Assembly (NCBI RefSeq): GCF_014855515.1 | Contig: NZ_JACYFK010000003.1 | Span: forward strand, 496,001-560,000 | DNA: 64,000 bases | Reading direction: 5' to 3' | From: Euzebyella marina | GTDB taxonomy: Bacteria > Bacteroidota > Bacteroidia > Flavobacteriales > Flavobacteriaceae | Shown: piece after piece, positions 1-64,000 of the stretch | Position numbering within the stretch: position 1 is the stretch's first letter | How the letters are laid out: each line of letters starts with the position of its first letter | Notes under the pieces: model-generated | What the model was told of the DNA's origin: nothing | Databases searched by the model: none | Seen by the model: only the letters and a program-made list of their open reading frames with translations | Translations under genes and position numbers: made by a program

Positions 1-60
1 GTTGAAAAGTTTGAGATTTAAAGATGTATTATCCGTGAGTTCAAAAACTGTTTTCGCCAT
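1..60 (-). CDS. 5' end of a divergent gene cut by the window edge
   Basis: Reading leftward from an ATG at 60-58, an open frame of 20 codons runs off the window edge without a stop (MAKTVFELTDN...). The codon choice looks natural and an AT-rich leader (TTTTAAAAAATAA before the ATG) is typical of Bacteroidota starts, which often lack a Shine-Dalgarno sequence. The protein cannot be identified from 20 residues. It could also be a chance open frame. Its divergent orientation relative to the gene at 345 would make 61-344 a shared regulatory region. Confidence 0.45.
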   Translation of the reverse strand, partial: MAKTVFELTDNTSLNLKLFN

Positions 61-233
61 TTATTTTTTAAAAGTAAATGGCATGATAATGATGATAAAT
101 CTTTAAATCAAACGTGGTTTCTACCACCCCAACTTTCTTAACATATTCCGGTTACTTAAAACATAAAAGATTAGTAATCATAGCGGTAATTAATATTCTG
201 TTGAATCTGAACACTATTACCTAAAATTTTATA

Positions 234-283
234 ATGAATCTTCAATTTTTAGTAGAATTTATCCATGAAAATTGAAGATTCAT
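234..283. repeat. 16-bp perfect inverted repeat (strong hairpin)
   Basis: The arm ATGAATCTTCAATTTT at 234-249 is the exact reverse complement of 268-283, with an 18-nt spacer. Neither side is followed by a clear T-run, so it is not an obvious intrinsic terminator. It sits in the 284-bp non-coding stretch 61-344, which otherwise shows nothing recognisable to me. It may be a regulatory hairpin, an operator, or a fragment of a miniature repeat. Confidence 0.7.
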
Positions 284-344
284 GGTCAACATTTCAAGGT
301 TTGTATACAATAATTGATAGCAATAGAAGGGCCTATTTAGATTT

Positions 345-1283
345 GTGCAAAAATTAAATTTGAAAAATTTTCTATCAATAGCTATTCTAATAATCAGTTC
401 TATTCAACTGTCAGCGCAGATGAATGAAGATTTAGGTTTTCTGACCTTTTCTTTCTCTCCCTTAGGTAGTGATAATATAGAATATCGGAGTACTGATATG
501 GGGGGTAGTATTCCTATGAGAATTCAAAAAGGTGTCTTGATTAGTTCCCTTAATTATAGTTTTACTAATATAAAAGTCGATAATCCAAATCTGGAATATT
601 CCGCAAGTGAGTTAGAGCATATACATTCATTAAGTTATGCCTTATCCTATATTCATCCTTTAGAAAACAACTGGAAATTACTGGGAAGGGGCGGGTTAAT
701 GGCGGTATCCAATTTTTCTTCGGCCTTAACAGCAGATGACTTGTTTTTAAATGGAACATTATTGCTCATCAAACGCTTACAAAAAGAAGAAAAATTATCT
801 GTATTAAGTTTTGGCGGTGGTTACGCGACCTTAGCAGGAAAGCCTATGTTTTTTCCCTATATCAATTATTTTAAGCAGAGTAGTCGGCATTGGTCATACA
901 ATCTCGGCTTTCCCCAAGCTTTCTTGCGCTATCATTTTAGCCCTCATACTAGGTTAAGTCTAAATGCAAGCATCAATGGCCTGTATGCCAACTTTAGTAA
1001 GCCTATTGTTGTTGATGTTGTTGGCCTTAATGAAACGGCAAAAAAGTTATCATTTAGAACCGGTTTTTTGGGTATAGAATATCAAAATCAACTGGGTAAA
1101 TATTGGAATCTTTTTTTGAAAGCCGAATATGCCTTTTGGGGAGATTACATGTTAGAAGATAACTTTGAAAATGATATTTTTAAGCAAGATGTATCAAAAG
1201 GATTGTATTTTACAACCGGCATGAAACTGAATGTTCTAAGAAACAAAACAAGAGGTACGAAGCCGAGAACGGAGTCTAATTAA
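345..1283 (+). CDS. Predicted outer-membrane beta-barrel protein (DUF6268-like)
   Basis: The 312-residue protein starts at GTG 345, about 14 nt after an AGAAGG ribosome-binding-like sequence. It has a Sec signal peptide (hydrophobic residues 9-24, ending near QLSAQ). The mature part shows alternating polar/hydrophobic strands and many aromatics, and ends in strand-like segments, as in outer-membrane barrels. The overall pattern resembles the DUF6268 family of Bacteroidota outer-membrane proteins, whose role is unknown. It lies 29 bp before a LytS/LytTR pair in the same direction, so it may be co-transcribed and linked to envelope sensing. The fold assignment is an inference from pattern. Confidence 0.6.
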   Translation: MQKLNLKNFLSIAILIISSIQLSAQMNEDLGFLTFSFSPLGSDNIEYRSTDMGGSIPMRIQKGVLISSLNYSFTNIKVDNPNLEYSASELEHIHSLSYALSYIHPLENNWKLLGRGGLMAVSNFSSALTADDLFLNGTLLLIKRLQKEEKLSVLSFGGGYATLAGKPMFFPYINYFKQSSRHWSYNLGFPQAFLRYHFSPHTRLSLNASINGLYANFSKPIVVDVVGLNETAKKLSFRTGFLGIEYQNQLGKYWNLFLKAEYAFWGDYMLEDNFENDIFKQDVSKGLYFTTGMKLNVLRNKTRGTKPRTESN

Positions 1284-1312
1284 GAAATGTACCGATTACT
1301 TCAAATATTCGT

Positions 1313-2305
1313 ATGGTGAAGAAAAAATTACAGTCTAAAATTTTGATTCACACGGTAATCTGGTTGTTTTTCGTGCTGATTATTTCATCTCAGATATACC
1401 TTCATACGAGCGAGGTACCTTATAATTTTTTTACAAGAATACTTTTTAATATTAGCTTGTTCTATATCAATTACAGTATTCTGGTACCATATTTTTTACT
1501 TAGAGAAAAAAGAATCTGGTATGTTACGTTAGTACTTTTACTTTGTTTCATAGCTATGCAGATTCATATTTCACTTGATATTTATATTCAATCTGGATTT
1601 TTGATGAATGGTGTTGCTAAAGCCTTTACCGCGGTAAGTATTCTCTTATATATTTTTCTTGGTTCAACTATACGTGTCTTTGAAGAGTGGCGTCGTAATG
1701 AACTGAAAAAGAGAAAAATTCAAGAAGAAAGAAATATGACCGAACTCAAGGCCCTCAAAAATCAGATCAACCCACACTTTCTTTTTAACTCTTTAAATAA
1801 TATATATTCCCTTGTGGTTAAAGAGTCAAAAAAAGCACCAATGCAAATAATTATGTTGTCTGATTTAATGCGTTATATGCTATATCAAACAGATGATGAG
1901 TTTGTATATTTAAAAAGTGAAATTGAATACCTGCAAAATTATGTGGCCCTTCAAAAAATGCGATTGTACAATAATGCCGGAGTACGCCTGCAAGTAATAG
2001 GGGAATTAGAGGGTCAAAGGATCCGACCATTGCTATTTGTGTCAATTGTAGAGAATGCATTTAAGTATGGTACCTACAATGTAAATGATGTGCTAATTGA
2101 AATACTGTTTAAAATTAAAGGCAATAATATTTATTTTGAGTGTCGAAACAAAATAGGAGGGGAGATTAAGGAAACAGCGGATTCTGGTATTGGACTCAAA
2201 AATACCAAGGAACGTTTTGAATTACTATATCCTGATAAACATGATATTACAATCCGTTCAACGGATGAGATTTTTGAAATTGGCATACATTTAAATTTGA
2301 TATAG
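1313..2305 (+). CDS. LytS/YpdA-type sensor histidine kinase
   Basis: This 330-residue membrane kinase belongs to the His_kinase (PF06580) family. Residues 1-120 hold about four hydrophobic membrane segments with short loops and no large periplasmic sensor. A linker rich in Lys/Arg/Glu follows. The phospho-acceptor motif NPHFLFNSLNNI places the conserved His at residue 155. The ATPase part contains the N-box (ENAFKYG) and a glycine-rich stretch (DSGIGLKN). It ends 5 bp before its LytTR response regulator, so the two form a standard two-component operon. The ligand is unknown. A closely similar pair lies at 56119-57866. Confidence 0.9.
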   Translation: MVKKKLQSKILIHTVIWLFFVLIISSQIYLHTSEVPYNFFTRILFNISLFYINYSILVPYFLLREKRIWYVTLVLLLCFIAMQIHISLDIYIQSGFLMNGVAKAFTAVSILLYIFLGSTIRVFEEWRRNELKKRKIQEERNMTELKALKNQINPHFLFNSLNNIYSLVVKESKKAPMQIIMLSDLMRYMLYQTDDEFVYLKSEIEYLQNYVALQKMRLYNNAGVRLQVIGELEGQRIRPLLFVSIVENAFKYGTYNVNDVLIEILFKIKGNNIYFECRNKIGGEIKETADSGIGLKNTKERFELLYPDKHDITIRSTDEIFEIGIHLNLI

Positions 2306-2310
2306 CCAGA

Positions 2311-3030
2311 ATGATGAATTGTATTATTGTTGATGATGAACCCTTGGCCGCAGATTTGATAAGCGGTTATGTGCACCAAATAGAATATCTCAATCTGGTA
2401 GCGGTGTGCAGGAAACCTATGGAGGCTATTAATATTTTAGGAAACCAAAAGATCGATCTCGTATTTCTAGATATTGAAATGCCGCAATTGACCGGTATAG
2501 AATTGGTGAAAACGATTTCAAACATGCCTCTTTTCATTTTTATTACCGCCTATCCGCAGTATGCTTTGGATGGCTTTAACCTAAACGCAATTGATTATTT
2601 GGTCAAGCCTATTCCTTTACAACGTTTTATAGCATCGGTTACCAAAGCCAGGGAATTATGCTTGCTCAAAAATTCTGATGATAAAATATCTACAGCAGAT
2701 GATTTGTCATTACCTTTTATTTTTGTGAGGTCAGAACATCAGAACATTAAAATAAATATTGATGAAATAACCCATATTCAGGGGTTGAAAGACTATATCA
2801 AAATTTATACCTGTACATCCGGAAAGGCAATTTTTACATTATCAAATTTCAAAGATATTCTTGAAAAACTTCCTCGTTCAAGATTTTTGCGGGTACATAG
2901 ATCTTACGTTGAAAATATGGCCTTTCTTTCTGTTTTGAGAAAAAACAGCCTTATTATACACGGCGACTTGCTCATCCCCATTGGTGAAACATTTAAGGAT
3001 GAGGTTCATAAGCGCTTGGGTTTAGCATAG
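2311..3030 (+). CDS. LytTR-family response regulator
   Basis: The 239-residue protein has an N-terminal receiver domain (1-~120) with acidic pocket DDEP and phospho-acceptor Asp54 in FLDIEMP. The conserved Thr (FITAYP) and Lys (YLVKPI) are present. The C-terminal LytTR DNA-binding domain (~140-239) includes the family hallmark RVHRSYVEN. It is the partner of the kinase immediately upstream. Two ATG codons lie in tandem at the start (2311 and 2314); the first is used here. Targets are unknown; the small genes immediately downstream are candidates. Confidence 0.93.
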   Translation: MMNCIIVDDEPLAADLISGYVHQIEYLNLVAVCRKPMEAINILGNQKIDLVFLDIEMPQLTGIELVKTISNMPLFIFITAYPQYALDGFNLNAIDYLVKPIPLQRFIASVTKARELCLLKNSDDKISTADDLSLPFIFVRSEHQNIKINIDEITHIQGLKDYIKIYTCTSGKAIFTLSNFKDILEKLPRSRFLRVHRSYVENMAFLSVLRKNSLIIHGDLLIPIGETFKDEVHKRLGLA

Positions 3031-3141
3031 TTCGTCCCTTCTGAATTAGGGTTTGCAGACGCCTTTTTATACTACGTAGAGTTTTTTTTAGAGCCTGTAT
3101 TTCGCACTCTACATTTGCCTTGTAACATAAAAAACATGTAT

Positions 3142-3522
3142 ATGCAAACAAGACAAAGCTTGTTGATCGTTGTGGCTCTATTTATAGGTATTATCGCTGT
3201 GGGGCAGTCAAAAATAGATAGAATAAAGGCCATTCCGCCCGAAGAAATGGCTCAGAAAATTACAGCACTTCAAAAAGATAAACTCGATTTGAATGAGACA
3301 CAGGAGGCCGAGATAATGGCTATTAACCTAAAGGCGGCACAGGATAGAAGGAGTATTCTCGAAAATTCTAGTCTGATAAAAATGCGAAAAGAAATGAAGG
3401 TGGTACAAGAGTATACCGATAACAAGATTACTTCAGTGCTGAACCCAAACCAGATTGAACTTTATGCAACGAATAAGGAAAACATTCGGCAGGAAGTTAG
3501 AGAATATTTTGAAATTCAATAG
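3142..3522 (+). CDS. Small exported Spy/CpxP-like protein
   Basis: From ATG 3142 the product is about 126 residues. ATG 3136 is an equally good start; the longer frame begins at TTG 3115. A signal peptide (LLIVVALFIGIIAVGQS) precedes a charged, helical mature domain with repeats LNETQEAEI and LNPNQIELY. These resemble the LTxxQ-type motifs of Spy/CpxP periplasmic chaperone-like proteins. It follows the LytTR regulator by about 110 bp. An envelope-stress role is inferred from this resemblance and position only. Confidence 0.6.
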   Translation: MQTRQSLLIVVALFIGIIAVGQSKIDRIKAIPPEEMAQKITALQKDKLDLNETQEAEIMAINLKAAQDRRSILENSSLIKMRKEMKVVQEYTDNKITSVLNPNQIELYATNKENIRQEVREYFEIQ

Positions 3523-3531
3523 GGAGGTCCA

Positions 3532-3798
3532 ATGATCGATATAGTAACAAATACCGACAAATCTGTAGCCACGTTAGAAAAAGAAATTATGGTATTGGTT
3601 TTCAAAACTAACGCTAGACGAATTCATGAAATGTGGCTAAGGAAAATATTGTCAGGCTATTCAAAAATACTGCGCATCGATTTTGACTTTGAAGATTGTG
3701 ATAACATTCTTAGGGTCGAGAGTCTAGAAGATATGCGTGAAGAAATAACCTTATCTGTAAGAGCCACTGGATTGTATTGTAAAGAACTCGAAGATTAA
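3532..3798 (+). CDS. Small HMA-like (ferredoxin-fold) protein lacking the metal-binding cysteines
   Basis: The 88-residue cytosolic protein starts 9 nt after the previous stop and has an unusually good Shine-Dalgarno (GGGAGG) for this phylum. The body (EIMVLVFKTNAR...ILRIDFDFEDCDNILRVES...ATGLYCKELED) has the beta-alpha-beta-beta-alpha-beta rhythm of heavy-metal-associated domains. It resembles small Flavobacteriia HMA-like proteins. The CxxC metal-binding loop is missing, so a canonical copper-chaperone role is unlikely. It is probably co-transcribed with its neighbours on both sides. Confidence 0.6.
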   Translation: MIDIVTNTDKSVATLEKEIMVLVFKTNARRIHEMWLRKILSGYSKILRIDFDFEDCDNILRVESLEDMREEITLSVRATGLYCKELED

Positions 3799-3805
3799 AA
3801 AGATT

Positions 3806-4018
3806 ATGGAAATTTTTAAGTTTGAATTATATACCAATTCCATTTATCAAATGTTCTGGGTGATGTACGACATTAGTAGGGTTTGTCTTAAAAGCAAGCT
3901 AGATTTTAACTCAACCCAGAACTTTACCCTTATGATAATTTATGATTCAGATTTGAGTTATGAGCAAATAGAAACGATTTTATTAGATAATGATGTGAAC
4001 TATAATCTAGTTGATTGA
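3806..4018 (+). CDS. Small hypothetical protein
   Basis: The 70-residue product starts 7 nt after the HMA-like gene, with a purine-rich leader (AAAAAGATT). I do not recognise the family. It is rich in aromatic and aliphatic residues, and its C-terminal half (LMIIYDSDLSYEQIETILLDNDVNY) resembles the final alpha-beta unit of a ferredoxin-like fold. It could be a diverged partner of the preceding protein. Tight spacing supports a real co-transcribed gene. Confidence 0.5.
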   Translation: MEIFKFELYTNSIYQMFWVMYDISRVCLKSKLDFNSTQNFTLMIIYDSDLSYEQIETILLDNDVNYNLVD

Positions 4019-4143
4019 GATTCTTTCTGTTCTAAATAGCTAAGCGATAAATTTTTTCGAAAGAATTAGTTTTGAGACGGCTTCAGAAACAGTATTTAAG
4101 TTTTAAGATGAGTTTCTTTCTCCTATTAGAAAAATTAATTTAG

Positions 4144-4320
4144 AGGGCAAAATCTACAGCGGCCTATATTAGTTTGCAAGGTATTGAAGCTAACCGTATT
4201 GAAAGTGCCATTGGGTATGGTGAGAAACAATTGTTGAACCGTTGTGCAAATGGAGTTAAATGCACCAAAGACGAGCACGATATTTATCGAAGGTCAGAAT
4301 TTATTATTGTTCGACTATAA
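4144..4320 (+). pseudogene. 3' remnant of an OmpA-family gene
   Basis: One frame ending at TAA 4318-4320 encodes RAKSTAAYISLQGIEANRI, then GYGEKQLLNRCANGVKC and EHDIYRRSEFIIV. This is the unmistakable end of a Bacteroidota OmpA C-terminal (peptidoglycan-binding) domain: RAxS helix, GYGE, Cys pair, and NRRSEF-like ending. Just upstream the frame is closed by TAG 4141-4143. Frame -1 there reads NLEG, suggesting a small deletion in the usual NLxLSxxRA stretch. No start or upstream domain remains, so this is a decayed fragment about 58 codons long. Confidence 0.75.
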
Positions 4321-4719
4321 GATTGAAATGTTTTTATGTGAGAGATTTCAGTAACTAAGAAGCTTAGTTGATAAAATTCGAATCCTATTTTTTAAAGCAA
4401 AAAGGATTATTCTTGGCTGAATTCTGTCGCTAAGATTGTTTTACAAGCCCATACCTTCTAACATGCTCTTTGCTAATCAGTCTGAGAATTTATCTGCTGA
4501 TGAGAAGTTTTCTCAATCCTTAAGTAATTCTAAATACAACACAAAACCAAAGCCCTAGCTTTTAAGCTTTCTTACTTTAACATAAATAATTCTCTAGCGC
4601 AGTATTTAACAAGTAACTTGTTATTTGACGATTAAATCATTTGGGATAAGAATAGTGTAAAAGTTCTCATTTTCAATTGCGGTATAACATAACTTTATCC
4701 ATAGAAAAACTACCCAATA
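4321..4719. other. Non-coding or decayed stretch
   Basis: No convincing gene is present. A 31-codon open frame at 4463-4558 (MLFANQSENLSADEKF...) has natural-looking codons and may be another fragment of the decayed OmpA locus or chance. The remainder is AT-rich and should contain the promoter of the downstream GH13 gene, but no clear -7 element was seen. Confidence 0.4.
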
Positions 4720-4788
4720 GTGAACATATTAGGTTCATTGCGGCATATATTCCATCGCTACACCAAAAAGGGTGAGAATAGCTATGTC

Positions 4789-6456
4789 ATGTCTTCCGGA
4801 AACAAAAATTCTCGTTGGTGGAAGGAAGGTATTCTCTACCAGATTTACCCTCAAAGTTTTAAAGATTCAAATGGCGATGGTTTTGGTGACCTTAATGGGG
4901 TTATCGATAAGCTAGATTATTTAGAAAGTCTTGGTATTACCATCGTTTGGATGAACCCCTTTTATGAATCCCCACTAATCGATAATGGTTACGATGTCAG
5001 TGATTATCGGGCGATTCTGCCTCGTTTTGGAAAAATGCAAGATTTTGAAAAAATGATAAAAGGAATGCACAAAAGGGGAATCAAATTTGTGATGGATTTG
5101 GTCGTGAACCACAGTAGTGAAGAGCACCCTTGGTTTAAAGAGGCCAAGAAATCTAGAGAAAGTCCTTTTTACGATTATTACCACTGGTGGCCGGCCGAAA
5201 ACGGACAACCCCCGTACAGGCATAGTTTGTTTGACCCCAATGGGGCTTGGGAATATGTAGATACCGTAAATGCCTATTACCTACATACATTTACCAAACA
5301 TCAGCCCGATTTAAATTGGGAAAACCCGAAACTTCGAAAAGAGATTTTTGATATTATGAAGTTTTGGGCCAATAAGGGTGTAGATGGTTACCGTTTAGAT
5401 GCCTTTCAATTCGTGAGCAAAGACATTACCTGGCCTAATTTTCCGGAAGGGCACGAAAAAGAATACGTTAAATGGTACGGTATGCGTCCGCAGTTGCACG
5501 GTTATCTCAACGAAATGTATAATGAGGTGCTCAGTAAATATGATGTTTTTGCGGTAGCCGAAGGAACCGGAAATAGTTTTGAAGACGCCCATAATCTGGT
5601 AGACGAAAGCCGCAATGAACTGCAAATGGCCTATCATTTTGAAACCATCAATCTCTCATCAACACTTGCTCGATATTCGCTTTTCGACTTTAAGCAGGCT
5701 TTTACAAAGTGGGATCAATCTTTTACCGAAGAAGGCTGGTTGGCCATATTTCTGGCCAATCACGACAATGCCCGGCTCGTAGATCGGTTCGGTAACCCAT
5801 CTGAAAGATTTAGAACGGTTTCTACACAACTTTTAAATACTTTTCTGATGAGTATGCGCGGTACGCCCTATCTCTATTATGGTGATGAGTTAGGCATGAC
5901 CAATATTGATATGCCCCATATTAGCGATTATGACGATATTGAGGCACACGGTCGGTACCAAGCGGCATTAAAGGCCAATGCGGATATGAATGAGTTTATG
6001 AATACGCTCAACTACAATTCTCGAGAAAACGGCCGCACCCCGATGCAATGGGATTCATCGGATCATGCCGGATTCACCTTTGGAACTCCCTGGAAAAAAG
6101 TGAATCCGAACTATTTGAACATTAACGTAGCTCTTCAAAAGAAAGACCCAAAGTCGGTTCTTAACCATTTTAGGAAAATGACAAGGGTAAGAAAAACAAA
6201 CCTGGTGCTTGTATACGGAAAGTACGACCTGTTGCTGCCGAATCACGAACAAGTCTACGCTTTTACCCGGCAAATGAATGATACAAAAATGTTGATTTTA
6301 CTCAATTTCTCTGAAGGTGAAGTGTTGATAGAACTGGATGAACTGACCGGTTTATCTTCGAAAAATTGTGTAATTAATAATTACGATGATATCAACATTG
6401 TCTCTGGGTCAACAACCCTTCAACCATACCAAGCCACTATTTTAAAAATGTTATAA
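4789..6456 (+). CDS. GH13 alpha-glucosidase / oligo-1,6-glucosidase-like enzyme
   Basis: The enzyme has the full GH13 (alpha/beta)8 layout: YQIYPQSFKDSNGDGFGDL near the N-terminus, region I DLVVNHSS, region II DGYRLDAF (nucleophile Asp), region III VAEGTG (acid/base Glu), region IV LANHDNAR (third Asp). A C-terminal beta domain follows. The set matches the oligo-1,6-glucosidase/trehalose-6-phosphate hydrolase subfamilies. No signal peptide is visible, so it acts in the cytoplasm on short alpha-glucosides. ATG 4789 gives the usual family N-terminus and follows a purine-rich AGGGTGAG; a GTG at 4720 would add 23 atypical residues. An AraC regulator follows at once. Confidence 0.88.
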   Translation: MSSGNKNSRWWKEGILYQIYPQSFKDSNGDGFGDLNGVIDKLDYLESLGITIVWMNPFYESPLIDNGYDVSDYRAILPRFGKMQDFEKMIKGMHKRGIKFVMDLVVNHSSEEHPWFKEAKKSRESPFYDYYHWWPAENGQPPYRHSLFDPNGAWEYVDTVNAYYLHTFTKHQPDLNWENPKLRKEIFDIMKFWANKGVDGYRLDAFQFVSKDITWPNFPEGHEKEYVKWYGMRPQLHGYLNEMYNEVLSKYDVFAVAEGTGNSFEDAHNLVDESRNELQMAYHFETINLSSTLARYSLFDFKQAFTKWDQSFTEEGWLAIFLANHDNARLVDRFGNPSERFRTVSTQLLNTFLMSMRGTPYLYYGDELGMTNIDMPHISDYDDIEAHGRYQAALKANADMNEFMNTLNYNSRENGRTPMQWDSSDHAGFTFGTPWKKVNPNYLNINVALQKKDPKSVLNHFRKMTRVRKTNLVLVYGKYDLLLPNHEQVYAFTRQMNDTKMLILLNFSEGEVLIELDELTGLSSKNCVINNYDDINIVSGSTTLQPYQATILKML

Positions 6457-6541
6457 GTGCTTTTAATTTCTAAGGCAGACCAATCTTGGGTAGATGTTTG
6501 GCTTAAATGCCGTTACTTTGCATTGTTTGAATATTGCAAGA

Positions 6542-7471
6542 ATGGATACTATAAGCATACGAGAGTTTTATAAAGAGATTTGCGGTGATACGGTCTGTCA
6601 GTTAAACGAGTTTTTAGACAGTGAGCAATCAAGTGATATAGGTCATTTTAATATTTTCAATATTGAAAAGTTCTATAACTGTAGCAGTAAAAAGCCAGAA
6701 ATGACCTATAACCGAAGACGTTATTATAAAATTAGTCTGATAAAAGGTAAAAATCTGGTAGAATATGCAGATAGGTCGGTTCTGATTGAAAAGCAGGGTA
6801 TACTCTTCGCCACACCAAAAATACCTTACCGATACCTTCCCCAAGACACGAATCAAGCAGGCTATTTTTGTGTTTTCACCAAGGAGTTCGTTTCCAAATC
6901 GATGACAGGCCTTATTCTAGATGACCTTCCTATCTATCAACCGAACAGCGATTTTGTCTTTCAACTGAATGATGAGCAATTCTCTGAGATTGAAAGTATA
7001 TTTTTAAAGATGGATGCCGAACTTTCATCTGATTATACCTATAAATACGATTTACTGCGCAACTATGTTTTTGAGCTCATCCATCAGGGGCAAAAACTAA
7101 AGCCGATGGAAAATACGGTAAACGAGCATAATGCGGCAAGCCGAATAGTATCGTTGTTCATCGAACTTTTAGAAAGACAATTTCCCATAGAAGATGACGT
7201 GCAAAGGATACAATTAAGAACACCCAATGATTTTGCCGAGCAGTTGGGTATTCATATTAACCACTTAAATAAAGTTTTAAAACAATCTACAGGTAGAAGT
7301 ACTTCTCAAATTATCAACAGTAGGTTAGTGGAGGAAGCAAAGGTGCTATTGAGGCAAACCCAGTGGAACGTTTCTGAAATAGCATTTGCCCTAGGTTTTG
7401 ATGAATTGGCACATTTTTCGAACTTCTTCAAGAAGCATACCCAATTGTCTCCGTTAAAATTTCGTAATTGA
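6542..7471 (+). CDS. AraC-family transcriptional regulator
   Basis: About 309 residues from ATG 6542; the open frame extends to 6494 but that part is not family-like. The N-terminal ~190 residues form a cupin-like sensor region (ISLIKGKNLVEYADRSVLIEKQGILFATP). The C-terminal ~100 residues are the double helix-turn-helix: PNDFAEQLGIHINHLNKVLK and WNVSEIAFALGFDELAHFSNFFKKH. It is clearly paralogous to the AraC protein at 48566-49438. Located 85 bp after the GH13 gene and before an SDR dehydrogenase, it may control either neighbour. Confidence 0.9.
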   Translation: MDTISIREFYKEICGDTVCQLNEFLDSEQSSDIGHFNIFNIEKFYNCSSKKPEMTYNRRRYYKISLIKGKNLVEYADRSVLIEKQGILFATPKIPYRYLPQDTNQAGYFCVFTKEFVSKSMTGLILDDLPIYQPNSDFVFQLNDEQFSEIESIFLKMDAELSSDYTYKYDLLRNYVFELIHQGQKLKPMENTVNEHNAASRIVSLFIELLERQFPIEDDVQRIQLRTPNDFAEQLGIHINHLNKVLKQSTGRSTSQIINSRLVEEAKVLLRQTQWNVSEIAFALGFDELAHFSNFFKKHTQLSPLKFRN

Positions 7472-7558
7472 TTGAATTTTGTAAATAACGGATTGTTTTT
7501 TGCAATCTAGGTGGGTGAAATTAGGCAGAACTTTGTCGTTCATTTAAACTCACACACA

Positions 7559-8326
7559 ATGAAAAGTAATTTAAACAAAGTAGCCTTGGTCACTGGCGGT
7601 AGTCGTGGCTTGGGAAAGGCAATGGCATTGGAACTTGCGGAGAAGAATTTTGATATCATCCTTACATACCATAGCAATGAGTCAATGGCGAACGAAGTCG
7701 TTGAAGAAATACAAACGAAAGGAAGAAAGGCCGTGGCCCTTCAACTTGATGTGGCAAAAGCCAACACCTACGATCAGTTTGTTGCTGAGGTCAAGAATAG
7801 TCTCTCAAGTGTTTTTGAGATCAATAGTATTCACTCTTTAGTCAATAATGCCGGAACTGGTATTCATGCATCTTATGAAAGCACTACCGAAGCACAATTT
7901 GATGAAATGGTCAATATTCATTTAAAGGCGGCCTTTTTTCTTACCCAGAAACTACTGCCAATAATTTCAGATTGTGGTAGTGTAGTAAATATTTCTTCAG
8001 GGTTGGCTCGATTCAGTTTCAATAATTATTCGGCGTATGCCATCATGAAAGCGGGTATTGAAAGCTTAAGTCGCTATCAGGCGCAGGAATTGGGCAGTAG
8101 AAAAATTCGAGTGAATACGGTTGCTCCTGGAGCTATCGAAACCGATTTTGGTGGAGGTGCTGTACGTGACAATCAAGAAATGAACGATATGATTGCCGGT
8201 AATACCGCTCTCGGGCGAGTAGGATTACCTGATGACATTGGCGGTGTAGTTGCCTTTCTTTGCGGCGAAGATTCCAAATGGGTCAACGCCCAACGAATTG
8301 AGGTTGCAGGCGGTTTTTACATCTAG
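7559..8326 (+). CDS. Short-chain dehydrogenase/reductase (SDR)
   Basis: About 255 residues from ATG 7559; the open frame to 7511 lacks family similarity. It has the classical SDR features: nucleotide-binding VTGGSRGLGKA, NNAGT, catalytic Ser in VNISSG, and the YAIMK active-site Tyr-Lys pair. The C-terminal segment (GLPDDIGGVVAFLCGEDSKWV) is typical of FabG-like 3-oxoacyl or sugar-alcohol dehydrogenases. The substrate cannot be told. It is 87 bp downstream of the AraC regulator and ends just before a strong terminator, so it is probably an AraC-controlled gene. Confidence 0.88.
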   Translation: MKSNLNKVALVTGGSRGLGKAMALELAEKNFDIILTYHSNESMANEVVEEIQTKGRKAVALQLDVAKANTYDQFVAEVKNSLSSVFEINSIHSLVNNAGTGIHASYESTTEAQFDEMVNIHLKAAFFLTQKLLPIISDCGSVVNISSGLARFSFNNYSAYAIMKAGIESLSRYQAQELGSRKIRVNTVAPGAIETDFGGGAVRDNQEMNDMIAGNTALGRVGLPDDIGGVVAFLCGEDSKWVNAQRIEVAGGFYI

Positions 8327-8350
8327 AACAAGACCCTATTCGAACAATGT

Positions 8351-8375
8351 ATAGAGCCGCTAACAGCGGCTCTAT
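8351..8375. terminator. Bidirectional hairpin terminator
   Basis: An 11-bp perfect stem (core AGAGCCGCT/AGCGGCTCT) with a 3-nt loop AAC lies 25 bp after the SDR stop, followed by a T-rich run (TTTCATTTGATTTT). It separates two convergent genes and can serve both. Confidence 0.85.
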
Positions 8376-8410
8376 TTCATTTGATTTTGAAAAACTTGAT
8401 GTATATTTTT

Positions 8411-8824
8411 CTATTCACAGTTTACCTGTGTTAGAGTTCTATTTAACCCCAATTCTTCTTTTCCACCTGTTACTATTGCTTTATCATCCTCAAGTTCGAT
8501 TGTTAGTTCTGTTGTCGACTCCGTTCCCTCTTGTGAAAAAGTATAGGTGACCTTAATCATATCTCCAGTAAGTTTTCCGGTCAAATCTCCCTTTCTTTGG
8601 TCTTTTTCAGCGGGCAACCAATTGTAAGATCCGTTCACCTTTCCGTCCATAATTGTAAGGTTTAATTCTTCTACATCTTTGAGTCCTGACGAATCGTTAT
8701 AGGCATATTCATTTCGAAAACATAGCATATCTTCGCCTGAGTTTTCTTTTTTTGATTCTTTGCATCCTAAAATAATAAGGCAAGAAACTATGATCAGTTT
8801 ATTAAATTCTTTTATATGGATCAT
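8411..8824 (-). CDS. Small lipoprotein of unknown function
   Basis: The 137-residue protein has a lipoprotein signal peptide with lipobox LIILGC (Cys21) followed by charged residues (KESKKE). The mature part contains predicted beta strands (ELNLTIMDGKVNGSYNWL, DMIKVTYTFSQEG, ELTIELEDDKAIVTGG). This suggests a small lipocalin- or META-like barrel, but no named family is recognised. A C-terminal Cys (QVNCE) could pair with another mature Cys (MLCF). It is monocistronic and convergent with the SDR gene across the terminator at 8351. Confidence 0.7.
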   Translation of the reverse strand: MIHIKEFNKLIIVSCLIILGCKESKKENSGEDMLCFRNEYAYNDSSGLKDVEELNLTIMDGKVNGSYNWLPAEKDQRKGDLTGKLTGDMIKVTYTFSQEGTESTTELTIELEDDKAIVTGGKEELGLNRTLTQVNCE

Positions 8825-9185
8825 TGCTAGATAGGTTTGTGCCGATTAAAGTGTTATATGAATTTACGTAAAAGGGATATTTTTAGATGAAGGGTAGAGT
8901 AAATTAGTGAAGAGTTCTTGCCACTTAAATCCATTTTACGGTTCAAGTTCCAGCACTTTTTAGTTGTTTCAGCGATTTCGCGAAAATCGGATTTACTGTA
9001 AGCGGTGAAAGAATTTTAATCAGGTTTTTAATTAAATAAGCTGAATTATTGTAATTAATTATCAAAAGCCTAAAATACCACCGTTTAAATTTCTTACACC
9101 TAAAAGTTTTAATATATCTATCGATTCCGATAGGGATTAGTTGTTTAAGTGCTTATCTTACATACATTGAAAATCAAACAACTGT
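8825..9185. promoter_or_regulatory. Intergenic region upstream of the transglutaminase/ATP-grasp operon
   Basis: No gene is seen in this AT-rich stretch. A short inverted repeat CTATCG-ATTC-CGATAG lies at 9118-9133. A TTG at 9141-9143 lies 19 nt before TACATTG at 9163-9169, an imperfect match to the Bacteroidota -33/-7 promoter. The start codon would then be only about 10 nt from the transcription start. This is suggestive only. Confidence 0.35.
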
Positions 9186-12100
9186 ATGGCTCTTAAGGTT
9201 GCTATTAAGCACAAAACCGTTTATAAGTATGACCGTTTGGTCAATTTATCACCTCACATATTTAGATTACGCCCGGCTCCGCATAGTAGAACGCCTATCG
9301 AAGCATATTCTATAAAAATCAAACCTGAAAACCATTTTTTTAACTGGCAGCAAGATCCATTTGGCAACTATTTGGCACGGCTTGTTTTTCCAGAAAAAAC
9401 CGATATTCTTTCGATTGATGTTGAAATCATTGCTGACCTAAAAACAATCAATCCTTTTGATTTTTTTGTAGAAGATTCGGTTGAAGATTTTCCATTTACC
9501 TACAATGATGCATTAAAGAAAGAGTTGCGACCGTATCTTGAGGTAACCGAAAACGGACCCTTATTGCAAGGATGGGTAGCGAAAATAGATTTGACACCGC
9601 GGCGCACGATTGATTTTCTAACCGCTCTCAACCAGAACCTATATAATTACTTGAATTACACCATTCGTTTAGAGGCGGGCGTGCAGACCTGTGAACAAAC
9701 CTTAGAAAAAAGATTGGGTTCTTGTAGAGATTTTGCATGGTTGCTGGTGCAGACCCTCAGACATTTAGGGTTGGCGGCAAGATTTGTGTCGGGTTATTTG
9801 GTGCAATTAAAGGCCGACGAAAAATCATTGGACGGCCCTTCGGGTCCCGAAGAAGATTTTACCGACCTTCATGCTTGGGCCGAAGTGTATTTGCCAGGCG
9901 CGGGTTGGATCGGTCTTGATGCGACGTCTGGGCTTTTGGCCGGCGAGGGCCACATACCTTTGGCATGCACGCCCTCGTTTGAGAGCGCGGCCCCGGTATA
10001 TGGGCTTACAGACCCTTGCGAAACACAGTTTGAATTTGAAAATAAGGTCACCCGTATTTTTGAATCTCCGCGAGTGACCAAGCCTTATACCGAAGATCAG
10101 TGGAACGAGATTTATAATCTTGGTTTCAAAGTAGAGGAAGAACTTGAGAATAACGACGTAAGACTAACCATGGGTGGGGAGCCTACCTTTGTTTCCATTG
10201 ACGATATGGAATCGGACCAGTGGAATACCGCTGCCGATGGGGAACACAAAAGGCAACTTGCCAGCGATTTGGCCAATAGGTTGCTGAGTAGTTTTGGTCA
10301 AGGGGGGATGCTGCACCATGCTCAAGGGAAGTGGTACCCCGGGGAAGCGCTACCCAGATGGACTATTGGAATTCATTGGCGTAAAGACGGTGGTATTATT
10401 TGGAAAGAATCCAAATGGTTAGCTTCCTTTTCAAAATCGTATGAACTGCCCTCCAACATAACTTATGATTTTTTAGATACCTTGACCCAAAAATTGGTAT
10501 GCCCGAACGACTCCATCATGCCTGCTTATGAGGATGCCTTCTACTTTTTGTGGGAGGAGCGTAAACTACCCGTCGATGTTAACGGTAAGGAGTATGGTAA
10601 AGATGATTCGGCCCTAAGGCGTAAGCTAGGGGAGGTGCTGGAGCAAGGTACAAGTGAAATAGTCGGTCACGTATTGCCTTTGTCAAAAAGTGGTGGACGA
10701 TGGTTATCCAACAATTGGCAATTTAGAGGCAATGAGTTGGTTCTGGCCCCCGGAAACTCTCCGATTGGGTTGCGCTTGCCTATAGAGTCATTACCACAAA
10801 ACCCCGAAGTAGCTTCAGAACCGACGGCAGAACCAGAGCTTTTTGAGCCTAAAAATAACTTGCCTTCCTATGGTGAGGATTTAAAAATAAGGGCCAATAA
10901 AAACCTTGATGATTATCCTAAAAAGCATCCTTATGTTAGAACGGCACTTTGCGCTGAGGTTCGAGAGAATAGATTGCATTTGTTTTTACCACCTCTCAAT
11001 ACCGCCGAGGCCTTCTTAGACTTGATTTCATCAATCGAAGCCGTGGCCAGCGAATTGCAAGTTCCTGTAATTATCGAAGGGTATGAACCCCCAAAAGACA
11101 ACAGGTTAGAGGTTTTAAAAATAACGCCCGACCCTGGTGTAATTGAGGTAAATGTACATCCTTCGAAAAACTGGCAAGAACTAACCGACAATACATTCAA
11201 ACTTTATGAAGAGGCAAAAAAGTCTCGGTTGGGTACCGAAAAATTTATGCTTGATGGTAAGCATACAGGTACCGGTGGGGGCAATCATGTCACCTTAGGG
11301 GGCACTACGCCCGCCGATAGTCCCTTACTGCGCAATCCACAATTATTAAGAAGTCTTGTTACTTTTTGGCAGCACCACCCAGGATTATCCTACCTGTTTT
11401 CCGGTGCTTTTATTGGGCCTACCAGTCAAGCGCCTCGGGTAGATGAAGGGCGATTAGAAAATTTATACGAATTGGAGATTGCCTTTGCTCAAATTCCAGA
11501 GGATAAAGAAGTGCCTTTTTGGCTTACAGATCGTTTGTTCAGGCATTTGCTTACCGATATTACAGGTAATACCCATCGGGCAGAATTTTGCATCGATAAG
11601 CTGTATTCACCTGACTCATCCTCGGGTCGACTCGGTATTTTAGAGCTTCGGGCTTTCGATATGCCACCACATGCGCAAATGAGCCTAATGCAAATGTTGT
11701 TAGTGCGAACTTTGGTTTCATGGTTCTGGAAAAAGCCCTATAAGCATGATTTGGTTCGATGGGGTACTGAGTTACATGACAAATTTTTGTTGGAGCATTA
11801 TGTGAAAGAAGATATTGCCGATATTGTTTCGCAACTGAATGAAGCAGGCTACCCATTTAAACTGGATTGGTTCGATCCGTTCTTTGAATTTAGGTTTCCA
11901 TTATATGGCATGGTAGAGATTAATTCGATGCAAATAGAGGTGCGAATGGCCATTGAACCTTGGAACGTACTTGGCGAGGAAATGTCCGGTAGGGGTACCG
12001 CCAGATATGTCGATTCTTCTTTGGAAAGGGTTCAGGTAAAAGTGAAAAATTTTGTTGAAGAACGTTATAACATTACTTGTAATGGGGTTAAAATCGAATT

Positions 12101-12509
12101 AAGCCCAACTGGTACCAAGGGCGAGTACGTTGCCGGTGTTAGGTACAAGGCATGGCAACCTTGGTCGGCCCTGCACCCGACCATCGGTGTAGATGTACCT
12201 TTGGTATTCGACATAGTGGATATGTGGAATAAAAAATCAATTGGGGGATGCACCTATTTTGTATCGCACCCCGGTGGCCGTTCCTACGATACGTATCCAG
12301 TCAACAGTTTAGAAGCAGAATCTCGCCGGATTAACCGATTTTGGGAATTTAACCATACCCAAGATGAGGTACTTTCTATGGAACCGAAATTAGGTACAAA
12401 TTTTGTCGGCCGATCGGTTGAGCGAAAGAATGCTTCAAGTACATTTGTATATAAGGAGGTACCGATCAATCCAGAATACCCACACGTTCTTGATTTGCGC
12501 AAGAAGTAA
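9186..12509 (+). CDS. Transglutaminase-like peptidase fused to a DUF2126 putative amidoligase
   Basis: The 1107-residue protein begins with a bacterial transglutaminase N-terminal domain (~1-90). A transglutaminase core follows with catalytic Cys180 (GSCRDFAW), His229 (DLHAWAEVY) and Asp245 (GLDATSG). The remaining ~800 residues are DUF2126, annotated in Pfam as a putative amidoligase; visible conserved blocks include MGGEPTFVSIDD, HTGTGGGNHVTLGG and GRLGILELRAFDMPPH. No signal peptide is present, so it is cytosolic. It heads a tight operon with a circularly permuted ATP-grasp protein and a second transglutaminase. The expected chemistry is forming and/or cutting amide bonds in an unidentified peptide. 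Confidence 0.9.
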   Translation: MALKVAIKHKTVYKYDRLVNLSPHIFRLRPAPHSRTPIEAYSIKIKPENHFFNWQQDPFGNYLARLVFPEKTDILSIDVEIIADLKTINPFDFFVEDSVEDFPFTYNDALKKELRPYLEVTENGPLLQGWVAKIDLTPRRTIDFLTALNQNLYNYLNYTIRLEAGVQTCEQTLEKRLGSCRDFAWLLVQTLRHLGLAARFVSGYLVQLKADEKSLDGPSGPEEDFTDLHAWAEVYLPGAGWIGLDATSGLLAGEGHIPLACTPSFESAAPVYGLTDPCETQFEFENKVTRIFESPRVTKPYTEDQWNEIYNLGFKVEEELENNDVRLTMGGEPTFVSIDDMESDQWNTAADGEHKRQLASDLANRLLSSFGQGGMLHHAQGKWYPGEALPRWTIGIHWRKDGGIIWKESKWLASFSKSYELPSNITYDFLDTLTQKLVCPNDSIMPAYEDAFYFLWEERKLPVDVNGKEYGKDDSALRRKLGEVLEQGTSEIVGHVLPLSKSGGRWLSNNWQFRGNELVLAPGNSPIGLRLPIESLPQNPEVASEPTAEPELFEPKNNLPSYGEDLKIRANKNLDDYPKKHPYVRTALCAEVRENRLHLFLPPLNTAEAFLDLISSIEAVASELQVPVIIEGYEPPKDNRLEVLKITPDPGVIEVNVHPSKNWQELTDNTFKLYEEAKKSRLGTEKFMLDGKHTGTGGGNHVTLGGTTPADSPLLRNPQLLRSLVTFWQHHPGLSYLFSGAFIGPTSQAPRVDEGRLENLYELEIAFAQIPEDKEVPFWLTDRLFRHLLTDITGNTHRAEFCIDKLYSPDSSSGRLGILELRAFDMPPHAQMSLMQMLLVRTLVSWFWKKPYKHDLVRWGTELHDKFLLEHYVKEDIADIVSQLNEAGYPFKLDWFDPFFEFRFPLYGMVEINSMQIEVRMAIEPWNVLGEEMSGRGTARYVDSSLERVQVKVKNFVEERYNITCNGVKIELSPTGTKGEYVAGVRYKAWQPWSALHPTIGVDVPLVFDIVDMWNKKSIGGCTYFVSHPGGRSYDTYPVNSLEAESRRINRFWEFNHTQDEVLSMEPKLGTNFVGRSVERKNASSTFVYKEVPINPEYPHVLDLRKK

Positions 12510-12518
12510 TTATAGAAG

Positions 12519-15080
12519 ATGCCGTTAACAACTACCAGCTGGTTAAGTAGCTACAGTACTGAGTACAGTAATGATGAAATGTTCGATGCTAACAATGGGT
12601 TAAGGCCTTATTGGCGTAATCTGCTGGCAGAGTTTGAAAAATTTGGTGTTGAAGGGTTGAGGTCTAGACAAAAGGATGTTGATTGGCTACTAGCAGAAAA
12701 TGGTGTAACCTATAATGTATACAACGATCCAAAGGGCATGCATCGCCCTTGGAACTTGAATGTGATACCTTTTTTGGTTCGTCAAAATGAATGGGCTGGC
12801 GTTGAGAAGGGAATCAAGCAACGCGCCCTACTACTCGATTTGGTGTTGAAAGACGTTTACGGAGAACGTCGATTGATCAAAGAGGGAATCATACCGCATG
12901 AAGTAATCTATGGCCATAGGGGGTTTTTAAGGCAGTGTGACGGAATTCAATACCCCAATAACACCTTTCTTTCGATTTATGCCGCCGATTTGGCCCGTGG
13001 CACCGATGGTAGGCTCTGGGTGGTCAATGACCGTACCGAGGCTCCTTCGGGTATGGGTTATGCCCTTGAAAATCGTTCTACCACGAGTCGAATACTTCCC
13101 GATATCTATGGGGCAATGAATGTTAAAAGACTGTCCGGGTTTTTTAATGACCTGAATCAGATGTTATTGGATGCATCCCCAGTAAAAAAGGAAAATCCGC
13201 ATATCGTTATCCTGACACCCGGTTCACATAACGAAACCTATTTTGAACATGCTTACCTATCCTCCTTTCTAGGATATCCCTTGGTTCAAGGTAATGACTT
13301 AGTTGTTCGTGATGGTTTTCTTTGGATGAAATCATTGCAAGGGCTGAAAAAAATTGATGTGGTTTGGCGTAGGGTCGATGACCTTTTTGCGGATCCGTTA
13401 GAACTCCGTGAAGACTCGCATTTGGGAGTCGCAGGCCTTTTAGACGTAGTTCGTAGAAAAAATGTGTCCATAGTAAATCCAGTTGGCAGTGCCGTAATGG
13501 AAAATCCGGGTCTCATTCCCTTTATGCCATCGGTTGCCAAGTATTTTTTGGATGAAGAGCTTATTTTGCCTCAAATTGCTTCGTGGTGGTGTGGCCAAGA
13601 AAAAGAGAAAAACTATGTACTCAACAATCTTTCGCAATTGGTTATCAAAAGAATAGACAGAACCAATCGTGAGAGCATACATTTTGCAGAGTTTCTGTCG
13701 GCGGTTGAGTTAGAAAAACTTAAACTGGAAATTAATAGAACCCCATATAGATACGTAGCCCAAGAAAAAATAAACTTCTCAACGGCACCCAATTTAGTAA
13801 ATGGAGATATTGAAGCTCGAAATCTGGTGACCCGTTCTTTTTGTATTGCTGCCAGAGAAGGTTATAAAGTGATGCCCGGGGGGTTGGTTCGAGTAGCTCC
13901 GGACCGTGAAACGGTTAGGGTTTCAAACCAAAGAGGCGGTACCAGTAAAGATTTTTGGGTGGTTCAAGAAGAGCCGATTTATGAAGACTATTCCAGAAAT
14001 TGGCATAAGCAAAGTCCTGTTTCCATTTCAGGATTGAACGATCTCCCCAGCCTAACCGCTGAAAATCTATTTTGGGCCGGCCGATATGTAGGTCGTACCT
14101 TGGTCATGGCCCGTTTTATAAGAATGGTTATCAGGCAGTTGGCCTTGGTTCAGAAGAGTGATGAAAACCCCCAATCGGAAAAACTTGAGGTTCTATTGAA
14201 AGCGGTAACTAGCCTAACGGGAACCTATCCTGGTTTTGTTGAGGAAACGGAAGAAGGTGAATCGGCTATGGATAATCCGATGAAAGAAATGCTTTCCATT
14301 TTGCTTGATGCAAATCGGCCCGGAAGTATGGCCCATACCATTAATATGTTCAGTTACTCATACTATTCGATACGCAACCTATGGTCAAGTGATATGTGGA
14401 GGGTTTTTGAAAACATTCAACATATATGGAAAGCCTTTGAATCGAGTGGAGAGAGTTCTATCAACAAAATTTTGAAAGTACTCAATCAACTAATAACGAG
14501 GTTGATTGCTTTTATGGGTTTGATCGAAGAAAGTATTTTGGTCAAACAAGGTCTGCTATTATACTTTATCGGTTTGCAATTGGAACAAAGTATTTTGACC
14601 ATAGCCAAATGCCGGTCATTACTGGCCATTAAATACGATGAGCAGATTGAATACGATTTGCTTGAATACCTTTTGACCAGTCACGAAAGTTTGAATATTT
14701 ATAGATATAGCTATCGATCTTATATAAAACTGGAGCATGTTCTTGATTTGGTCGTTTTAGATTTAGAATATCCCCGGTCATTGACATTCATGATCAATAG
14801 AATTCAAAAGGATATTGCCAGATTACCGCATTCCCGAAATGACAATAACTTGGCAAATTATCAAAAGTATGTTTTAGATGCTTTTTCAAAATTGCGATTG
14901 GCCAGTTCATCCGAACTATCAAAAACAGAAACGGATGATGAATATGTAAGGGAAGAATTAGACGCCCTTTTTGCCGAGTTGACCGACTTGCTCTACAAAA
15001 CATCTCAATCCATTACAAGCACCTATTTCAGTCATACCGACAAACAGAATCAATTGGTGGTTCAAACTTTTCCTTTTTGA
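12519..15080 (+). CDS. Circularly permuted ATP-grasp protein fused to an alpha-E domain
   Basis: The 853-residue protein has an N-terminal circularly permuted type-2 ATP-grasp ligase region (about 1-500; e.g. YNVYNDPKGMHRPWNLN, VVNDRTEAPSGMGYALENR, WWCGQEKEKNYVLNNL). It is followed by an all-helical alpha-E (DUF403) domain (about 530-850; AENLFWAGRYVGRTLVMARF). In many bacteria these are two separate adjacent genes, so here they are fused. The start is 9 nt after the upstream stop, and the stop is 1 nt before the next start, implying translational coupling. The predicted reaction is ATP-dependent ligation of a carboxylate to an amine; the product is unknown. Confidence 0.9.
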   Translation: MPLTTTSWLSSYSTEYSNDEMFDANNGLRPYWRNLLAEFEKFGVEGLRSRQKDVDWLLAENGVTYNVYNDPKGMHRPWNLNVIPFLVRQNEWAGVEKGIKQRALLLDLVLKDVYGERRLIKEGIIPHEVIYGHRGFLRQCDGIQYPNNTFLSIYAADLARGTDGRLWVVNDRTEAPSGMGYALENRSTTSRILPDIYGAMNVKRLSGFFNDLNQMLLDASPVKKENPHIVILTPGSHNETYFEHAYLSSFLGYPLVQGNDLVVRDGFLWMKSLQGLKKIDVVWRRVDDLFADPLELREDSHLGVAGLLDVVRRKNVSIVNPVGSAVMENPGLIPFMPSVAKYFLDEELILPQIASWWCGQEKEKNYVLNNLSQLVIKRIDRTNRESIHFAEFLSAVELEKLKLEINRTPYRYVAQEKINFSTAPNLVNGDIEARNLVTRSFCIAAREGYKVMPGGLVRVAPDRETVRVSNQRGGTSKDFWVVQEEPIYEDYSRNWHKQSPVSISGLNDLPSLTAENLFWAGRYVGRTLVMARFIRMVIRQLALVQKSDENPQSEKLEVLLKAVTSLTGTYPGFVEETEEGESAMDNPMKEMLSILLDANRPGSMAHTINMFSYSYYSIRNLWSSDMWRVFENIQHIWKAFESSGESSINKILKVLNQLITRLIAFMGLIEESILVKQGLLLYFIGLQLEQSILTIAKCRSLLAIKYDEQIEYDLLEYLLTSHESLNIYRYSYRSYIKLEHVLDLVVLDLEYPRSLTFMINRIQKDIARLPHSRNDNNLANYQKYVLDAFSKLRLASSSELSKTETDDEYVREELDALFAELTDLLYKTSQSITSTYFSHTDKQNQLVVQTFPF

Positions 15081-15081
15081 T

Positions 15082-15972
15082 ATGCTCTTTAACGTTACCC
15101 ATACCACAGAGTACAACTATAACGCCCCTGTTAGTTATTGCCATAATTTGGCGACGTTACGACCTAGGCAAGCAATGGGGCAGCAACTGTTAGATTATAA
15201 GATTGAAATAACGCCCAAACCTTCTGAAATTTCGGAAAGAGTCGATTTTTTTGGCAATTATATCACTCGTTTCTCCATTCAAACAGAACACACTGCCCTG
15301 AAAGTAACCACCCGAAGTAAATTAGCTCGAAATTTTTCCACGATTTATGACAATCTTTTTTCAGATGAGTGCAAGAGGGTTACACTAGCTGAAGCACTTC
15401 AAAGTTTGAAAAGTAATGATTTGTCAATTTTAGATGCCAAACAATTTACGTTGGAATCTATTTTTATTCGAAGAGCGAATAAAACAATTCGTGAATATGC
15501 CAAGGCATCTTTTCGGCCCGACAGATCTGTTTTTGATGCCACTTATGAATTGATGCAACGTATTTATACCGATTTTAAGTTCGTTTCAGGTTTTACCAGT
15601 ATTTCTACCCCCGTTGCCGAGGTCATGCGCGAAAAAAAAGGCGTCTGCCAAGATTTTGCCCAAATCGGAATATCTTGTTTACGCTCGGTCGGTTTGCCCG
15701 CAAAATATGTGAGTGGGTACATAGAAACGATACCGCCAAAGGGTAAAGAGAAATTGGTCGGTACAGATGCTTCGCATGCTTGGTTCTCGGTTTTTATTCC
15801 TGGGTACGGCTGGGTAGATTTTGACCCTACCAATAACATGATTCCAAAAAACCAACATATTGTAGTTGGTTGGGGGCGAGATTATTACGATGTTCCACCG
15901 TTAAAAGGGGTCGTTTATGGCAGCGGCAAGAGTAAATTAAAGGTTTCTGTTGATATTGCACCTGCTTCCTAA
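15082..15972 (+). CDS. Transglutaminase-like cysteine peptidase
   Basis: The 296-residue protein has the same organisation as the N-terminus of the DUF2126 fusion two genes upstream. A transglutaminase N-terminal beta domain (~1-100) precedes a core with Cys189 (GVCQDFAQ), His232 (DASHAWFS) and Asp248 (WVDFDPTNN). No signal peptide is visible. It is the third member of the operon, separated by a single nucleotide. The conserved trio suggests one pathway, with this enzyme probably trimming, releasing or cross-linking the amide-bonded product. Confidence 0.9.
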   Translation: MLFNVTHTTEYNYNAPVSYCHNLATLRPRQAMGQQLLDYKIEITPKPSEISERVDFFGNYITRFSIQTEHTALKVTTRSKLARNFSTIYDNLFSDECKRVTLAEALQSLKSNDLSILDAKQFTLESIFIRRANKTIREYAKASFRPDRSVFDATYELMQRIYTDFKFVSGFTSISTPVAEVMREKKGVCQDFAQIGISCLRSVGLPAKYVSGYIETIPPKGKEKLVGTDASHAWFSVFIPGYGWVDFDPTNNMIPKNQHIVVGWGRDYYDVPPLKGVVYGSGKSKLKVSVDIAPAS

Positions 15973-16247
15973 ATTTTATCATGAATTAATTTAACCTGCA
16001 TTTAAGTTGCTGTAAAGCAATTAATTGATAAAAAAGGTCTACTTTTAACATAGCATTGTTTAACAGGAAAAGCCAACTAGACCGAACTGATTTTCCCCGA
16101 GAATAATTAAGTGATTGCATCTAAGTCTTTTAGAAAGTAAGTATGCGAATCATTTTTATGGGTATGGGCGAAATCGTCACCTATATCAATTTTATTCGAT
16201 TGTTCCAGGGTGGTACTATTTTCTTTTTCATGTAACCCGACTTTTGA

Positions 16248-19200
16248 ATGGAACAACCCCAAGATTTTTTTATTGTAGGAATAGGCGCTTCAGCAGGTGG
16301 GCTAAAAGCAGTTAGAGATGTTTTAGACTATATGCCGAATGATTCGGGAATGGCTTTTGTCGTAGTTCAACATTTATCACCAGATTTCAAAAGCCTCATG
16401 CCCGAGCTTTTGGCTACACATACCAAAATGCAAATATTTACCGCTGAGCATAATCAATTGATTCAGCCTAATTGCATTTATCTCAATCAGCGTAACAAGA
16501 ATTTGGGTATTAAAGACGGGCGGTTCATATTATTGGAAAAAGCACCCAAAGAACACTTAAACCTTCCGATTGATATCATGCTGAAAATGCTCGGTGAATG
16601 TTATGCGGACAAGGCTATTGGGGTTATATTATCTGGAACGGGATCAGATGGTTCTCGAGGTATAAAGACAATCAAAGAGGCAGGGGGCACCATTTTCGTT
16701 CAAGATCCAGAATCGGCTCAATTTGACGGAATGCCTAAAGCGGCCATTGCTACCAATTTGGCAGATTATGTACTACCCGCTAATCAGATAGCGAGCAAAA
16801 TTGTCAAGTTCACCAATAACAATCTGATTATAGAGGGTGATGTAGACGACGAAACGTACGATGAAAAGAACTACCAGTCCATCCTTTTTGAAATACAAAA
16901 ACATACCGGTGTCAATTTTAAGAAGTACAAGGCCAACACCCTATTGAGGCGTATTGCTAAGCGAATGAGCTTGAGAAATATAGATACTTTGCAGGATTAC
17001 TACATCTATATAAAGGGCAATGCGGACGAGCTTCTGACTCTGCAGCAAGAATTCTTGATTGGTGTAACCAGTTTTTTTAGAGATTCGGAAGCCTTTGAAA
17101 TTATTAGACATACGGCCATACCGCACATTTGCCAAGTAAAAAATAAGCTTGAAAATATTCGTATATGGGTGGCGGGTTGTTCTACGGGTAAAGAGGTCTA
17201 CAGCATAGCCATGCTTTTTGATGAATACATCAGAACCAATAATCTTGACCTTGACATCAAGATATTTGCAACCGATGTTGACAAAAATGCACTTAGAAAA
17301 GCTAGTTCTGGCTCGTATTCGATAAATGAGGCCGAAGAAATAGGCCAAGGTTACCTTGACCAATATTTTGTAAAGTCGGGCGAGCGTATTCAAATAATCA
17401 AACGTCTGAGAGAGAAAGTGGTATTTTCATATCATGACATTACGAACGACCCTCCTTTTATTCAGGTCGATTTAATCGTATGCCGAAACCTATTAATTTA
17501 TCTGTCAAGTAATACTCAACAAGGCATTCTTTCAAACTTTCAATTTGCTTTGAACAAAGACGCCTTCTTGTTTTTAGGCAGTAGCGAGTCGCTCGGTAAA
17601 ATGGGTAATTTATTTAAAACGGTCGATTCGAAGCATAGAATTTTTCAATGCATCAAGAAAAAGAACCAAGCATTTCGTAATAGGTCTATTCAAGATACCT
17701 CATTAAGTTTTAAACGACATGAAGTTCCGCATTTCCAAATTAGGCAATCGAATAAGTTTACTGAGGCGCAACAAGGAGAGCTTTTTTACTATAAATATTT
17801 AAGTAAAAAATATGCCCCGGTTACCGTATTTATCGACGATGACTTCAATGTGCAGTTTATTCAGGGTGACTTTAAGAAGTGGTTCAGTCAAACAGATGGC
17901 ATGTTTACAAATAACCTCTTAGGGTTGGTGCCTCAAGAACTATCAACGGTTATACGAAATGGTATCAGGCGAACTATCAAGCTCGATAAACCGATTACCA
18001 TAAAGAATCTGTTGATTGATACGGAGAAAATAACCATGACGACCGACTTATTTTTTGAGGAGGTAAAAAATACCGAAAGTGGAAATAAGCTTTTTCTGGT
18101 TCAATTTGGTGAAAGTGTCAAAGAGGAATCCGCAGAACAGATAATTCTGTCGAATGAAGATATTTCGAATATCTCGAAGCAGCGTATTGAAGATTTAGAA
18201 TATGAACTTAAAGAGAAAAGAACCGAGCTTCAGAATGTAATTGAAGAGCTAGAAACGAGTAACGAAGAGCTTCAAAGTTCGAACGAGGAGTTGATGTCTT
18301 CCAATGAAGAACTTCAAAGCTCGAACGAAGAGCTTCAATCGGTCAACGAAGAGCTATATACGGTAAATACCGAGTTTCAGGAAAAAAACAAAGAGCTTGA
18401 AAACCTGAACAATGATATGAACAACCTTTTGAACAGCACCGATATCGGTACGTTGTTCTTAGATGAAGAGTTGAATATCAGAAAGTTTACACCTGCTATC
18501 AAAAAGATTTTTAATCTAGAGGATAGAGATTATGGTCGTTCAATAGACAGTTTTGCTTCTGAGTTCGAAGATGCTACCAGAAAGTCAATTATCGAAGACT
18601 GTCAATTGGCACTGGAAGAGTTGAAGACTTTTGAAGGTGATGTTTGTGACCGAAAAGGTAATTGGTATCTCAACCGTATAAGCCCGTTTATAACCACGGA
18701 TAAGAAAATAGAAGGGGTAGTCGTCACTTTTGTTAATATCAATGAGATTAAAGAAAACGAACAGGCATTAACCTTAAAATCGGAAGAATTAGCGAAGGCC
18801 CAAGAGGTAGCAAGAATGGGTAGTTGGCGATTAGATGTTGCATCAAATGAAGTTTTTTGGACAGAAGAACTTTATAAAATGTACGGTTTTGACCCAAAAT
18901 TACCGCCACCACCATATTCTGAACATCAAAAATTATTTACCGAAGAATCATGGAATTTACTCAGCGAATCGCTTAATAGAACTGCCAATGAAGGGGTGCC
19001 TTATGAACTGGAATTGGAAACGACCAGAAATGACGGGTCGCACGGTTGGATGTGGGTCACCGGTAATGCCTATAAAAATAGCAGGGGAGAGATAACCCAC
19101 CTTCGCGGAATTGCACAAGACATCACCGAACGTAAAAATTTATACGAAAAGCTTTGGCACGAAAAAGAGTTTTCAAGTAAGATTACGGAACTATCGGCTT

Positions 19201-20690
19201 CCGGAATTTATGTATACAGTTTTGTGGATCGACGCATTACCTATATGAATTTTCAATATGAGACCATATTGGGGTATGAAATAGGGGAGATTAATTCAAT
19301 GTCCGATGACGAGTTTAAAAAACTGATACATCCTGATGATAGAGAGGGCGTTAAAAACCATTTGAAAAGTCTAAGTAACGGTGCTGCTCCGTGCAAGATA
19401 GAATATCGTATCAAGCATAAGAACGGGGTTTATATTTGGTGTTATTCCATCGATTCTCCCTTTGAAAAAGACGCTTCCGGAACGGTTACAAGTTATATAA
19501 GCGTTGTTATCGATATCAGCGAGAAGAAACAGACCGAACATAATTTACAAGTGGCCTTGGCAGAAGCGAACTCGGCTAACATTTATAAAAATCAGTTTTT
19601 GGCCAATATGAGCCACGAAATCCGCACTCCTTTGAATGGGCTTGTTGGTTTCGCCCAGTTGCTTCGCGAAGATATATTGGATAAGGCTTCTACAGATGAA
19701 TATGTTGGCATTATAGAAAAATGTAGTAAGCAATTGCTTGATTTGGTCAATGATATACTCGATTTATCAAAAATAGAGGCAGGTGAGCTGAATATGCAAT
19801 TTGGCCCTTGTAACTTAAATGAATTGATCAAAGAAGTTGAAGTTACCTTCAGGGCAATAAAAGACCAACGCAACAAGAGTAAGATAGCCATAGAGACTTA
19901 TGTGCCTCTTGAGAGTAGCGAGTTAGTTGTTGAAACAGATGGCTCACGTTTAAAGCAGGTATTGACCAATTTGGTGGGCAATGCGATGAAATTTACGGTT
20001 TCGGGTACCATTAGGTTCGGTTATGAAATTAAAAATGACCGTATTGTCTTTGCTGTATCCGATACCGGTATTGGAATGACCCAAAAAGATCTGGAAATTA
20101 TTTTTGAACGCTTTCAGCGTGTGGAACATAAAGACAAGAAACAATACGATGGTACAGGGCTAGGCCTGGCTATTTCTAAAGGAATAATGGGCTTGCTAGG
20201 TGGTAATATATCCGCCGAATCTGAAAAAGACAAAGGCAGTACTTTTACTATTGATATTCCTTTCGAAAAATGGAATGAAAATGAGGTCGAAGAAGAGGAG
20301 GAAAAAGAGTTCGATTTAGAGGTATTTAAAAATAAACGAATACTTATTGCCGAAGATAACCCTACCAATAAGCATTATTTACAAAAATTGTTCGAACCTA
20401 CCGACCTCAATATAACCTGGGCCAATAATGGAAAAGAAGTGGTAGACCTCTTCAAGAAGGATTCTGATTACTCCTTAATTTTAATGGACATTAGAATGCC
20501 GGTTATGAACGGATATGAGGCGGCTGAAGCAATTCTCGAAATGAAACCTGATACTCGAATTATAGCCCAAACGGCCAATGCCATGACAAGTGATAAAGAG
20601 AATTGTATTGCTTCAGGTTTTGTAGCTTATGTAGCCAAACCGGTTTCAAAAAGTGAAATGTATGCCCTAATGGCTAAATGGATCAATTAA
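16248..20690 (+). CDS. CheB-CheR-PAS hybrid histidine kinase with C-terminal receiver
   Basis: This is a 1480-residue soluble signalling protein. CheB methylesterase domain (~1-190) has Ser15 (GIGASAGG), His42 (VQHLSP) and Asp134 (TGSDGS), with no receiver in front. CheR methyltransferase (~205-480) has the SAM motif AGCSTGKEVYSIAM and CRNLLIYLS. A Glu/Asn-rich coiled coil of NEELQSS heptad-like repeats (~665-720) follows. Then come three PAS domains (~720-1095), HisKA with His1123 (MSHEIRTP), HATPase_c (VGNAMKFT, DTGIGM, GTGLGLAISKG), and a receiver with Asp1414 (LMDIRMP). It contains no membrane segment and no chemoreceptor lies nearby, so methylation targets are unknown. A CheY-like receiver is convergent 28 bp away. 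Confidence 0.95.
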   Translation: MEQPQDFFIVGIGASAGGLKAVRDVLDYMPNDSGMAFVVVQHLSPDFKSLMPELLATHTKMQIFTAEHNQLIQPNCIYLNQRNKNLGIKDGRFILLEKAPKEHLNLPIDIMLKMLGECYADKAIGVILSGTGSDGSRGIKTIKEAGGTIFVQDPESAQFDGMPKAAIATNLADYVLPANQIASKIVKFTNNNLIIEGDVDDETYDEKNYQSILFEIQKHTGVNFKKYKANTLLRRIAKRMSLRNIDTLQDYYIYIKGNADELLTLQQEFLIGVTSFFRDSEAFEIIRHTAIPHICQVKNKLENIRIWVAGCSTGKEVYSIAMLFDEYIRTNNLDLDIKIFATDVDKNALRKASSGSYSINEAEEIGQGYLDQYFVKSGERIQIIKRLREKVVFSYHDITNDPPFIQVDLIVCRNLLIYLSSNTQQGILSNFQFALNKDAFLFLGSSESLGKMGNLFKTVDSKHRIFQCIKKKNQAFRNRSIQDTSLSFKRHEVPHFQIRQSNKFTEAQQGELFYYKYLSKKYAPVTVFIDDDFNVQFIQGDFKKWFSQTDGMFTNNLLGLVPQELSTVIRNGIRRTIKLDKPITIKNLLIDTEKITMTTDLFFEEVKNTESGNKLFLVQFGESVKEESAEQIILSNEDISNISKQRIEDLEYELKEKRTELQNVIEELETSNEELQSSNEELMSSNEELQSSNEELQSVNEELYTVNTEFQEKNKELENLNNDMNNLLNSTDIGTLFLDEELNIRKFTPAIKKIFNLEDRDYGRSIDSFASEFEDATRKSIIEDCQLALEELKTFEGDVCDRKGNWYLNRISPFITTDKKIEGVVVTFVNINEIKENEQALTLKSEELAKAQEVARMGSWRLDVASNEVFWTEELYKMYGFDPKLPPPPYSEHQKLFTEESWNLLSESLNRTANEGVPYELELETTRNDGSHGWMWVTGNAYKNSRGEITHLRGIAQDITERKNLYEKLWHEKEFSSKITELSASGIYVYSFVDRRITYMNFQYETILGYEIGEINSMSDDEFKKLIHPDDREGVKNHLKSLSNGAAPCKIEYRIKHKNGVYIWCYSIDSPFEKDASGTVTSYISVVIDISEKKQTEHNLQVALAEANSANIYKNQFLANMSHEIRTPLNGLVGFAQLLREDILDKASTDEYVGIIEKCSKQLLDLVNDILDLSKIEAGELNMQFGPCNLNELIKEVEVTFRAIKDQRNKSKIAIETYVPLESSELVVETDGSRLKQVLTNLVGNAMKFTVSGTIRFGYEIKNDRIVFAVSDTGIGMTQKDLEIIFERFQRVEHKDKKQYDGTGLGLAISKGIMGLLGGNISAESEKDKGSTFTIDIPFEKWNENEVEEEEEKEFDLEVFKNKRILIAEDNPTNKHYLQKLFEPTDLNITWANNGKEVVDLFKKDSDYSLILMDIRMPVMNGYEAAEAILEMKPDTRIIAQTANAMTSDKENCIASGFVAYVAKPVSKSEMYALMAKWIN

Positions 20691-20718
20691 AAAGGAGGAA
20701 AGTGAATTTGTCAAAGCG

Positions 20719-21165
20719 TTAATTCATAACATTAATAATAGCCGTTCCCCCCATTTTATTTCTTTCGACCGAGCGCATGGTACGTTCCAGAGCGGTTACC
20801 AATGCATTGAAGTTAGAAGGTTTGTGTAAGTACCTATTGGCCCCCATATCAAATAGCTCTTCAATTTTACCCATGTCAAGAACAGTAGAGTATATCACTA
20901 CCGGAACATCATTAAATTGATAGTTCTCCCTGATATCTTGAAGGCATTCCTCCCCATTCATCATGGGCATGAACAGGTCAAGAAAGATAACGTCGGGCAA
21001 TTCGGTTTCTGAGTGTAAATCGGCCATTAGGTCAACCCCGTTGTCGAACATCTTTAGGGTAAAATTGGTGTCGACCATTTCAAGGGCATCACTAAAAATT
21101 TCTTGGTCTTCCTGATCATCATCTACCAAGTAAACGACTTTATTATCTAGATTTTTCCCATACAT
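20719..21165 (-). CDS. Stand-alone receiver (CheY/Rcp1-like) response regulator
   Basis: The 148-residue single-domain receiver has acidic cluster DDDQED, phospho-acceptor Asp63 (FLDLFMP), Thr/Ser switch region (VIYSTVLD) and Lys in LHKPSNF. The short insert after the first helix is typical of the Rcp1-like group that serves phytochrome-type and hybrid kinases. No output domain is present. It is convergent with the large CheB-CheR hybrid kinase, with 28 bp between the stops, so it is a likely phosphorelay partner. The 20 or so residues after the receiver (MRSVERNKMGGTAIINVMN) are an unstructured tail. Confidence 0.9.
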   Translation of the reverse strand: MYGKNLDNKVVYLVDDDQEDQEIFSDALEMVDTNFTLKMFDNGVDLMADLHSETELPDVIFLDLFMPMMNGEECLQDIRENYQFNDVPVVIYSTVLDMGKIEELFDMGANRYLHKPSNFNALVTALERTMRSVERNKMGGTAIINVMN

Positions 21166-21470
21166 AGAGCGCTATTCTTTGCCGAAATTGAATAAATTTT
21201 TATTGGTCAAATAAGACCCACTAAAGTAGTCGTGCCTCTGTAGTGTATGTGCTCCAAAGCATCAAACTTTTAATCCTATTCAATGAGCAAGAGCATTTTA
21301 ACATAAGAATGAGCACAAACTATTGGGCATGCGAAGAATTGGTGAATGGATAGTTAGCGCTATAAAATCAGGGTGAATAATTGTGGAACTGGTAAATAAC
21401 CCACTAAAAAGAGTAAGATTTTAAAAAAAAGTTAATGCAAGGCAGTTGATTAGTGTTGGCTGAAATATGC
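21166..21470. other. Intergenic region between two receiver genes
   Basis: No gene or RNA is recognised. The stretch should hold the leftward promoter of the receiver at 20719-21165; no convincing -7 element was seen. A poly-A run at 21422-21430 is present. Confidence 0.3.
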
Positions 21471-21884
21471 TCAGACTTGCTCTTTAAGTGCCTGATTGGT
21501 AAAGATAATATCAACATTGGCTCTACTCAACGGTTTAATAAAGCGCCTTCTTACCTTAGATCTTATTTCTTCAGTGGCTTTCTCTAAGCAGTTGCTGTAC
21601 GAAGAGGCCATATAAATATCCATTTCTTCTAAAGGAATTCCTCTTTCAAAAGCCTCCTCTAGAAATTCAAAGCCATCCATTTTGGGCATCTGCCAATCCA
21701 ACAAAAGAATATCGGGTAGGCGTAGACCACCGTTTGATAGTTTCCATTCTTCAAACCAACTTAATGCCTCGATTGGGCAATCATAGGAAAGTATTTCCGA
21801 GGGCTGGCCGTGTCGTTGTAGCTTGATTCTCATATCAAATTGAGATACGAGATCGTCATCAATTAACATTACTAGGGGAGTCAT
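21471..21884 (-). CDS. Stand-alone receiver response regulator
   Basis: The 137-residue single receiver domain has acidic residues LIDDDLVSQF, phospho-acceptor Asp63 (LLLDWQMPKMDG), Ser/Thr region (YMASSYSN) and Lys in FIKPLSR. It lacks an output domain. It lies 305 bp upstream of the other single receiver in the same direction and near the hybrid kinase at 16248, so both receivers may belong to one phosphorelay. The short sequence between beta3 and alpha4 (ERGIPLEEMDIYMASS) is typical of Flavobacteriia Rcp1-like regulators. Confidence 0.9.
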   Translation of the reverse strand: MTPLVMLIDDDLVSQFDMRIKLQRHGQPSEILSYDCPIEALSWFEEWKLSNGGLRLPDILLLDWQMPKMDGFEFLEEAFERGIPLEEMDIYMASSYSNCLEKATEEIRSKVRRRFIKPLSRANVDIIFTNQALKEQV

Positions 21885-22472
21885 TTAAGGTAATTTTTGA
21901 AGTATAATTCCTACTTCTTATAAAGATAATGTAAAATTATATAGGAAATATATTATTTGGGCAAAAAAATGCAAAATTCTCGTTTTATTTAAATTTTCTA
22001 CTATAAATAGCAGATATGATAACTTTTTCTTAACTGAATCGGATATCAATAATATGGTAGCTCTGTTTTTTACTGGCATTTTGATAAAATGACCTTCATT
22101 TGCCTTTATTAAAGTATGTATTTTCCTCTCGGTTAATTAGGTGCAACCTTCTGTAATTAAGCTTGTCAGAATTCTTGTAAGAAATTTTTCAGTGATAGGG
22201 GATATTAAAGGTTAGCTCATTATAAAAGAATTTTGCAATAAACCAATGGAATATTGACCACCGCTTAGAAACTTATCATACACAACTCTTCATTCTAACT
22301 ATTCTACCTCAAAATTCGATGATTCTAGAAGAGCAAAATCAAATGAGATTTAGATAAAATTTACTGAATTACAATAATAGGTGTGTAATTGACAATTTTA
22401 GGCCTAAAATTAATGAAGTCGTTGAAAATTTTCTATCTGTTTTTATCGAATTAGCAGGATACTACAGGATAG
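21885..22472. other. Long AT-rich intergenic region upstream of the SusCD operon
   Basis: This stretch of nearly 600 bp contains no open frame that I can support. It separates the leftward receiver gene from the rightward SusCD operon and should carry the receiver's promoter. No RNA gene was recognised. The length leaves room for a small regulatory RNA, but no terminator-like hairpin was seen. Confidence 0.35.
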
Positions 22473-22499
22473 CGAAAACGATTTCGAAAGATACATTTG
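22473..22499 (+). promoter_or_regulatory. susC promoter with LacI-like operator
   Basis: TACATTTG at 22492-22499 is an exact match to the Bacteroidota -7 element TAnnTTTG, with about 60 nt of leader before the susC ATG. Immediately upstream, CGAAAACGATTTCG (22473-22486) is a near-palindrome centred on CG, the form favoured by LacI-family regulators. It would sit in the -33/-7 spacer, a repressing position. No clear -33 TTG is present at the expected distance. No LacI-family gene occurs in this window. Confidence 0.55.
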
Positions 22500-22566
22500 A
22501 ACTAAATCGGTAGAATGCTGAACTCTATCGACTTGAACTATTCGCTAACTGACTTAATTAATCACT

Positions 22567-25500
22567 ATGAAAAAAATCCGATTTGGGTTAAAAACCTTGT
22601 ACTTGGTTTTGGCCCTATTTTTATCTTTTAATGCATTCGCCCAAAGCACTTCGGTCTCTGGTACGGTGGTATCGGCTGATGACGGCTTTGGCTTGCCGGG
22701 TGTAAATGTTATCGTAAAAGGTACCACTAACGGTACGGTTACCGATTTTGACGGCAACTATACTTTGAATGTAGCGGATTCGAACGCTACCCTTGTTTTT
22801 TCCTATATAGGTTTTACTACCCAGGAAATTCCATTAAATGGCCAAACTACAGTAAATGCAACTATGACCGAAGATGCCACGGCCCTTGATGAAGTGGTGT
22901 TGGTAGGTTATGGTACACAGATTAAAAGACAGGTAACGGGATCTGTACAGACAATCGAAGCACAAGAGTTGGCCGATTTGCCGGTTTCACAAGTAACACA
23001 AAAGCTGCAAGGTAAGCTTGCAGGTGTACAGATCAATCAAACCACAGGTAAGCCTGGTCAGGGAATGTCTGTACGTATTAGGGGGCAACTTTCTGTTTCT
23101 GGAGGTAGCGAACCTCTTTATGTCATTGATGGTTTTCCGATTTCAGGGGGAATCAACAACTTAAACCCTGATGAGATTGAAGACATTACCATTCTTAAAG
23201 ATGCAGCATCAACCTCTCTTTATGGTTCGAGGGCTGCCAACGGGGTGGTACTCATAACAACCAAAAATGGAACTGTTGGTGAGACCAATGTAAGTCTTAA
23301 CACTTCAACGGGAATTCAGCAGGTGCCTCAAAGGGGTAGGATCGATATGATGGATGCCGTAGAGTTCGCCCAGTTCAAAAAAGAATATTACGAAGATCAG
23401 GGTGATCCAGTACCCGCCATTTTTCAAGACCCTTCTCAATACGAAGGAAAGACCAACGACTGGTATGGTGCTCTATTAAGAACATCGCCTGTGCAGAACT
23501 ATAACTTGACAATTACCTCAAATAAAGAGAAATTACGTACTGCGGTAGTTGCCGGTTTCTTTAAGCAAGATGGGGTTGTTATCAATTCTGATTATGAGCG
23601 TTATTCGTTAAGGGTCAATTTAGATTATAATGTGTCGGATAAAGTAAGATTGGGCTTCAATATTGCCCCGTCCTATATAAAAGACAATACGCCTCGTAGT
23701 GACGGTGATCGTGGTGTCGGTATTCTTTTCAACGCCCTTCATACTTGGCCGATTATGCCCATTTACAATGAAGATGGTACTAGAACGACCTTCAATAATT
23801 TTCCTGCCGAAACAGGAAATATTTTCTCATACGCCAACTGGTTAACGTCGGCTGAGCAAATCAAAAATGAAAATAAGAACGTCAACATACTTTCCAATGC
23901 TTTTGTAGAGTATGAGCCGATTGATGGATTGGTTATAAAGTCGAGCTTAAATGCTGAAATATATAATGAGAAGTATGAGTTCTTTAGTCCTTCGACCGCT
24001 ACGTTTCGTATCAATGTGCCCATTCCGACCACATCGGAAGCCATTTGGGAAGATCAAAGAGACTTTTCTTATTTGAATGAAAACTTGGCGACCTATACCA
24101 AGAGTTTCGGTGATCACAATTTCTCTCTTTTAGGGGGATTTAGTTATCAGAAGTTTAGAAGAGATTTTAATAGGATAGCTGCCAATACGTTTGCAGACGA
24201 TCGTTTGCCAACCATACAGGGCGCCGCGAATATTGATAGAAACGGCACTTTTGATAATATTCAAGAATGGAGCCTGGTATCATTCCTATCCAGATTGACC
24301 TATAACTATAAAGGTAAATACCTGCTTACGGCCGCGGTGCGTAGAGATGGTTCTTCAAGATTTGGTTCAGGAAACAGATGGGGTAACTTCCCATCCGTAT
24401 CTGCTGGATGGATTATCTCCGATGAAGCCTTTATGGAGAATCAAGAAGCTATTAACATGTTAAAATTTAGAGCAAGTTACGGTGTTACTGGTAACAATAA
24501 TATCGGTAACTACACCCAATATGCTTTAATCAATAACCGAGTGAATGCGGCATTTAATGATGAATTTGCTCCAGGTTCTGCAGTGAGTTCTTTATCAAAT
24601 TCTAATTTAGGTTGGGAGACTACTAAACAATTTGACATAGGGTTTGACTTGAGTCTTTTCAATGATCGTGTTTCTTTCATTTACGATTACTACACTAAGA
24701 ACACGACCAACCTTTTATACAATGTACAGGTGCCTCAAGAATCCGGTTTTACCAACTTTAGCGATAATATTGGTGAAATAAAGTTTTGGGGTCATGAATT
24801 CGCTCTGAATACAGTGAACACCACGGGTAAATTCCGTTGGACAACCAACGCAAACATATCCTTTAATAGAAATGAAGTGGTGTCGCTTGCAGAAGGTATT
24901 GATCGCGTCTACGGTACCTTTCACATAACCCAAGTTGGCAAACCATTCGCTCAATTTTATGGTCATATAGCTGATGGTGTTTACTTGAACCAACAAGATT
25001 TAGATAGTTCTCCGCAAGTACCGGGTAGGTCTACGGTAGGTAGTATCAAATTGGTTGATGTTAATGGGGATGGTGTTATTACCAATGGTGGTGACAATGA
25101 TGACCGAGCGATTATGGGTAATCCTTTCCCTGATTTCACTTACGGTATCACCAATACGATCAAATATGGTAATTGGGATTTTTCCGTAATCGGAACAGGA
25201 TCTCAAGGTAACGATGTTCTGGTTCGTCACCTTTATAGTACAACCAACCTTGATGGTGTATTTAATTTGTTGTCAGATGTTAAATACAGATTTAGATCTG
25301 TAGATAACCCTGGTAGAGGCTTCTATGGTACAACAGTAGGTGGCGGTAATGTCACAGGTATTGAAAGAGACTGGGTAAACAGCCGATTTGTGGCCGATGC
25401 CTCGTTCTTTAATATTCGAAACATTACATTGGGCTATACTTTAGGCGGTGTTGACCGTTTCTTCAAGTCTGCCAGAATCTACGGTTCAATTCAAAATGTA

Positions 25501-25653
25501 CACATTTTCACGAAGTACTGGGGTGGTCCAAACCCAGAAATCAGTACAGAATCTGATGGAGACGGTGATGGAGGTAACTTGAGTCCAGGGGTAGACCTAT
25601 CGGGGTACCCTGTTCCCCGAATTTTCAGTTTAGGCGTAAACCTGAACTTTTAA
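22567..25653 (+). CDS. SusC/RagA-type TonB-dependent outer-membrane transporter
   Basis: The 1028-residue protein has a signal peptide (residues 1-25, ending FNAFAQ). An N-terminal carboxypeptidase-regulatory-like domain (~28-108; SGTVVSADDGFGLPGVNVIVKG) and the SusC signature DEVVLVGYG come next. The plug domain (VRIRGQLSVSGGSEPLYVIDGFP; ILKDAASTSLYGSRAANGVVLITTK) and a ~780-residue barrel follow, ending in LGVNLNF with the terminal Phe of outer-membrane proteins. It imports an oligosaccharide or glycoside with its SusD partner, 52 bp downstream. It is the first gene of an eleven-gene operon. The substrate is not deducible from SusC alone. Confidence 0.96.
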   Translation: MKKIRFGLKTLYLVLALFLSFNAFAQSTSVSGTVVSADDGFGLPGVNVIVKGTTNGTVTDFDGNYTLNVADSNATLVFSYIGFTTQEIPLNGQTTVNATMTEDATALDEVVLVGYGTQIKRQVTGSVQTIEAQELADLPVSQVTQKLQGKLAGVQINQTTGKPGQGMSVRIRGQLSVSGGSEPLYVIDGFPISGGINNLNPDEIEDITILKDAASTSLYGSRAANGVVLITTKNGTVGETNVSLNTSTGIQQVPQRGRIDMMDAVEFAQFKKEYYEDQGDPVPAIFQDPSQYEGKTNDWYGALLRTSPVQNYNLTITSNKEKLRTAVVAGFFKQDGVVINSDYERYSLRVNLDYNVSDKVRLGFNIAPSYIKDNTPRSDGDRGVGILFNALHTWPIMPIYNEDGTRTTFNNFPAETGNIFSYANWLTSAEQIKNENKNVNILSNAFVEYEPIDGLVIKSSLNAEIYNEKYEFFSPSTATFRINVPIPTTSEAIWEDQRDFSYLNENLATYTKSFGDHNFSLLGGFSYQKFRRDFNRIAANTFADDRLPTIQGAANIDRNGTFDNIQEWSLVSFLSRLTYNYKGKYLLTAAVRRDGSSRFGSGNRWGNFPSVSAGWIISDEAFMENQEAINMLKFRASYGVTGNNNIGNYTQYALINNRVNAAFNDEFAPGSAVSSLSNSNLGWETTKQFDIGFDLSLFNDRVSFIYDYYTKNTTNLLYNVQVPQESGFTNFSDNIGEIKFWGHEFALNTVNTTGKFRWTTNANISFNRNEVVSLAEGIDRVYGTFHITQVGKPFAQFYGHIADGVYLNQQDLDSSPQVPGRSTVGSIKLVDVNGDGVITNGGDNDDRAIMGNPFPDFTYGITNTIKYGNWDFSVIGTGSQGNDVLVRHLYSTTNLDGVFNLLSDVKYRFRSVDNPGRGFYGTTVGGGNVTGIERDWVNSRFVADASFFNIRNITLGYTLGGVDRFFKSARIYGSIQNVHIFTKYWGGPNPEISTESDGDGDGGNLSPGVDLSGYPVPRIFSLGVNLNF

Positions 25654-25705
25654 TAGGCTGGATAATCATTAAAAAAGAATTAGACTCTTCTAAAAAAATA
25701 ATACA

Positions 25706-27214
25706 ATGAAAAAAATATTCTCAATTCTTGTAGTGCTGGGGGTACTGGCTACAGGCTGCGAAGATGAATTGACCATCTTTCCAGAAGATTCCTTGAGTGT
25801 TCCCACTTTTTATAAAACAGAAGTTGATTTTGAACAAGCTGTTAACGGTGCCTACGCTCCATTAAGAACTGTGCTGAATGGTACAGGGGGCGGTCCATCA
25901 GGTATTTATCTAAAAGAAATGCATTCCGATAATACCTATTATGCTCGTAATACAGCTTTCGGAGCGACCGAACAACAAGAAGATCTTGCCGATTTTGCGG
26001 TACCTACCGATCAAGGTATTACTACCAATGTTCATGTTCAAAATGTATATGTTTATAATTATCAGGTAATTGCCCGTACCAATCAGATTTTAGCGACCAT
26101 AGATGAGGCTGAATTTGATGGAGCCGCCAAGAACAACATCAAGGGTCAGGCTCTGTTTTTAAGAGCTTTGGCATATTTTGATTTAGTGCAATTGTTCGGT
26201 AGTGTACCTATGCACTTGGTGCCAGTACTATCCCGTGAAGATGCGGCTTTACCACTTTCTAGCGAGGATGAACTATATACTCAAATAATTAGTGATGCTA
26301 GTGAAGCGATTACCTTACTTCCTTCAAAATCACAGCAAGACCCAGGGAGGGCCACTTCAGGTGCGGCAAGAACGTTGTTGGCAAATGTTCATATCGTAAG
26401 AGAGCAGTGGGCTGAGGCTGAAGCTCAAGCAAGAGCGGTTGTTGAAAGTGATGAGTACATGTTGATGCCCGATTATGCAGATGCTTTTTCAGGTAACAGC
26501 GGTAATAAGAATAACATGGAATCAGTTTTTGAGATTCAATATAAGGAGGGAGCTGAAGGTTTGAATGGCACTTTCCTTTATTATAGCCTTCCTTGGCCTT
26601 TAGACGCTGAGGAGGTAGGAAGTTTAATGCAAACATCTAACCCACAGCCCTTGAGTGGTGAAGGGAATAATATTCCTACACCGGATATACTAGCAGCCTA
26701 CGAAGATGGAGATTTAAGAAAAGATGCTTCAATAACCTATGTAAATTCTAGTGGAAGTTTTTGGAGAGATGGAACATATCCTATAATCAATAAATTTTTA
26801 GAGCCACATTCACTTCATTTTAATCATGGTGTTAATTGGCCAGTATATCGCTATTCTGAAGTATTGTTATTTTTAGCCGAGGCGCTTGAAGAACAGGGCG
26901 AATCGGGAGAGGCTCTGATATATCTGAACCAAGTTCGTACGCGTGCGGGTCTTGGGGATCCCACTGGTGATTTAGGGGAAGCCATTTTTAACGAGCGCAG
27001 GGTCGAGTTGGCTTTTGAGAACAAACGTTGGTTCGATTTGGTTAGAACAGGTCGCGCCGTAGACGTTATAACGGCTTACGGAAACCGAATCAAGGCAAAC
27101 CCTAACGATTACTATTATCCTGAGGGAGCGGAACCTAGAGGTAATGCCTTCTCCAATATAAGTCTGAGATATGGTCTTCCGGCGTCTGAATCGTCGTTGA
27201 ACCCGAATTTTTAG
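25706..27214 (+). CDS. SusD/RagB-type glycan-binding lipoprotein
   Basis: The 502-residue lipoprotein has lipobox VLATGC (Cys18). SusD features include the N-terminal block SVPTFYKTEVDFEQAVNGAYAP, the TPR-like region (IKGQALFLRALAYFDLVQLFGSVPM) and the C-terminal block ALIYLNQVRTRAGL / FNERRVELAFENKRWFDLVRTG. It forms the lid on the SusC pore at the cell surface and captures the substrate. The 52-bp spacing from susC and the same strand indicate co-transcription. The protein is full length for the family. Confidence 0.96.
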   Translation: MKKIFSILVVLGVLATGCEDELTIFPEDSLSVPTFYKTEVDFEQAVNGAYAPLRTVLNGTGGGPSGIYLKEMHSDNTYYARNTAFGATEQQEDLADFAVPTDQGITTNVHVQNVYVYNYQVIARTNQILATIDEAEFDGAAKNNIKGQALFLRALAYFDLVQLFGSVPMHLVPVLSREDAALPLSSEDELYTQIISDASEAITLLPSKSQQDPGRATSGAARTLLANVHIVREQWAEAEAQARAVVESDEYMLMPDYADAFSGNSGNKNNMESVFEIQYKEGAEGLNGTFLYYSLPWPLDAEEVGSLMQTSNPQPLSGEGNNIPTPDILAAYEDGDLRKDASITYVNSSGSFWRDGTYPIINKFLEPHSLHFNHGVNWPVYRYSEVLLFLAEALEEQGESGEALIYLNQVRTRAGLGDPTGDLGEAIFNERRVELAFENKRWFDLVRTGRAVDVITAYGNRIKANPNDYYYPEGAEPRGNAFSNISLRYGLPASESSLNPNF

Positions 27215-27268
27215 TACCTTCAAAGGCATTAAAAAATCTAACTGAAATAAATTATCAAATTAAGCCAA

Positions 27269-29962
27269 ATGATCAAAAAAATTCTTCTGCTTGCAACTGC
27301 GCTTCAGCTAATGGTCTCGTGTGGAACGGACAAAGGAGGTGAGGCGGAAACCGCAGAAAACCAAGATCCGAAAATTGCCAAATTAAAGCTACAACCTGGT
27401 TTTAAGGCAGAGCATTTATATAGCCCGGGTGAGGCTGGTACCGGTTCTTGGGTTTCAATGACCTTTGATGACAAGGGTAGACTGATTACTTCTGACCAAT
27501 ATGGGGCACTCTATCGTATGGAGGTTGCACCTATCGGTTCTGATGACCTAACACCGAAAATTGAAAAACTAAAAATTCAAACAGGTGAGCAGGTCGCAGA
27601 TTCCGTTGTTCAAATGGGGTACGCCCAAGGTCTTTTGTATGCCTTTAACAGTCTCTATGTAATGATCAATCACTGGGGCGATGAAGAATTTGAGAAAACC
27701 AGTGGTCTTTACCGTTTGCAGGATACCGATAATGATGATCAATATGATAAGATTACCCTGCTCCAGGCCCTTCATGGGGCGGGGGAGCATGGTCCTCACA
27801 GTATTATTCCATCGCCTGATGGAAAGTCTTTGTATGTAATTGCTGGTAACCACACCGATTTACCTGAAGATGTGGCTACTTATAGACTGCCTAAGAACTG
27901 GGCCGATGATAACTTGTTTCCACAAATTAAAGATCCGCGTGGTCACGCAAACGATAGAGGGGCACCAGGTGGGTGGATAGCCAAAGTAGATCCGGAAGGA
28001 AAGAATTGGGAACTGGTAGCTGCCGGGTTTAGAAACCCTTATGATTTAGCTTTTAATGAATTGGGAGACATGTTCGTTTACGATTCCGATATGGAATGGG
28101 ATTTGGGTATGCCTTGGTACCGACCTACACGAATTTGCCATGTTACCAGTGGCGCCGAATTCGGTTGGAGAACCGGTAACGGAAAATGGTCGCCTGCCTA
28201 CCCTGATAACTTACCTCCGTTAATGAATATTGGTCAGGGATCACCTACCAACGTCATGTACGGCAGTAGAGCTAACTTTCCTGAAAAGTATAAGCACAGT
28301 GTTTTTGCATTCGATTGGAGTTTTGGTATCGTTTACGGTATCGAATTACAACCAGAAGGTTCTTCTTATAAAGGGGTGAAAGAAGAGTTTCTTTCAGGGT
28401 TGCCATTGCCTTTGACCGATGGGGTCATCGGGCCTGATGGTGCCATGTACTTTATGACCGGAGGTAGAAGGTTAGATTCTGATTTATACCGTGTTTATTA
28501 CGATGGTGACGATAAGGTCGAAGGTGCGGGCACAGCTCTTGCCCAGACAGATGCCAATAAGAAGAGAAAAGAATTGGAAACTTATCATTTAGGAGCCAAA
28601 GAAGGAGCTGTTGAGGCTGCCTGGCCTTATTTGAAAAGTGATGATAGGTTCTTGCAATATGCCGCTAGAATAGCGGTTGAACATCAACCAGTCGATTCTT
28701 GGCAACAGAAGGTGTATGATGAGACCGATGCCATCGCTAAGATTCAAGGTGCCATCGCTTTGGCAAGACAGGGTAATTCGAATCAACAGAGCAAATTGCT
28801 TCAGGCCTTGACCGAAATTGACTATGTAAGTCTTAATACGGCTCAACAGGTCGACCTGGTACGCGCTATAGAGCTCACTTTATCAAGAATGGGTAAGCCG
28901 AACAGTGCATCACAACAAAAAGTACGTTCTTATCTAGCTTCACATTATCCATCTGAGACTGATGTTCTTAATCAGCTTTTAAGCAAGACCTTAGTTTATG
29001 TGGGCGAACCAACGGTTGTGTCAAAGACATTGGCACTTTTAGAAAATCCTCAGGGTGAAAATGCTTCCGTAATGGCGAACACCGCTACCGAGGCTGCCGA
29101 TCTTATCCTCAGAAATCCACAATATGGTATGGATATCGCCGAGACACTTAAGAACATGCCTCCGGCCCAAAGTACTTACTATGGTACCGTTTTGAGTGGT
29201 GCTACCAATGGATGGACTCCGGAATTACGCGAAGAATATTTCAAATGGTTCTACAAGGCCTTCTCGTTTAAAGCGGGTAGAAGTTATATCGGGTTCATCG
29301 ATAAAGCTAGACAAGGTGCACTGTCGCACGTATCTAAAAGTCAGTTTGAGATGTATAACGAAATGTCGGGAGACTCTTTGCTGAGCAGTTCCGGTAATGA
29401 TTTGGTATCCAATGCGGTGCAGCCAAAGGGGCCTAGAAAAAACTGGCAAGAAGAAGATATCGAGCCTTTATTGGCCGACGGATTAAAAAACCGCGACTTT
29501 GAGCAAGGTAGAAACATGTTCTTGGCCACCAACTGTATTACGTGCCATAGTATGCGTGGCGAAGGCCAGAATATTGGTCCTGACCTAACACAGATTGGTA
29601 CGCGGTTCTCACCGGAAGATATGATGAAGGCAATTATAGATCCGAACGATGTTATTTCCGATCAGTACAACTCTACCGTGTTCACGCTAAAAGATGGTAA
29701 TTCAGTAGTAGGACGTTTGATCAGTGAAAATGATTCGGAATATAAAATTAGCCAAAACCCTTACGCACCGGATGTAATTAGAAGTATAGCCAAAGATCAA
29801 GTGCAAAGCACACGTATGTCGACTATTTCATTGATGCCTCCAGGTACGATCAATCGTTTGGGGCCAGATGAGGTAAAAGACTTATTGGCCTATCTGGTTG
29901 CCGGTGGTGACAAAGAAAATCAGATTTTTTCGGGCCAAGACCAAGCAGAGGCGGGGCAATAA
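27269..29962 (+). CDS. Heme-binding beta-propeller dehydrogenase-like lipoprotein
   Basis: The 897-residue lipoprotein (lipobox MVSC, Cys18) has three parts. Residues ~30-410 form a propeller of the PQQ-type glucose/sorbosone-dehydrogenase-like class (LITSDQYGALYRM; GEHGPHSIIPSPDGKSLYV; AAGFRNPYDLAFNELGDMF). Residues ~420-690 are helical and HEAT-like. The C-terminal part is a c-type heme domain with CITCH (Cys756, Cys759, His760) and GPDLTQIG, followed by the region common in Planctomycetes/Verrucomicrobia 'putative heme-binding domain' proteins. It probably oxidises a sugar in the periplasm or at the surface and passes electrons to heme. Its location directly after SusD suggests it acts on the imported glycoside. 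Confidence 0.85.
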   Translation: MIKKILLLATALQLMVSCGTDKGGEAETAENQDPKIAKLKLQPGFKAEHLYSPGEAGTGSWVSMTFDDKGRLITSDQYGALYRMEVAPIGSDDLTPKIEKLKIQTGEQVADSVVQMGYAQGLLYAFNSLYVMINHWGDEEFEKTSGLYRLQDTDNDDQYDKITLLQALHGAGEHGPHSIIPSPDGKSLYVIAGNHTDLPEDVATYRLPKNWADDNLFPQIKDPRGHANDRGAPGGWIAKVDPEGKNWELVAAGFRNPYDLAFNELGDMFVYDSDMEWDLGMPWYRPTRICHVTSGAEFGWRTGNGKWSPAYPDNLPPLMNIGQGSPTNVMYGSRANFPEKYKHSVFAFDWSFGIVYGIELQPEGSSYKGVKEEFLSGLPLPLTDGVIGPDGAMYFMTGGRRLDSDLYRVYYDGDDKVEGAGTALAQTDANKKRKELETYHLGAKEGAVEAAWPYLKSDDRFLQYAARIAVEHQPVDSWQQKVYDETDAIAKIQGAIALARQGNSNQQSKLLQALTEIDYVSLNTAQQVDLVRAIELTLSRMGKPNSASQQKVRSYLASHYPSETDVLNQLLSKTLVYVGEPTVVSKTLALLENPQGENASVMANTATEAADLILRNPQYGMDIAETLKNMPPAQSTYYGTVLSGATNGWTPELREEYFKWFYKAFSFKAGRSYIGFIDKARQGALSHVSKSQFEMYNEMSGDSLLSSSGNDLVSNAVQPKGPRKNWQEEDIEPLLADGLKNRDFEQGRNMFLATNCITCHSMRGEGQNIGPDLTQIGTRFSPEDMMKAIIDPNDVISDQYNSTVFTLKDGNSVVGRLISENDSEYKISQNPYAPDVIRSIAKDQVQSTRMSTISLMPPGTINRLGPDEVKDLLAYLVAGGDKENQIFSGQDQAEAGQ

Positions 29963-29992
29963 GAATATGAATAATTAGAATTGCCTTTTGCA

Positions 29993-31249
29993 ATGAGCAT
30001 GATTGGATTTGAAAATTTTTCTGAAAATCTGATAATCAGTATTAAAAGTAGGCTAAAACCTGTATGCTCGCCATACAGGTTTTATGCCATATTTCCGGGT
30101 CTAGTATTGTGCTCGGCCCCCATATGGTGTCAAAAAGAACCGGTTACGGAACCAGTACTTCCTCAGACCATCGTATTTGAAAAGAAGCAAATTGCTACTG
30201 AGAGTTATGAATCGGTGGGGGTTTTCGATGTCAATAATGACGGGGCCTTAGATATTGTTTCAGGAGCTTTCTGGTATGAAGGGCCTTTATTTGCCAAACG
30301 GCACTCCGTGGGTGGGCCTAAGCGATTTGGTGAATATTACGATCATTTTTCAACCATTCCTTTTGATGTTAATTCAGATGGAAAGACGGATTTTATTACG
30401 GGCGGCTGGTTCGAGAAGAAATTGGTCTGGAAGGAAAACAACGGATCAGAAGAATGGCCTGAACATTTAATTGCCGAAGTGGGTAATATTGAATCTACCC
30501 GAGCTTGGGATATGAATGGCGACGGCGTGTTAGAAATAGTTCCCAACACACCCAATGATGCTTTGCGTATAGTTTTCTGGCAGAACGGAAAATTCGAAGT
30601 AAAGACCATTGCTGAAAAGCAAGGTCACGGTTTGGGTTATGGAGACCTGAATGGCGATGGTAGAGGTGACATTGTTGTTCCGCACGGCTGGCTAGAAGCG
30701 CCCGAAGATATTTTCAATGAAGAGTGGGTTTTGCATGAAGAATTTCAATTAGGTACTACCAGTGTACCCATGTTGGTTACAGATGTGAACGGTGACGGTC
30801 TTAATGATTTGATAGTGGGGCAGGGGCATGGTTATGGTTTGCATTGGTATGAACAATCTATAGGTAATAAAAAGAAAGGTTCAAGAGAGTGGTCAAAACA
30901 TCCAATTGACCCTTTCAATTCCCAATACCACACTATGGAAATGGCCGACCTTGATGGTGACGGTGTCGAAGAACTCGTTACTGGCAAGCGTTACAAGGCA
31001 CATAACGGTAACGACCCTGGAGGTTATGACCCCATTGGGCTGTATTACTTTCGTTGGAACGGCGAGAGTTTCAGTAAACAGGTAATCGATTTCGGGGTTT
31101 ATGGCGAAGGAAAAGGTACGGGTGTCTCTTTTGAGGTAATCGACCTCAATGAAGATGGGCGACCAGATATTGTGGTTCCCGGCAAAGATGGTCTAACGGT
31201 GTATTTCAACAAAGAGCTTAACAACGAACTAAAAGAACAAAAACACTAA
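29993..31249 (+). CDS. FG-GAP/VCBS beta-propeller protein, exported
   Basis: The ~418-residue product starts at ATG 29993 or 29999; the open frame reaches TTG 29981. A late hydrophobic segment (FYAIFPGLVLCSAPIWCQ) looks like a signal peptide after an unusually long N-region. The mature protein has seven Asp-rich FG-GAP/VCBS calcium-binding repeats, e.g. FDVNNDGALDIVSG, FDVNSDGKTDFITGG, GDLNGDGRGDIVVPHG, TDVNGDGLNDLIVG, ADLDGDGVEELVTG and IDLNEDGRPDIVVPG. That number fits a seven-bladed propeller. It is probably a carbohydrate-binding or scaffolding component, though lyase-type propellers cannot be excluded. It lies inside the SusCD operon, 30 bp after the heme protein. Confidence 0.8.
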   Translation: MSMIGFENFSENLIISIKSRLKPVCSPYRFYAIFPGLVLCSAPIWCQKEPVTEPVLPQTIVFEKKQIATESYESVGVFDVNNDGALDIVSGAFWYEGPLFAKRHSVGGPKRFGEYYDHFSTIPFDVNSDGKTDFITGGWFEKKLVWKENNGSEEWPEHLIAEVGNIESTRAWDMNGDGVLEIVPNTPNDALRIVFWQNGKFEVKTIAEKQGHGLGYGDLNGDGRGDIVVPHGWLEAPEDIFNEEWVLHEEFQLGTTSVPMLVTDVNGDGLNDLIVGQGHGYGLHWYEQSIGNKKKGSREWSKHPIDPFNSQYHTMEMADLDGDGVEELVTGKRYKAHNGNDPGGYDPIGLYYFRWNGESFSKQVIDFGVYGEGKGTGVSFEVIDLNEDGRPDIVVPGKDGLTVYFNKELNNELKEQKH

Positions 31250-31260
31250 AGAAATAAAAG

Positions 31261-32070
31261 ATGAAAAAAATGAATATTAGACTTGGTCTTTATATGCTGT
31301 TGGCGGCATTGGCCATTCAGTCTTGTAAAGAAACAAAGAAAGAAAAAGAAACGGTTGTTGAAGAAGAAACGACCGAAGTGAAAGCTGACAAAGATGGTTT
31401 TGTACAGATTTTTGATGGCGAAACTTTAGAAGGATGGGAGGGTGACCCAACTTATTGGAGCGTACAAGATGGTAGCTTGGTCGGTCAAGTGACTCCTGAA
31501 ACCCTATTAGAAAATAACACATTTATTGTTTGGCAAGGCGGACAACCGTCAGATTTCGAATTGAAGCTTGAATTCAAAATTGCCGATTCGGGAAACAGCG
31601 GAATCAATTATAGAAGTGATAAGATAGATACGATACCTCATGCCCTTCGAGGCTATCAGGCCGATATAGATGGCAAAATTCGGTACACCGGGCAAAACTA
31701 TGAGGAAAAGAAAAGGGCCACTTTAGCGTATCGTGGTGAAAAAGTCATTATCAACACACAAGACAATCCTGATGAGCCAGGATCACTTAGCGCCAATGTG
31801 CAGCGCAATTGTTGGCAAAGTAGGGAAGTGGTAGATTCTTTAGGAGAATCAGACTCGCTAAAAACAAAAATCAAGCATGAAGATTGGAACGAAGTACACC
31901 TGGTCATCAATGGAAACCACTTGCAGCATTACGTAAATGGCATCCTTATGAGCGATGTGACCGATGAAGATGCCGTTAACAGAAAAGACGCGGGTCACTT
32001 AGGTGTGCAAGTTCATGTCGGTCCTCCAATGAAAGTAGAGTACAGAAATATAAGAATCAAAGAACTTTAA
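31261..32070 (+). CDS. DUF1080 (3-keto-glycoside hydrolase family) lipoprotein
   Basis: The 269-residue lipoprotein (lipobox IQSC, Cys22) has a Glu/Lys-rich linker and then a DUF1080/PF06439 concanavalin-like domain. Visible family blocks are FVQIFDGETLEGWEG, FELKLEFKIADSGNSGINYRS, WNEVHLVINGNHLQHYVNG and VEYRNIRIKEL. Members of this family have been shown to cleave 3-keto-disaccharides or 3-keto-glycosides, working after an oxidoreductase has oxidised C3. It starts 11 bp after the propeller gene. Its presence beside a heme dehydrogenase and a Gfo/Idh oxidoreductase points to an oxidative glycoside-cleavage route. The exact substrate is unknown. Confidence 0.88.
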   Translation: MKKMNIRLGLYMLLAALAIQSCKETKKEKETVVEEETTEVKADKDGFVQIFDGETLEGWEGDPTYWSVQDGSLVGQVTPETLLENNTFIVWQGGQPSDFELKLEFKIADSGNSGINYRSDKIDTIPHALRGYQADIDGKIRYTGQNYEEKKRATLAYRGEKVIINTQDNPDEPGSLSANVQRNCWQSREVVDSLGESDSLKTKIKHEDWNEVHLVINGNHLQHYVNGILMSDVTDEDAVNRKDAGHLGVQVHVGPPMKVEYRNIRIKEL

Positions 32071-32102
32071 TCATTGGGTGCTCCAAATTGTGAGATAGAT
32101 TT

Positions 32103-33170
32103 ATGATAGAATCGGCATATATAGCACAGGCAAAAGGAAAAGTGGGTAATGTTGCCCAGATGGGCGGAATTGAAACTTCGGTTCTGGACAATGGTCTGGG
32201 AAGAGGATCACGCATCGCTTGGATCAACACGGGTACCGGTCTACGTTATAAGGTGCTTCTTGATCGAGCGATGGATGTTGCCGATGCTTTTTACAACCAA
32301 TATAGTCTTGCATGGTTGAGTCATGCTGGCGTATTGCCGCCTGATCGATTTTCGGACCACGGTATCGGTTGGCTAAGAAATTTTGTAGGAGGTCTGGTCA
32401 CCACCTGTGGACTTTCACATGTGGGCGGCCCTGAAGAAGATGAAAATGGGCATAGAGGGGTGCACGGTCGAATCAGTAATACCCCGGCCGAAGTAATTTC
32501 AATCGTTCAGCCCGACCCTGCAAATGGTGAGTTAGAAATGAGTATTACAGGGGTTATAAAAGAAACGCAAGTTTTTGGCCCTTCATTAGAGTTGAGAAGA
32601 ACCATCTCTGGAAGATTGGGTGAAGCCAAAATCAACATTCAAGATGAGGTGGTCAATAGGGGCAATAGTAGAGTTCCGCACATGCTATTATACCATGTCA
32701 ACTTTGGTTGGCCTTTGGTTGATGAGGGTACGAAATTGCTTTGGAATGGTGATTGGAAATCGCCTAACCCAGACACCGATAAGAAAGTATTTAAAGATGG
32801 TAACGATTTTAGGGTCTGTCCCCCACCATTGAAAGCCCATTCCGGTACAGGTGAAGATGTTGCTTTTATTGATATCAAGGCTGATGATGCTGGGGTCTCC
32901 CGATGCGGAATTTATAATGAACAACTGAATTTACTGGTGGGGCTTCAATTTCAGAAAGAACAATTACCATGGCTGGTCAATTGGCAACATTGGGGAGAAA
33001 ACGAGTACGTGACGGCCATGGAGCCGGCCACCAATCCGCCGATAGGCCAAAAAAAGGCCAGAGAAGAAGGAAGCTTGATTTATTTGGAGCCCAATGAAAG
33101 AAAAATGTATGATTTGCAAATAGAGGTTTTGCAAGAAAAAGAAATAGAAAAATTTATTAATTCAATTTAA
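32103..33170 (+). CDS. DUF4432 aldose-epimerase-like protein
   Basis: The 355-residue cytosolic protein lacks a signal peptide. The sequence (SRIAWINTGTGLRYKVLLDRAMDVADAFYNQYSLAWLSH; LRNFVGGLVTTCGLSHVGGP; LLYHVNFGWPLVDEGT; NWQHWGENEYVTAMEPATNPP) matches DUF4432. This family has the beta-sandwich of aldose 1-epimerases, with conserved His and Glu residues at the expected places. It probably interconverts or opens sugar anomers of a keto or deoxy sugar. It lies in the middle of the SusCD operon, 32 bp after the DUF1080 gene. It is the first gene without an export signal, marking the switch from periplasmic to cytosolic steps. Confidence 0.82.
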   Translation: MIESAYIAQAKGKVGNVAQMGGIETSVLDNGLGRGSRIAWINTGTGLRYKVLLDRAMDVADAFYNQYSLAWLSHAGVLPPDRFSDHGIGWLRNFVGGLVTTCGLSHVGGPEEDENGHRGVHGRISNTPAEVISIVQPDPANGELEMSITGVIKETQVFGPSLELRRTISGRLGEAKINIQDEVVNRGNSRVPHMLLYHVNFGWPLVDEGTKLLWNGDWKSPNPDTDKKVFKDGNDFRVCPPPLKAHSGTGEDVAFIDIKADDAGVSRCGIYNEQLNLLVGLQFQKEQLPWLVNWQHWGENEYVTAMEPATNPPIGQKKAREEGSLIYLEPNERKMYDLQIEVLQEKEIEKFINSI

Positions 33171-33197
33171 ACTAAACCTTTTTAAACAGAGAGTAAT

Positions 33198-34409
33198 ATG
33201 GCAACATTGGCTGAAAAAGCACTGGAACAAGGCAAGGGAATTTTGCGCTTGACGCCAACTTGGGTACCAAGATCATTTTGTGTTCCCGGAAGAAGAATAA
33301 AACTTCACCCAGACGATTATTATGTGTTAGGCGGTGAACGCGGGGGTATCGATGAGCGTTGGTTCTCTTCTACCACACCAGCCGAAAATGGCCCACTGAC
33401 AGGAAAGAATGAAGGTTTGAGCCACGTTGTTCTTGAAGATGGGGGCGAAGAGGTTCAAATACTCTTAAAAGATGTAATCGACGAACTAAAAGGAGAAATT
33501 ATAGGTGACAGGCTTTGGAACGAATATAAAAGCTGGCCTATGTACTCAAAATTCTTTGATAACATGGGTCCTTTACCGCATCACATTCATCACAATGATG
33601 AGCATGCGGCCAAAGTTGGCCAAAAGGGAAAACCGGAAGCGTATTATTTTCCTCCGCAAGTGAACAACCATGGTGGTGATTTTCCCTATACCTTTTTTGG
33701 AATAACCCCCGGTACGACCAAAGAGCAGATCAAAGAGTGCTTGAAAAATTTTACCAAAGGTGATAATAAGATTACCAATTACTCTTCGGCATTTAGGTTA
33801 GAGCCTGGTACCGGTTGGGATGTACCTCCGGGAATGCTTCATGCCCCAGGTAGTATGTGTACTTATGAGCCACAAAAGGCCTCCGACGTTTTTGCTATGT
33901 ACCAGTCATTGGTGAACGAAGCCATTATACCGGAGGAATTATTGTGGAAAGGTACACCTGAAGATCGTAAAGGAGATTATGACCAACTAATGGAAGTAAT
34001 CGATTGGGAGCTCAACACAGACCCCAATATGCTTGAAACTAGGTTTATGGCTCCTGTTCCGGTAGAACCTCTTGAAGAAATGGAAGCTAAAGGTTATATT
34101 GATAAATGGATCTGTTATCGATCCGATGCTTTTAGTGCCAAAGAATTGACCATACTCCCAGGTCAAACGGTAACCATCAAAGATAGTGCCTGTTATGGTA
34201 TGATCATGATGCAGGGCCACGGTAAAATGGGTGTTTGGGATATTGAAACTCCTTCATTAATCCGTTATGGGCAATTGACCCATGATGAGTACTTCGTAAC
34301 AGAGAGTGCCGCAAAGGAGGGTATTATCATTACGAATGAGAGCGCTACAGACCCGATTGTGATGTTAAAGCATTTTGGTCCTGAAAATCCTGATTTACAA
34401 CTCGACTAA
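33198..34409 (+). CDS. Cupin-fold sugar isomerase-like protein
   Basis: The 403-residue cytosolic protein has a cupin metal site signature (LPHHIHHNDEHAAKVGQKG, then KPEAYYFPP) around residues 127-155. A later PPGMLHAPG segment supplies another typical cupin His. The C-terminal region (ELTILPGQTVTIKDSACYGMIMMQGHGKMGV) looks like a second cupin barrel. The overall plan resembles class I mannose-6-phosphate isomerase-type bicupins, but phosphate-binding features are not evident. It probably isomerises a sugar or sugar acid produced by the operon. Spacing is 27 bp upstream and 35 bp downstream. The assignment is to fold, not to a proven reaction. Confidence 0.65.
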   Translation: MATLAEKALEQGKGILRLTPTWVPRSFCVPGRRIKLHPDDYYVLGGERGGIDERWFSSTTPAENGPLTGKNEGLSHVVLEDGGEEVQILLKDVIDELKGEIIGDRLWNEYKSWPMYSKFFDNMGPLPHHIHHNDEHAAKVGQKGKPEAYYFPPQVNNHGGDFPYTFFGITPGTTKEQIKECLKNFTKGDNKITNYSSAFRLEPGTGWDVPPGMLHAPGSMCTYEPQKASDVFAMYQSLVNEAIIPEELLWKGTPEDRKGDYDQLMEVIDWELNTDPNMLETRFMAPVPVEPLEEMEAKGYIDKWICYRSDAFSAKELTILPGQTVTIKDSACYGMIMMQGHGKMGVWDIETPSLIRYGQLTHDEYFVTESAAKEGIIITNESATDPIVMLKHFGPENPDLQLD

Positions 34410-34444
34410 AAGAAAATTAAGTAGAACACTAAAATATAGAGAAG

Positions 34445-35470
34445 ATGAGTAATACTTTTCCAAAACTACATAACGCCACATGGCCGGGAATTGTGGGTAA
34501 AGGTCCAGATTCGCAACCGGTCATTCCTTTTGATACAATGCTTGAAATGACTGCCGCGGCAGAAGTTGACGGTAACAAATTTGACGGTGTCGATATCGGT
34601 CTGTTAGATCCGCATATCAATATCGATATGGGCGATGATGACATAAAAAGATTGGCCGATAAAATTGCGGGCCATGGTTTGAACGTAGGTAGTTTGGTAG
34701 CTCCTATTTGGGGAGGGCCGACACTAGGTTCTGATGAAGATAGAAAAACCTTTGTAGAAATGGTTCGCAAATCTTGTCATTTCGGAAAGGTTTTAAGAGA
34801 GCATGGGGTACGCCAGTATGGTGTTATTCGAATTGACTCTGCTTCCGGCCCCGAGCAATGGGCGCAAGATCCTGCCAAAAACACCAAGTTGGTGGCCGAT
34901 ACTTTTAGGGCTGCTTGTGACGTCGCTGCCGACTATGATGAAAAGTTGGCTGCCGAAGGCGAGATTTGTTGGGGCGGTATGCACAGCTGGAAAACGATGG
35001 TAGAGACCCTAGAGGCCGTCGATCGGCCGAACATCGGTTTTCAAGCCGATATGTCGCACACATTATTATATCTACTGGGTTATAACGCACCTGAGCATCG
35101 AATTTTACCAAAAGATTTTGATTGGTCTGACCGTGCTACCTTGGAAAATGGACTGAAGACCGTAACCGATGCCCTAAGACCATGGACCATCGATTTTCAT
35201 GTGGCCCAAAACGATGGTACCGTTCATGGTACAGGATCTCATGATAAAACTGGTAGACACTGTTTGGCCACTGATCCAAATGGTAAGTTGGATGTCGCAA
35301 AAGATGCCGGTTATTGGTTGCGCGATGGCAGTGGAAACCTGACCAAAGCTTTTCAGCATATCTGTTGGGACGGATGTATGTTCGATAACGACGTCATGAT
35401 GAAACAGCAGACCTGGAACGATATTCTTGCCAAATTAGTAGAGGTGCGCGATATGCACGGATGGAGCTAA
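34445..35470 (+). CDS. Xylose-isomerase-like TIM-barrel sugar isomerase/epimerase
   Basis: The 341-residue cytosolic protein has the metal-binding strand ends of the AP-endonuclease-2/xylose-isomerase-like superfamily: [33 protein letters not shown] and HICWDGCM. The acidic and His residues are placed as in sugar phosphate isomerase/epimerases. Compared with the typical ~270-residue IolE/IolI-like enzymes it is longer, with an insertion around residues 205-245 ([17 protein letters not shown]). It is the first of two TIM-barrel enzymes in the operon, which are not close paralogues. A role in converting a keto sugar is inferred from context. Confidence 0.82.
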
Positions 35471-35499
35471 GCTGAAACACTAATAAAATCGAATCAATA

Positions 35500-36306
35500 A
35501 TGCCCTATACGACCGTCAACGGAATCAGGCTACATTATCAAGAAAGAGGAAAAGGTAAACCCCTTTTGCTCATCATGGGCATAACTGCAGACCATTCGGT
35601 TTGGGAAAAGCATGTCTCTTTTTGGGAAAAGAACTACCGCTGTATTCTTTTTGATAATAGGGGAGTAGGCCTCTCCGACAAACCTGAAGGAGCATACACT
35701 ACTGCTCAAATGGCCGATGATTCTGCAGGGTTGCTAAAAGCCTTGAATATAGAAAATGCAGCAGTGGTGGGTGTTTCAATGGGGGGTGCTATCGCCTTGC
35801 AAGTGGCTATTAGACACCCTCAAATGGTTGAAGCAATGGTTTTAATGTGCCCTTGGGCAAGCTGTGACCGCAAAGCAAAAGCGATTTTTACCCACATGAT
35901 GCATGCCAAGGCCCATTTGCGGCCTGAACAGTTTTCAAACTTCATTCAGTTACTGATTTTCCATAAATCTACTTGGGATGATGATCAAGAATACGAGGGC
36001 CTCATGCAAGGCCAGAAAGAGGCTGCTTTTGCTCAAGTGCAGCAACCACTGCATGGTTTAGAAGGGCAAGCGTATGCTTGTATGTCTCATGAGGTGGTTG
36101 ACCAATTACCGGATATTAAAGTTCCTGCTTTGGTTATTGGTGGTAAAGAAGATCAGTTTACTCCTGAATGGATGGCCAAAGAGGTGGCTAGCGGTATACC
36201 AAACAGTGAACTGCACCTATATGAAGACGCGGGCCATGCCTTCCATTGGGAAAAAATTGATGATTTCAATACCCGAGTACTGAATTGGTTGAATATGAAT
36301 TATTGA
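35500..36306 (+). CDS. Alpha/beta hydrolase
   Basis: The 268-residue cytosolic protein has the classical fold-defining blocks: LLIMGITADHSVW near the oxyanion hole, FDNRGVGLSDKP, nucleophile elbow GVSMGG (Ser93), acid GGKEDQFTP and His in DAGHAFHWE. It resembles lactonases and esterases of the 3-oxoadipate enol-lactonase type. In this operon a lactonase would make sense if an aldonolactone or keto-lactone arises from the dehydrogenase steps, but this is inference. It sits between the two TIM-barrel isomerases, 29 and 18 bp away. No export signal is visible. Confidence 0.85.
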   Translation: MPYTTVNGIRLHYQERGKGKPLLLIMGITADHSVWEKHVSFWEKNYRCILFDNRGVGLSDKPEGAYTTAQMADDSAGLLKALNIENAAVVGVSMGGAIALQVAIRHPQMVEAMVLMCPWASCDRKAKAIFTHMMHAKAHLRPEQFSNFIQLLIFHKSTWDDDQEYEGLMQGQKEAAFAQVQQPLHGLEGQAYACMSHEVVDQLPDIKVPALVIGGKEDQFTPEWMAKEVASGIPNSELHLYEDAGHAFHWEKIDDFNTRVLNWLNMNY

Positions 36307-36324
36307 TTGGGAAAAGAATAGAAA

Positions 36325-37137
36325 ATGGGAAAAATAAAAATAGGATGTGAAACGTACACTTGGGCCATGTCCGGTGATGCTTATAAAAATAAATTGGAGC
36401 ATATTCTAGGTGTAATGTCCAAGGCCGGTTTTAAAAGCATAGAGCCCGACACGGGTTTTATGAACGGTTTTACAGACCCCCGGGTGTTCAAAGAGGCACT
36501 GGATAAAAATAATATCGAACTATCGGTTCTATGTCATGTAGAAGATTGGAGAAATCCTAAGGAGACCGCTGAAGAAAAGCGCAATGCCGATCAGTGGATC
36601 GAATTCATGAATTATTTTCCGGAGGCGATTTTGCTTTTGGTTCAAATGCCCGGTGGCGACCGTGAAAATCTGGTAGAACGCCAGCAGAACCTTTTGAGTT
36701 GTGTGAACGAGATAGCCACCAGGGCCGCAGGTGAGGGAATTACCTGTTCTTATCACCCCAACTCCCCTATGGGCTCCATTTACCGAACTGAAGAAGATTA
36801 TAAGATTTTGCTCAATGGGTTGGATAGTAAGGTGATTAAATACACCCCGGATGTGGGTCACATGGCAAAAGGTGGAATGGACCCCCTTAAGGTCATTAAA
36901 GAATATAGAGATATAGTCAACTGTGTACACTACAAAGACATGTTCGAGAACGGTAAGTGGGCGCAAATGGGTGAAGGCATTATCGATTTTGAGGGCATCA
37001 CCAAATACCTAAAAGAGAGCGGTTTTGAAGGTTGGATCATTGTTGAAGATGAATGTGATGAGGCCATCGTAAACCCTGATGGGGTGACCGCTAAAGACGG
37101 TATTTATATCGAGGAAGTTTTACGACCTCTCTTGTAA
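36325..37137 (+). CDS. IolE/IolI-like TIM-barrel sugar isomerase/epimerase
   Basis: The 270-residue cytosolic protein is of standard length for the family. Metal-site strand ends include CSYHPNSPMGS, YTPDVGHMAKGG, CVHYKDMFENG and the C-terminal WIIVEDECDE. The N-terminus (IKIGCETYTWAMSG) is also typical. It resembles inosose dehydratase/isomerase-type enzymes (IolE/IolI). A true myo-inositol pathway is unlikely because IolB, IolC and IolD are not present nearby. It probably acts on a keto-sugar intermediate. It starts 18 bp after the hydrolase gene. Confidence 0.85.
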   Translation: MGKIKIGCETYTWAMSGDAYKNKLEHILGVMSKAGFKSIEPDTGFMNGFTDPRVFKEALDKNNIELSVLCHVEDWRNPKETAEEKRNADQWIEFMNYFPEAILLLVQMPGGDRENLVERQQNLLSCVNEIATRAAGEGITCSYHPNSPMGSIYRTEEDYKILLNGLDSKVIKYTPDVGHMAKGGMDPLKVIKEYRDIVNCVHYKDMFENGKWAQMGEGIIDFEGITKYLKESGFEGWIIVEDECDEAIVNPDGVTAKDGIYIEEVLRPLL

Positions 37138-37177
37138 ATGAATTTTAACTACAACTTAAATTAAAAACTAAAGAATA

Positions 37178-38326
37178 ATGGCACAAAAGAAAGAACTGCG
37201 CATAGCGATGATAGGTACGGGCCTGATGGCCAGAACCCATAGTAACGGTTACAATCGTATTCGTGATTTTTTCCCTGAATTGGAATATAATCCCGTAATG
37301 AAAGTGGTATGCTCACGTACCGAATCTAAAGTAAAGGCCTTTGCCGAACAATGGGGTTACGAATCGTACGAAACAGATTGGAAAGAGGTAATCAAACGAG
37401 ACGATGTTGATGCTATCGATATATGTACCCCAAACGATATGCACGCCGATATTGCCATAGCGGCCGCCGAGGCCGGTAAAATGGTGCTGTGTGAAAAGCC
37501 ATTGGCCCGCACGGTAGAAGAGGCACAACCTATGGTCGATGCCATTGAAAAAGCCGGAGTGCCAAATACGGTTTTCTATAACTATCGCAGAATTCCTGCA
37601 GTTACGTTGATAAAGAATATTATCGATTCAGGAAAATTGGGTAAGATTTTTCACTACAGGGCCAATTTCTTGCAAGATTGGACTATCAGTCCTGATTTGC
37701 CACAGGGGGGCGAAGCGCTTTGGCGTTTAGATGTAGATGCTGCGGGTTCAGGGGTAACAGGTGATTTATTGGCACATTGTATTGATGGGGCCATGTGGTT
37801 GAACGGACCTATTAAAGATGTATCGGCGGTTACCGAAACATTCATTAAAGAAAGGGTACACCAAGGTACGGGTGAAAAGCAGAAGGTCGGTATTGATGAT
37901 GCCTGTATCTTTCACTGTCATTTCGAAAACGGTTCACTGGGGCTTTTTGAGGCTACACGGTATGCCCGTGGCCATAAAGCGTTATATACGTTGGAGATTA
38001 ACGGAGAGCATGCCTCTTTAAGATGGGATCTTCACAATATGAATTACTTGGAAATGTTCGACCATGCAGACGAGGGAATCGTTCGCGGATGGAAAAAAAT
38101 ATTGATAACCGATGGCGACCAACCCTATATGGATCGTTGGTGGATTCCTGGAACTTCTATTGGTTATGAGCATTCTTTCGTTCATCAGGTGGCCGACTTC
38201 TTGAAAAGTCTACAAGAAGGAAAGCCTTGTGAGCCTACCTTTAAAAATGCCATGATGACCCAAAAAGTTTGTGAAGCGGTTATCAATTCTGCCAACTCGA
38301 AAAGCTGGCAAGATACCGGTCTTTAA
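37178..38326 (+). CDS. Gfo/Idh/MocA-family NAD(P)-dependent oxidoreductase
   Basis: The 382-residue protein starts with a Rossmann fold ([20 protein letters not shown]) and has [22 protein letters not shown] and the catalytic EKPLAR motif. The C-terminal alpha/beta domain includes [17 protein letters not shown] with the conserved Asp/His pair. There is no Tat signal, so it acts in the cytosol, unlike many exported Bacteroidota members. Family members oxidise sugar hydroxyls, including C3, or reduce keto sugars. It is the last gene of the SusCD operon and could reduce the freed 3-keto sugar back to a metabolisable hexose, or begin the oxidation. A strong terminator follows 22 bp later. Confidence 0.92.
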
Positions 38327-38348
38327 AAGACCAAACTAACTTAAAGTA

Positions 38349-38393
38349 AAATCCCGACCTGATAACGATTATTTCGTATTTGGGTCGGGATTT
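38349..38393 (+). terminator. Intrinsic terminator of the SusCD operon
   Basis: An 11-bp perfect stem, AAATCCCGACC (38349-38359) with GGTCGGGATTT (38383-38393), closes a 23-nt loop 22 bp after the last stop and runs into TTTCTATGTTT. It marks the operon end. Confidence 0.85.
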
Positions 38394-38470
38394 CTATGTT
38401 TAGGTTGGCGGGTTAGAATGGGTAATGAGATAGGTTTGGAAGTTTGCAAAGGCGAATTTATATTGGAAAA

Positions 38471-38500
38471 AAAGGGACAAAAAACAACATTCGTCCCTTT
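38471..38500. terminator. Second hairpin, possible back-up terminator
   Basis: AAAGGGAC (38471-38478) pairs with GTCCCTTT (38493-38500) across a 14-nt loop. Only a short T-run follows on the plus strand (CAATTAA thereafter), while an A-run upstream gives a T-run for leftward transcripts. It could terminate either residual read-through or a leftward transcript. Confidence 0.55.
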
Positions 38501-38549
38501 CAATTAAACTAACTCAAACAACTCAAAAGGGTATCACTCCTTTCAAGTA

Positions 38550-38768
38550 CTATATTACTTCAAAATGGAAGAAATACCATCCTGTACTGTACTGCTTGAA
38601 AGGGTCTTTTGGCGTTAAAAGGAAGTAAAATTTTTGTAGTTGTGTCGGATCTTTAAAAATCACCTTGAGTAATAGCAATTTGATGTAGCTCTTGTCTTGA
38701 CCTCTTAAATAGAAATTCAGTATTAGGTTAAGAACTTCAGGCTGTTTGTAGATACAATGGGCTAGCAT
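38550..38768 (-). CDS. Questionable small open frame
   Basis: From ATG 38768 the frame gives 72 residues (MLAHCIYKQPEVLNLILNFYLRG...); a TTG start at 38810 would extend it over the neighbouring start. The composition is rich in Leu, Phe, Tyr and Lys, without a recognisable family. The hairpin at 38471-38500, read leftward, would lie shortly after its stop and be followed by a T-run (TTTTTTTCC). That modest context is the main reason for listing it. It may not be a gene. Confidence 0.25.
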   Translation of the reverse strand: MLAHCIYKQPEVLNLILNFYLRGQDKSYIKLLLLKVIFKDPTQLQKFYFLLTPKDPFKQYSTGWYFFHFEVI

Positions 38769-38802
38769 ATTTTGCGTTAATTGTAGAGTAGTGCAACTCA
38801 AA

Positions 38803-39069
38803 ATGAACAAAACTTTCAGAATTTTAATAATGTTGACCCTGATATTTGTTGGGGTAATTCTAGGTGGTATTCTTGGCTTTTATGGTCTTTTTTGGATTTG
38901 TCAATATTTAGATGGGCAAGAGGCCGAAAGAGCGGCCAGCGGAGGAGGGTATGTCGCCGTTGGATGGATTTTCCTTTTTGTTACCATACCTTTTGGATCT
39001 TTAATTGGAGGGATTACAGGATTTTTTGGTTATAAAATACTCAAGGTTAAGTTCTTAAAAGCTACTTAA
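38803..39069 (+). CDS. Small membrane protein with two transmembrane segments
   Basis: From ATG 38803 the product has 88 residues; a GTG at 38791 would add four. It has two hydrophobic segments, ILIMLTLIFVGVILGGILGF and VGWIFLFVTIPFGSLIGGIT, separated by a short polar loop (CQYLDGQEAERAASGGG). Glycine-rich helices suggest tight packing or oligomer formation. The family is not recognised. It is monocistronic, between the SusCD operon terminators and the GNAT/FemAB-like gene. Confidence 0.6.
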   Translation: MNKTFRILIMLTLIFVGVILGGILGFYGLFWICQYLDGQEAERAASGGGYVAVGWIFLFVTIPFGSLIGGITGFFGYKILKVKFLKAT

Positions 39070-39412
39070 TTTCAAATTTTAAACATTCTTTTTTGGCCTA
39101 ATTTTTGATAAAATAGAGTGTTGAGAAACCATTTTATTTAGGACATTCATTCATTTTAGTATTGAATAAAAATCATTTTTTGGTTCGTTCATCGGTGTTT
39201 TTTGCATTAAAATCCATTTTAACATTGATAAATTCCTAAATCTGAAAAAAAAGACCTAAATTCAAGGCCAAACAGAATCCAAACCTTAACCACTATTTTG
39301 ATGAATTACCTCCGATATCATACCTCGTATTTGAGTTCCTTGCACTTTCAAGAAAATTTATCTGCCAAAAGTTAGGCAGTGCCTTTTTTTAATATTTAGA
39401 GCTGCCCCAATA
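39070..39412. other. Intergenic region
   Basis: No gene is recognised. A small hairpin CTGCC-N8-GGCAG at 39362-39379 is followed by GCC and seven T residues, like a weak terminator or attenuator ahead of the next gene. The rest is AT-rich. Confidence 0.35.
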
Positions 39413-39433
39413 CTTTCGGTCGACTACCGAAAG
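39413..39433 (+). promoter_or_regulatory. Hairpin in the leader of the GNAT/FemAB-like gene
   Basis: CTTTCGGT and ACCGAAAG form a perfect 8-bp inverted repeat around CGACT. It ends 2 nt before a GTG (39436) that opens the longer reading frame, so it would block translation from that codon if folded. It lies 38 nt before the preferred ATG 39472. Confidence 0.5.
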
Positions 39434-39471
39434 AAGTGAACATAATTAATTTAACCGGTACATGCTATCCT

Positions 39472-40518
39472 ATGATAGAAACATTTACTGACAAAAAAGG
39501 GTGGAACCAAGTGATTGAAAGCATCGGCAAGTTTGACTTCTATCACACTTATGAGTACCACCGTCTTTTAGCAAAGAACAACGATATACCCGCGCTGATA
39601 AAGTATACAGAGGGGGACACGCTAATTGCCCTACCTTTGATTTTTCGAAAAATTTCTGGAACCGATTATTATGATGCTACTTCGGTTTACGGTTATGCTG
39701 GGCCTATTGAAAAAAGAGGGAGCTATTTTGAACAAAGTGCTTTCAAAAACGAATTACATCAATTTTTGTTCAAGCATAAGGTGATATCGGTCTTTTCAAG
39801 ATTGCACCCTTATATAGATGGTCAGTCTCATACATTAAAAGATCTGGGGGAAATTTGCTTTCATAACTTGGTGGTGAATATCGATTTGACCCAAACGTTG
39901 GATGAACAGCGTTCAAGATTCAACAAAAGGCTTAAGACTTATATTAATAAGGCTAGAAGAGAGTGTGGCGTCATTGAAGCAACTACCACACAGCATATTC
40001 GGGAATTTGCTGCGATGTACAACGAAAACATGTTAAGGGTAGGGGCTGAGAAAACCTATTTTTTTGATGAGCAATACTTCATTGACCTTCTAAAAAAGGG
40101 AAAATTCAACACGCAACTCTTATTGGTGGTACATAATGAGACCGAAGAGATTATTTCGGGAGCTATTTTTGTAAAGACGCAAAACGTTGTACAATACCAT
40201 CTTTCTGGTAGTAAAACTGATTACTTACATCTAAACCCTTTGAAACTGCTCATAGATGAGATGCGAATTATAGCCACCCAACAAGGTTATACGTATTTTA
40301 ATTTGGGAGGAGGAAAATCTGGTAGTGAAGACTCACTTTTTTACTTTAAGTCAAGCTTTTCAAAAGATTTTCGACCGTTCTATTTATGGAAGTATGTGGT
40401 AAATAAAGAGGTTTATGAGCAACTTTCTAATAAGAGCTTCGATAGTACTTTGAAAACGAACGTCTTCAAAACTTGCGACTACTTTCCAGCCTATCGCAGT
40501 ATGGCGCGAACCCTTTGA
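39472..40518 (+). CDS. GNAT/FemAB-like acyl- or aminoacyl-transferase
   Basis: From ATG 39472 the protein has 348 residues; GTG 39436 would add 12. It matches the FemAB/BioF2-like GNAT family (Acetyltransf_6). Features are DFYHTYEYHRLL near the N-terminus, RFNKRLKTYINKARRE in the middle, and LLIDEMRIIATQQGYTYFNLGGGKSGSEDSLFYFKSSFS at positions typical of the second GNAT fold. Such proteins modify peptidoglycan precursors, lipids or polysaccharides. In marine bacteria they often sit with exopolysaccharide genes, but none are nearby. The gene stands alone, closed by a terminator at 40548. Confidence 0.8.
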   Translation: MIETFTDKKGWNQVIESIGKFDFYHTYEYHRLLAKNNDIPALIKYTEGDTLIALPLIFRKISGTDYYDATSVYGYAGPIEKRGSYFEQSAFKNELHQFLFKHKVISVFSRLHPYIDGQSHTLKDLGEICFHNLVVNIDLTQTLDEQRSRFNKRLKTYINKARRECGVIEATTTQHIREFAAMYNENMLRVGAEKTYFFDEQYFIDLLKKGKFNTQLLLVVHNETEEIISGAIFVKTQNVVQYHLSGSKTDYLHLNPLKLLIDEMRIIATQQGYTYFNLGGGKSGSEDSLFYFKSSFSKDFRPFYLWKYVVNKEVYEQLSNKSFDSTLKTNVFKTCDYFPAYRSMARTL

Positions 40519-40547
40519 TTTATAAACTTTTAGACAAAGTAGATATA

Positions 40548-40571
40548 AAAAACCACCGTGAGGTGGTTTTT
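40548..40571. terminator. Bidirectional intrinsic terminator
   Basis: AAAAACCACC (40548-40557) and GGTGGTTTTT (40562-40571) form a perfect 10-bp stem with a GTGA tetraloop. The A-run and T-run flanks suit termination from both sides, between two convergent genes. Confidence 0.9.
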
Positions 40572-40573
40572 AT

Positions 40574-41182
40574 TTATTGTGCAATGAGCTCTTTTTTAAA
40601 ATGATGATTTAAAAAAGACTTGTAGCGACTAAGTTCTTTGGGAACATCTGCATTTTTTTCCATGTCGTGAAAGTGTAAAGAGTCAAGATGTTCTAAACCA
40701 ATAAACTGGTTCATTTTGTGAAAACCGAAAAGAACGCCTTTATCGACACTGGTCTGGTCGAAGAACTCACCTTTCCATTCAAAAGCTTCCTGTGGCGCGT
40801 TCCAGCTGGTGGTTAGTAAATATTTTCTGCCGTTCAGTTGGCCTCCTGTTCCATAATTAATAGCCGGATTTTTTCGGGTTCTACCATCGCTGTGGTATAT
40901 GCCTTTCTGATGCCCTTCCGTAAGAACTTTATCAAGATATTCTTTGAATTTAAAGGGTATTTGAAACCACCAAACAGGCGTATGATAAATAATTACATCG
41001 GCCCATTTCAACTTTTCGACTTCTCCTAAAGTGTCATAAGCCTCATCTACCTGAGTGGTCTTAATTTCATACTCATCTAAACCATTAAAGTAATTGACAT
41101 CTTCATTAAGAAGCGTTTTGTTAAATAGACCTGGTGAGTGTGCGAATTGATGTCCGCCATTGATTATAAGAATTCGTGTCAT
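40574..41182 (-). CDS. MdaB-like NAD(P)H quinone oxidoreductase
   Basis: The 202-residue flavodoxin-fold protein belongs to the NAD(P)H dehydrogenase (quinone)/MdaB family. It has ILIINGGHQFAHSPGLFN (phosphate-binding loop), ADVIIYHTPVWWFQIPFKFKEYLDKVL (the hallmark YhxPVWWFxxP) and TTSWNAPQEAF. It probably performs two-electron quinone reduction with FAD or FMN in the cytosol. A LysR regulator is divergent, and the intergenic DNA carries repeats consistent with regulation by it. This is the common LysR-mdaB type arrangement for quinone or oxidative stress. Confidence 0.88.
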   Translation of the reverse strand: MTRILIINGGHQFAHSPGLFNKTLLNEDVNYFNGLDEYEIKTTQVDEAYDTLGEVEKLKWADVIIYHTPVWWFQIPFKFKEYLDKVLTEGHQKGIYHSDGRTRKNPAINYGTGGQLNGRKYLLTTSWNAPQEAFEWKGEFFDQTSVDKGVLFGFHKMNQFIGLEHLDSLHFHDMEKNADVPKELSRYKSFLNHHFKKELIAQ

Positions 41183-41205
41183 ATCGATTTGTTTCTAATT
41201 TGAAG

Positions 41206-41213
41206 CAAAATTA
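41206..41213 (-). promoter_or_regulatory. -7 promoter element of the quinone reductase gene
   Basis: Read leftward, the sequence is TAATTTTG, an exact TAnnTTTG match, placing transcription start about 17 nt before the ATG at 41182. The expected -33 zone overlaps the repeat at 41228-41242 and has no clear TTG, consistent with a need for an activator. Confidence 0.45.
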
Positions 41214-41227
41214 ACACGAGACTATTC

Positions 41228-41273
41228 ATTATTAAAATAATATAAATTATACATTTGTATTATAAAAATAATA
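41228..41273. repeat. Paired 15-bp direct repeats between LysR and quinone reductase genes
   Basis: ATTATTAAAATAATA at 41228-41242 recurs with one mismatch at 41259-41273. The offset is 31 bp, about three helical turns. The first copy contains the palindrome ATTATT-AA-AATAAT. LysR-type regulators typically bind two such sites on one face of the DNA. AT-rich sequence makes chance repeats more likely, so this is a candidate operator. Confidence 0.5.
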
Positions 41274-41275
41274 GT

Positions 41276-42184
41276 ATGGTTAACTTAGAATGGTATCGCA
41301 CTTTTGTCGCTATTTATGAAAACCATACCTTGACAAAGGCTGCCAAATCGTTATACACATCTCAACCTGGGGTGAGTTTGCATTTGAATGCTTTGGAGGC
41401 CTACGTGGGTCGAAAGCTCTTTGAGCGTACTTCTCGTAAAATGATACCTACCGAAGAGGGTAAGCAACTGTATAATTTTGTATTAGAACCGTTGGAAAAG
41501 CTTGGTAGGGCCGAGCAGCACTTTAAAAAAACTTCAAAAGAGCAGGTGCCTTCGGTACATATTGGTATGTGTACGGAAACTTTTCAAGCCATTCTTGAAC
41601 CAGAAATCGCCCAGTTCAATTTCAATCTGGTGGCTAAATTCGGCAACCATCAAGATTTAATCAAAGATTTGAACAACGGTTTGTTAGATTTGGTCATTAC
41701 CCCTCGCATCAACAACCGATCAACCTTGGTAGAGTACGAACCATTTTCAAAAGAGACCATCATTTTGGTGGCCGGTTCAAAAACAAAAATTCCAGAAATT
41801 GAAAGTGCTTTAGGTGATAAGCAAAAAGCCAAAATCGAAGAAACTTTAAAAAACAATACCTGGTATAGTGCCTCAAATGAAATGGAACATTTCATACGAT
41901 TTTGGTTCGACAATTTTAAGAGAAGACCCGATTTTAAACCAAACTTTATTTTACCTAATATCAGTTCTATTATACGTAGTTTAAGTGGTAAAGAAGGTTT
42001 GGCTGTAGTTCCTGATTTTTTGGTTGAAAATGAGCTTGAGTCTAAGCAAATCAAGGTGATTTGGAAAGGTGATGTAACCGTCGATAATACGCTCTATTTT
42101 GCGACTCGAACCGATTTGCAGTTCAAGAAAGAAGTGGCGGTCATAAAATCTATCTTCAAAGATAAAATGGGAGGTAAACTTTAA
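41276..42184 (+). CDS. LysR-family transcriptional regulator
   Basis: The ~302-residue protein starts at ATG 41276; the frame upstream to TTG 41255 lies in the operator-like repeat and is not family-like. The N-terminal winged helix-turn-helix is classical: LEWYRTFVAIYENHTLTKAA, LYTSQPGVSLHLNALE and GRKLFERTSRKMIPTEEG. The C-terminal substrate-binding domain (~90-300) has GLLDLVITPRIN and LSGKEGLAVVPDFLVE. It is divergent from the MdaB-like gene, its probable target. The second direct repeat overlaps the DNA just before its own start codon, suggesting autoregulation. Confidence 0.93.
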   Translation: MVNLEWYRTFVAIYENHTLTKAAKSLYTSQPGVSLHLNALEAYVGRKLFERTSRKMIPTEEGKQLYNFVLEPLEKLGRAEQHFKKTSKEQVPSVHIGMCTETFQAILEPEIAQFNFNLVAKFGNHQDLIKDLNNGLLDLVITPRINNRSTLVEYEPFSKETIILVAGSKTKIPEIESALGDKQKAKIEETLKNNTWYSASNEMEHFIRFWFDNFKRRPDFKPNFILPNISSIIRSLSGKEGLAVVPDFLVENELESKQIKVIWKGDVTVDNTLYFATRTDLQFKKEVAVIKSIFKDKMGGKL

Positions 42185-42317
42185 AAACCTGTAGATTTCT
42201 TACTTATCAAAGGGGGATAATATAATTACCTAATCTACTCAGCACTTATTTTTGGTATGCTATTCTTAGAATTTACACGTATTTTTCTTGCGATGTAAGA
42301 ACTAACAATAGCACTTT

Positions 42318-43715
42318 TTATAAATTCTGAGGTGCCTGACCAATAGAGTTGAACAGTTTGGCTTTGGCCGAATAGAATTTATTTTGAATTTCGTTACGTT
42401 TTAGGGTAGCATCGATTAATTTACTTTCTCTCGAATTGACTAAAAATAGCGAGCTTTCTCCCAACATGAATTTGCGCTCTTCGGCGGATAACATTCGTTC
42501 GTAATTATCGACCATATCGCCCATCAGTAGTTGCTGCGTTTCATAAGAATCTAACTCTTGATATAGCCCGACAATTTTATTCCGAATCTTTATTTCCGCA
42601 TTATCATAATCTAATCGGGCGTACTGTAATTTTATTTTGGCCAATTTAAGGTCACCTCTTTCCTTTCTTAAAAACAACGGCAGACTGAATGAAAGACCTG
42701 CTTTATAAGCATCGTCTTGAAAAGAATTGATGTATTCCGGTGTTTCCGTCAAAAAGTTATACTCCAAATCGATTTTTGGTAGCAGCTTATTGGTTTTAAG
42801 TCGTTTATCTACTACCAAACTCTGAACTTTGAAATCTAAAGACCTTAGTTTCGGATGGTTTTCCATAGGAAAACTGTCGAGTGGTTTTCCGGCAATCTCC
42901 AACGTAGTGTCCACTATGCCATCTATTTGAATGTCGGGAACGACTTCAGGTTGCAGTTCGACCGGTACATTATCCAACCACAAAAAAGAAGAGAGCTCAA
43001 GTGATGCATGGATCAAACTAATTTTTGATTGTTCTAATCGAAGTTGCCTGTCCTGAACCGTTATCTTTGCCTCTACCGTGTCGATGGCGGCAAGTTCGCC
43101 AGAGAGTGCACTAGTTCTTATACTCTCAAAACGAATCTCGGCATTTGATAAAAACTGACTGAACGTTTGTTGGTCGCGATAGGCTTGAAGCCATTTAAAG
43201 TAGGCCATTGATGCCTCATAAAGTATTTGGTTGACCTGCAGGTCGCGATCTACCTTCGATTGCTCCCTAAAAATCTTGGCCTTTTTTAAAGTTGCCATTC
43301 TGTCGTTCATCCAAAGACCTTGACCGACGGACACGGTTACCCCGGCGCTGTATAGACCATCTTCAGGAACATTGTCCATAGGGTTTAAATACTCACCTTC
43401 GTTCTGGTCGTACTTGGCCTTAAAATCGATACCATACCATACCGGAATTTTAAAGGTTGAATTCAGCTTTTCGTAGTACTCCGTTCCCTTGAAAAGCTTT
43501 TTATTATAATCGACCTCAATTTTAGGATCAAATGCACCTCGTGATTTCATCAATTCGGCTTGTCCAGAGTCTATGGTGAGCTCGGCCTGTCTCGCTACGG
43601 GATGAAATTTTTTGACAAAGGCCAAATACTCATTGAACTTTAAGACGGTCTGGGGTTCTTGACCAGACATGCTGAAGGCGACTAAAAAGAATATAAAGAG
43701 AATTTTTATTCGCAT
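42318..43715 (-). CDS. TolC-family outer-membrane efflux protein
   Basis: The 465-residue protein has a signal peptide (ILFIFFLVAFSMSGQEP) and two repeats of long alpha-helical coiled-coil hairpins typical of TolC proteins, e.g. FVKKFHPVARQAELTIDSGQAE, LQAYRDQQTFSQFL, and a second copy around RKERGDLKLAKIKLQYARLDYDNAEIKIRNK. It would form the outer-membrane channel for the HlyD-like adaptor and ABC protein encoded just upstream. Its ATG overlaps the adaptor's stop codon (TAATG at 43717-43713), showing translational coupling. It is the last gene of the operon. Confidence 0.9.
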   Translation of the reverse strand: MRIKILFIFFLVAFSMSGQEPQTVLKFNEYLAFVKKFHPVARQAELTIDSGQAELMKSRGAFDPKIEVDYNKKLFKGTEYYEKLNSTFKIPVWYGIDFKAKYDQNEGEYLNPMDNVPEDGLYSAGVTVSVGQGLWMNDRMATLKKAKIFREQSKVDRDLQVNQILYEASMAYFKWLQAYRDQQTFSQFLSNAEIRFESIRTSALSGELAAIDTVEAKITVQDRQLRLEQSKISLIHASLELSSFLWLDNVPVELQPEVVPDIQIDGIVDTTLEIAGKPLDSFPMENHPKLRSLDFKVQSLVVDKRLKTNKLLPKIDLEYNFLTETPEYINSFQDDAYKAGLSFSLPLFLRKERGDLKLAKIKLQYARLDYDNAEIKIRNKIVGLYQELDSYETQQLLMGDMVDNYERMLSAEERKFMLGESSLFLVNSRESKLIDATLKRNEIQNKFYSAKAKLFNSIGQAPQNL

Positions 43716-45064
43716 TACTTTTTAGTTTTATCCGTTGCGTTGGCAGGTTGGTAATAGTTCGGTGGAAAACCACTTAACTGTCTCCAGATTTCGTACCATA
43801 TCGGAACATCGTCAAGAAGTGCAATGGTATTGGCACCGGATCCTACCCTTAAATCTTTCGGCCAAGCCCTGTCTTCGGGGTCAGGAGCTAGCAACACCCT
43901 GTATTTGCCATTTTGACTGATGAAGGTTTCTACGGCAACCACTTTACCTCCAAAAGTACCGTATGAAGTATTGGGCCATCCGCTAAAAACAATAGCCGGC
44001 CATCCATCGAACAAAATACGTACCTCACCACCTACATGAATTAACGGTAAATCGATAGGGTCCACGTAGGTTTCCACACCAATATCAAAATCTGCCGGCA
44101 TGATATTGACCAGTTGTTCACCCTCTTTAAAGGTTTCGCCGACACCTGACTTGATTGCTTTGTTGATGTAACCACTTTGAGGGGCCCTGATGTAATGAAG
44201 AGAGCTACGGATGTCGTAATTGGAATATTGATTTTCAAGTTTGCTGACCTGGGCCTCAGAATCGTATTGATTTGATTGGGCCGTATACATGTCACTCTCA
44301 GATTTAGCTATTTTATCGGCATAGGAAGCTCTGAGACGATTGATTTCCATTTCTGCATTGATAACTTCATTTTTAGAAGCCAGTAATTTATTTTCTTGTG
44401 AAATCAATTTGGCTTGGGTTTCTTGAAGTTTTAATCTTTTTTCCTCGACATCTTTCACAGCCTTCAACCCTTCTTCTTGCAATTGAACAACTCGATCGTA
44501 TTGTCGCTCGGCAATGTCGATATTGGTTTGTGCAGCAATTAGGTCGATACTATCACTTTTCACCTTCAACCTTGATTGTGTCAACTTGTTCTTTGACTGT
44601 TCAAGTTTAAGTTCGCGCTCTTGCCTTAATGCCGAAATTTGCTGCCTCAAAGCATTTACTTTGCCTTGGTATGATTGTACCGATAGACTTTTTGCCTTGA
44701 TTTGCTCTCCTGTACGTTCAACCAGTTTGGGATCCATGTATTCATTTTTCACTTCGGATATGAATAAGACGGTATCTCCCTTTTGAACATAATCACCTTC
44801 GTTCACGTACCATTTTTCAATTTTTCCAGGAATTGGCGATTGAATGGTTTGAGGTCTGTGCTCAGGGCTAAGGGTTGTCAAATAACCATTTCCGCGAACA
44901 TTTTGTGTCCATGGTAGAAGCAAAACAATGATTCCGAAAATGGCCGATCCGAGAAGAAACCGGTTCAAATGCTTGTAATGCCTTTGGTGAAATACCCGCT
45001 CGGTCGATTTAAAGCCCGTCAAGTGTACTGTTTTGTTCAGTGGATTTTTAGATATATTGAGCAT
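43715..45064 (-). CDS. HlyD-family periplasmic adaptor
   Basis: The 449-residue membrane-fusion protein has a short cytoplasmic N-terminus, one membrane helix (~35-52, LGSAIFGIIVLLLPW), and a first lipoyl half (IQSPIPGKIEKWYVNEGDYVQKGD). A long coiled-coil hairpin (~100-265, rich in Gln, Lys, Glu), the second lipoyl half (IRAPQSGYINKAIKSGVGETFKEGE) and a beta-barrel domain follow. This is the bridge between an inner-membrane ABC exporter and a TolC channel, as in type 1 secretion. It starts 7 bp after the ABC gene stop and overlaps the TolC start by 1 nt. Confidence 0.92.
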   Translation of the reverse strand: MLNISKNPLNKTVHLTGFKSTERVFHQRHYKHLNRFLLGSAIFGIIVLLLPWTQNVRGNGYLTTLSPEHRPQTIQSPIPGKIEKWYVNEGDYVQKGDTVLFISEVKNEYMDPKLVERTGEQIKAKSLSVQSYQGKVNALRQQISALRQERELKLEQSKNKLTQSRLKVKSDSIDLIAAQTNIDIAERQYDRVVQLQEEGLKAVKDVEEKRLKLQETQAKLISQENKLLASKNEVINAEMEINRLRASYADKIAKSESDMYTAQSNQYDSEAQVSKLENQYSNYDIRSSLHYIRAPQSGYINKAIKSGVGETFKEGEQLVNIMPADFDIGVETYVDPIDLPLIHVGGEVRILFDGWPAIVFSGWPNTSYGTFGGKVVAVETFISQNGKYRVLLAPDPEDRAWPKDLRVGSGANTIALLDDVPIWYEIWRQLSGFPPNYYQPANATDKTKK

Positions 45065-45070
45065 GGCTTT

Positions 45071-46735
45071 TTATTTTATCGATACAATTTTTCCTCTTTC
45101 CATGGTCACGACGGTCTGGCAGCGTTCTAACCATCTGTCGTCTTGACTGGCTACCACCAATGCCCATGGATTTTCTTTTTCGGTCAGGAAGTCCATAATC
45201 CGGGTAGCTTCCAACTTATCGAAAAGATTTAGAGGGTCTTTTAATAGCAATATTTTAGGTCTGCGAACGATACTTCTTGCCAAGACAATCTTTTTGGCCA
45301 CGGTATGCGGTATTTGTTTCCCCTCGGGATAAATGATGGTCTTCAGACCTAAGGGTTGTTCTTTCACGAATTGTAAAAGCCCCACTTTGTCCAATGCCCA
45401 ATGAAGGTCTTTTTGGGGGATGGTTTTATCACCGAAAGTGATATTTTCCCAAATGGTTCCCTCAAAAGGAGTCTCTTCAGTAAGCGACTGCCCTAAAAGT
45501 GCCCGGTAATGATTGTAATTGACTCCGTTTAGCGAAATATCGTTCACATAAATATTTCCTCCGGTCGGCTCGGTAATACCGGCAATCATGCGAAGCAAGG
45601 TCGATTTTCCGGCACCGTTCGGTCCGGTAATCATAATCGAACTGTGTGGTTCTATTTTTAGCGACATATCTTCCAATATGGTCTTTCCACCCGAAACACT
45701 TAAAGAAACATTATCCAACTCAACGGTCATATCTTCCGCAGGGTTGATAGGTTGGTCACCGTCTTGATCTTCAAGGTCTTTATCGACCACTTGCCCCATT
45801 TTTTCTAAAGAGGTCAAAAGGTCATAAAACGTTTCAAGGCCCCTAATAAGCTTTTCCACAGAGGTGATTACCAAAAGAATAATGATTTCAGCCGCTACGA
45901 ACTGCCCGATGTTCATTTCTTGATTAAGTACTAAAAGCCCCCCGATCAAAAGAAGACCCGCGGTAACCAAAACCTTGAAACCAATCATTTGAATAAACTG
46001 TAACAGCAAAACTCTAAAGTGGTTCTCACGTGCTTCAAGATAATCGGCAACCAAAAGGTCGTTTTTCGATACAGCATGCGCCGTTTTGCCCGATAATTTG
46101 AAGCTTACCAATGAACGGGCTACTTCTTGTATCCAATGGGCGACCTTATACTTGAGTTTAGACTCATCTAAGCTGGTGTCCATACCCTTTTGAGCGGTAA
46201 ATTTGAATACCACATAAATCAATAAAATGAGCAATAGCCCGTAGATGATAAAGAAAGGATGGTAAAATGAGAGCAATATGAGACCGAATAGAATCTGAAG
46301 TATCGATGCCGGAAAGTCCAATAATATTTTTGACAAACCCTTCTGAACGTTTAGCGTATCAAAAAAACGATTGGCAAGTTCCGGGGGGTAATAATCTCTT
46401 AACTCGCTCATTTTTATTTTTGGAAACCTATAGGTAAAATCGAAGGACGATCGCACAAATATTTTTTGCTGAAGATTCTCAATAATACGTATCTGCATTA
46501 TCTGTAAAAGCCCGCCAAAGGCCACGCCACCTGTTACCAAAACGACCAGAATGATCCAAGAGGTGCTTACTTTAGCACCTTGTATTAGGTTGATAATGGC
46601 CTGAATACCTACCGGGAGTGATAAATTGACCAGACCGGCAAAAATGGCATAATAAAAAGTTTGATAAACATCGCGCTTGTCTAATTTAAGAAGCCCGATG
46701 AGGCGCTGCCAAGCGGTAAGTACATTTTTGGCCAT
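45071..46735 (-). CDS. ABC exporter-like membrane protein with degenerate ATPase domain
   Basis: The 554-residue protein has an N-terminal six-helix exporter domain (~20-310) and a nucleotide-binding domain (~340-554). Walker A is intact (GPNGAGKST, Lys377) and the Q-loop region (LGQSLTEETPF) is present. The remaining catalytic motifs are abnormal. The LSGGQ signature reads PHTVAKK. Walker B reads ILLLKDP, with Lys499 for the Asp and Asp500 for the catalytic Glu. The H-loop His position reads ASQDD. ATP binding may survive, but ordinary hydrolysis is doubtful. It is in an operon between TetR and HlyD genes and has no peptidase domain. Confidence 0.85.
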   Translation of the reverse strand: MAKNVLTAWQRLIGLLKLDKRDVYQTFYYAIFAGLVNLSLPVGIQAIINLIQGAKVSTSWIILVVLVTGGVAFGGLLQIMQIRIIENLQQKIFVRSSFDFTYRFPKIKMSELRDYYPPELANRFFDTLNVQKGLSKILLDFPASILQILFGLILLSFYHPFFIIYGLLLILLIYVVFKFTAQKGMDTSLDESKLKYKVAHWIQEVARSLVSFKLSGKTAHAVSKNDLLVADYLEARENHFRVLLLQFIQMIGFKVLVTAGLLLIGGLLVLNQEMNIGQFVAAEIIILLVITSVEKLIRGLETFYDLLTSLEKMGQVVDKDLEDQDGDQPINPAEDMTVELDNVSLSVSGGKTILEDMSLKIEPHSSIMITGPNGAGKSTLLRMIAGITEPTGGNIYVNDISLNGVNYNHYRALLGQSLTEETPFEGTIWENITFGDKTIPQKDLHWALDKVGLLQFVKEQPLGLKTIIYPEGKQIPHTVAKKIVLARSIVRRPKILLLKDPLNLFDKLEATRIMDFLTEKENPWALVVASQDDRWLERCQTVVTMERGKIVSIK

Positions 46736-46739
46736 GCAA

Positions 46740-47417
46740 TTATATGTTTAGTGATTTAAAGACCAAATCATCAAAAAATGAATTCGGACCCTGTTTTTCG
46801 CTGCAATTGGTCAATGAGGGAAAATGGCTTTTAAGAAAGCGTTGGTGCAAAGACCCTTCAAGAACATTGCTTGCCAAACTTTTAGGAAAAGGGTAACTCT
46901 CATCTACCTCTAATATCATTGAGCTCAGGCGATTGATCAATCTTTTGTAAATGGCGAAATAACCCTCTCGATTCTCGCTATCTACTTCTTTTGTCAAATA
47001 TGATTTTGAATATTCGTTTACTACTATGTTGTTCAACTTCACCTCGTCTATATGCGAGTAAGTGGCGTCGAACTTTACGGGCCATGTAACGATCTTAATG
47101 GCTTTTTTTAGCTTTTCTTTCACGTTGGGCATGTTATTGGTGCCAAAAACCAACTGGCATTCTAACCAGCCCCAATGCCAAGAAGTAAGGTATAACAGCA
47201 ACTTATGTTTGTTCTCAAAATACCGGTAAATTGAACTTTCGTTACTGGCTATTTTTACCCCTAGTTTTTTAAATGTAAAATGCTCAAAGCCGATTTCATC
47301 GATAAGCAATATGCTTTCTTTTACGATTCGTTTGCCTAAATCGCTCGTCTCGGGATCCTTTATGTACAGCCCTTCGTTGATTTGAATTTTTAAAGATTTT
47401 AAAAGATGGTCCATCAT
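46740..47417 (-). CDS. TetR/AcrR-family transcriptional regulator
   Basis: The ~225-residue protein has an N-terminal TetR helix-turn-helix (~20-70; GKRIVKESILLIDEIGFEHFTFKKLGVKI, SNESSIYRYFENKHKLLLYL). A divergent ligand-binding domain of about 150 residues follows. The ATG at 47417 (or 47414) is preferred: the longer frame begins at TTG 47438 inside a -7 promoter element and cannot be translated from that transcript. It is the first gene of the TetR-ABC-HlyD-TolC operon, 4 bp before the ABC gene, so the exporter and its repressor would be made together. A palindrome at its promoter suggests autoregulation. Confidence 0.88.
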   Translation of the reverse strand: MMDHLLKSLKIQINEGLYIKDPETSDLGKRIVKESILLIDEIGFEHFTFKKLGVKIASNESSIYRYFENKHKLLLYLTSWHWGWLECQLVFGTNNMPNVKEKLKKAIKIVTWPVKFDATYSHIDEVKLNNIVVNEYSKSYLTKEVDSENREGYFAIYKRLINRLSSMILEVDESYPFPKSLASNVLEGSLHQRFLKSHFPSLTNCSEKQGPNSFFDDLVFKSLNI

Positions 47418-47435
47418 TTGTGTAGTTGAGAAGCG

Positions 47436-47458
47436 CAAAATTAATAGTAATACTATTA
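47436..47458 (-). promoter_or_regulatory. Promoter and palindromic operator of the TetR-exporter operon
   Basis: Read leftward, TAATTTTG at 47443-47436 exactly matches TAnnTTTG and places transcription start about 12 nt before ATG 47417. Overlapping its upstream edge, 47442-47458 is a palindrome TAATAGTA-A-TACTATTA, with an 8-bp arm on each side of a central A. This is the size and position of a TetR-family operator that blocks polymerase. Confidence 0.65.
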
Positions 47459-47901
47459 TTAATTAAAAGTTTAACTTTTGTTTATGGATATTGTTTAAGT
47501 AAATGATTCGATGAATCTAGTTTTTGCCAAGTAGTTAAAATGGTGACATAATTCTTTGGGAAAGGCTGTTGTAATGAATTTTACTAGGAGATAAAGTTAT
47601 TTAAGATGTTGATTTACAAGTGTTTTTGGAGTAGTATGCTACGGGGTGCTTCTGAGAGCCCATTACGAGGTTTTATCTTCTACTCTAGAAGGATTTCCAT
47701 CATTTTTTGGGATATATGAGAAATGACCGCTAAACAAAATGATTTGATAAGGTTCATTTTTGAATATTAACTTGTGGGTATCACATTAGAAATATACCCT
47801 TAATTATGCCCTAAGAAGCTATTCAGTGTATCACTGCCTACCCGCACCGAAAATCTCATCTAACCGAATTTCTTTATCTTCAATAAAAGATTTTCCCGAA
47901 A
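47459..47901. other. Intergenic region
   Basis: No gene is recognised in this 443-bp AT-rich stretch. It separates the leftward TetR operon from the rightward Crp-like gene and must contain the latter's promoter. I saw no clear -7 element and no RNA gene. Confidence 0.35.
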
Positions 47902-48486
47902 ATGAATGCTGAAGCCCTATTAGCCCATTTTGAGTCTTATTTACCCTTTGAGGAAGATGAAAAAAGTTTGATAAAAAGCAGAATTACGCATAAAGCGGTT
48001 AAAAGAAGGGAATTCATTCTGCAAACGGGCGAAGTCTGTAAATACTACACCTTTGTGGTAAAGGGCATATTAAGACTATTTGTTTTAGATGAAGAAGGTA
48101 AAGAACACAATATTCTCTTTGCCGGGGAGAATGAATGGATTTCGGATATTACGAGTTTTCATGCTACAAAGCCGGGAGTGTCCAATATACAGGCCTTAGA
48201 GTCTTCTGAAATTATTCAGATAGCCCAACAAGATCTCTATTTTCTTTATATAAACATTCAAAAGTTAGATAGAATCTTTAAGGTGATTACCGAGGAAAAA
48301 TATGTTGAGCTACAGAACCGGGTGTTTCATACGATAAGCTCAACCGCTCATCAACGGTATTTGGCTTTTTTAGAGCAATACCCCAAATTGGCCTATAGAT
48401 TACCCAACACCCAAATCGCTTCGTATTTGGGAATTACTCCTGAATTTTTAAGTATGATCAGGAAAGAGATGGTAAAGTCTGATTAG
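47902..48486 (+). CDS. Crp/Fnr-family transcriptional regulator
   Basis: The 194-residue protein has an N-terminal cyclic-nucleotide-binding-like beta roll (~20-120; REFILQTGEVCKYYTFVVKGILRLFVLDEEGKEH). The dimer helix and a C-terminal helix-turn-helix follow (RLPNTQIASYLGITPEFLSMIRKE). No Cys cluster for an Fe-S centre is visible, so it is not a classical Fnr oxygen sensor. Proteins of this type in Flavobacteriia often act as general metabolic or stress regulators. It lies 80 bp before an AraC gene on the same strand. It is a candidate for the paired palindromes at 52635 and 53453, though this is speculative. Confidence 0.9.
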   Translation: MNAEALLAHFESYLPFEEDEKSLIKSRITHKAVKRREFILQTGEVCKYYTFVVKGILRLFVLDEEGKEHNILFAGENEWISDITSFHATKPGVSNIQALESSEIIQIAQQDLYFLYINIQKLDRIFKVITEEKYVELQNRVFHTISSTAHQRYLAFLEQYPKLAYRLPNTQIASYLGITPEFLSMIRKEMVKSD

Positions 48487-48565
48487 GGTAAGCCTGTTAA
48501 AAGTCGGTATAAATCAAATACACATGAGGGATTGAAAATAAGTTTGATTTTTATACTTTAACGGT

Positions 48566-49438
48566 ATGAGCAAAACCAATTCTGCCCCGTCAACAAATTT
48601 TCTGAACAATTTAAAAAGAAAAGGAGCTATAGTGATAGAGATTCAACCTCATGCCAAAGGGTTTTTGAATTATTCTCGTAAAGGTTTTTATAAGATTGCT
48701 TTGGTAACGGGAAAAGCACTGATAAATCAAGCTCATGAAAAAATTCATCTTGATGGAACCTACCTGCGCTTTTCTACACCATATATTCCCTATTCTTCAG
48801 AAGTTCTTTCAGAAAAGTGGGAAGGTTATGCCTGTTACTTTTTGGAAGAATTTTTGTATCCCGGCCACCGGGTCAGCATTATGCAGAAAACCCCTTTGTT
48901 CAAAATCGGGGCAGCACCTGCTGTAAAGCTCACTATAGAACAAAAAGATAAAATTGCTTCTATTTTCCAAAATATGTTACATGAACAGTCAAGCACATAC
49001 AAATTTAAGAATGATGTACTTAGGTCTCATATTAACTTATTGATTCATGAATCGATTAAAATAGATGACACCCTAAATTTTAAGCCTTATCAAAAAGCAC
49101 CTATTAGAATTACATCGCGCTTTTTTGATTTACTGGAAGAACAGTTTCCTGTTGTAAGTCCATTAAAGCCTATAAAATTGGTCAGTGCCAGTGACTTTGC
49201 CGAGTGTATTTCTGTTCATGTTAATTACCTTAATAGAATGGTTAAGGATACAACAGGTAAAACGACGAGTCATCTCATCGCAGAACGGATTATTAAAGAA
49301 GCTGTTGCACTTTTGAAACAAACAGACTGGACAATTTCTGAAATAGCTCTTGCCTTAGGTTTTATTCAGTCAAATTATTTTAGTTCATTTTTTAAAAGGC
49401 ACATAGGTCAAACTCCACAGGAATATAGAAGAGAATAG
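48566..49438 (+). CDS. AraC-family transcriptional regulator
   Basis: The 290-residue protein starts at ATG 48566. The N-terminal cupin-like sensor region is ~30-170. The C-terminal double helix-turn-helix is clear: SDFAECISVHVNYLNRMVK and WTISEIALALGFIQSNYFSSFFKRH, ending TPQEYRRE. It is paralogous to the AraC protein at 6542-7471 across its whole length. It lies 87 bp before the PQQ-dehydrogenase gene on the same strand, so it is the best candidate activator of the quinoprotein/DUF1080 pair. Confidence 0.92.
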   Translation: MSKTNSAPSTNFLNNLKRKGAIVIEIQPHAKGFLNYSRKGFYKIALVTGKALINQAHEKIHLDGTYLRFSTPYIPYSSEVLSEKWEGYACYFLEEFLYPGHRVSIMQKTPLFKIGAAPAVKLTIEQKDKIASIFQNMLHEQSSTYKFKNDVLRSHINLLIHESIKIDDTLNFKPYQKAPIRITSRFFDLLEEQFPVVSPLKPIKLVSASDFAECISVHVNYLNRMVKDTTGKTTSHLIAERIIKEAVALLKQTDWTISEIALALGFIQSNYFSSFFKRHIGQTPQEYRRE

Positions 49439-49494
49439 TTTTATTTTCAAAGTTCTTGGTTTGATTATTATATATATGGCTTATCATATCCATT

Positions 49495-49502
49495 TAATTT
49501 TG
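49495..49502 (+). promoter_or_regulatory. Possible -7 element of the quinoprotein operon
   Basis: TAATTTTG matches TAnnTTTG exactly, 23 bp before the ATG at 49526. No TTG is found at the usual 17-23 bp spacing upstream. An AraC-type activator could compensate. AT-rich sequence makes such matches common. Confidence 0.35.
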
Positions 49503-49525
49503 AAAATGACTTTAAAATTTAAATA

Positions 49526-51664
49526 ATGGGCCACTCAAAAATCTATCTTACCATACTAACACTTACAACCGTATTTTTCTTGAGTTGTAACTCAAATCAA
49601 ACCAGTAATTCAAAAGAACAGTGGTTCACTCATAGAGGAGACCTGGAAAGTTCAAATTATTCTGGGGCTGAACAGATAAAGGTTGATAATGTTAAAGACA
49701 TAGAATTAGCTTGGTCTTTTAATATGAACGATATGCCAGATGGTTCTAGGGCTGGTTTAAGCCAATGTACCCCAATTGTTGTAAAAGGGGTGATGTACAC
49801 GATGTCCGCAAAGGCCATTTTATATGCCCTTGATGCGGCCACCGGTAAGCAAATTTGGCAATTCGACCCTTTTAATGGCCAACAAGGCGGAGGTACCGTT
49901 CGTGGGGTTGCCTATTGGGAGAAAAATGGCGATAGTCGTATTCTATTCGGGGCGGGCCCTACATTGATAGCTGTTAATGCGGAAGATGGAAAACCTATTA
50001 CCGACTTTGGTAAAAACGGAGCGGTTGATTTGCGAATAGGTCTGAGGGATGATCCTTCTGATCTGTTTACTGCCCTGACTTCTCCGGGGGTAATTTATGA
50101 AGACCTTTATATTGTAGGAGGTAGGTTAGAAGATCTTTATGGCTCTCCTCCCGGTTATATAAGAGCCTATAATGTAATCACCGGTGAGTTAACTTGGACA
50201 TTTCATACCATACCTAAGCCGGGTGAGCCAGGTTATGAAACTTGGCCAAAAGAAGCCTACAAAACTGCTGGTGGTGCAAATAATTGGGCAGGAATGAGTG
50301 TAGATACTAAAAGAGGGTTGGTCTTCGCTTCTCTGGGTTCACCTTCTTATGATTTTTATGGGGCCGATAGATTGGGGCAAAATCTTTATGGTAATTGCGT
50401 CTTAGCCTTAGATGCAGCAACAGGAGATTATGTTTGGCACTACCAGACGGTGCATCACGATTTGTGGGACTATGACCTACCCGCACCACCTAACTTGGTT
50501 ACCTTAAAAAAAGATGGAATAGATATAGATGCAGTGGCGCAGATTACTAAACAAGGGTTTGTTTTCGTATTGGATCGTGACACAGGCGAGCCCATTTTTC
50601 CCATAGAAGAAAAGTCGGTACCGGAATCATTTATGCCAGGGGAAAAAGCATGGCCCACACAACCCTTTCCAACAAGGCCTCTACCGTTTGCACGACAATA
50701 TATGACGGTTGAAGATTTAAATGATGTCTCAGCTGAAAATAATCTAGCGCTTCAAAAACAGTTCGATTCACTTAGGTATGAGGGTATGTACACTCCGCCA
50801 GATTTAAAAGGAACCGTTATGATACCCGGTACCCGTGGTGGTGCCCAATGGGGCGGAGCGGCTTTTGATAAGGAAACCAATACCTTATATATCCGCTCTA
50901 TGGATGTTGCCGAACTGATTACCATAGTAGAAAGAGACCCGGCAAAAATTAAGGCTACGTCAACCATTGAACAGGGTGGCAATTTGTATAAGAACTATTG
51001 TGCCGCTTGCCATGGCGCCAACCGTCAAGGTAATGGCGCGGTTTTTCCTGAACTAACCAACGTTAAATCAAGACTTTCAAAAGAAATAGCCAAAACAAAA
51101 ATTACCGGGGGCGTTGGTCAAATGCCTGGCTTTTCTAGGGCTTTGACCGATGATGAAATTGAATCGTTATTGGCATTTTTATATGAGGAAGAAGACAGGG
51201 TAATTTCTGAAGAAGCGGCTTCCACTTCCCAAAATGACAAAATTGAATACTATAATATTTCTGGATACACTACTTGGATAGATCAAAGCGGTAACCCTGC
51301 CATAAAACCACCTTGGGGCACCCTACATTCTCTAGATTTATCAAGCGGGGAATATAACTGGCAAGTTCCTTTGGGAAATAATCCGGAATTGCAAAAAGAT
51401 GGAGCACCATTAACAGGACTTGAGGGAAAATCAGGACCTATAGTCACTGCTGGCGGACTAATTTTTATTGGTGGGGCAGAAGATAAGCTGCTTAGAGCAA
51501 TAGATAAATCTAACGGCCAAACTTTATGGGAATATGAGCTGCCTGCCATGGCAAATGCCACGGCTTGTACCTATGAAGTAGGTGGCAAACAATATGTTTC
51601 CATATCCGTTGGAGGAACAACGGAAAACCCTTCTGGTTCGGTGATGGCCTTTGCCTTAAAATAA
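49526..51664 (+). CDS. PQQ-dependent dehydrogenase with embedded cytochrome c domain, lipoprotein
   Basis: The 712-residue lipoprotein (lipobox FLSC, Cys21) is an eight-bladed quinoprotein propeller with tryptophan-docking-like blocks (ALDAATGKQIWQFDP, AYNVITGELTWTFH, ALDAATGDYVWHYQTVHHDLWDYD, AIDKSNGQTLWEYELP). A cytochrome c domain is inserted near the C-terminal blades: CAACH (Cys492, Cys495, His496) and the Met ligand candidate in VGQMPGFSRAL. This is the arrangement of periplasmic sugar or alcohol dehydrogenases that pass electrons from PQQ to heme. No PQQ synthesis genes are in the window. It is followed by a DUF1080 lipoprotein gene 72 bp away. Confidence 0.9.
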   Translation: MGHSKIYLTILTLTTVFFLSCNSNQTSNSKEQWFTHRGDLESSNYSGAEQIKVDNVKDIELAWSFNMNDMPDGSRAGLSQCTPIVVKGVMYTMSAKAILYALDAATGKQIWQFDPFNGQQGGGTVRGVAYWEKNGDSRILFGAGPTLIAVNAEDGKPITDFGKNGAVDLRIGLRDDPSDLFTALTSPGVIYEDLYIVGGRLEDLYGSPPGYIRAYNVITGELTWTFHTIPKPGEPGYETWPKEAYKTAGGANNWAGMSVDTKRGLVFASLGSPSYDFYGADRLGQNLYGNCVLALDAATGDYVWHYQTVHHDLWDYDLPAPPNLVTLKKDGIDIDAVAQITKQGFVFVLDRDTGEPIFPIEEKSVPESFMPGEKAWPTQPFPTRPLPFARQYMTVEDLNDVSAENNLALQKQFDSLRYEGMYTPPDLKGTVMIPGTRGGAQWGGAAFDKETNTLYIRSMDVAELITIVERDPAKIKATSTIEQGGNLYKNYCAACHGANRQGNGAVFPELTNVKSRLSKEIAKTKITGGVGQMPGFSRALTDDEIESLLAFLYEEEDRVISEEAASTSQNDKIEYYNISGYTTWIDQSGNPAIKPPWGTLHSLDLSSGEYNWQVPLGNNPELQKDGAPLTGLEGKSGPIVTAGGLIFIGGAEDKLLRAIDKSNGQTLWEYELPAMANATACTYEVGGKQYVSISVGGTTENPSGSVMAFALK

Positions 51665-51736
51665 AGTTGTTGAACCAAAGAAATTAAAAGCTAGTAAAGT
51701 TTTTATAAATCATTACAATTAAATAATTTAACATTC

Positions 51737-52501
51737 ATGAATAGAAAATTTTATTTTTTGTCCGTTTTCTTCCTAGTTGTCGCGTCATGTAAAAATGATA
51801 AAAAGACTATGAATAATTCAGATACTGAAGTTATTGAAGAATCTAATATCATGCTGCCAAATATATTAACCGATGAAGAAAAATCGGAAGGGTGGTCTTT
51901 GTTATTTGACGGAGAGACTACCGAGGGTTGGCATTTGTATAATGATGTTGATGCTAAGCCAATTTGGGCAGCGATAGATGGTATACTTACTTGTGATCCT
52001 TTGAACGGTAATGGTGAGCATGGAGATTTGGTATCTGATCAATCCTACGAAAACTATGATTTTACCTTTGAATGGAAGATGACGGAAAGCGGTAACAGCG
52101 GTGTTTTTGTGAATGTTCATGAAAATGAAGAATTTGAAGAGGCCTGGTTTACCGGTCCGGAATATCAATTGTTGGATGCCAGTAATAAAGACTTTTCAAT
52201 CGAAGAAAAGAGATCAGGTTGTCTTTATGGCTATGCTCCGCAATTAACCCCAACACCTACGAAAGCCGTTGGTGAGTGGAACACGGCTCGAATTATACAA
52301 GAAAATGGTAAAATAGAATTCTACTTGAATGGAAACCTTACGGCAAAAGCCGATTTTAATTCGCAAGAATGGAAAGATTATGTCGCCAATTCTGGCTTTA
52401 AGAACTTCCCTCATTTCGGTGCATCTACCAAGGGGCATATAACTTTGCAAGAATGGACATCCCCTGTTTGGTTTCGAAACCTAAAAATTAAAGAGCTGTA
52501 A
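51737..52501 (+). CDS. DUF1080 (3-keto-glycoside hydrolase family) lipoprotein
   Basis: The 254-residue lipoprotein (lipobox VVASC, Cys18) has the DUF1080/PF06439 concanavalin-like domain: WSLLFDGETTEGWHLYND, YDFTFEWKMTESGNSGVFVNV, WNTARIIQENGKIEFYLNGN and WFRNLKIKEL. It shares the fold and key blocks with the protein at 31261 but is not a recent duplicate, because the middle regions differ. Pairing with a PQQ dehydrogenase suggests the latter oxidises a glycoside and this enzyme cleaves the keto product. The stop is followed by a strong terminator. Confidence 0.88.
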   Translation: MNRKFYFLSVFFLVVASCKNDKKTMNNSDTEVIEESNIMLPNILTDEEKSEGWSLLFDGETTEGWHLYNDVDAKPIWAAIDGILTCDPLNGNGEHGDLVSDQSYENYDFTFEWKMTESGNSGVFVNVHENEEFEEAWFTGPEYQLLDASNKDFSIEEKRSGCLYGYAPQLTPTPTKAVGEWNTARIIQENGKIEFYLNGNLTAKADFNSQEWKDYVANSGFKNFPHFGASTKGHITLQEWTSPVWFRNLKIKEL

Positions 52502-52532
52502 ATCCTGGTAAAGGCGACACCTACAAAGAACT

Positions 52533-52575
52533 AAAGGGCAATCAAAGCGATAAAATCGATGATTGCCTTTTTTAT
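52533..52575 (+). terminator. Intrinsic terminator of the quinoprotein/DUF1080 operon
   Basis: GGCAATCA (52537-52544) pairs with TGATTGCC (52560-52567), extended by an A/T-rich outer stem, with an inner CGAT-AAA-ATCG stem. It is followed by TTTTTTATTTT, 32 bp after the stop codon. Confidence 0.85.
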
Positions 52576-52612
52576 TTTCAAGAACTGTAGATGATATAAG
52601 TAAAACCGACTA

Positions 52613-52680
52613 TGCATCACATTAGATGCAAATTCTTAAACTACTTTAAGGGCAGAAAGTATATGGGTGTCTCATTTTTG
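52613..52680 (+). promoter_or_regulatory. Palindrome-type promoter, copy 1
   Basis: CTTAAACTACTTTAAG at 52635-52650 is a palindrome with a single central mismatch. The TTTG of a -7-like element ends 30 bp downstream (52677-52680), and the ATG (52707) is 57 bp after the palindrome. The same palindrome and spacing recur at 53453. An additional inverted repeat TGCATC-N6-GATGCA lies just upstream at 52613-52630 and is found only here. Confidence 0.6.
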
Positions 52681-52706
52681 TAGCGAATTAAAAATGAAGC
52701 ATTTCC

Positions 52707-53449
52707 ATGAAATATTTACTTTCCATTCTCACACTTTTTTGTGGTGCGGTATTAACCCAAGCACAAACAATCAAACTAAAAAAACAATCTTTTGAGTTAC
52801 ATAATGTAACGGGGTCTATCATCAAATTTGAAGGTAATAAAGTCTTAAAAATCGAAAGGGACTAGAAGCTATTCCCTTTGATGAAAATAATATTGAAGCC
52901 ACGGTAGATGAACCCCACTATGCGCGTTTAGTTGGTCTTGAAGATTTTGAAAATGGCTCTATTGAAGTTAAAATGTACAGCCAATTACAAGACCCTGCGC
53001 CTTACCCCGGTATTGCTGGTTTTATAGGCGTTTATTTTCGTATTCAGCCCGATGATTCGGCCTTTGAGGGTATTTACGTTCGCCCTAAAGTAGGTCGCGT
53101 AAACAATCAGCAGTACCGAAACCATGCGGTTCAGTACATTTCGTATCCGAACGCCAAGTTTGACATGCTCAGAAAATCTGACCCTGGTAAATACGAAGGC
53201 TCCGCTCCCGTAGCCCTTAAAGAATGGATTACCATGCGTATTGAGGTAAACGGTGATTTTGCCGAGATGTACATCAACAATGCTAAATACTCCACTTTTG
53301 TGGTAGATAAAATGCTCGGAAAACATAAGATTGGTGGGGTAGGGCTGTATGTTGACATAGGAACCATTGGGTATTTTAAAGATTTAAAGATTACTAAACG
53401 AGCCTTTGACCCCACCAAGAACAAAGAGGTTAAAGTGGATGATATTTGA
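52707..53449 (+). pseudogene. Exported LamG/DUF1080-like protein gene with one frameshift
   Basis: ATG 52707 opens a signal peptide (YLLSILTLFCGAVLTQAQ) and 52 codons up to KIERD, then TAG at 52863-52865. Shifting the frame at 52862 restores LEAIPFDENNIEATVDEP and reads open to 53449. The intact paralogue at 54528 has KVERDLEALPFDLKNL at the same place, so a single base is missing after GGGAC. The rest is a concanavalin-like domain similar to the paralogue (AGFIGVYFRI, VRPKVGR, EWITMRIEV, GTIGYFKDLKI). It may be a pseudogene, a sequencing error, or less likely recoded. Confidence 0.85.
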
Positions 53450-53452
53450 TTT

Positions 53453-53498
53453 CTTAAACTAGTTTAAGGGTAAAACACCTTGCTACCAAAGACCTTTG
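53453..53498 (+). promoter_or_regulatory. Palindrome-type promoter, copy 2
   Basis: CTTAAACTAGTTTAAG at 53453-53468 is a perfect 16-bp palindrome. TTTG (53495-53498) of a -7-like element ends 30 bp after it, exactly as in copy 1, and the ATG (53523) is 55 bp away. If transcription starts about 5 bp after TTTG, the palindrome is centred near -42, the class II activator position. Confidence 0.65.
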
Positions 53499-53522
53499 TT
53501 TTAAAATTAAAACACGAGTACA

Positions 53523-53975
53523 ATGAGAAAGAAAATTGTAAAAAACAGCTTGATCGCACCTTTATTTTTATTTAGCGTATTGACCAATGCCCAAAGCAAT
53601 GAAGAGCAAAAAGTAGCACAAACCGTAAAAGATTACTTTGCTGCGTTGAATGCCTCAAACATCGATGAATTAGTTAAACAGTTTACCAAAAAAGCGGTAC
53701 TGCTTCCTACTGGAGCACCAACTGCAACGGGCACTGAAGAACTAATTGGCAATTATACCTATGTATTCAACACCATTGATTTTGACCTAGAAGTAACCAT
53801 TGCCGATGTAGTTATTGCTGGTGATTATGCCTTTGTACGTTCTACCTCTAAAGGAACCATCCTTTTGAAAAAGGAAAATCAAAAATTAGCGCAAGACTTT
53901 AGGGAAGTGTTTATCTTGAAAAAATTAAATAACTATTGGAAAATCGATACCTATTCTTACAATCAATCAAAATAA
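53523..53975 (+). CDS. Exported SnoaL/NTF2-like (DUF4440-type) protein
   Basis: The 150-residue protein has a signal peptide (NSLIAPLFLFSVLTNAQS). The mature domain is NTF2-like: KVAQTVKDYFAALNASNIDELVKQFTKKAVLLPTG, then YTYVFNTIDFDLEVTIADVVIAGDYAFVRSTSKG and WKIDTYSYN. This fits the YybH/DUF4440 type with a small-molecule pocket. The reaction, if any, is unknown. It has its own palindrome-type promoter and is followed 24 bp later by a DinB gene. It heads a group of four exported proteins on one strand. Confidence 0.8.
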   Translation: MRKKIVKNSLIAPLFLFSVLTNAQSNEEQKVAQTVKDYFAALNASNIDELVKQFTKKAVLLPTGAPTATGTEELIGNYTYVFNTIDFDLEVTIADVVIAGDYAFVRSTSKGTILLKKENQKLAQDFREVFILKKLNNYWKIDTYSYNQSK

Positions 53976-53999
53976 TTTAATCCTCTAACAGTATTCAAC

Positions 54000-54521
54000 A
54001 TGAAAAAATCACTCGTAATCCTATCCCTAATTTTGGGCGCTTTTGGCTCAGTTCATGCACAAACCGTATCCAGCCTCATAGAAGATTGGGAAAGGGCAAA
54101 GGCCTATACCTTAGAATATTTAGAAGCCATGCCTGCCGATAAATATGATTTTAAACCCACCGAAGACATTCGCTCTTTTTCGCAGCAAATGCTACACTTG
54201 ACCGATGCCAATTACGGGTTTACATCGGCCGCGGTAGGAATTGAAAGCCCCATAGGTCAGGGAGAATCAGAAAAAAGCACCGACACCTCTAAAGAAAATG
54301 TAACCCAATTGGTAACCGATGGGTATGATTTTGTCATTAAGGGATTGAACGGAATGACCGATGCAGAATTAAAAGAAAGCATACAGTTATTCGGAAGATT
54401 CAAAATGACTAAAGCACAGGCTTTTGCTAAATTGTTCGAGCACCAAACCCATCATAGAGGACAAACAACTATTTACATTCGAATGGCCGGGATTACCCCA
54501 CCTAACGAAAAATTATTTTAA
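54000..54521 (+). CDS. Exported DinB-family protein
   Basis: The 173-residue protein has a signal peptide (LVILSLILGAFGSVHAQT). The mature four-helix bundle matches DinB/DinB_2 proteins: MPADKYDFKPTEDIRSFSQQMLHLTDANYGF and FAKLFEHQTHHRGQTTIYIRMAG. The three metal-ligand His candidates are in MLHLTD and FEHQTHHRGQ. Most DinB-like proteins are cytosolic metal-dependent thiol transferases or of unknown role; an exported version is a common Bacteroidota variant. Spacing of 24 bp upstream and 6 bp downstream indicates an operon. Confidence 0.85.
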   Translation: MKKSLVILSLILGAFGSVHAQTVSSLIEDWERAKAYTLEYLEAMPADKYDFKPTEDIRSFSQQMLHLTDANYGFTSAAVGIESPIGQGESEKSTDTSKENVTQLVTDGYDFVIKGLNGMTDAELKESIQLFGRFKMTKAQAFAKLFEHQTHHRGQTTIYIRMAGITPPNEKLF

Positions 54522-54527
54522 TCGATT

Positions 54528-55223
54528 ATGAAAAAATACATTTTGGCTACAATATCATTTATTGTGGCAACGGCTATCAATGCACAATCTTTAACTTTTA
54601 AAAAACAAGAGTTTGAGCTTAAACATGTCACCGCTTCCATAGAAAAGGTAAAGGGAAAAAAGGCTATTAAAGTAGAACGAGATTTAGAAGCTTTGCCATT
54701 TGACCTTAAAAATTTAGGATCTACTGTAGATGAACCTACCTATGTTAAGCTAAAGAATGTTACTTTGGCAAATGGCACCATAGAGGTAAAATTATTGAGC
54801 AGGGTTCAGGCCAACACCACTTTTAAAGGTGCACAAGGTTTTATTGGGGTTGCATTTAGAATCAATGACGATGATAGTGCTTACGAATCCATTTACCTAA
54901 GACCCCGTGTTGGTAGATCAGATAGTCAATTTGCACGTAACCGTACAGTGCAATATTACGCCTACCCGGACCATAAATTCGACGTTTTACGTAACGAAAC
55001 CAAAAAAGATTACGAAACCGCAGCACCTATTGCTTTAGACGAGTGGATTACCATGCGTTTGGAAATAAAGGACAAAAAGGTAAAAATGTTTCTTAATAAT
55101 GAAGAATATGCCACCATGGTCATTGATGAAATGTTAGGAAGCACTAAAGAAGGCGCTATTGCACTTTGGGTAGATATTGGTACCGAAGGCTATTTTAGAG
55201 ATTTGAAAGTAATTCAAGAATAA
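54528..55223 (+). CDS. Exported LamG/DUF1080-like protein
   Basis: The 231-residue protein has a signal peptide (LATISFIVATAINAQS) and a concanavalin-like beta-sandwich: FKGAQGFIGVAFRINDDDS, SIYLRPRVGRSDSQFARN, YYAYPDHKFDVLR, EWITMRLEIKDKKVKMFLNN and GTEGYFRDLKVI. It is the intact paralogue of the frameshifted gene at 52707 and supports that gene's reconstruction. The domain resembles DUF1080/LamG folds, but the typical DUF1080 FDG..GW block is not evident. It may bind or cleave a carbohydrate. It lies 6 bp after DinB and 3 bp before the hydrolase gene. Confidence 0.8.
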   Translation: MKKYILATISFIVATAINAQSLTFKKQEFELKHVTASIEKVKGKKAIKVERDLEALPFDLKNLGSTVDEPTYVKLKNVTLANGTIEVKLLSRVQANTTFKGAQGFIGVAFRINDDDSAYESIYLRPRVGRSDSQFARNRTVQYYAYPDHKFDVLRNETKKDYETAAPIALDEWITMRLEIKDKKVKMFLNNEEYATMVIDEMLGSTKEGAIALWVDIGTEGYFRDLKVIQE

Positions 55224-55226
55224 AAA

Positions 55227-56051
55227 ATGAAATCACTTATTGTTTTAGCATTCCTACTGGTAGAAAATTCTCTTTGCTATTCTCAAACAAACACCAAAAT
55301 ACCCTACGGCAACAACCCAAAGGCAGGACATTATGTGCAAGCCGATGACGCTAAACTATATTATGAAGTGTACGGTGAAGGTAAAACCTTAATCATTTTA
55401 CACGGTGGCATTTTAGGTTATATGGACGAGATGACCGATTTTATTGATAGGCTACAAAAAGACTACCAGGTAATCGCTATGGCTACCCGAGGGCATGGTA
55501 AATCTGAAATTGGCAGCAAGCCCATTACCTATGAACGTAGGGCCAACGATGTGTTGGCCGTTATCAATGCGGTAACCCAAGACAGCGTTATCGTATTGGG
55601 TTTTAGTGATGGGGCGTATACGGCCTATAAAGTGGCAAGCCTATTTCCTGAGCGAGTCAAAAAGATGGTCGCCATTGGCGCAGGCGAACAAACACCTGGC
55701 CTGCGTACCGTGAATTTTAATGGCCCCATTTTTGACCCCAATAATGAAATTTGGACGCAAAAGAAAAAGCTGATGCCCGAACCAGACCGATTAGTGCAAT
55801 TCTGGAGGGATATGGAGCAGTTTTACAATTCTATGGCGGCGGATAAAGCTTTGTTCATGAGCATTAAATGTTCAACTTTGGTCTTGTCTGGTGAACTGGA
55901 CCGTAATGCGCCACTGGCCACGGTAATCGCGGCCTACCAGATGATTCCGAACAGTCAACTAGCAATTATACCCAACACAGGGCATGTTACCTTTATGGAA
56001 AATTTTGATACTGTTTGGGCGTGTATAGAACCTTTTTTGTCCGTAGAATAG
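55227..56051 (+). CDS. Exported alpha/beta hydrolase
   Basis: The 274-residue protein has a signal peptide (LIVLAFLLVENSLCYSQ). Core blocks are LIILHGGILGYMDEM, MATRGHGKSEIG, nucleophile elbow GFSDGAYTAYK, acid LSGELDRNAPL and His in NTGHVTFME. It is an esterase, lactonase or peptidase-like enzyme in the periplasm; the substrate is unknown. It starts 3 bp after the LamG-like gene and is the last gene of the exported-protein group. It is convergent with the LytTR regulator at 56119. Confidence 0.87.
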   Translation: MKSLIVLAFLLVENSLCYSQTNTKIPYGNNPKAGHYVQADDAKLYYEVYGEGKTLIILHGGILGYMDEMTDFIDRLQKDYQVIAMATRGHGKSEIGSKPITYERRANDVLAVINAVTQDSVIVLGFSDGAYTAYKVASLFPERVKKMVAIGAGEQTPGLRTVNFNGPIFDPNNEIWTQKKKLMPEPDRLVQFWRDMEQFYNSMAADKALFMSIKCSTLVLSGELDRNAPLATVIAAYQMIPNSQLAIIPNTGHVTFMENFDTVWACIEPFLSVE

Positions 56052-56118
56052 ATAGAATCATTTTTTGAAGAGTTAAAAAAGGGTCTATTTTAAATTCTAA
56101 AGGGTTTATTGCTCCGTT

Positions 56119-56826
56119 TTATCTTTGGGTGAGATTCTGTACCGAATCTCGGTAGGTTTCACCTACGGCCAGTTCTTTATCCCCCAAATAAATACTATTC
56201 TTTCGAATCGCCGTAATTTCGTTAATAGCTACCGAATAAGAGCGATGTATTCGAATGAATAGATTTTCAGGTAACTGACCTTCCAATTCTTTAAAGGTCA
56301 TTCGAACCACTAAAGGTCGTTCAGATTTTTTTAGATGAAACTTGATATAGTCCCCATAACCTTTCATCCAGATGATATCATCAAATTTTATTTTCACCTG
56401 ACTGTGATCAGAATTTACGAAGAAGTGGTCAGATGGTTGGCTTTTTTGTAAAGACTTGGGCGCTTCCTTTAATTCTTTCAACTCTTTCGCACGGTTGCAA
56501 GCTCGCATAAATCGGTCTAAGGGTACAGGTTTTACCAAATAATCGACAACATCTAAATCGTAGCTATCTACGGCGTATTGAGAGTAGGCTGTTATAAAAA
56601 TGACCAGTGGACGTTCTTTTAGGCCAGAAATATATTGAAGGCCCGTCATGCCAGGCATTTGAATGTCGATAAAAATGAGGTCTGTCTGCTCTTTCTGCAT
56701 TAGCTCCATAGCCTCAAAACAATTATTGCACGTACCCACGAGCTCTAAAAAAGGCAGTTTTGAAATATTGTCTTCCAGTAAGCTTAATGCCAATGGTTCA
56801 TCATCGACCGCAATACATCTGATCAT
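56119..56826 (-). CDS. LytTR-family response regulator
   Basis: The 235-residue protein has a receiver domain with DDEP, phospho-acceptor Asp54 (FIDIQMPGM), Thr (FITAYSQ) and Lys (YLVKPVP). The C-terminal LytTR domain (~140-235) includes RIHRSYSVAINE. It is strongly similar to the regulator at 2311-3030. Its start overlaps the kinase stop by 4 nt. It faces the exported-protein group, which is a plausible target, although LytTR sites are usually direct repeats rather than the palindromes seen there. Confidence 0.93.
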   Translation of the reverse strand: MIRCIAVDDEPLALSLLEDNISKLPFLELVGTCNNCFEAMELMQKEQTDLIFIDIQMPGMTGLQYISGLKERPLVIFITAYSQYAVDSYDLDVVDYLVKPVPLDRFMRACNRAKELKELKEAPKSLQKSQPSDHFFVNSDHSQVKIKFDDIIWMKGYGDYIKFHLKKSERPLVVRMTFKELEGQLPENLFIRIHRSYSVAINEITAIRKNSIYLGDKELAVGETYRDSVQNLTQR

Positions 56827-57866
56827 GACTTATAAGTTAACTTTAAATCTACTTTAAACCATTCGCCATCAGAATCTATTTCTAGTTCGTGCATGCCGTC
56901 ATATAGTAATTGAAGCCTGCGTTTAACATTGGCCAGCCCGATACCCGAAACGCCGTCTTTTGTAGTATTTTGGGTCTCATACCTATTCTTGACCTCAAAA
57001 TGTAGGCGACCTTTGTCGCTAATGATATGAATGGCTATTTCCGGCTTTTTCAACATTCCCGTGCCATGCTTGAAAGCGTTCTCAACAAACGGAATCAAAA
57101 GCATCGGTTCTATGGTGTGCCAGTCTTCTATTTCATGAATATTCAGATTAAGCTGTAGTCGGTCACCAATTCGTAACTGTTGCAGTTCAATGTAGCTTTT
57201 CAAGTATTCTATTTCACTTTTTAAAAGCACTTTCTCCTCTGTTTGATACAGCATGTACTTCATAATCGAAGATAATTTGTGAATCGTGGGCTCAAGTTGA
57301 TTGCTTTTTAACCGTGCCATAGCGACCATATTGTTGAGTACGTTGAACAAAAAGTGCGGACTTATCTGCGTACGAAGAAAAGAGAGTTCAGATTTTAAGG
57401 TTTCGTTATTTGCCTCTTGTACCAACTGCTCGGTTTTTGCCCTGTCCTGAACCGTTTTTACTATGATACTGACAAGTGTGGTCAAGAGAAATACGATGGA
57501 ATTATGCCACGCAGAGCCTAAAAATTGAAATTCTATCGAATCGCTCACAAATAAGTGAAAGACCAACCGGCGCACGCCCAAAACACCTAGGTACATGATC
57601 AGTTGCAATAAGATGAACAAAAGGTACTTTCCGCGAAAAAGTAATTTGGGAATGATTACTTGTGTGTTCAGGTAGAAGAACAGCATCCAGAAAAAAAGCA
57701 TGAAAGAGTTGAGGTATAAAAAGGCCCAATCTCTATCAGAAAGGGGACTTTCGTTTTCACGCATCCATGCAAAAAGAAAAGGTAGCAGAATCAAAATGCC
57801 CCAAACCACTATATGAGGAATGATATTTCTATATTTTTTCGGAATATTAAAGTTGAAGTTCATCAT
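56823..57866 (-). CDS. LytS/YpdA-type sensor histidine kinase
   Basis: From ATG 57866 (another at 57863) the protein has about 347 residues; the longer frame begins at TTG 57902. Four membrane helices occupy roughly residues 12-135 (IVVWGILILLPFLFAW; LNSFMLFFWMLFFYL; LLFILLQLIMYLGVLGV; SIVFLLTTLVSIIV). The His phospho-acceptor lies in SPHFLFNVLNNMVAM (about residue 171). The ATPase domain has ENAFKHGTG and GVSGIGLANVKRR. It forms a two-component system with the overlapping LytTR gene and parallels the pair at 1313-3030. Confidence 0.92.
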   Translation of the reverse strand: MMNFNFNIPKKYRNIIPHIVVWGILILLPFLFAWMRENESPLSDRDWAFLYLNSFMLFFWMLFFYLNTQVIIPKLLFRGKYLLFILLQLIMYLGVLGVRRLVFHLFVSDSIEFQFLGSAWHNSIVFLLTTLVSIIVKTVQDRAKTEQLVQEANNETLKSELSFLRTQISPHFLFNVLNNMVAMARLKSNQLEPTIHKLSSIMKYMLYQTEEKVLLKSEIEYLKSYIELQQLRIGDRLQLNLNIHEIEDWHTIEPMLLIPFVENAFKHGTGMLKKPEIAIHIISDKGRLHFEVKNRYETQNTTKDGVSGIGLANVKRRLQLLYDGMHELEIDSDGEWFKVDLKLTYKS

Positions 57867-57939
57867 CTGGGCAAATACAGCATAAGATACTAATTTAGTC
57901 AACTCTTCAGAAAGTTGATCTAAGTTCGGTTCATAAACA

Positions 57940-57971
57940 AGGCGACCTGGGGCAAATACCCTAGGTCACCT
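57940..57971 (-). terminator. Intrinsic terminator of the exported protein gene
   Basis: A 13-position stem with one mismatch and one G-T pair (arms AGGCGACCTGGGG and CCCTAGGTCACCT) encloses CAAATA. Read leftward it is followed by TTGTTTATG, 33 bp after the stop at 58005, so it ends the leftward gene before the kinase. Confidence 0.7.
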
Positions 57972-58004
57972 ATAACAAACAATGACGTAGTTACGACATC
58001 AATC

Positions 58005-58586
58005 TTAATTCTTTATTTTTTGGCGATATACCTTATCGCCTTGTACAACCACTACCTCGTAAGTGCCTTTTAATGCCTTTTCAAAGTTATAACTGCGTTC
58101 AACCGTCAAATCTCCTTCAAACTTATCTTCGTGGGTAATATATCCATCTGGGTTGATGATGTTGACAAGAACAGGCTTTCTCTCAAGGTTTAGAAGGCTA
58201 AGGTTCAGGCGGCCATCTTTAGCCTGAAAAATTTCGTGAGCGGCATCTTCTTTGGTATCCAATATGGTTAATTGGCTTTTATCTACATCTAAGGTGTACT
58301 TAAGAGATTTGTCCTTCATCTTTACCATGAATAAATAGCGGCCATCCGCTAGCTCTTCAAGATTAAAAGATTTAGAGTAGTTGCTATAGACCTCTTCTTT
58401 GAACAAGGTCTGAAGATTGTTGTCTAGAATAGTAATTTTTGCCTCTTCCTGCGAATTGCCAATCTCTAAAAGAACACTCTTTTTAGATTCTGACTTTTTT
58501 AGTTCAACGATGGGGTTATTGGCCATTGCGGCCAATGGGGCAATCAATGCGACACCGATAAGTGCATACTTTTTAATTGTTTTCAT
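58005..58586 (-). CDS. Exported protein of unknown function
   Basis: The 193-residue protein has a signal peptide (YALIGVALIAPLAAMANN). The mature part consists of two similar beta-sandwich units, each with a 'hydrophobic strand, turn, strand' pattern: SVLLEIGNSQEEAKITILDNN...SFNLEELADGRYLFMVKMKD and LLNLERKPVLVNIINPDG...SYNFEKALKGTYEVVVVQGDK. These resemble the Ig-like/DUF3244 or C-terminal sorting-like repeats (GxY motif) of Bacteroidota. No sorting signal is certain. It is monocistronic, with its own promoter and terminator. Confidence 0.72.
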   Translation of the reverse strand: MKTIKKYALIGVALIAPLAAMANNPIVELKKSESKKSVLLEIGNSQEEAKITILDNNLQTLFKEEVYSNYSKSFNLEELADGRYLFMVKMKDKSLKYTLDVDKSQLTILDTKEDAAHEIFQAKDGRLNLSLLNLERKPVLVNIINPDGYITHEDKFEGDLTVERSYNFEKALKGTYEVVVVQGDKVYRQKIKN

Positions 58587-58623
58587 CTCTTTATATATTT
58601 TAGGTTTATATTAGATTTTGGTT

Positions 58624-58651
58624 CAAAAGTAGGGCGAGATGTAGGGCCAAA
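58624..58651 (-). promoter_or_regulatory. Bacteroidota-type promoter
   Basis: Read leftward, TTTG (58651-58648), 16 nt, then TACTTTTG (58631-58624) match the -33 TTG and -7 TAnnTTTG elements. Transcription would start near 58618, about 30 nt before the ATG at 58586. This is the best complete promoter match in the window. Confidence 0.55.
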
Positions 58652-58831
58652 TGAGAAAATGAGACGAAACCGAAAAAGTCTGCGACGAACTCGGAAAATA
58701 GAAGCGATGTACACCATCGTATTTCTTGTAATCTATTCTTTTTGAGCAGGTTGTTTTCTGTTTTTTTATGGAAAGGAAACTGTAAAAAGGGGAGTAGGTA
58801 ATCCTTTTTCTGATGATAAATAAAGACTCAA

Positions 58832-59176
58832 ATGAAGATATCTAAATCGTATGCTGAACATTATAAATGGGGAGATGAGTGTTGTGGGTGGCATTTGGTA
58901 AAATCACCCGATTTAAGCATTATCGAAGAGTTAATGCCGTCTGGAACAGTTGAAAAAAGGCATTATCACCAAAAAGCGCAACAATTTTTCAGAATACTGA
59001 GTGGTAAAGCTACTTTTGAGATTGATGGTGAAACGGTTGTTGTAGATGAAGGCAATGGCATTCATATACCCCCTAAATCGGTTCACCGAATCAGAAATGA
59101 TGAAAATGTCGATTTAATCTTCTTGGTTATCTCGCAACCTACTACAAGAGGTGACCGTTTTGATTTGGAGGAATAG
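58832..59176 (+). CDS. Small cupin-domain protein
   Basis: The 114-residue cytosolic protein is a single cupin barrel. Motif 1 is KRHYHQKAQQFFRILSGKATF (His-x-His, Gln, with a Phe at the usual Glu spacing) and motif 2 is IHIPPKSVHRIRN. The ligands include two His in HYH and one His in VHR. Such small cupins bind metals and sugars or act as isomerases and sensors. It has no close operon partner: the next gene is convergent 22 bp away. Confidence 0.85.
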   Translation: MKISKSYAEHYKWGDECCGWHLVKSPDLSIIEELMPSGTVEKRHYHQKAQQFFRILSGKATFEIDGETVVVDEGNGIHIPPKSVHRIRNDENVDLIFLVISQPTTRGDRFDLEE

Positions 59177-59198
59177 GATGGTAAGTGGCAGGTGAATT

Positions 59199-59933
59199 TT
59201 AAGGCGTAGAAGGTTTTAGGCGATAGAAATAAGGGGCTTTGTTATTGGCGCCGGTATATTTTTTTTCCAAACGTTCTAAAACTCCTAAATCCAACATTTT
59301 CTTTTGAAAGTTATTTCTTCTAAAAGGGCGATCGTAGACGGCCTCATAGACCTGTTGAATTTCTTTCATGGTAAATTTATCGGGTAGCAAATTGAAACCG
59401 AGAAGATTTTCATCTAAGTTAAGTTGCAAGGCCCTATAAGCCTTTGATGTTTGTTCGTTGTGGTCAAATATCAAATCGGGAAGCTCATTAAAATCGTACC
59501 ATTCCAATGAATGGTCTAAACCACTTTTATTTAGTTGTACTTTATTGATATCAACTAAGGCATAATAGCCGATCGAGATGAATCTTTTTGAGAACCAAGT
59601 CAATCGCTCGTTTCCCATTTCATCGTTAGGCTTTAATTCTGGGTTGAAGGCAAACAGCTGGGCCATAAATTTTGAATAGTTTCTGTCTTTTTCACCAAAC
59701 ACCCAAAATTGTTGAAGATAAATTTCTTTGAGGCCTGTTCTTTCTGTCAATATGCGATGTGCAGACTGATCGATACTTTCATTCTGATAAACGAAACCAG
59801 CAGGCAGGGCCAAGAAATCACCTTTGAAATTTAATTGTGATATGAGAACCTTTAGCCGTTTCTCTTGGTAGCCAAAAATGGTACAATCAATAGAAAGTTG
59901 TGAAATTAGTTCGTCTGCTTCATAAATTCTCAT
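59199..59933 (-). CDS. NrtR/AraR-type Nudix-domain transcriptional regulator
   Basis: The 244-residue protein has an N-terminal Nudix-like domain (~10-150). The Nudix box is degenerate (ALPAGFVYQNESIDQSAHRILTERTGL compared with GX5EX7REUXEEXGU), so it is likely a sensor, not a hydrolase. A C-terminal winged helix follows (~165-240; FTMKEIQQVYEAVYDRPFRRNNFQKKML). This is the NrtR-like family, whose Bacteroidota members control sugar catabolism, e.g. arabinose. It is divergent from a GH79-like lipoprotein gene, with a 29-bp perfect palindrome between them. Confidence 0.88.
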   Translation of the reverse strand: MRIYEADELISQLSIDCTIFGYQEKRLKVLISQLNFKGDFLALPAGFVYQNESIDQSAHRILTERTGLKEIYLQQFWVFGEKDRNYSKFMAQLFAFNPELKPNDEMGNERLTWFSKRFISIGYYALVDINKVQLNKSGLDHSLEWYDFNELPDLIFDHNEQTSKAYRALQLNLDENLLGFNLLPDKFTMKEIQQVYEAVYDRPFRRNNFQKKMLDLGVLERLEKKYTGANNKAPYFYRLKPSTP

Positions 59934-59960
59934 AGCCCATCAATTACTTATAGGTTGATT

Positions 59961-59968
59961 CAAAATTA
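59961..59968 (-). promoter_or_regulatory. -7 element of the Nudix regulator gene
   Basis: Read leftward the sequence is TAATTTTG, an exact TAnnTTTG match, 28 bp before the ATG at 59933. No TTG lies at standard spacing. The large palindrome begins 40 bp upstream. Confidence 0.4.
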
Positions 59969-60007
59969 AATCTAGCCTTTTTCATTTTAATGATTTTCAA
60001 AGATAAA

Positions 60008-60036
60008 TTTTATTGTCTTTTTAAAAGACAATAAAA
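60008..60036. promoter_or_regulatory. 29-bp perfect palindrome, probable operator
   Basis: Arm TTTTATTGTCTTTT (60008-60021) is exactly complementary to 60023-60036 around a single T. It lies between the divergent Nudix regulator and the GH79-like gene, 8 bp upstream of a -7 element for the latter. NrtR-family proteins bind such palindromes as dimers. Confidence 0.8.
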
Positions 60037-60044
60037 AATTTTAA

Positions 60045-60052
60045 TATATTTG
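60045..60052 (+). promoter_or_regulatory. -7 element of the GH79-like gene
   Basis: TATATTTG matches TAnnTTTG exactly. The -33 zone would fall in the right arm of the 29-bp palindrome and has no TTG, so the palindrome-binding protein would compete with polymerase. It leaves a leader of about 145 nt before ATG 60204. Confidence 0.5.
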
Positions 60053-60203
60053 ATTGATTCTGTAGTGGTTAAGAATAGGGAAGGGTTACTGGTTAAAGTT
60101 AGGGCTCGAAAGCACCTCCCTATACATCATTAAGTCGAAGATTTAAATTAAGCCTTCATATAGCCTTTAACATTTTCAAATATGCCAACTTAAACACCTT
60201 TTT

Positions 60204-61718
60204 ATGAGATACAAATATTTAGTCTTGACCCCTTTCTTACTAGTCATTTATTCCTGTAAAGAAACTAAAAGTGATGAACTGAAAACACCTAAGCTTGAAC
60301 TTGAGAGCTTAAAACATATCGCCGATGTCGAGGAGCGGTATCAATCGGTAAATGTAGAAATGTGCGAAGTAGTGGGAGGGGAATTTTGGATTCCCTATGA
60401 TTTAATCGATACGGCAGCGGTTAAAGCAAGGGGTTTTTCAGCATTAAAGAGAAAGATACCGGCCATTGATTTATACGATGAGAAGTTAAGGATGCTTACT
60501 TCGGCTTTGGGCCCCATGTATATTAGGGTGAGTGGTACTTGGGCAAATACGACTTATTTTCAGGATAATGACCTACCTAAAATGACAAAAGCTCCAGAGG
60601 GTTACGAAAATGTCTTGACCCGAAAAGAATGGAAGGGCGTTATCGATTTTTGTCAATATTTAGATGCAAAACTGGTTACTTCATTCGCCATAAGTGAGGG
60701 AATGCGTGATCAGAAAGGAAATTGGACCAATGCACAGATAAAACCCTTATTGGAATATACCAACCTACTCAAAGGTGAGATATATGCATCTGAAATGTTC
60801 AACGAACCGTCTCACTCAAGTCATGGTGGGGCACCGGAAAATTATGACGCCATTGATTATGCCAACGACTTTAAAGCCTTTAAAGAATATGTCTCTGTTG
60901 CTGCGCCAGACATGAAAATACTAGGGCCGGGATCAACAGGGGAGGGAGGTATACTTGGGGGTAACGATTCTACAATTACCACAGATAAAATTCTATCGGC
61001 CAAGCCTATTCCTGAATTTGATATTTTTAGTTATCATTTCTATGGAGGTGTATCTCAACGATGTATGGGGCAATTAAGCCCAGAGAACGCTTTAAATGAT
61101 GAATGGCTCTCTAAAACAGAAGATGGCCTAAAGTTCTATGAAGAAGTACGTGACACTTACTTACCAGATGCCCCCATTTGGTTAACCGAAACGGCCGAAG
61201 CCGCCTGTGGGGGGAATCCTTGGGCTGTCACTTTTCTTGATACTTTCCGGTATTTAGAACAAATGGGCAGATTGGCAAAAAAAGGTGTTCAAGTGGTAAT
61301 GCACAATACATTGGCTGCTAGCGAATATGCTTTGCTAGAGCAAGACACACACGACCCAAGACCGAACTATTGGGCAGCCCTGTTATGGGGTAGACTTATG
61401 GGTACCCAAGTTTTCGATATGACAATTAATATCGAGGGCATAAATGTATATGTCCATAATTTGAAAGGTGCTAACGGTTATGCCGCTTTACTGATCAATC
61501 CTTCAGAAAAGGCCGTTGATTTTCACTTGACTCAAAATGCAGAGCAATATTTGCTTACCGCAAAAGAATTGGTTTCTAAAGAAATTCAATTAAATGGAAA
61601 AGTTCTAAAGTTAGAATCCGATACGACCATGCCCGATATCAAAGGTGTTTCCGTTTCAAAGGGTGAACTATCCGTTCCTGCGCATAGCATTATGTTTTTG
61701 ACCTTTCAAGGAAAATAG
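60204..61718 (+). CDS. GH79-like (heparanase/glucuronidase type) glycosidase lipoprotein
   Basis: The 504-residue lipoprotein (lipobox VIYSC, Cys18) has a TIM barrel with GPMYIRVSGTWANTTYF, the acid/base motif EMFNEPSHS (Glu201), FSYHFYGG, and the probable nucleophile motif WLTETAEAACGG (Glu329). A C-terminal beta domain (~415-504; GYAALLINPSEKAVDFHLT) follows. The layout and motifs resemble GH79 enzymes, which cleave beta-glucuronides including heparan-type chains; GH39/GH30-like relatives in clan A are alternatives. It is anchored in a membrane facing the periplasm or surface. Control by the adjacent Nudix regulator is likely. Confidence 0.78.
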   Translation: MRYKYLVLTPFLLVIYSCKETKSDELKTPKLELESLKHIADVEERYQSVNVEMCEVVGGEFWIPYDLIDTAAVKARGFSALKRKIPAIDLYDEKLRMLTSALGPMYIRVSGTWANTTYFQDNDLPKMTKAPEGYENVLTRKEWKGVIDFCQYLDAKLVTSFAISEGMRDQKGNWTNAQIKPLLEYTNLLKGEIYASEMFNEPSHSSHGGAPENYDAIDYANDFKAFKEYVSVAAPDMKILGPGSTGEGGILGGNDSTITTDKILSAKPIPEFDIFSYHFYGGVSQRCMGQLSPENALNDEWLSKTEDGLKFYEEVRDTYLPDAPIWLTETAEAACGGNPWAVTFLDTFRYLEQMGRLAKKGVQVVMHNTLAASEYALLEQDTHDPRPNYWAALLWGRLMGTQVFDMTINIEGINVYVHNLKGANGYAALLINPSEKAVDFHLTQNAEQYLLTAKELVSKEIQLNGKVLKLESDTTMPDIKGVSVSKGELSVPAHSIMFLTFQGK

Positions 61719-61786
61719 GGTAGGGGCCAAGACTTTCCGGTAATTTATAAAGTTGCACATTTTTTAGCGTCAAATCAGAGACTATA

Positions 61787-62689
61787 TCAATTCAAATGAC
61801 GAAACTCTTTGGGTGAATGCCCAACTTGCTTTTTGAACAAGCGGCTAAAGTGCTGCGGATATTTGAAACCTAGCTCGTACGCAATTTCGCTAACAGATTT
61901 GTTGGGATCAAAAACCTTGCTTTTGGCCACATCTATCAATTTTGATTGAATGTATTCTTGGGCAGAGTTTCCTGTTTCTTTTTTTACCAAATCACCGAAA
62001 TAATTGGAAGACAAACTTAATTGGTCGGCAAAATACCCTACCGAAGGTAGACCATGCTTTTGGGGTTTCTCAGAATTAAGGTAATCGCTCAATAACGAAT
62101 CAAACTTTTGCAATGCACCTTGATGCGGAATTTCCCTTGTTAAAAATTGACGGTCGTAAAAACGAAGACAATAATCGAGCAATAATTCAATATTACTTAC
62201 AATCAGCTTTTTGCTGTGCTTATCTAAGTTTTGCTCTAACTCGTACTGAATTTTGTCCAAAACACTAAGAATAAGACTTTGTTCCCTAGCCGATAGGTGC
62301 AATGCCTCCCTTACACTATAGGAGAAATATTTATAGCTTTTCATTTTACGTTCCAAATCGGTGCCTAATAATAAATCAGGATGAAAAACCAATGCATAGC
62401 CTTTAGGCACATAATCGGGATCATAACTTAATCCCACTTTTTGACCAGGTTCAACAAAGACCATAGAGCCTTCATCAAAATCATACTCTCCGCCGCCGTA
62501 TTTCAATTTACAGTTCTTGGCCATTTTTAAGAAAACGGCATAACAATCGTAATGCAGGCTATCATATAGATAATCAGGATGTGAATTTGATTTCTCATAA
62601 TCTAAAACTCCTATAAGTGGGTGATCAGGTTTTGAATTTCGCCAGTTAAAGTAATCGGCTACCGATTTAATATGATACACATTTTCCAT
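61787..62689 (-). CDS. AraC-family transcriptional regulator
   Basis: From ATG 62689 the protein has 300 residues; the extended frame starts at TTG 62731. The N-terminal cupin-like sensor region is ~30-130 (YAVFLKMAKNCKLKYGGGEYDFDEGSMVFVEPGQ). The C-terminal double helix-turn-helix is VGYFADQLSLSSNYFGDLVK and KSVSEIAYELGFKYPQHFSRLFKKQ, ending SPKEFRHLN. This subgroup is commonly found divergent from the oxidoreductase gene it activates. Here the divergent gene is an aldo/keto reductase at 63158. It is of a different subgroup from the two other AraC proteins in the window. Confidence 0.92.
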   Translation of the reverse strand: MENVYHIKSVADYFNWRNSKPDHPLIGVLDYEKSNSHPDYLYDSLHYDCYAVFLKMAKNCKLKYGGGEYDFDEGSMVFVEPGQKVGLSYDPDYVPKGYALVFHPDLLLGTDLERKMKSYKYFSYSVREALHLSAREQSLILSVLDKIQYELEQNLDKHSKKLIVSNIELLLDYCLRFYDRQFLTREIPHQGALQKFDSLLSDYLNSEKPQKHGLPSVGYFADQLSLSSNYFGDLVKKETGNSAQEYIQSKLIDVAKSKVFDPNKSVSEIAYELGFKYPQHFSRLFKKQVGHSPKEFRHLN

Positions 62690-63157
62690 ATCAAAAATTG
62701 AATTATATGATAAAGATAAGTGATTGAACAATGCTTGTCACCTGTCGACCATCGAATCGGTAATAATGGTACAAACATCCGTAATATGGGTATTAAATTG
62801 GGTTTCAAAGGCACTTACATTTGTACTGGATTAATAAGTCAACTGTAAATTTTACTTTCTGGAAAGTTTCACCACTCGATAAAAAGTCAAAAACCCTAAC
62901 GAGGTTTAAAAATTAAATAAACTTCCATCTAAGACTAGTAATTCTATCAAACAGAGACACAGTTAGGGATAGCACTCGAAAAGACTGATAGAGATGATTA
63001 GTATTTAATGTTTTGAAAAATCAATAGTGACCAAGTTCTCTTGAAAATTGCAAGATGACTTAAAGGCAAATATGAAAGGCCAACATTGGTTAAAATTCAA
63101 ACTGCACCGCGAAGGGCTAACTAGAAAGGATTAACGCAAACACTATATTTCTAACTT
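62690..63157. other. Intergenic region between AraC regulator and aldo/keto reductase
   Basis: No gene is recognised in these 468 bp. The region should hold both divergent promoters and an AraC binding site. I found no clear -7 element. TATATTTC just before the reductase ATG is too close to the start to be a normal promoter. Confidence 0.35.
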
Positions 63158-64000
63158 ATGCAAAACGTAGTTTTTAACAACGGGGTAGAAATGCCCATTT
63201 TAGGATACGGGGTCTTTCAAATACCCGATTACGAAGAATGTAAAAAGTCAGTATTGGCGGCTTTGGATGCTGGTTATCGTAGTATAGATACCGCACAGGC
63301 CTATGGTAATGAAGAAGCGGTGGGCGATGCCATTAAAGAAAGTGGTATCGAAAGAGATGAAATATTCATTACCACAAAATTATGGATTTCCGATTATGGC
63401 TATGACCGCGCCAAATTGGCCTTTGAACGCACTTTAAACAAGCTGCAACTAGATTACTTGGATATTTACTTATTGCACCAACCGTTTAACGATGTGTATG
63501 GATCTTGGCGCGCTTTGGAAGAACTGAACCGAGTTGGTAGAATTCGTGCCATAGGGGTTAGTAATTTCTATCCGGATAGGCTGACGGATTTAGCGGAGTT
63601 CAATGACATTATACCTGCCTTGAACCAAATTGAGACCCATCCGTTTTATCAGCGTGAAGAAGACCAAAAGACCATGCAAAAACTAGGCGTGCAACATGAA
63701 AGTTGGGCTCCTTTTGCCGAAGGTCAATCCGATTTCTTCAACAATGACATACTCAAGAAAATTGGGGGCAATTATGGAAAATCAGTTGCCCAGGTAACTC
63801 TGCGATGGATGATACAACGCAGTATAGTGGTCATTCCTAAATCGGTTACACCATCAAGAATCAAAGAAAATTTCAATGTTTTTGATTTTGAACTAACCGA
63901 AGCAGAAATGAAGACTATCGCTGAAATGGACACCCAAAAAAGTCATTTTTTTGACCATAGAGACCCTGAACGAGTGTCTTGGTTTAAATCCCTCATATAA
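63158..64000 (+). CDS. Aldo/keto reductase
   Basis: The 280-residue cytosolic protein is complete, its stop falling on the last base of the window. The catalytic tetrad is visible: Asp44 ([11 protein letters not shown]), Tyr49, Lys74 (ITTKLW) and His107 (LLHQP). NADPH-binding C-terminal residues ([19 protein letters not shown]) are present. It matches the 2,5-diketo-D-gluconate reductase-like group, which reduces sugar or small-molecule carbonyls. It is divergent from an AraC regulator that likely controls it. Substrate unknown. Confidence 0.93.

Follow-up and report, generated by a model that had tools for sequence, protein, structure and literature searches.

In the stretch of Euzebyella marina DNA analysed here (the window; 64,000 nucleotides, contig NZ_JACYFK010000003.1, positions 496,001 to 560,000), a putative PQQ dehydrogenase gene is followed by a gene for a DUF1080 lipoprotein, which raises the question of whether the two proteins act in succession on one substrate or are incidental neighbours. 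The preliminary description of this DNA proposed the former, and saw in the pair a counterpart of a heme dehydrogenase/DUF1080 pairing at 22-38 kb of the same window. Our analysis confirmed the observation and partly supports the interpretation.

The described layout, i.e. an AraC-family regulator, a PQQ dehydrogenase with an inserted cytochrome c domain, a DUF1080 protein and one terminator, was borne out (Table 1). The dehydrogenase and DUF1080 genes lie on the same strand, separated by a 72 bp gap in which the scanner detected no terminator-like site and folding no significant hairpin (z 0.0). None of 200 shuffles was as good as the hairpin behind the DUF1080 gene, the 3′ arm of which enters a T-rich stretch; it was absent from the list of a simple terminator scanner, presumably on account of the scanner's loop limit. 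Gap, strand and shared terminator suggest that the two genes form one apparent operon. Both enzymes are probably membrane anchored, as the preliminary description also held, since lipoprotein-type signals were read by eye in each (dehydrogenase, FLSC ending at residue 21; DUF1080 protein, VASC ending at residue 18). A close homologue of the AraC regulator (E value 2e-75) is positioned directly upstream of a PQQ dehydrogenase in a Robertkochia locus (L012), indicating that the AraC-dehydrogenase link is common to at least one relative. Beyond the terminator, window 52973-56051 encodes LamG-like, SnoaL-like, DinB-like, LamG-like and alpha/beta-hydrolase proteins, and a LamG-like paralogue of 54528-55223 at 52690-53449 has its first part in another frame, which reflects either damage to the gene or a mistake in sequencing. 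Near their PQQ dehydrogenases, loci L141 and L142 carry relatives of the Crp-like and LamG-like genes of the window, and L142 also one of its alpha/beta-hydrolase gene.

Table 1. Coordinates of the gene unit, of the 22-38 kb operon and of related proteins at other loci (window positions unless a locus is named)
Feature	Position	Strand	Evidence or remark
AraC-family regulator	48566-49438	+	HTH_18/PF12833, 68 bits; ends 87 bp upstream of the dehydrogenase gene
PQQ-cytochrome c dehydrogenase, lipoprotein-type, 712 aa	49526-51664	+	PF01011, 640 bits, two stretches
Inserted cytochrome c domain, residues 481-552	50966-51181	+	PF13442, 48.6 bits; CAACH at 492-496, MPGF after
PF06439/DUF1080 (3-keto-disaccharide hydrolase family) lipoprotein, 254 aa	51737-52501	+	PF06439, 142.5 bits
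Rho-independent-type terminator	52533-52571	+	hairpin -17 kcal/mol, z -4.7; 3′ side T-rich
PVC-type heme protein, 22-38 kb operon	27269-29962		TIGR02603, 103 bits; TIGR02604, 74 bits (cut-off 122)
DUF1080 protein, 22-38 kb operon	31261-32070		127.6 bits
Fusion genes (propeller, cytochrome and PF06439)	L161:8814-11672; L174:8787-11654; L179:8792-11644		
FG-GAP + PF06439 proteins, about 640 aa	L055:1680-3581; L066:8006-9973; L067:5991-9947; L192:11369-13306		

In the dehydrogenase, the PF01011 match covers residues 33-479 and resumes after the cytochrome c domain, placing the cytochrome between propeller segments and before the last blades. Propeller and cytochrome therefore share one chain, and the cytochrome does not follow the propeller as it does in the solved type II quinohemoproteins. 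An AlphaFold model built with the 47 relatives, out of 74, that entered the structure alignment (mean pLDDT 88.9) returned quinohemoprotein alcohol dehydrogenases as best matches (Foldseek E value 1.5e-35 to 1kb0; Z 38 to 1yiq, tied with others), and this Z score and the PF01011 match identify, for the fold as a whole, an eight-bladed propeller of the PQQ type. HHDLWD (310-315), D317, K342 and R126 are invariant in the 48-sequence alignment, so that the active-site region looks intact by sequence; the Asp and Lys among these positions correspond to catalytic residues of PQQ enzymes. The heme residues C492, C495, H496 and M533 are nearly invariant. The best NCBIfam model was TIGR03074 (glucose/quinate/shikimate PQQ dehydrogenase; 476.4 bits, below the cut-off of 832.65), the best stretch beginning at model position 149 of 783. 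A W-D-Y-D motif was considered as a lanthanide signature and dropped, as no test separated it from glucose-dehydrogenase types. A few literature searches met no assigned function for this group of bacteroidetal PQQ dehydrogenases. The host genome encodes two full-length PQQ dehydrogenases, and a search for PqqC (TIGR02111) found none in the host or in 39 relatives. The model itself works, as it matched Edaphobacter, one of the 22 named genomes searched, at 319 bits; the PQQ of the window's enzyme would thus probably be taken up from outside.

The DUF1080 protein matches PF06439 from end to end (positions 1-187 of 187; cut-off 26.8 bits) and has a solved relative in 4jqt (E value 1e-39). It keeps 19 of the 20 columns common to at least 85 % of 37 aligned rows, two of which are the window's protein. 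Structure prediction of the protein alone reached a pLDDT of 33.7 and was not used. PF06439 has 18 matches in the host genome, 16 of them over the cut-off, and the pairing that the preliminary description had placed in the 22-38 kb operon exists, a PVC-type heme protein and a DUF1080 protein both being found there. Identity between the two DUF1080 proteins of the window is only about 23 %; the second pairing is therefore not a recent copy of the first. In the 22-38 kb operon, an FG-GAP gene (29981) and the DUF1080 gene (31261) are separate neighbours beside the heme protein gene, and a Gfo/Idh dehydrogenase at the operon's end (37178-38326), closest to levoglucosan dehydrogenase (333 bits, cut-off 650), represents another possible 3-keto-sugar enzyme.

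In the loci examined, the pairing is not kept in the orthologues of either partner and is seen only across the wider family. On our tree (FastTree, without bootstrap; five fragments below 600 aa excluded, one from L057, one from L072 and three from L042), the window's dehydrogenase groups with those of Flexithrix, its nearest relative (70 % identity), and Robertkochia. In the DNA examined, a true DUF1080 neighbour is lacking from all 12 other rows of its 13-row clade; L142 was flagged at an E value of 5e-4, but the protein is LamG-like and was rejected. Relatives of the window's DUF1080 protein (E value <1e-40) occur in 18 other genomes of 299. Identity to the window's protein is 45-51 % in ten of them, 41 % in another (G123) and 35-40 % in the others. 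The neighbourhood check covered the first eleven and revealed no PQQ dehydrogenase within about 8 kb, although one flank of G123 is cut short by its contig. At most two of the eleven loci have any neighbour family in common; L221/L224 and L222/L227 are syntenic pairs.

In two congeners, the syntenic DNA resembles that of the window only as far as about position 47,500, beyond which other genes, including a SusC/SusD pair, are found. One of these congeners, G002 (L233), keeps the genes to the left of the segment at 83-91 % protein identity, and the window gene at 61787-62731 recurs about 13 kb further on (87 % protein identity). Judged from these comparisons, window 47439-61786 is a lineage-specific segment in a variable place; as the congener carries a different segment at window 47.4-61.8 kb, the pair lies in a lineage-specific island, and its pairing is either young or due to chance. 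For the window's own pair the proposed coupling has weaker support than for PQQ dehydrogenases at large: gap, strand and terminator speak for it, whereas the close relatives of either protein that were examined do not keep the partner.

Relatives of the dehydrogenase were drawn from two sources. The first comprised 79 named-genome loci, the best 79 of at least 593 confirmed stretches; the second comprised 65 matches, including the window's own, spread over 48 of the 299 genomes searched in the host's family. Of the other 64 family matches, 60 entered the analysis together with flanks of at most 9 kb; the remaining four (one in G082, one in G313 and two in G054), which were fragmentary or lay at the end of a contig, were left out. 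Single-sequence queries for DUF1080 genes near PQQ dehydrogenases found almost nothing, were judged too insensitive and were replaced by a profile built from 27 sequences. This profile missed L066, which was found by Pfam, and the counts of DUF1080 neighbours are therefore lower bounds.

At least 10 of 143 PQQ dehydrogenases, a sample that includes the best 79 named-genome loci, either carry a DUF1080 domain in the same protein or lie immediately next to one. These are the window, L044 (opposite strand), L055, L066, L067, L157 (where the two genes overlap), L192 and three fusions, and they need 8 changes on the tree, or 7 without the window. At L192, L055, L066 and L067 the partner is an FG-GAP + PF06439 protein encoded on the same strand within 60 bp of the PQQ dehydrogenase. 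In the family set of 60 loci, the DUF1080 domain is fused or an immediate neighbour in 5, where 0.42 would be expected; the 5 trace back to 3 events on the tree (Poisson P 0.009 for this number of events). The expectation was calculated for genes of about 1050 bp in random order, and is too low because catabolic genes cluster and too high because tandem domains were counted separately. The earlier proposal of adjoining above chance is therefore supported for PQQ dehydrogenases at large, fusions included, but not for the relatives of the window's pair.

At wider range, a DUF1080 domain in a separate gene was found within 9 kb in 19 of the 60 family loci (3.3 expected); 14 of these 19, however, come from a single locus conserved in the host's family and amount to about one event. 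Its neighbours include NagX-like, SDR, sulfatase, Gfo/Idh and fructosamine-kinase genes. The host's second PQQ dehydrogenase is of the type that has a DUF1080 gene at a distance of 1.6-7.8 kb and, in most cases, a NagX-like gene (14 of L152-L186); in the host itself these two parts lie about 28 kb apart (L140, L230). Any DUF1080 domain within 10 kb was found in 5 of the 79 best-matching named-genome loci, some of which end at contig ends. PF06439 is present in 47 of the 48 PQQ-dehydrogenase genomes of the host's family and over the cut-off in 10 of 26 mixed-sample genomes (the host and some PQQ carriers included), a comparison confounded by lifestyle and genome size. Within 5 kb, the 137 loci considered contain Gfo/Idh cluster (23), DUF1080 (22), sulfatase cluster (21) and SusC cluster (18) genes, and gluconolactonase-like SGL genes occupy 4 immediate-neighbour places. 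ThuA-like (PF06283) genes occur near PQQ dehydrogenases in 11 loci and directly beside them in 6, two of these being fusions.

In three genomes of the host's family (G219, G146 and G021), a PQQ propeller, an inserted cytochrome and a C-terminal PF06439 domain (120-122 bits) make up one protein of 950-955 aa, in the same module order as the window's two genes. The three fusions form one starred clade on the tree. A ThuA-domain gene lies less than 20 bp upstream of the fusion in G219 and G146 (directly upstream in L161 and L174), and 1.3 kb away on the other strand in G021. Sulfatase-cluster genes, one confirmed by Pfam, are found near the fusion in G219 and G146, and the G219 locus also contains a fucosidase and SusC/SusD. 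The fusion is rare, as a query with it at an E value <1e-200 against another sampling, of 395 genomes from the order, matched G219 alone. ThuAB makes 3-ketotrehalose. Together, the fusion and the ThuA-like neighbours favour a keto-glycoside mechanism for the dehydrogenase family.

The genomic setting gives some indication of the likely substrate. A sulfatase gene is positioned directly upstream of the PQQ dehydrogenase in the Flexithrix relative, and SusC/SusD and DUF4380 genes lie near the Dyadobacter relatives of the window's dehydrogenase; the sulfatase and SusC/SusD genes in these members of the window's clade point to sugars. Neighbours of another kind, not sugar genes, occur in a sister branch to that clade, namely cupin, CMD, ABM, zinc-ADH, aldo-keto reductase, esterase and SnoaL genes, and Robertkochia L012 has a zinc-ADH gene too. 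Sugars or sugar derivatives are the better guess for the window's enzyme.

We put forward, as a reading that falls only just short of an even chance, that the window's pair encodes a periplasmic step of oxidation followed by cleavage, in a small, probably AraC-controlled transcription unit on a lineage-specific island. The lipid-anchored quinohemoprotein, using PQQ taken up from outside, would oxidise a ring hydroxyl of a glycoside, for which we infer the C3 position. The electrons would reach the respiratory chain by way of the enzyme's own heme c, and the DUF1080 lipoprotein would then cleave the activated keto-glycoside. This order of events is moderately suggested for the window's pair and more strongly for the fusion proteins. 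It is modelled by analogy on the LacABC-DUF1080 system: according to PMC9007349, Caulobacter LacABC oxidises lactose in the periplasm, and a nearby DUF1080 gene is important on lactose, its product being proposed as a periplasmic partner of LacABC that cleaves 3′-ketolactose. The same source also reports a Pedobacter with ten DUF1080 genes, none with a lactose phenotype, which counts against our reading.

The two genes may instead have come together incidentally within an island: the dehydrogenase would act by itself on alcohols, aldoses or polyols (e.g. oxidising C1 to a lactone), controlled by the AraC regulator, and a separate DUF1080 gene would have landed behind it. We regard this as a serious possibility, if a rather doubtful one. 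It would fit the absence of the other partner beside close relatives of either protein in the loci examined, the replacement of the segment by other genes in congeners, the TIGR03074 family, the SGL genes as immediate neighbours of PQQ dehydrogenases, and the sister branch with its AraC gene and esterase/ADH/cupin setting. The shared strand, short gap and common terminator argue against it, as do the adjacency and fusion that recur elsewhere.

The order of the two reactions could also be reversed, with the DUF1080 protein cutting a glycan and the dehydrogenase oxidising the released sugar for electrons. Genes for sulfatases and SusC/SusD often lie near dehydrogenases of this family, the DUF1080 protein THTE_1561 is reported to be an endo-xanthanase, and PMC10881899 describes a DUF1080 protein active on unoxidised glucans, which keeps the reverse order alive. 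We nevertheless consider it unlikely, as PMC9007349 names two characterised DUF1080 proteins, THTE_1561 and BT2157, and proposes a keto-lactose role for a third, and the ThuA-like genes beside the fusion fit a keto-glycoside path. A propeller without PQQ, serving some other purpose in a host that appears not to make the cofactor, is very improbable. The PqqC search would suit this idea, and PQQ-empty quinoproteins form a named family (TIGR04528). The window's dehydrogenase, however, reaches 228 bits against that model's cut-off of 650, far below its TIGR03074 score; its HHDLWD, D317 and K342 positions are invariant, its heme motif is nearly so, and its model aligns with PQQ enzymes.

Extending the oxidation-then-cleavage reading beyond the window, we tentatively suggest, as a possibility somewhat below an even chance, that in some Bacteroidota glycosidic bonds are cut by the coupled action of a quinohemoprotein glycoside dehydrogenase and a DUF1080 keto-glycoside hydrolase, the two being fused in three genomes. 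Such a route into sulfated or branched glycans would be linked to respiration and would rely on scavenged PQQ, and the window would hold a two-gene version of it. If so, the oxidise-then-cleave glycan route would gain an extra entry enzyme that feeds respiration and needs PQQ from other organisms, and a group of bacteroidetal PQQ dehydrogenases would gain a role. Taken alone, the window's pair would attract modest interest; this is raised by the fusion protein and by the recurrence of the pairing, which make the coupling directly testable, the fusion being a single construct from which substrate, oxidised position and cleavage product could be read in one assay. A literature search with most subscription papers outside its scope met no text joining DUF1080 with PQQ, nor the phrase '3-keto-disaccharide hydrolase', and searches of the same scope on 3-keto glycosides, quinoproteins, Bacteroides glycan pathways, and PQQ and polysaccharide loci met no such system; given that scope, this is not proof of novelty.

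Among known systems, LacABC with DUF1080 (Caulobacter and others) is alike in having a periplasmic, membrane-bound dehydrogenase encoded near DUF1080 and, in PMC9007349, a proposed 3-keto-glycoside that is then cleaved. It differs in being a three-component system supported by mutant fitness data, whereas the window's enzyme is a single-chain PQQ-heme protein. ThuA (PF06283) trehalose-utilisation proteins resemble the present system in that ThuA-like genes lie beside dehydrogenases of the family; none was found among the window genes tested (40-59 kb). In the BT2157-2160-type 3-keto-disaccharide pathway of Bacteroides, the entries for BT_2158 and BT_2159 in NCBIfam are a glycoside and a disaccharide 3-dehydrogenase. 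Enzymes of this pathway are of the Gfo/Idh type and NAD-linked, not PQQ or heme proteins. The likeness lies in BT2157, a DUF1080 3-ketotrehalose hydrolase according to PMC9007349. Unlike the TIGR03074 membrane dehydrogenases, the window's enzyme scores below their cut-off and is lipoprotein-type with a built-in heme. The closest solved folds are those of the quinohemoprotein alcohol dehydrogenases 1yiq, 1kb0 and 8gy2, which likewise combine a PQQ propeller and a cytochrome c in one chain; the window's dehydrogenase is 27-30 % identical to the solved quinohemoproteins over structurally aligned residues, and its cytochrome is inserted before the last blades, whereas that of 1yiq and 1kb0 comes after the propeller.
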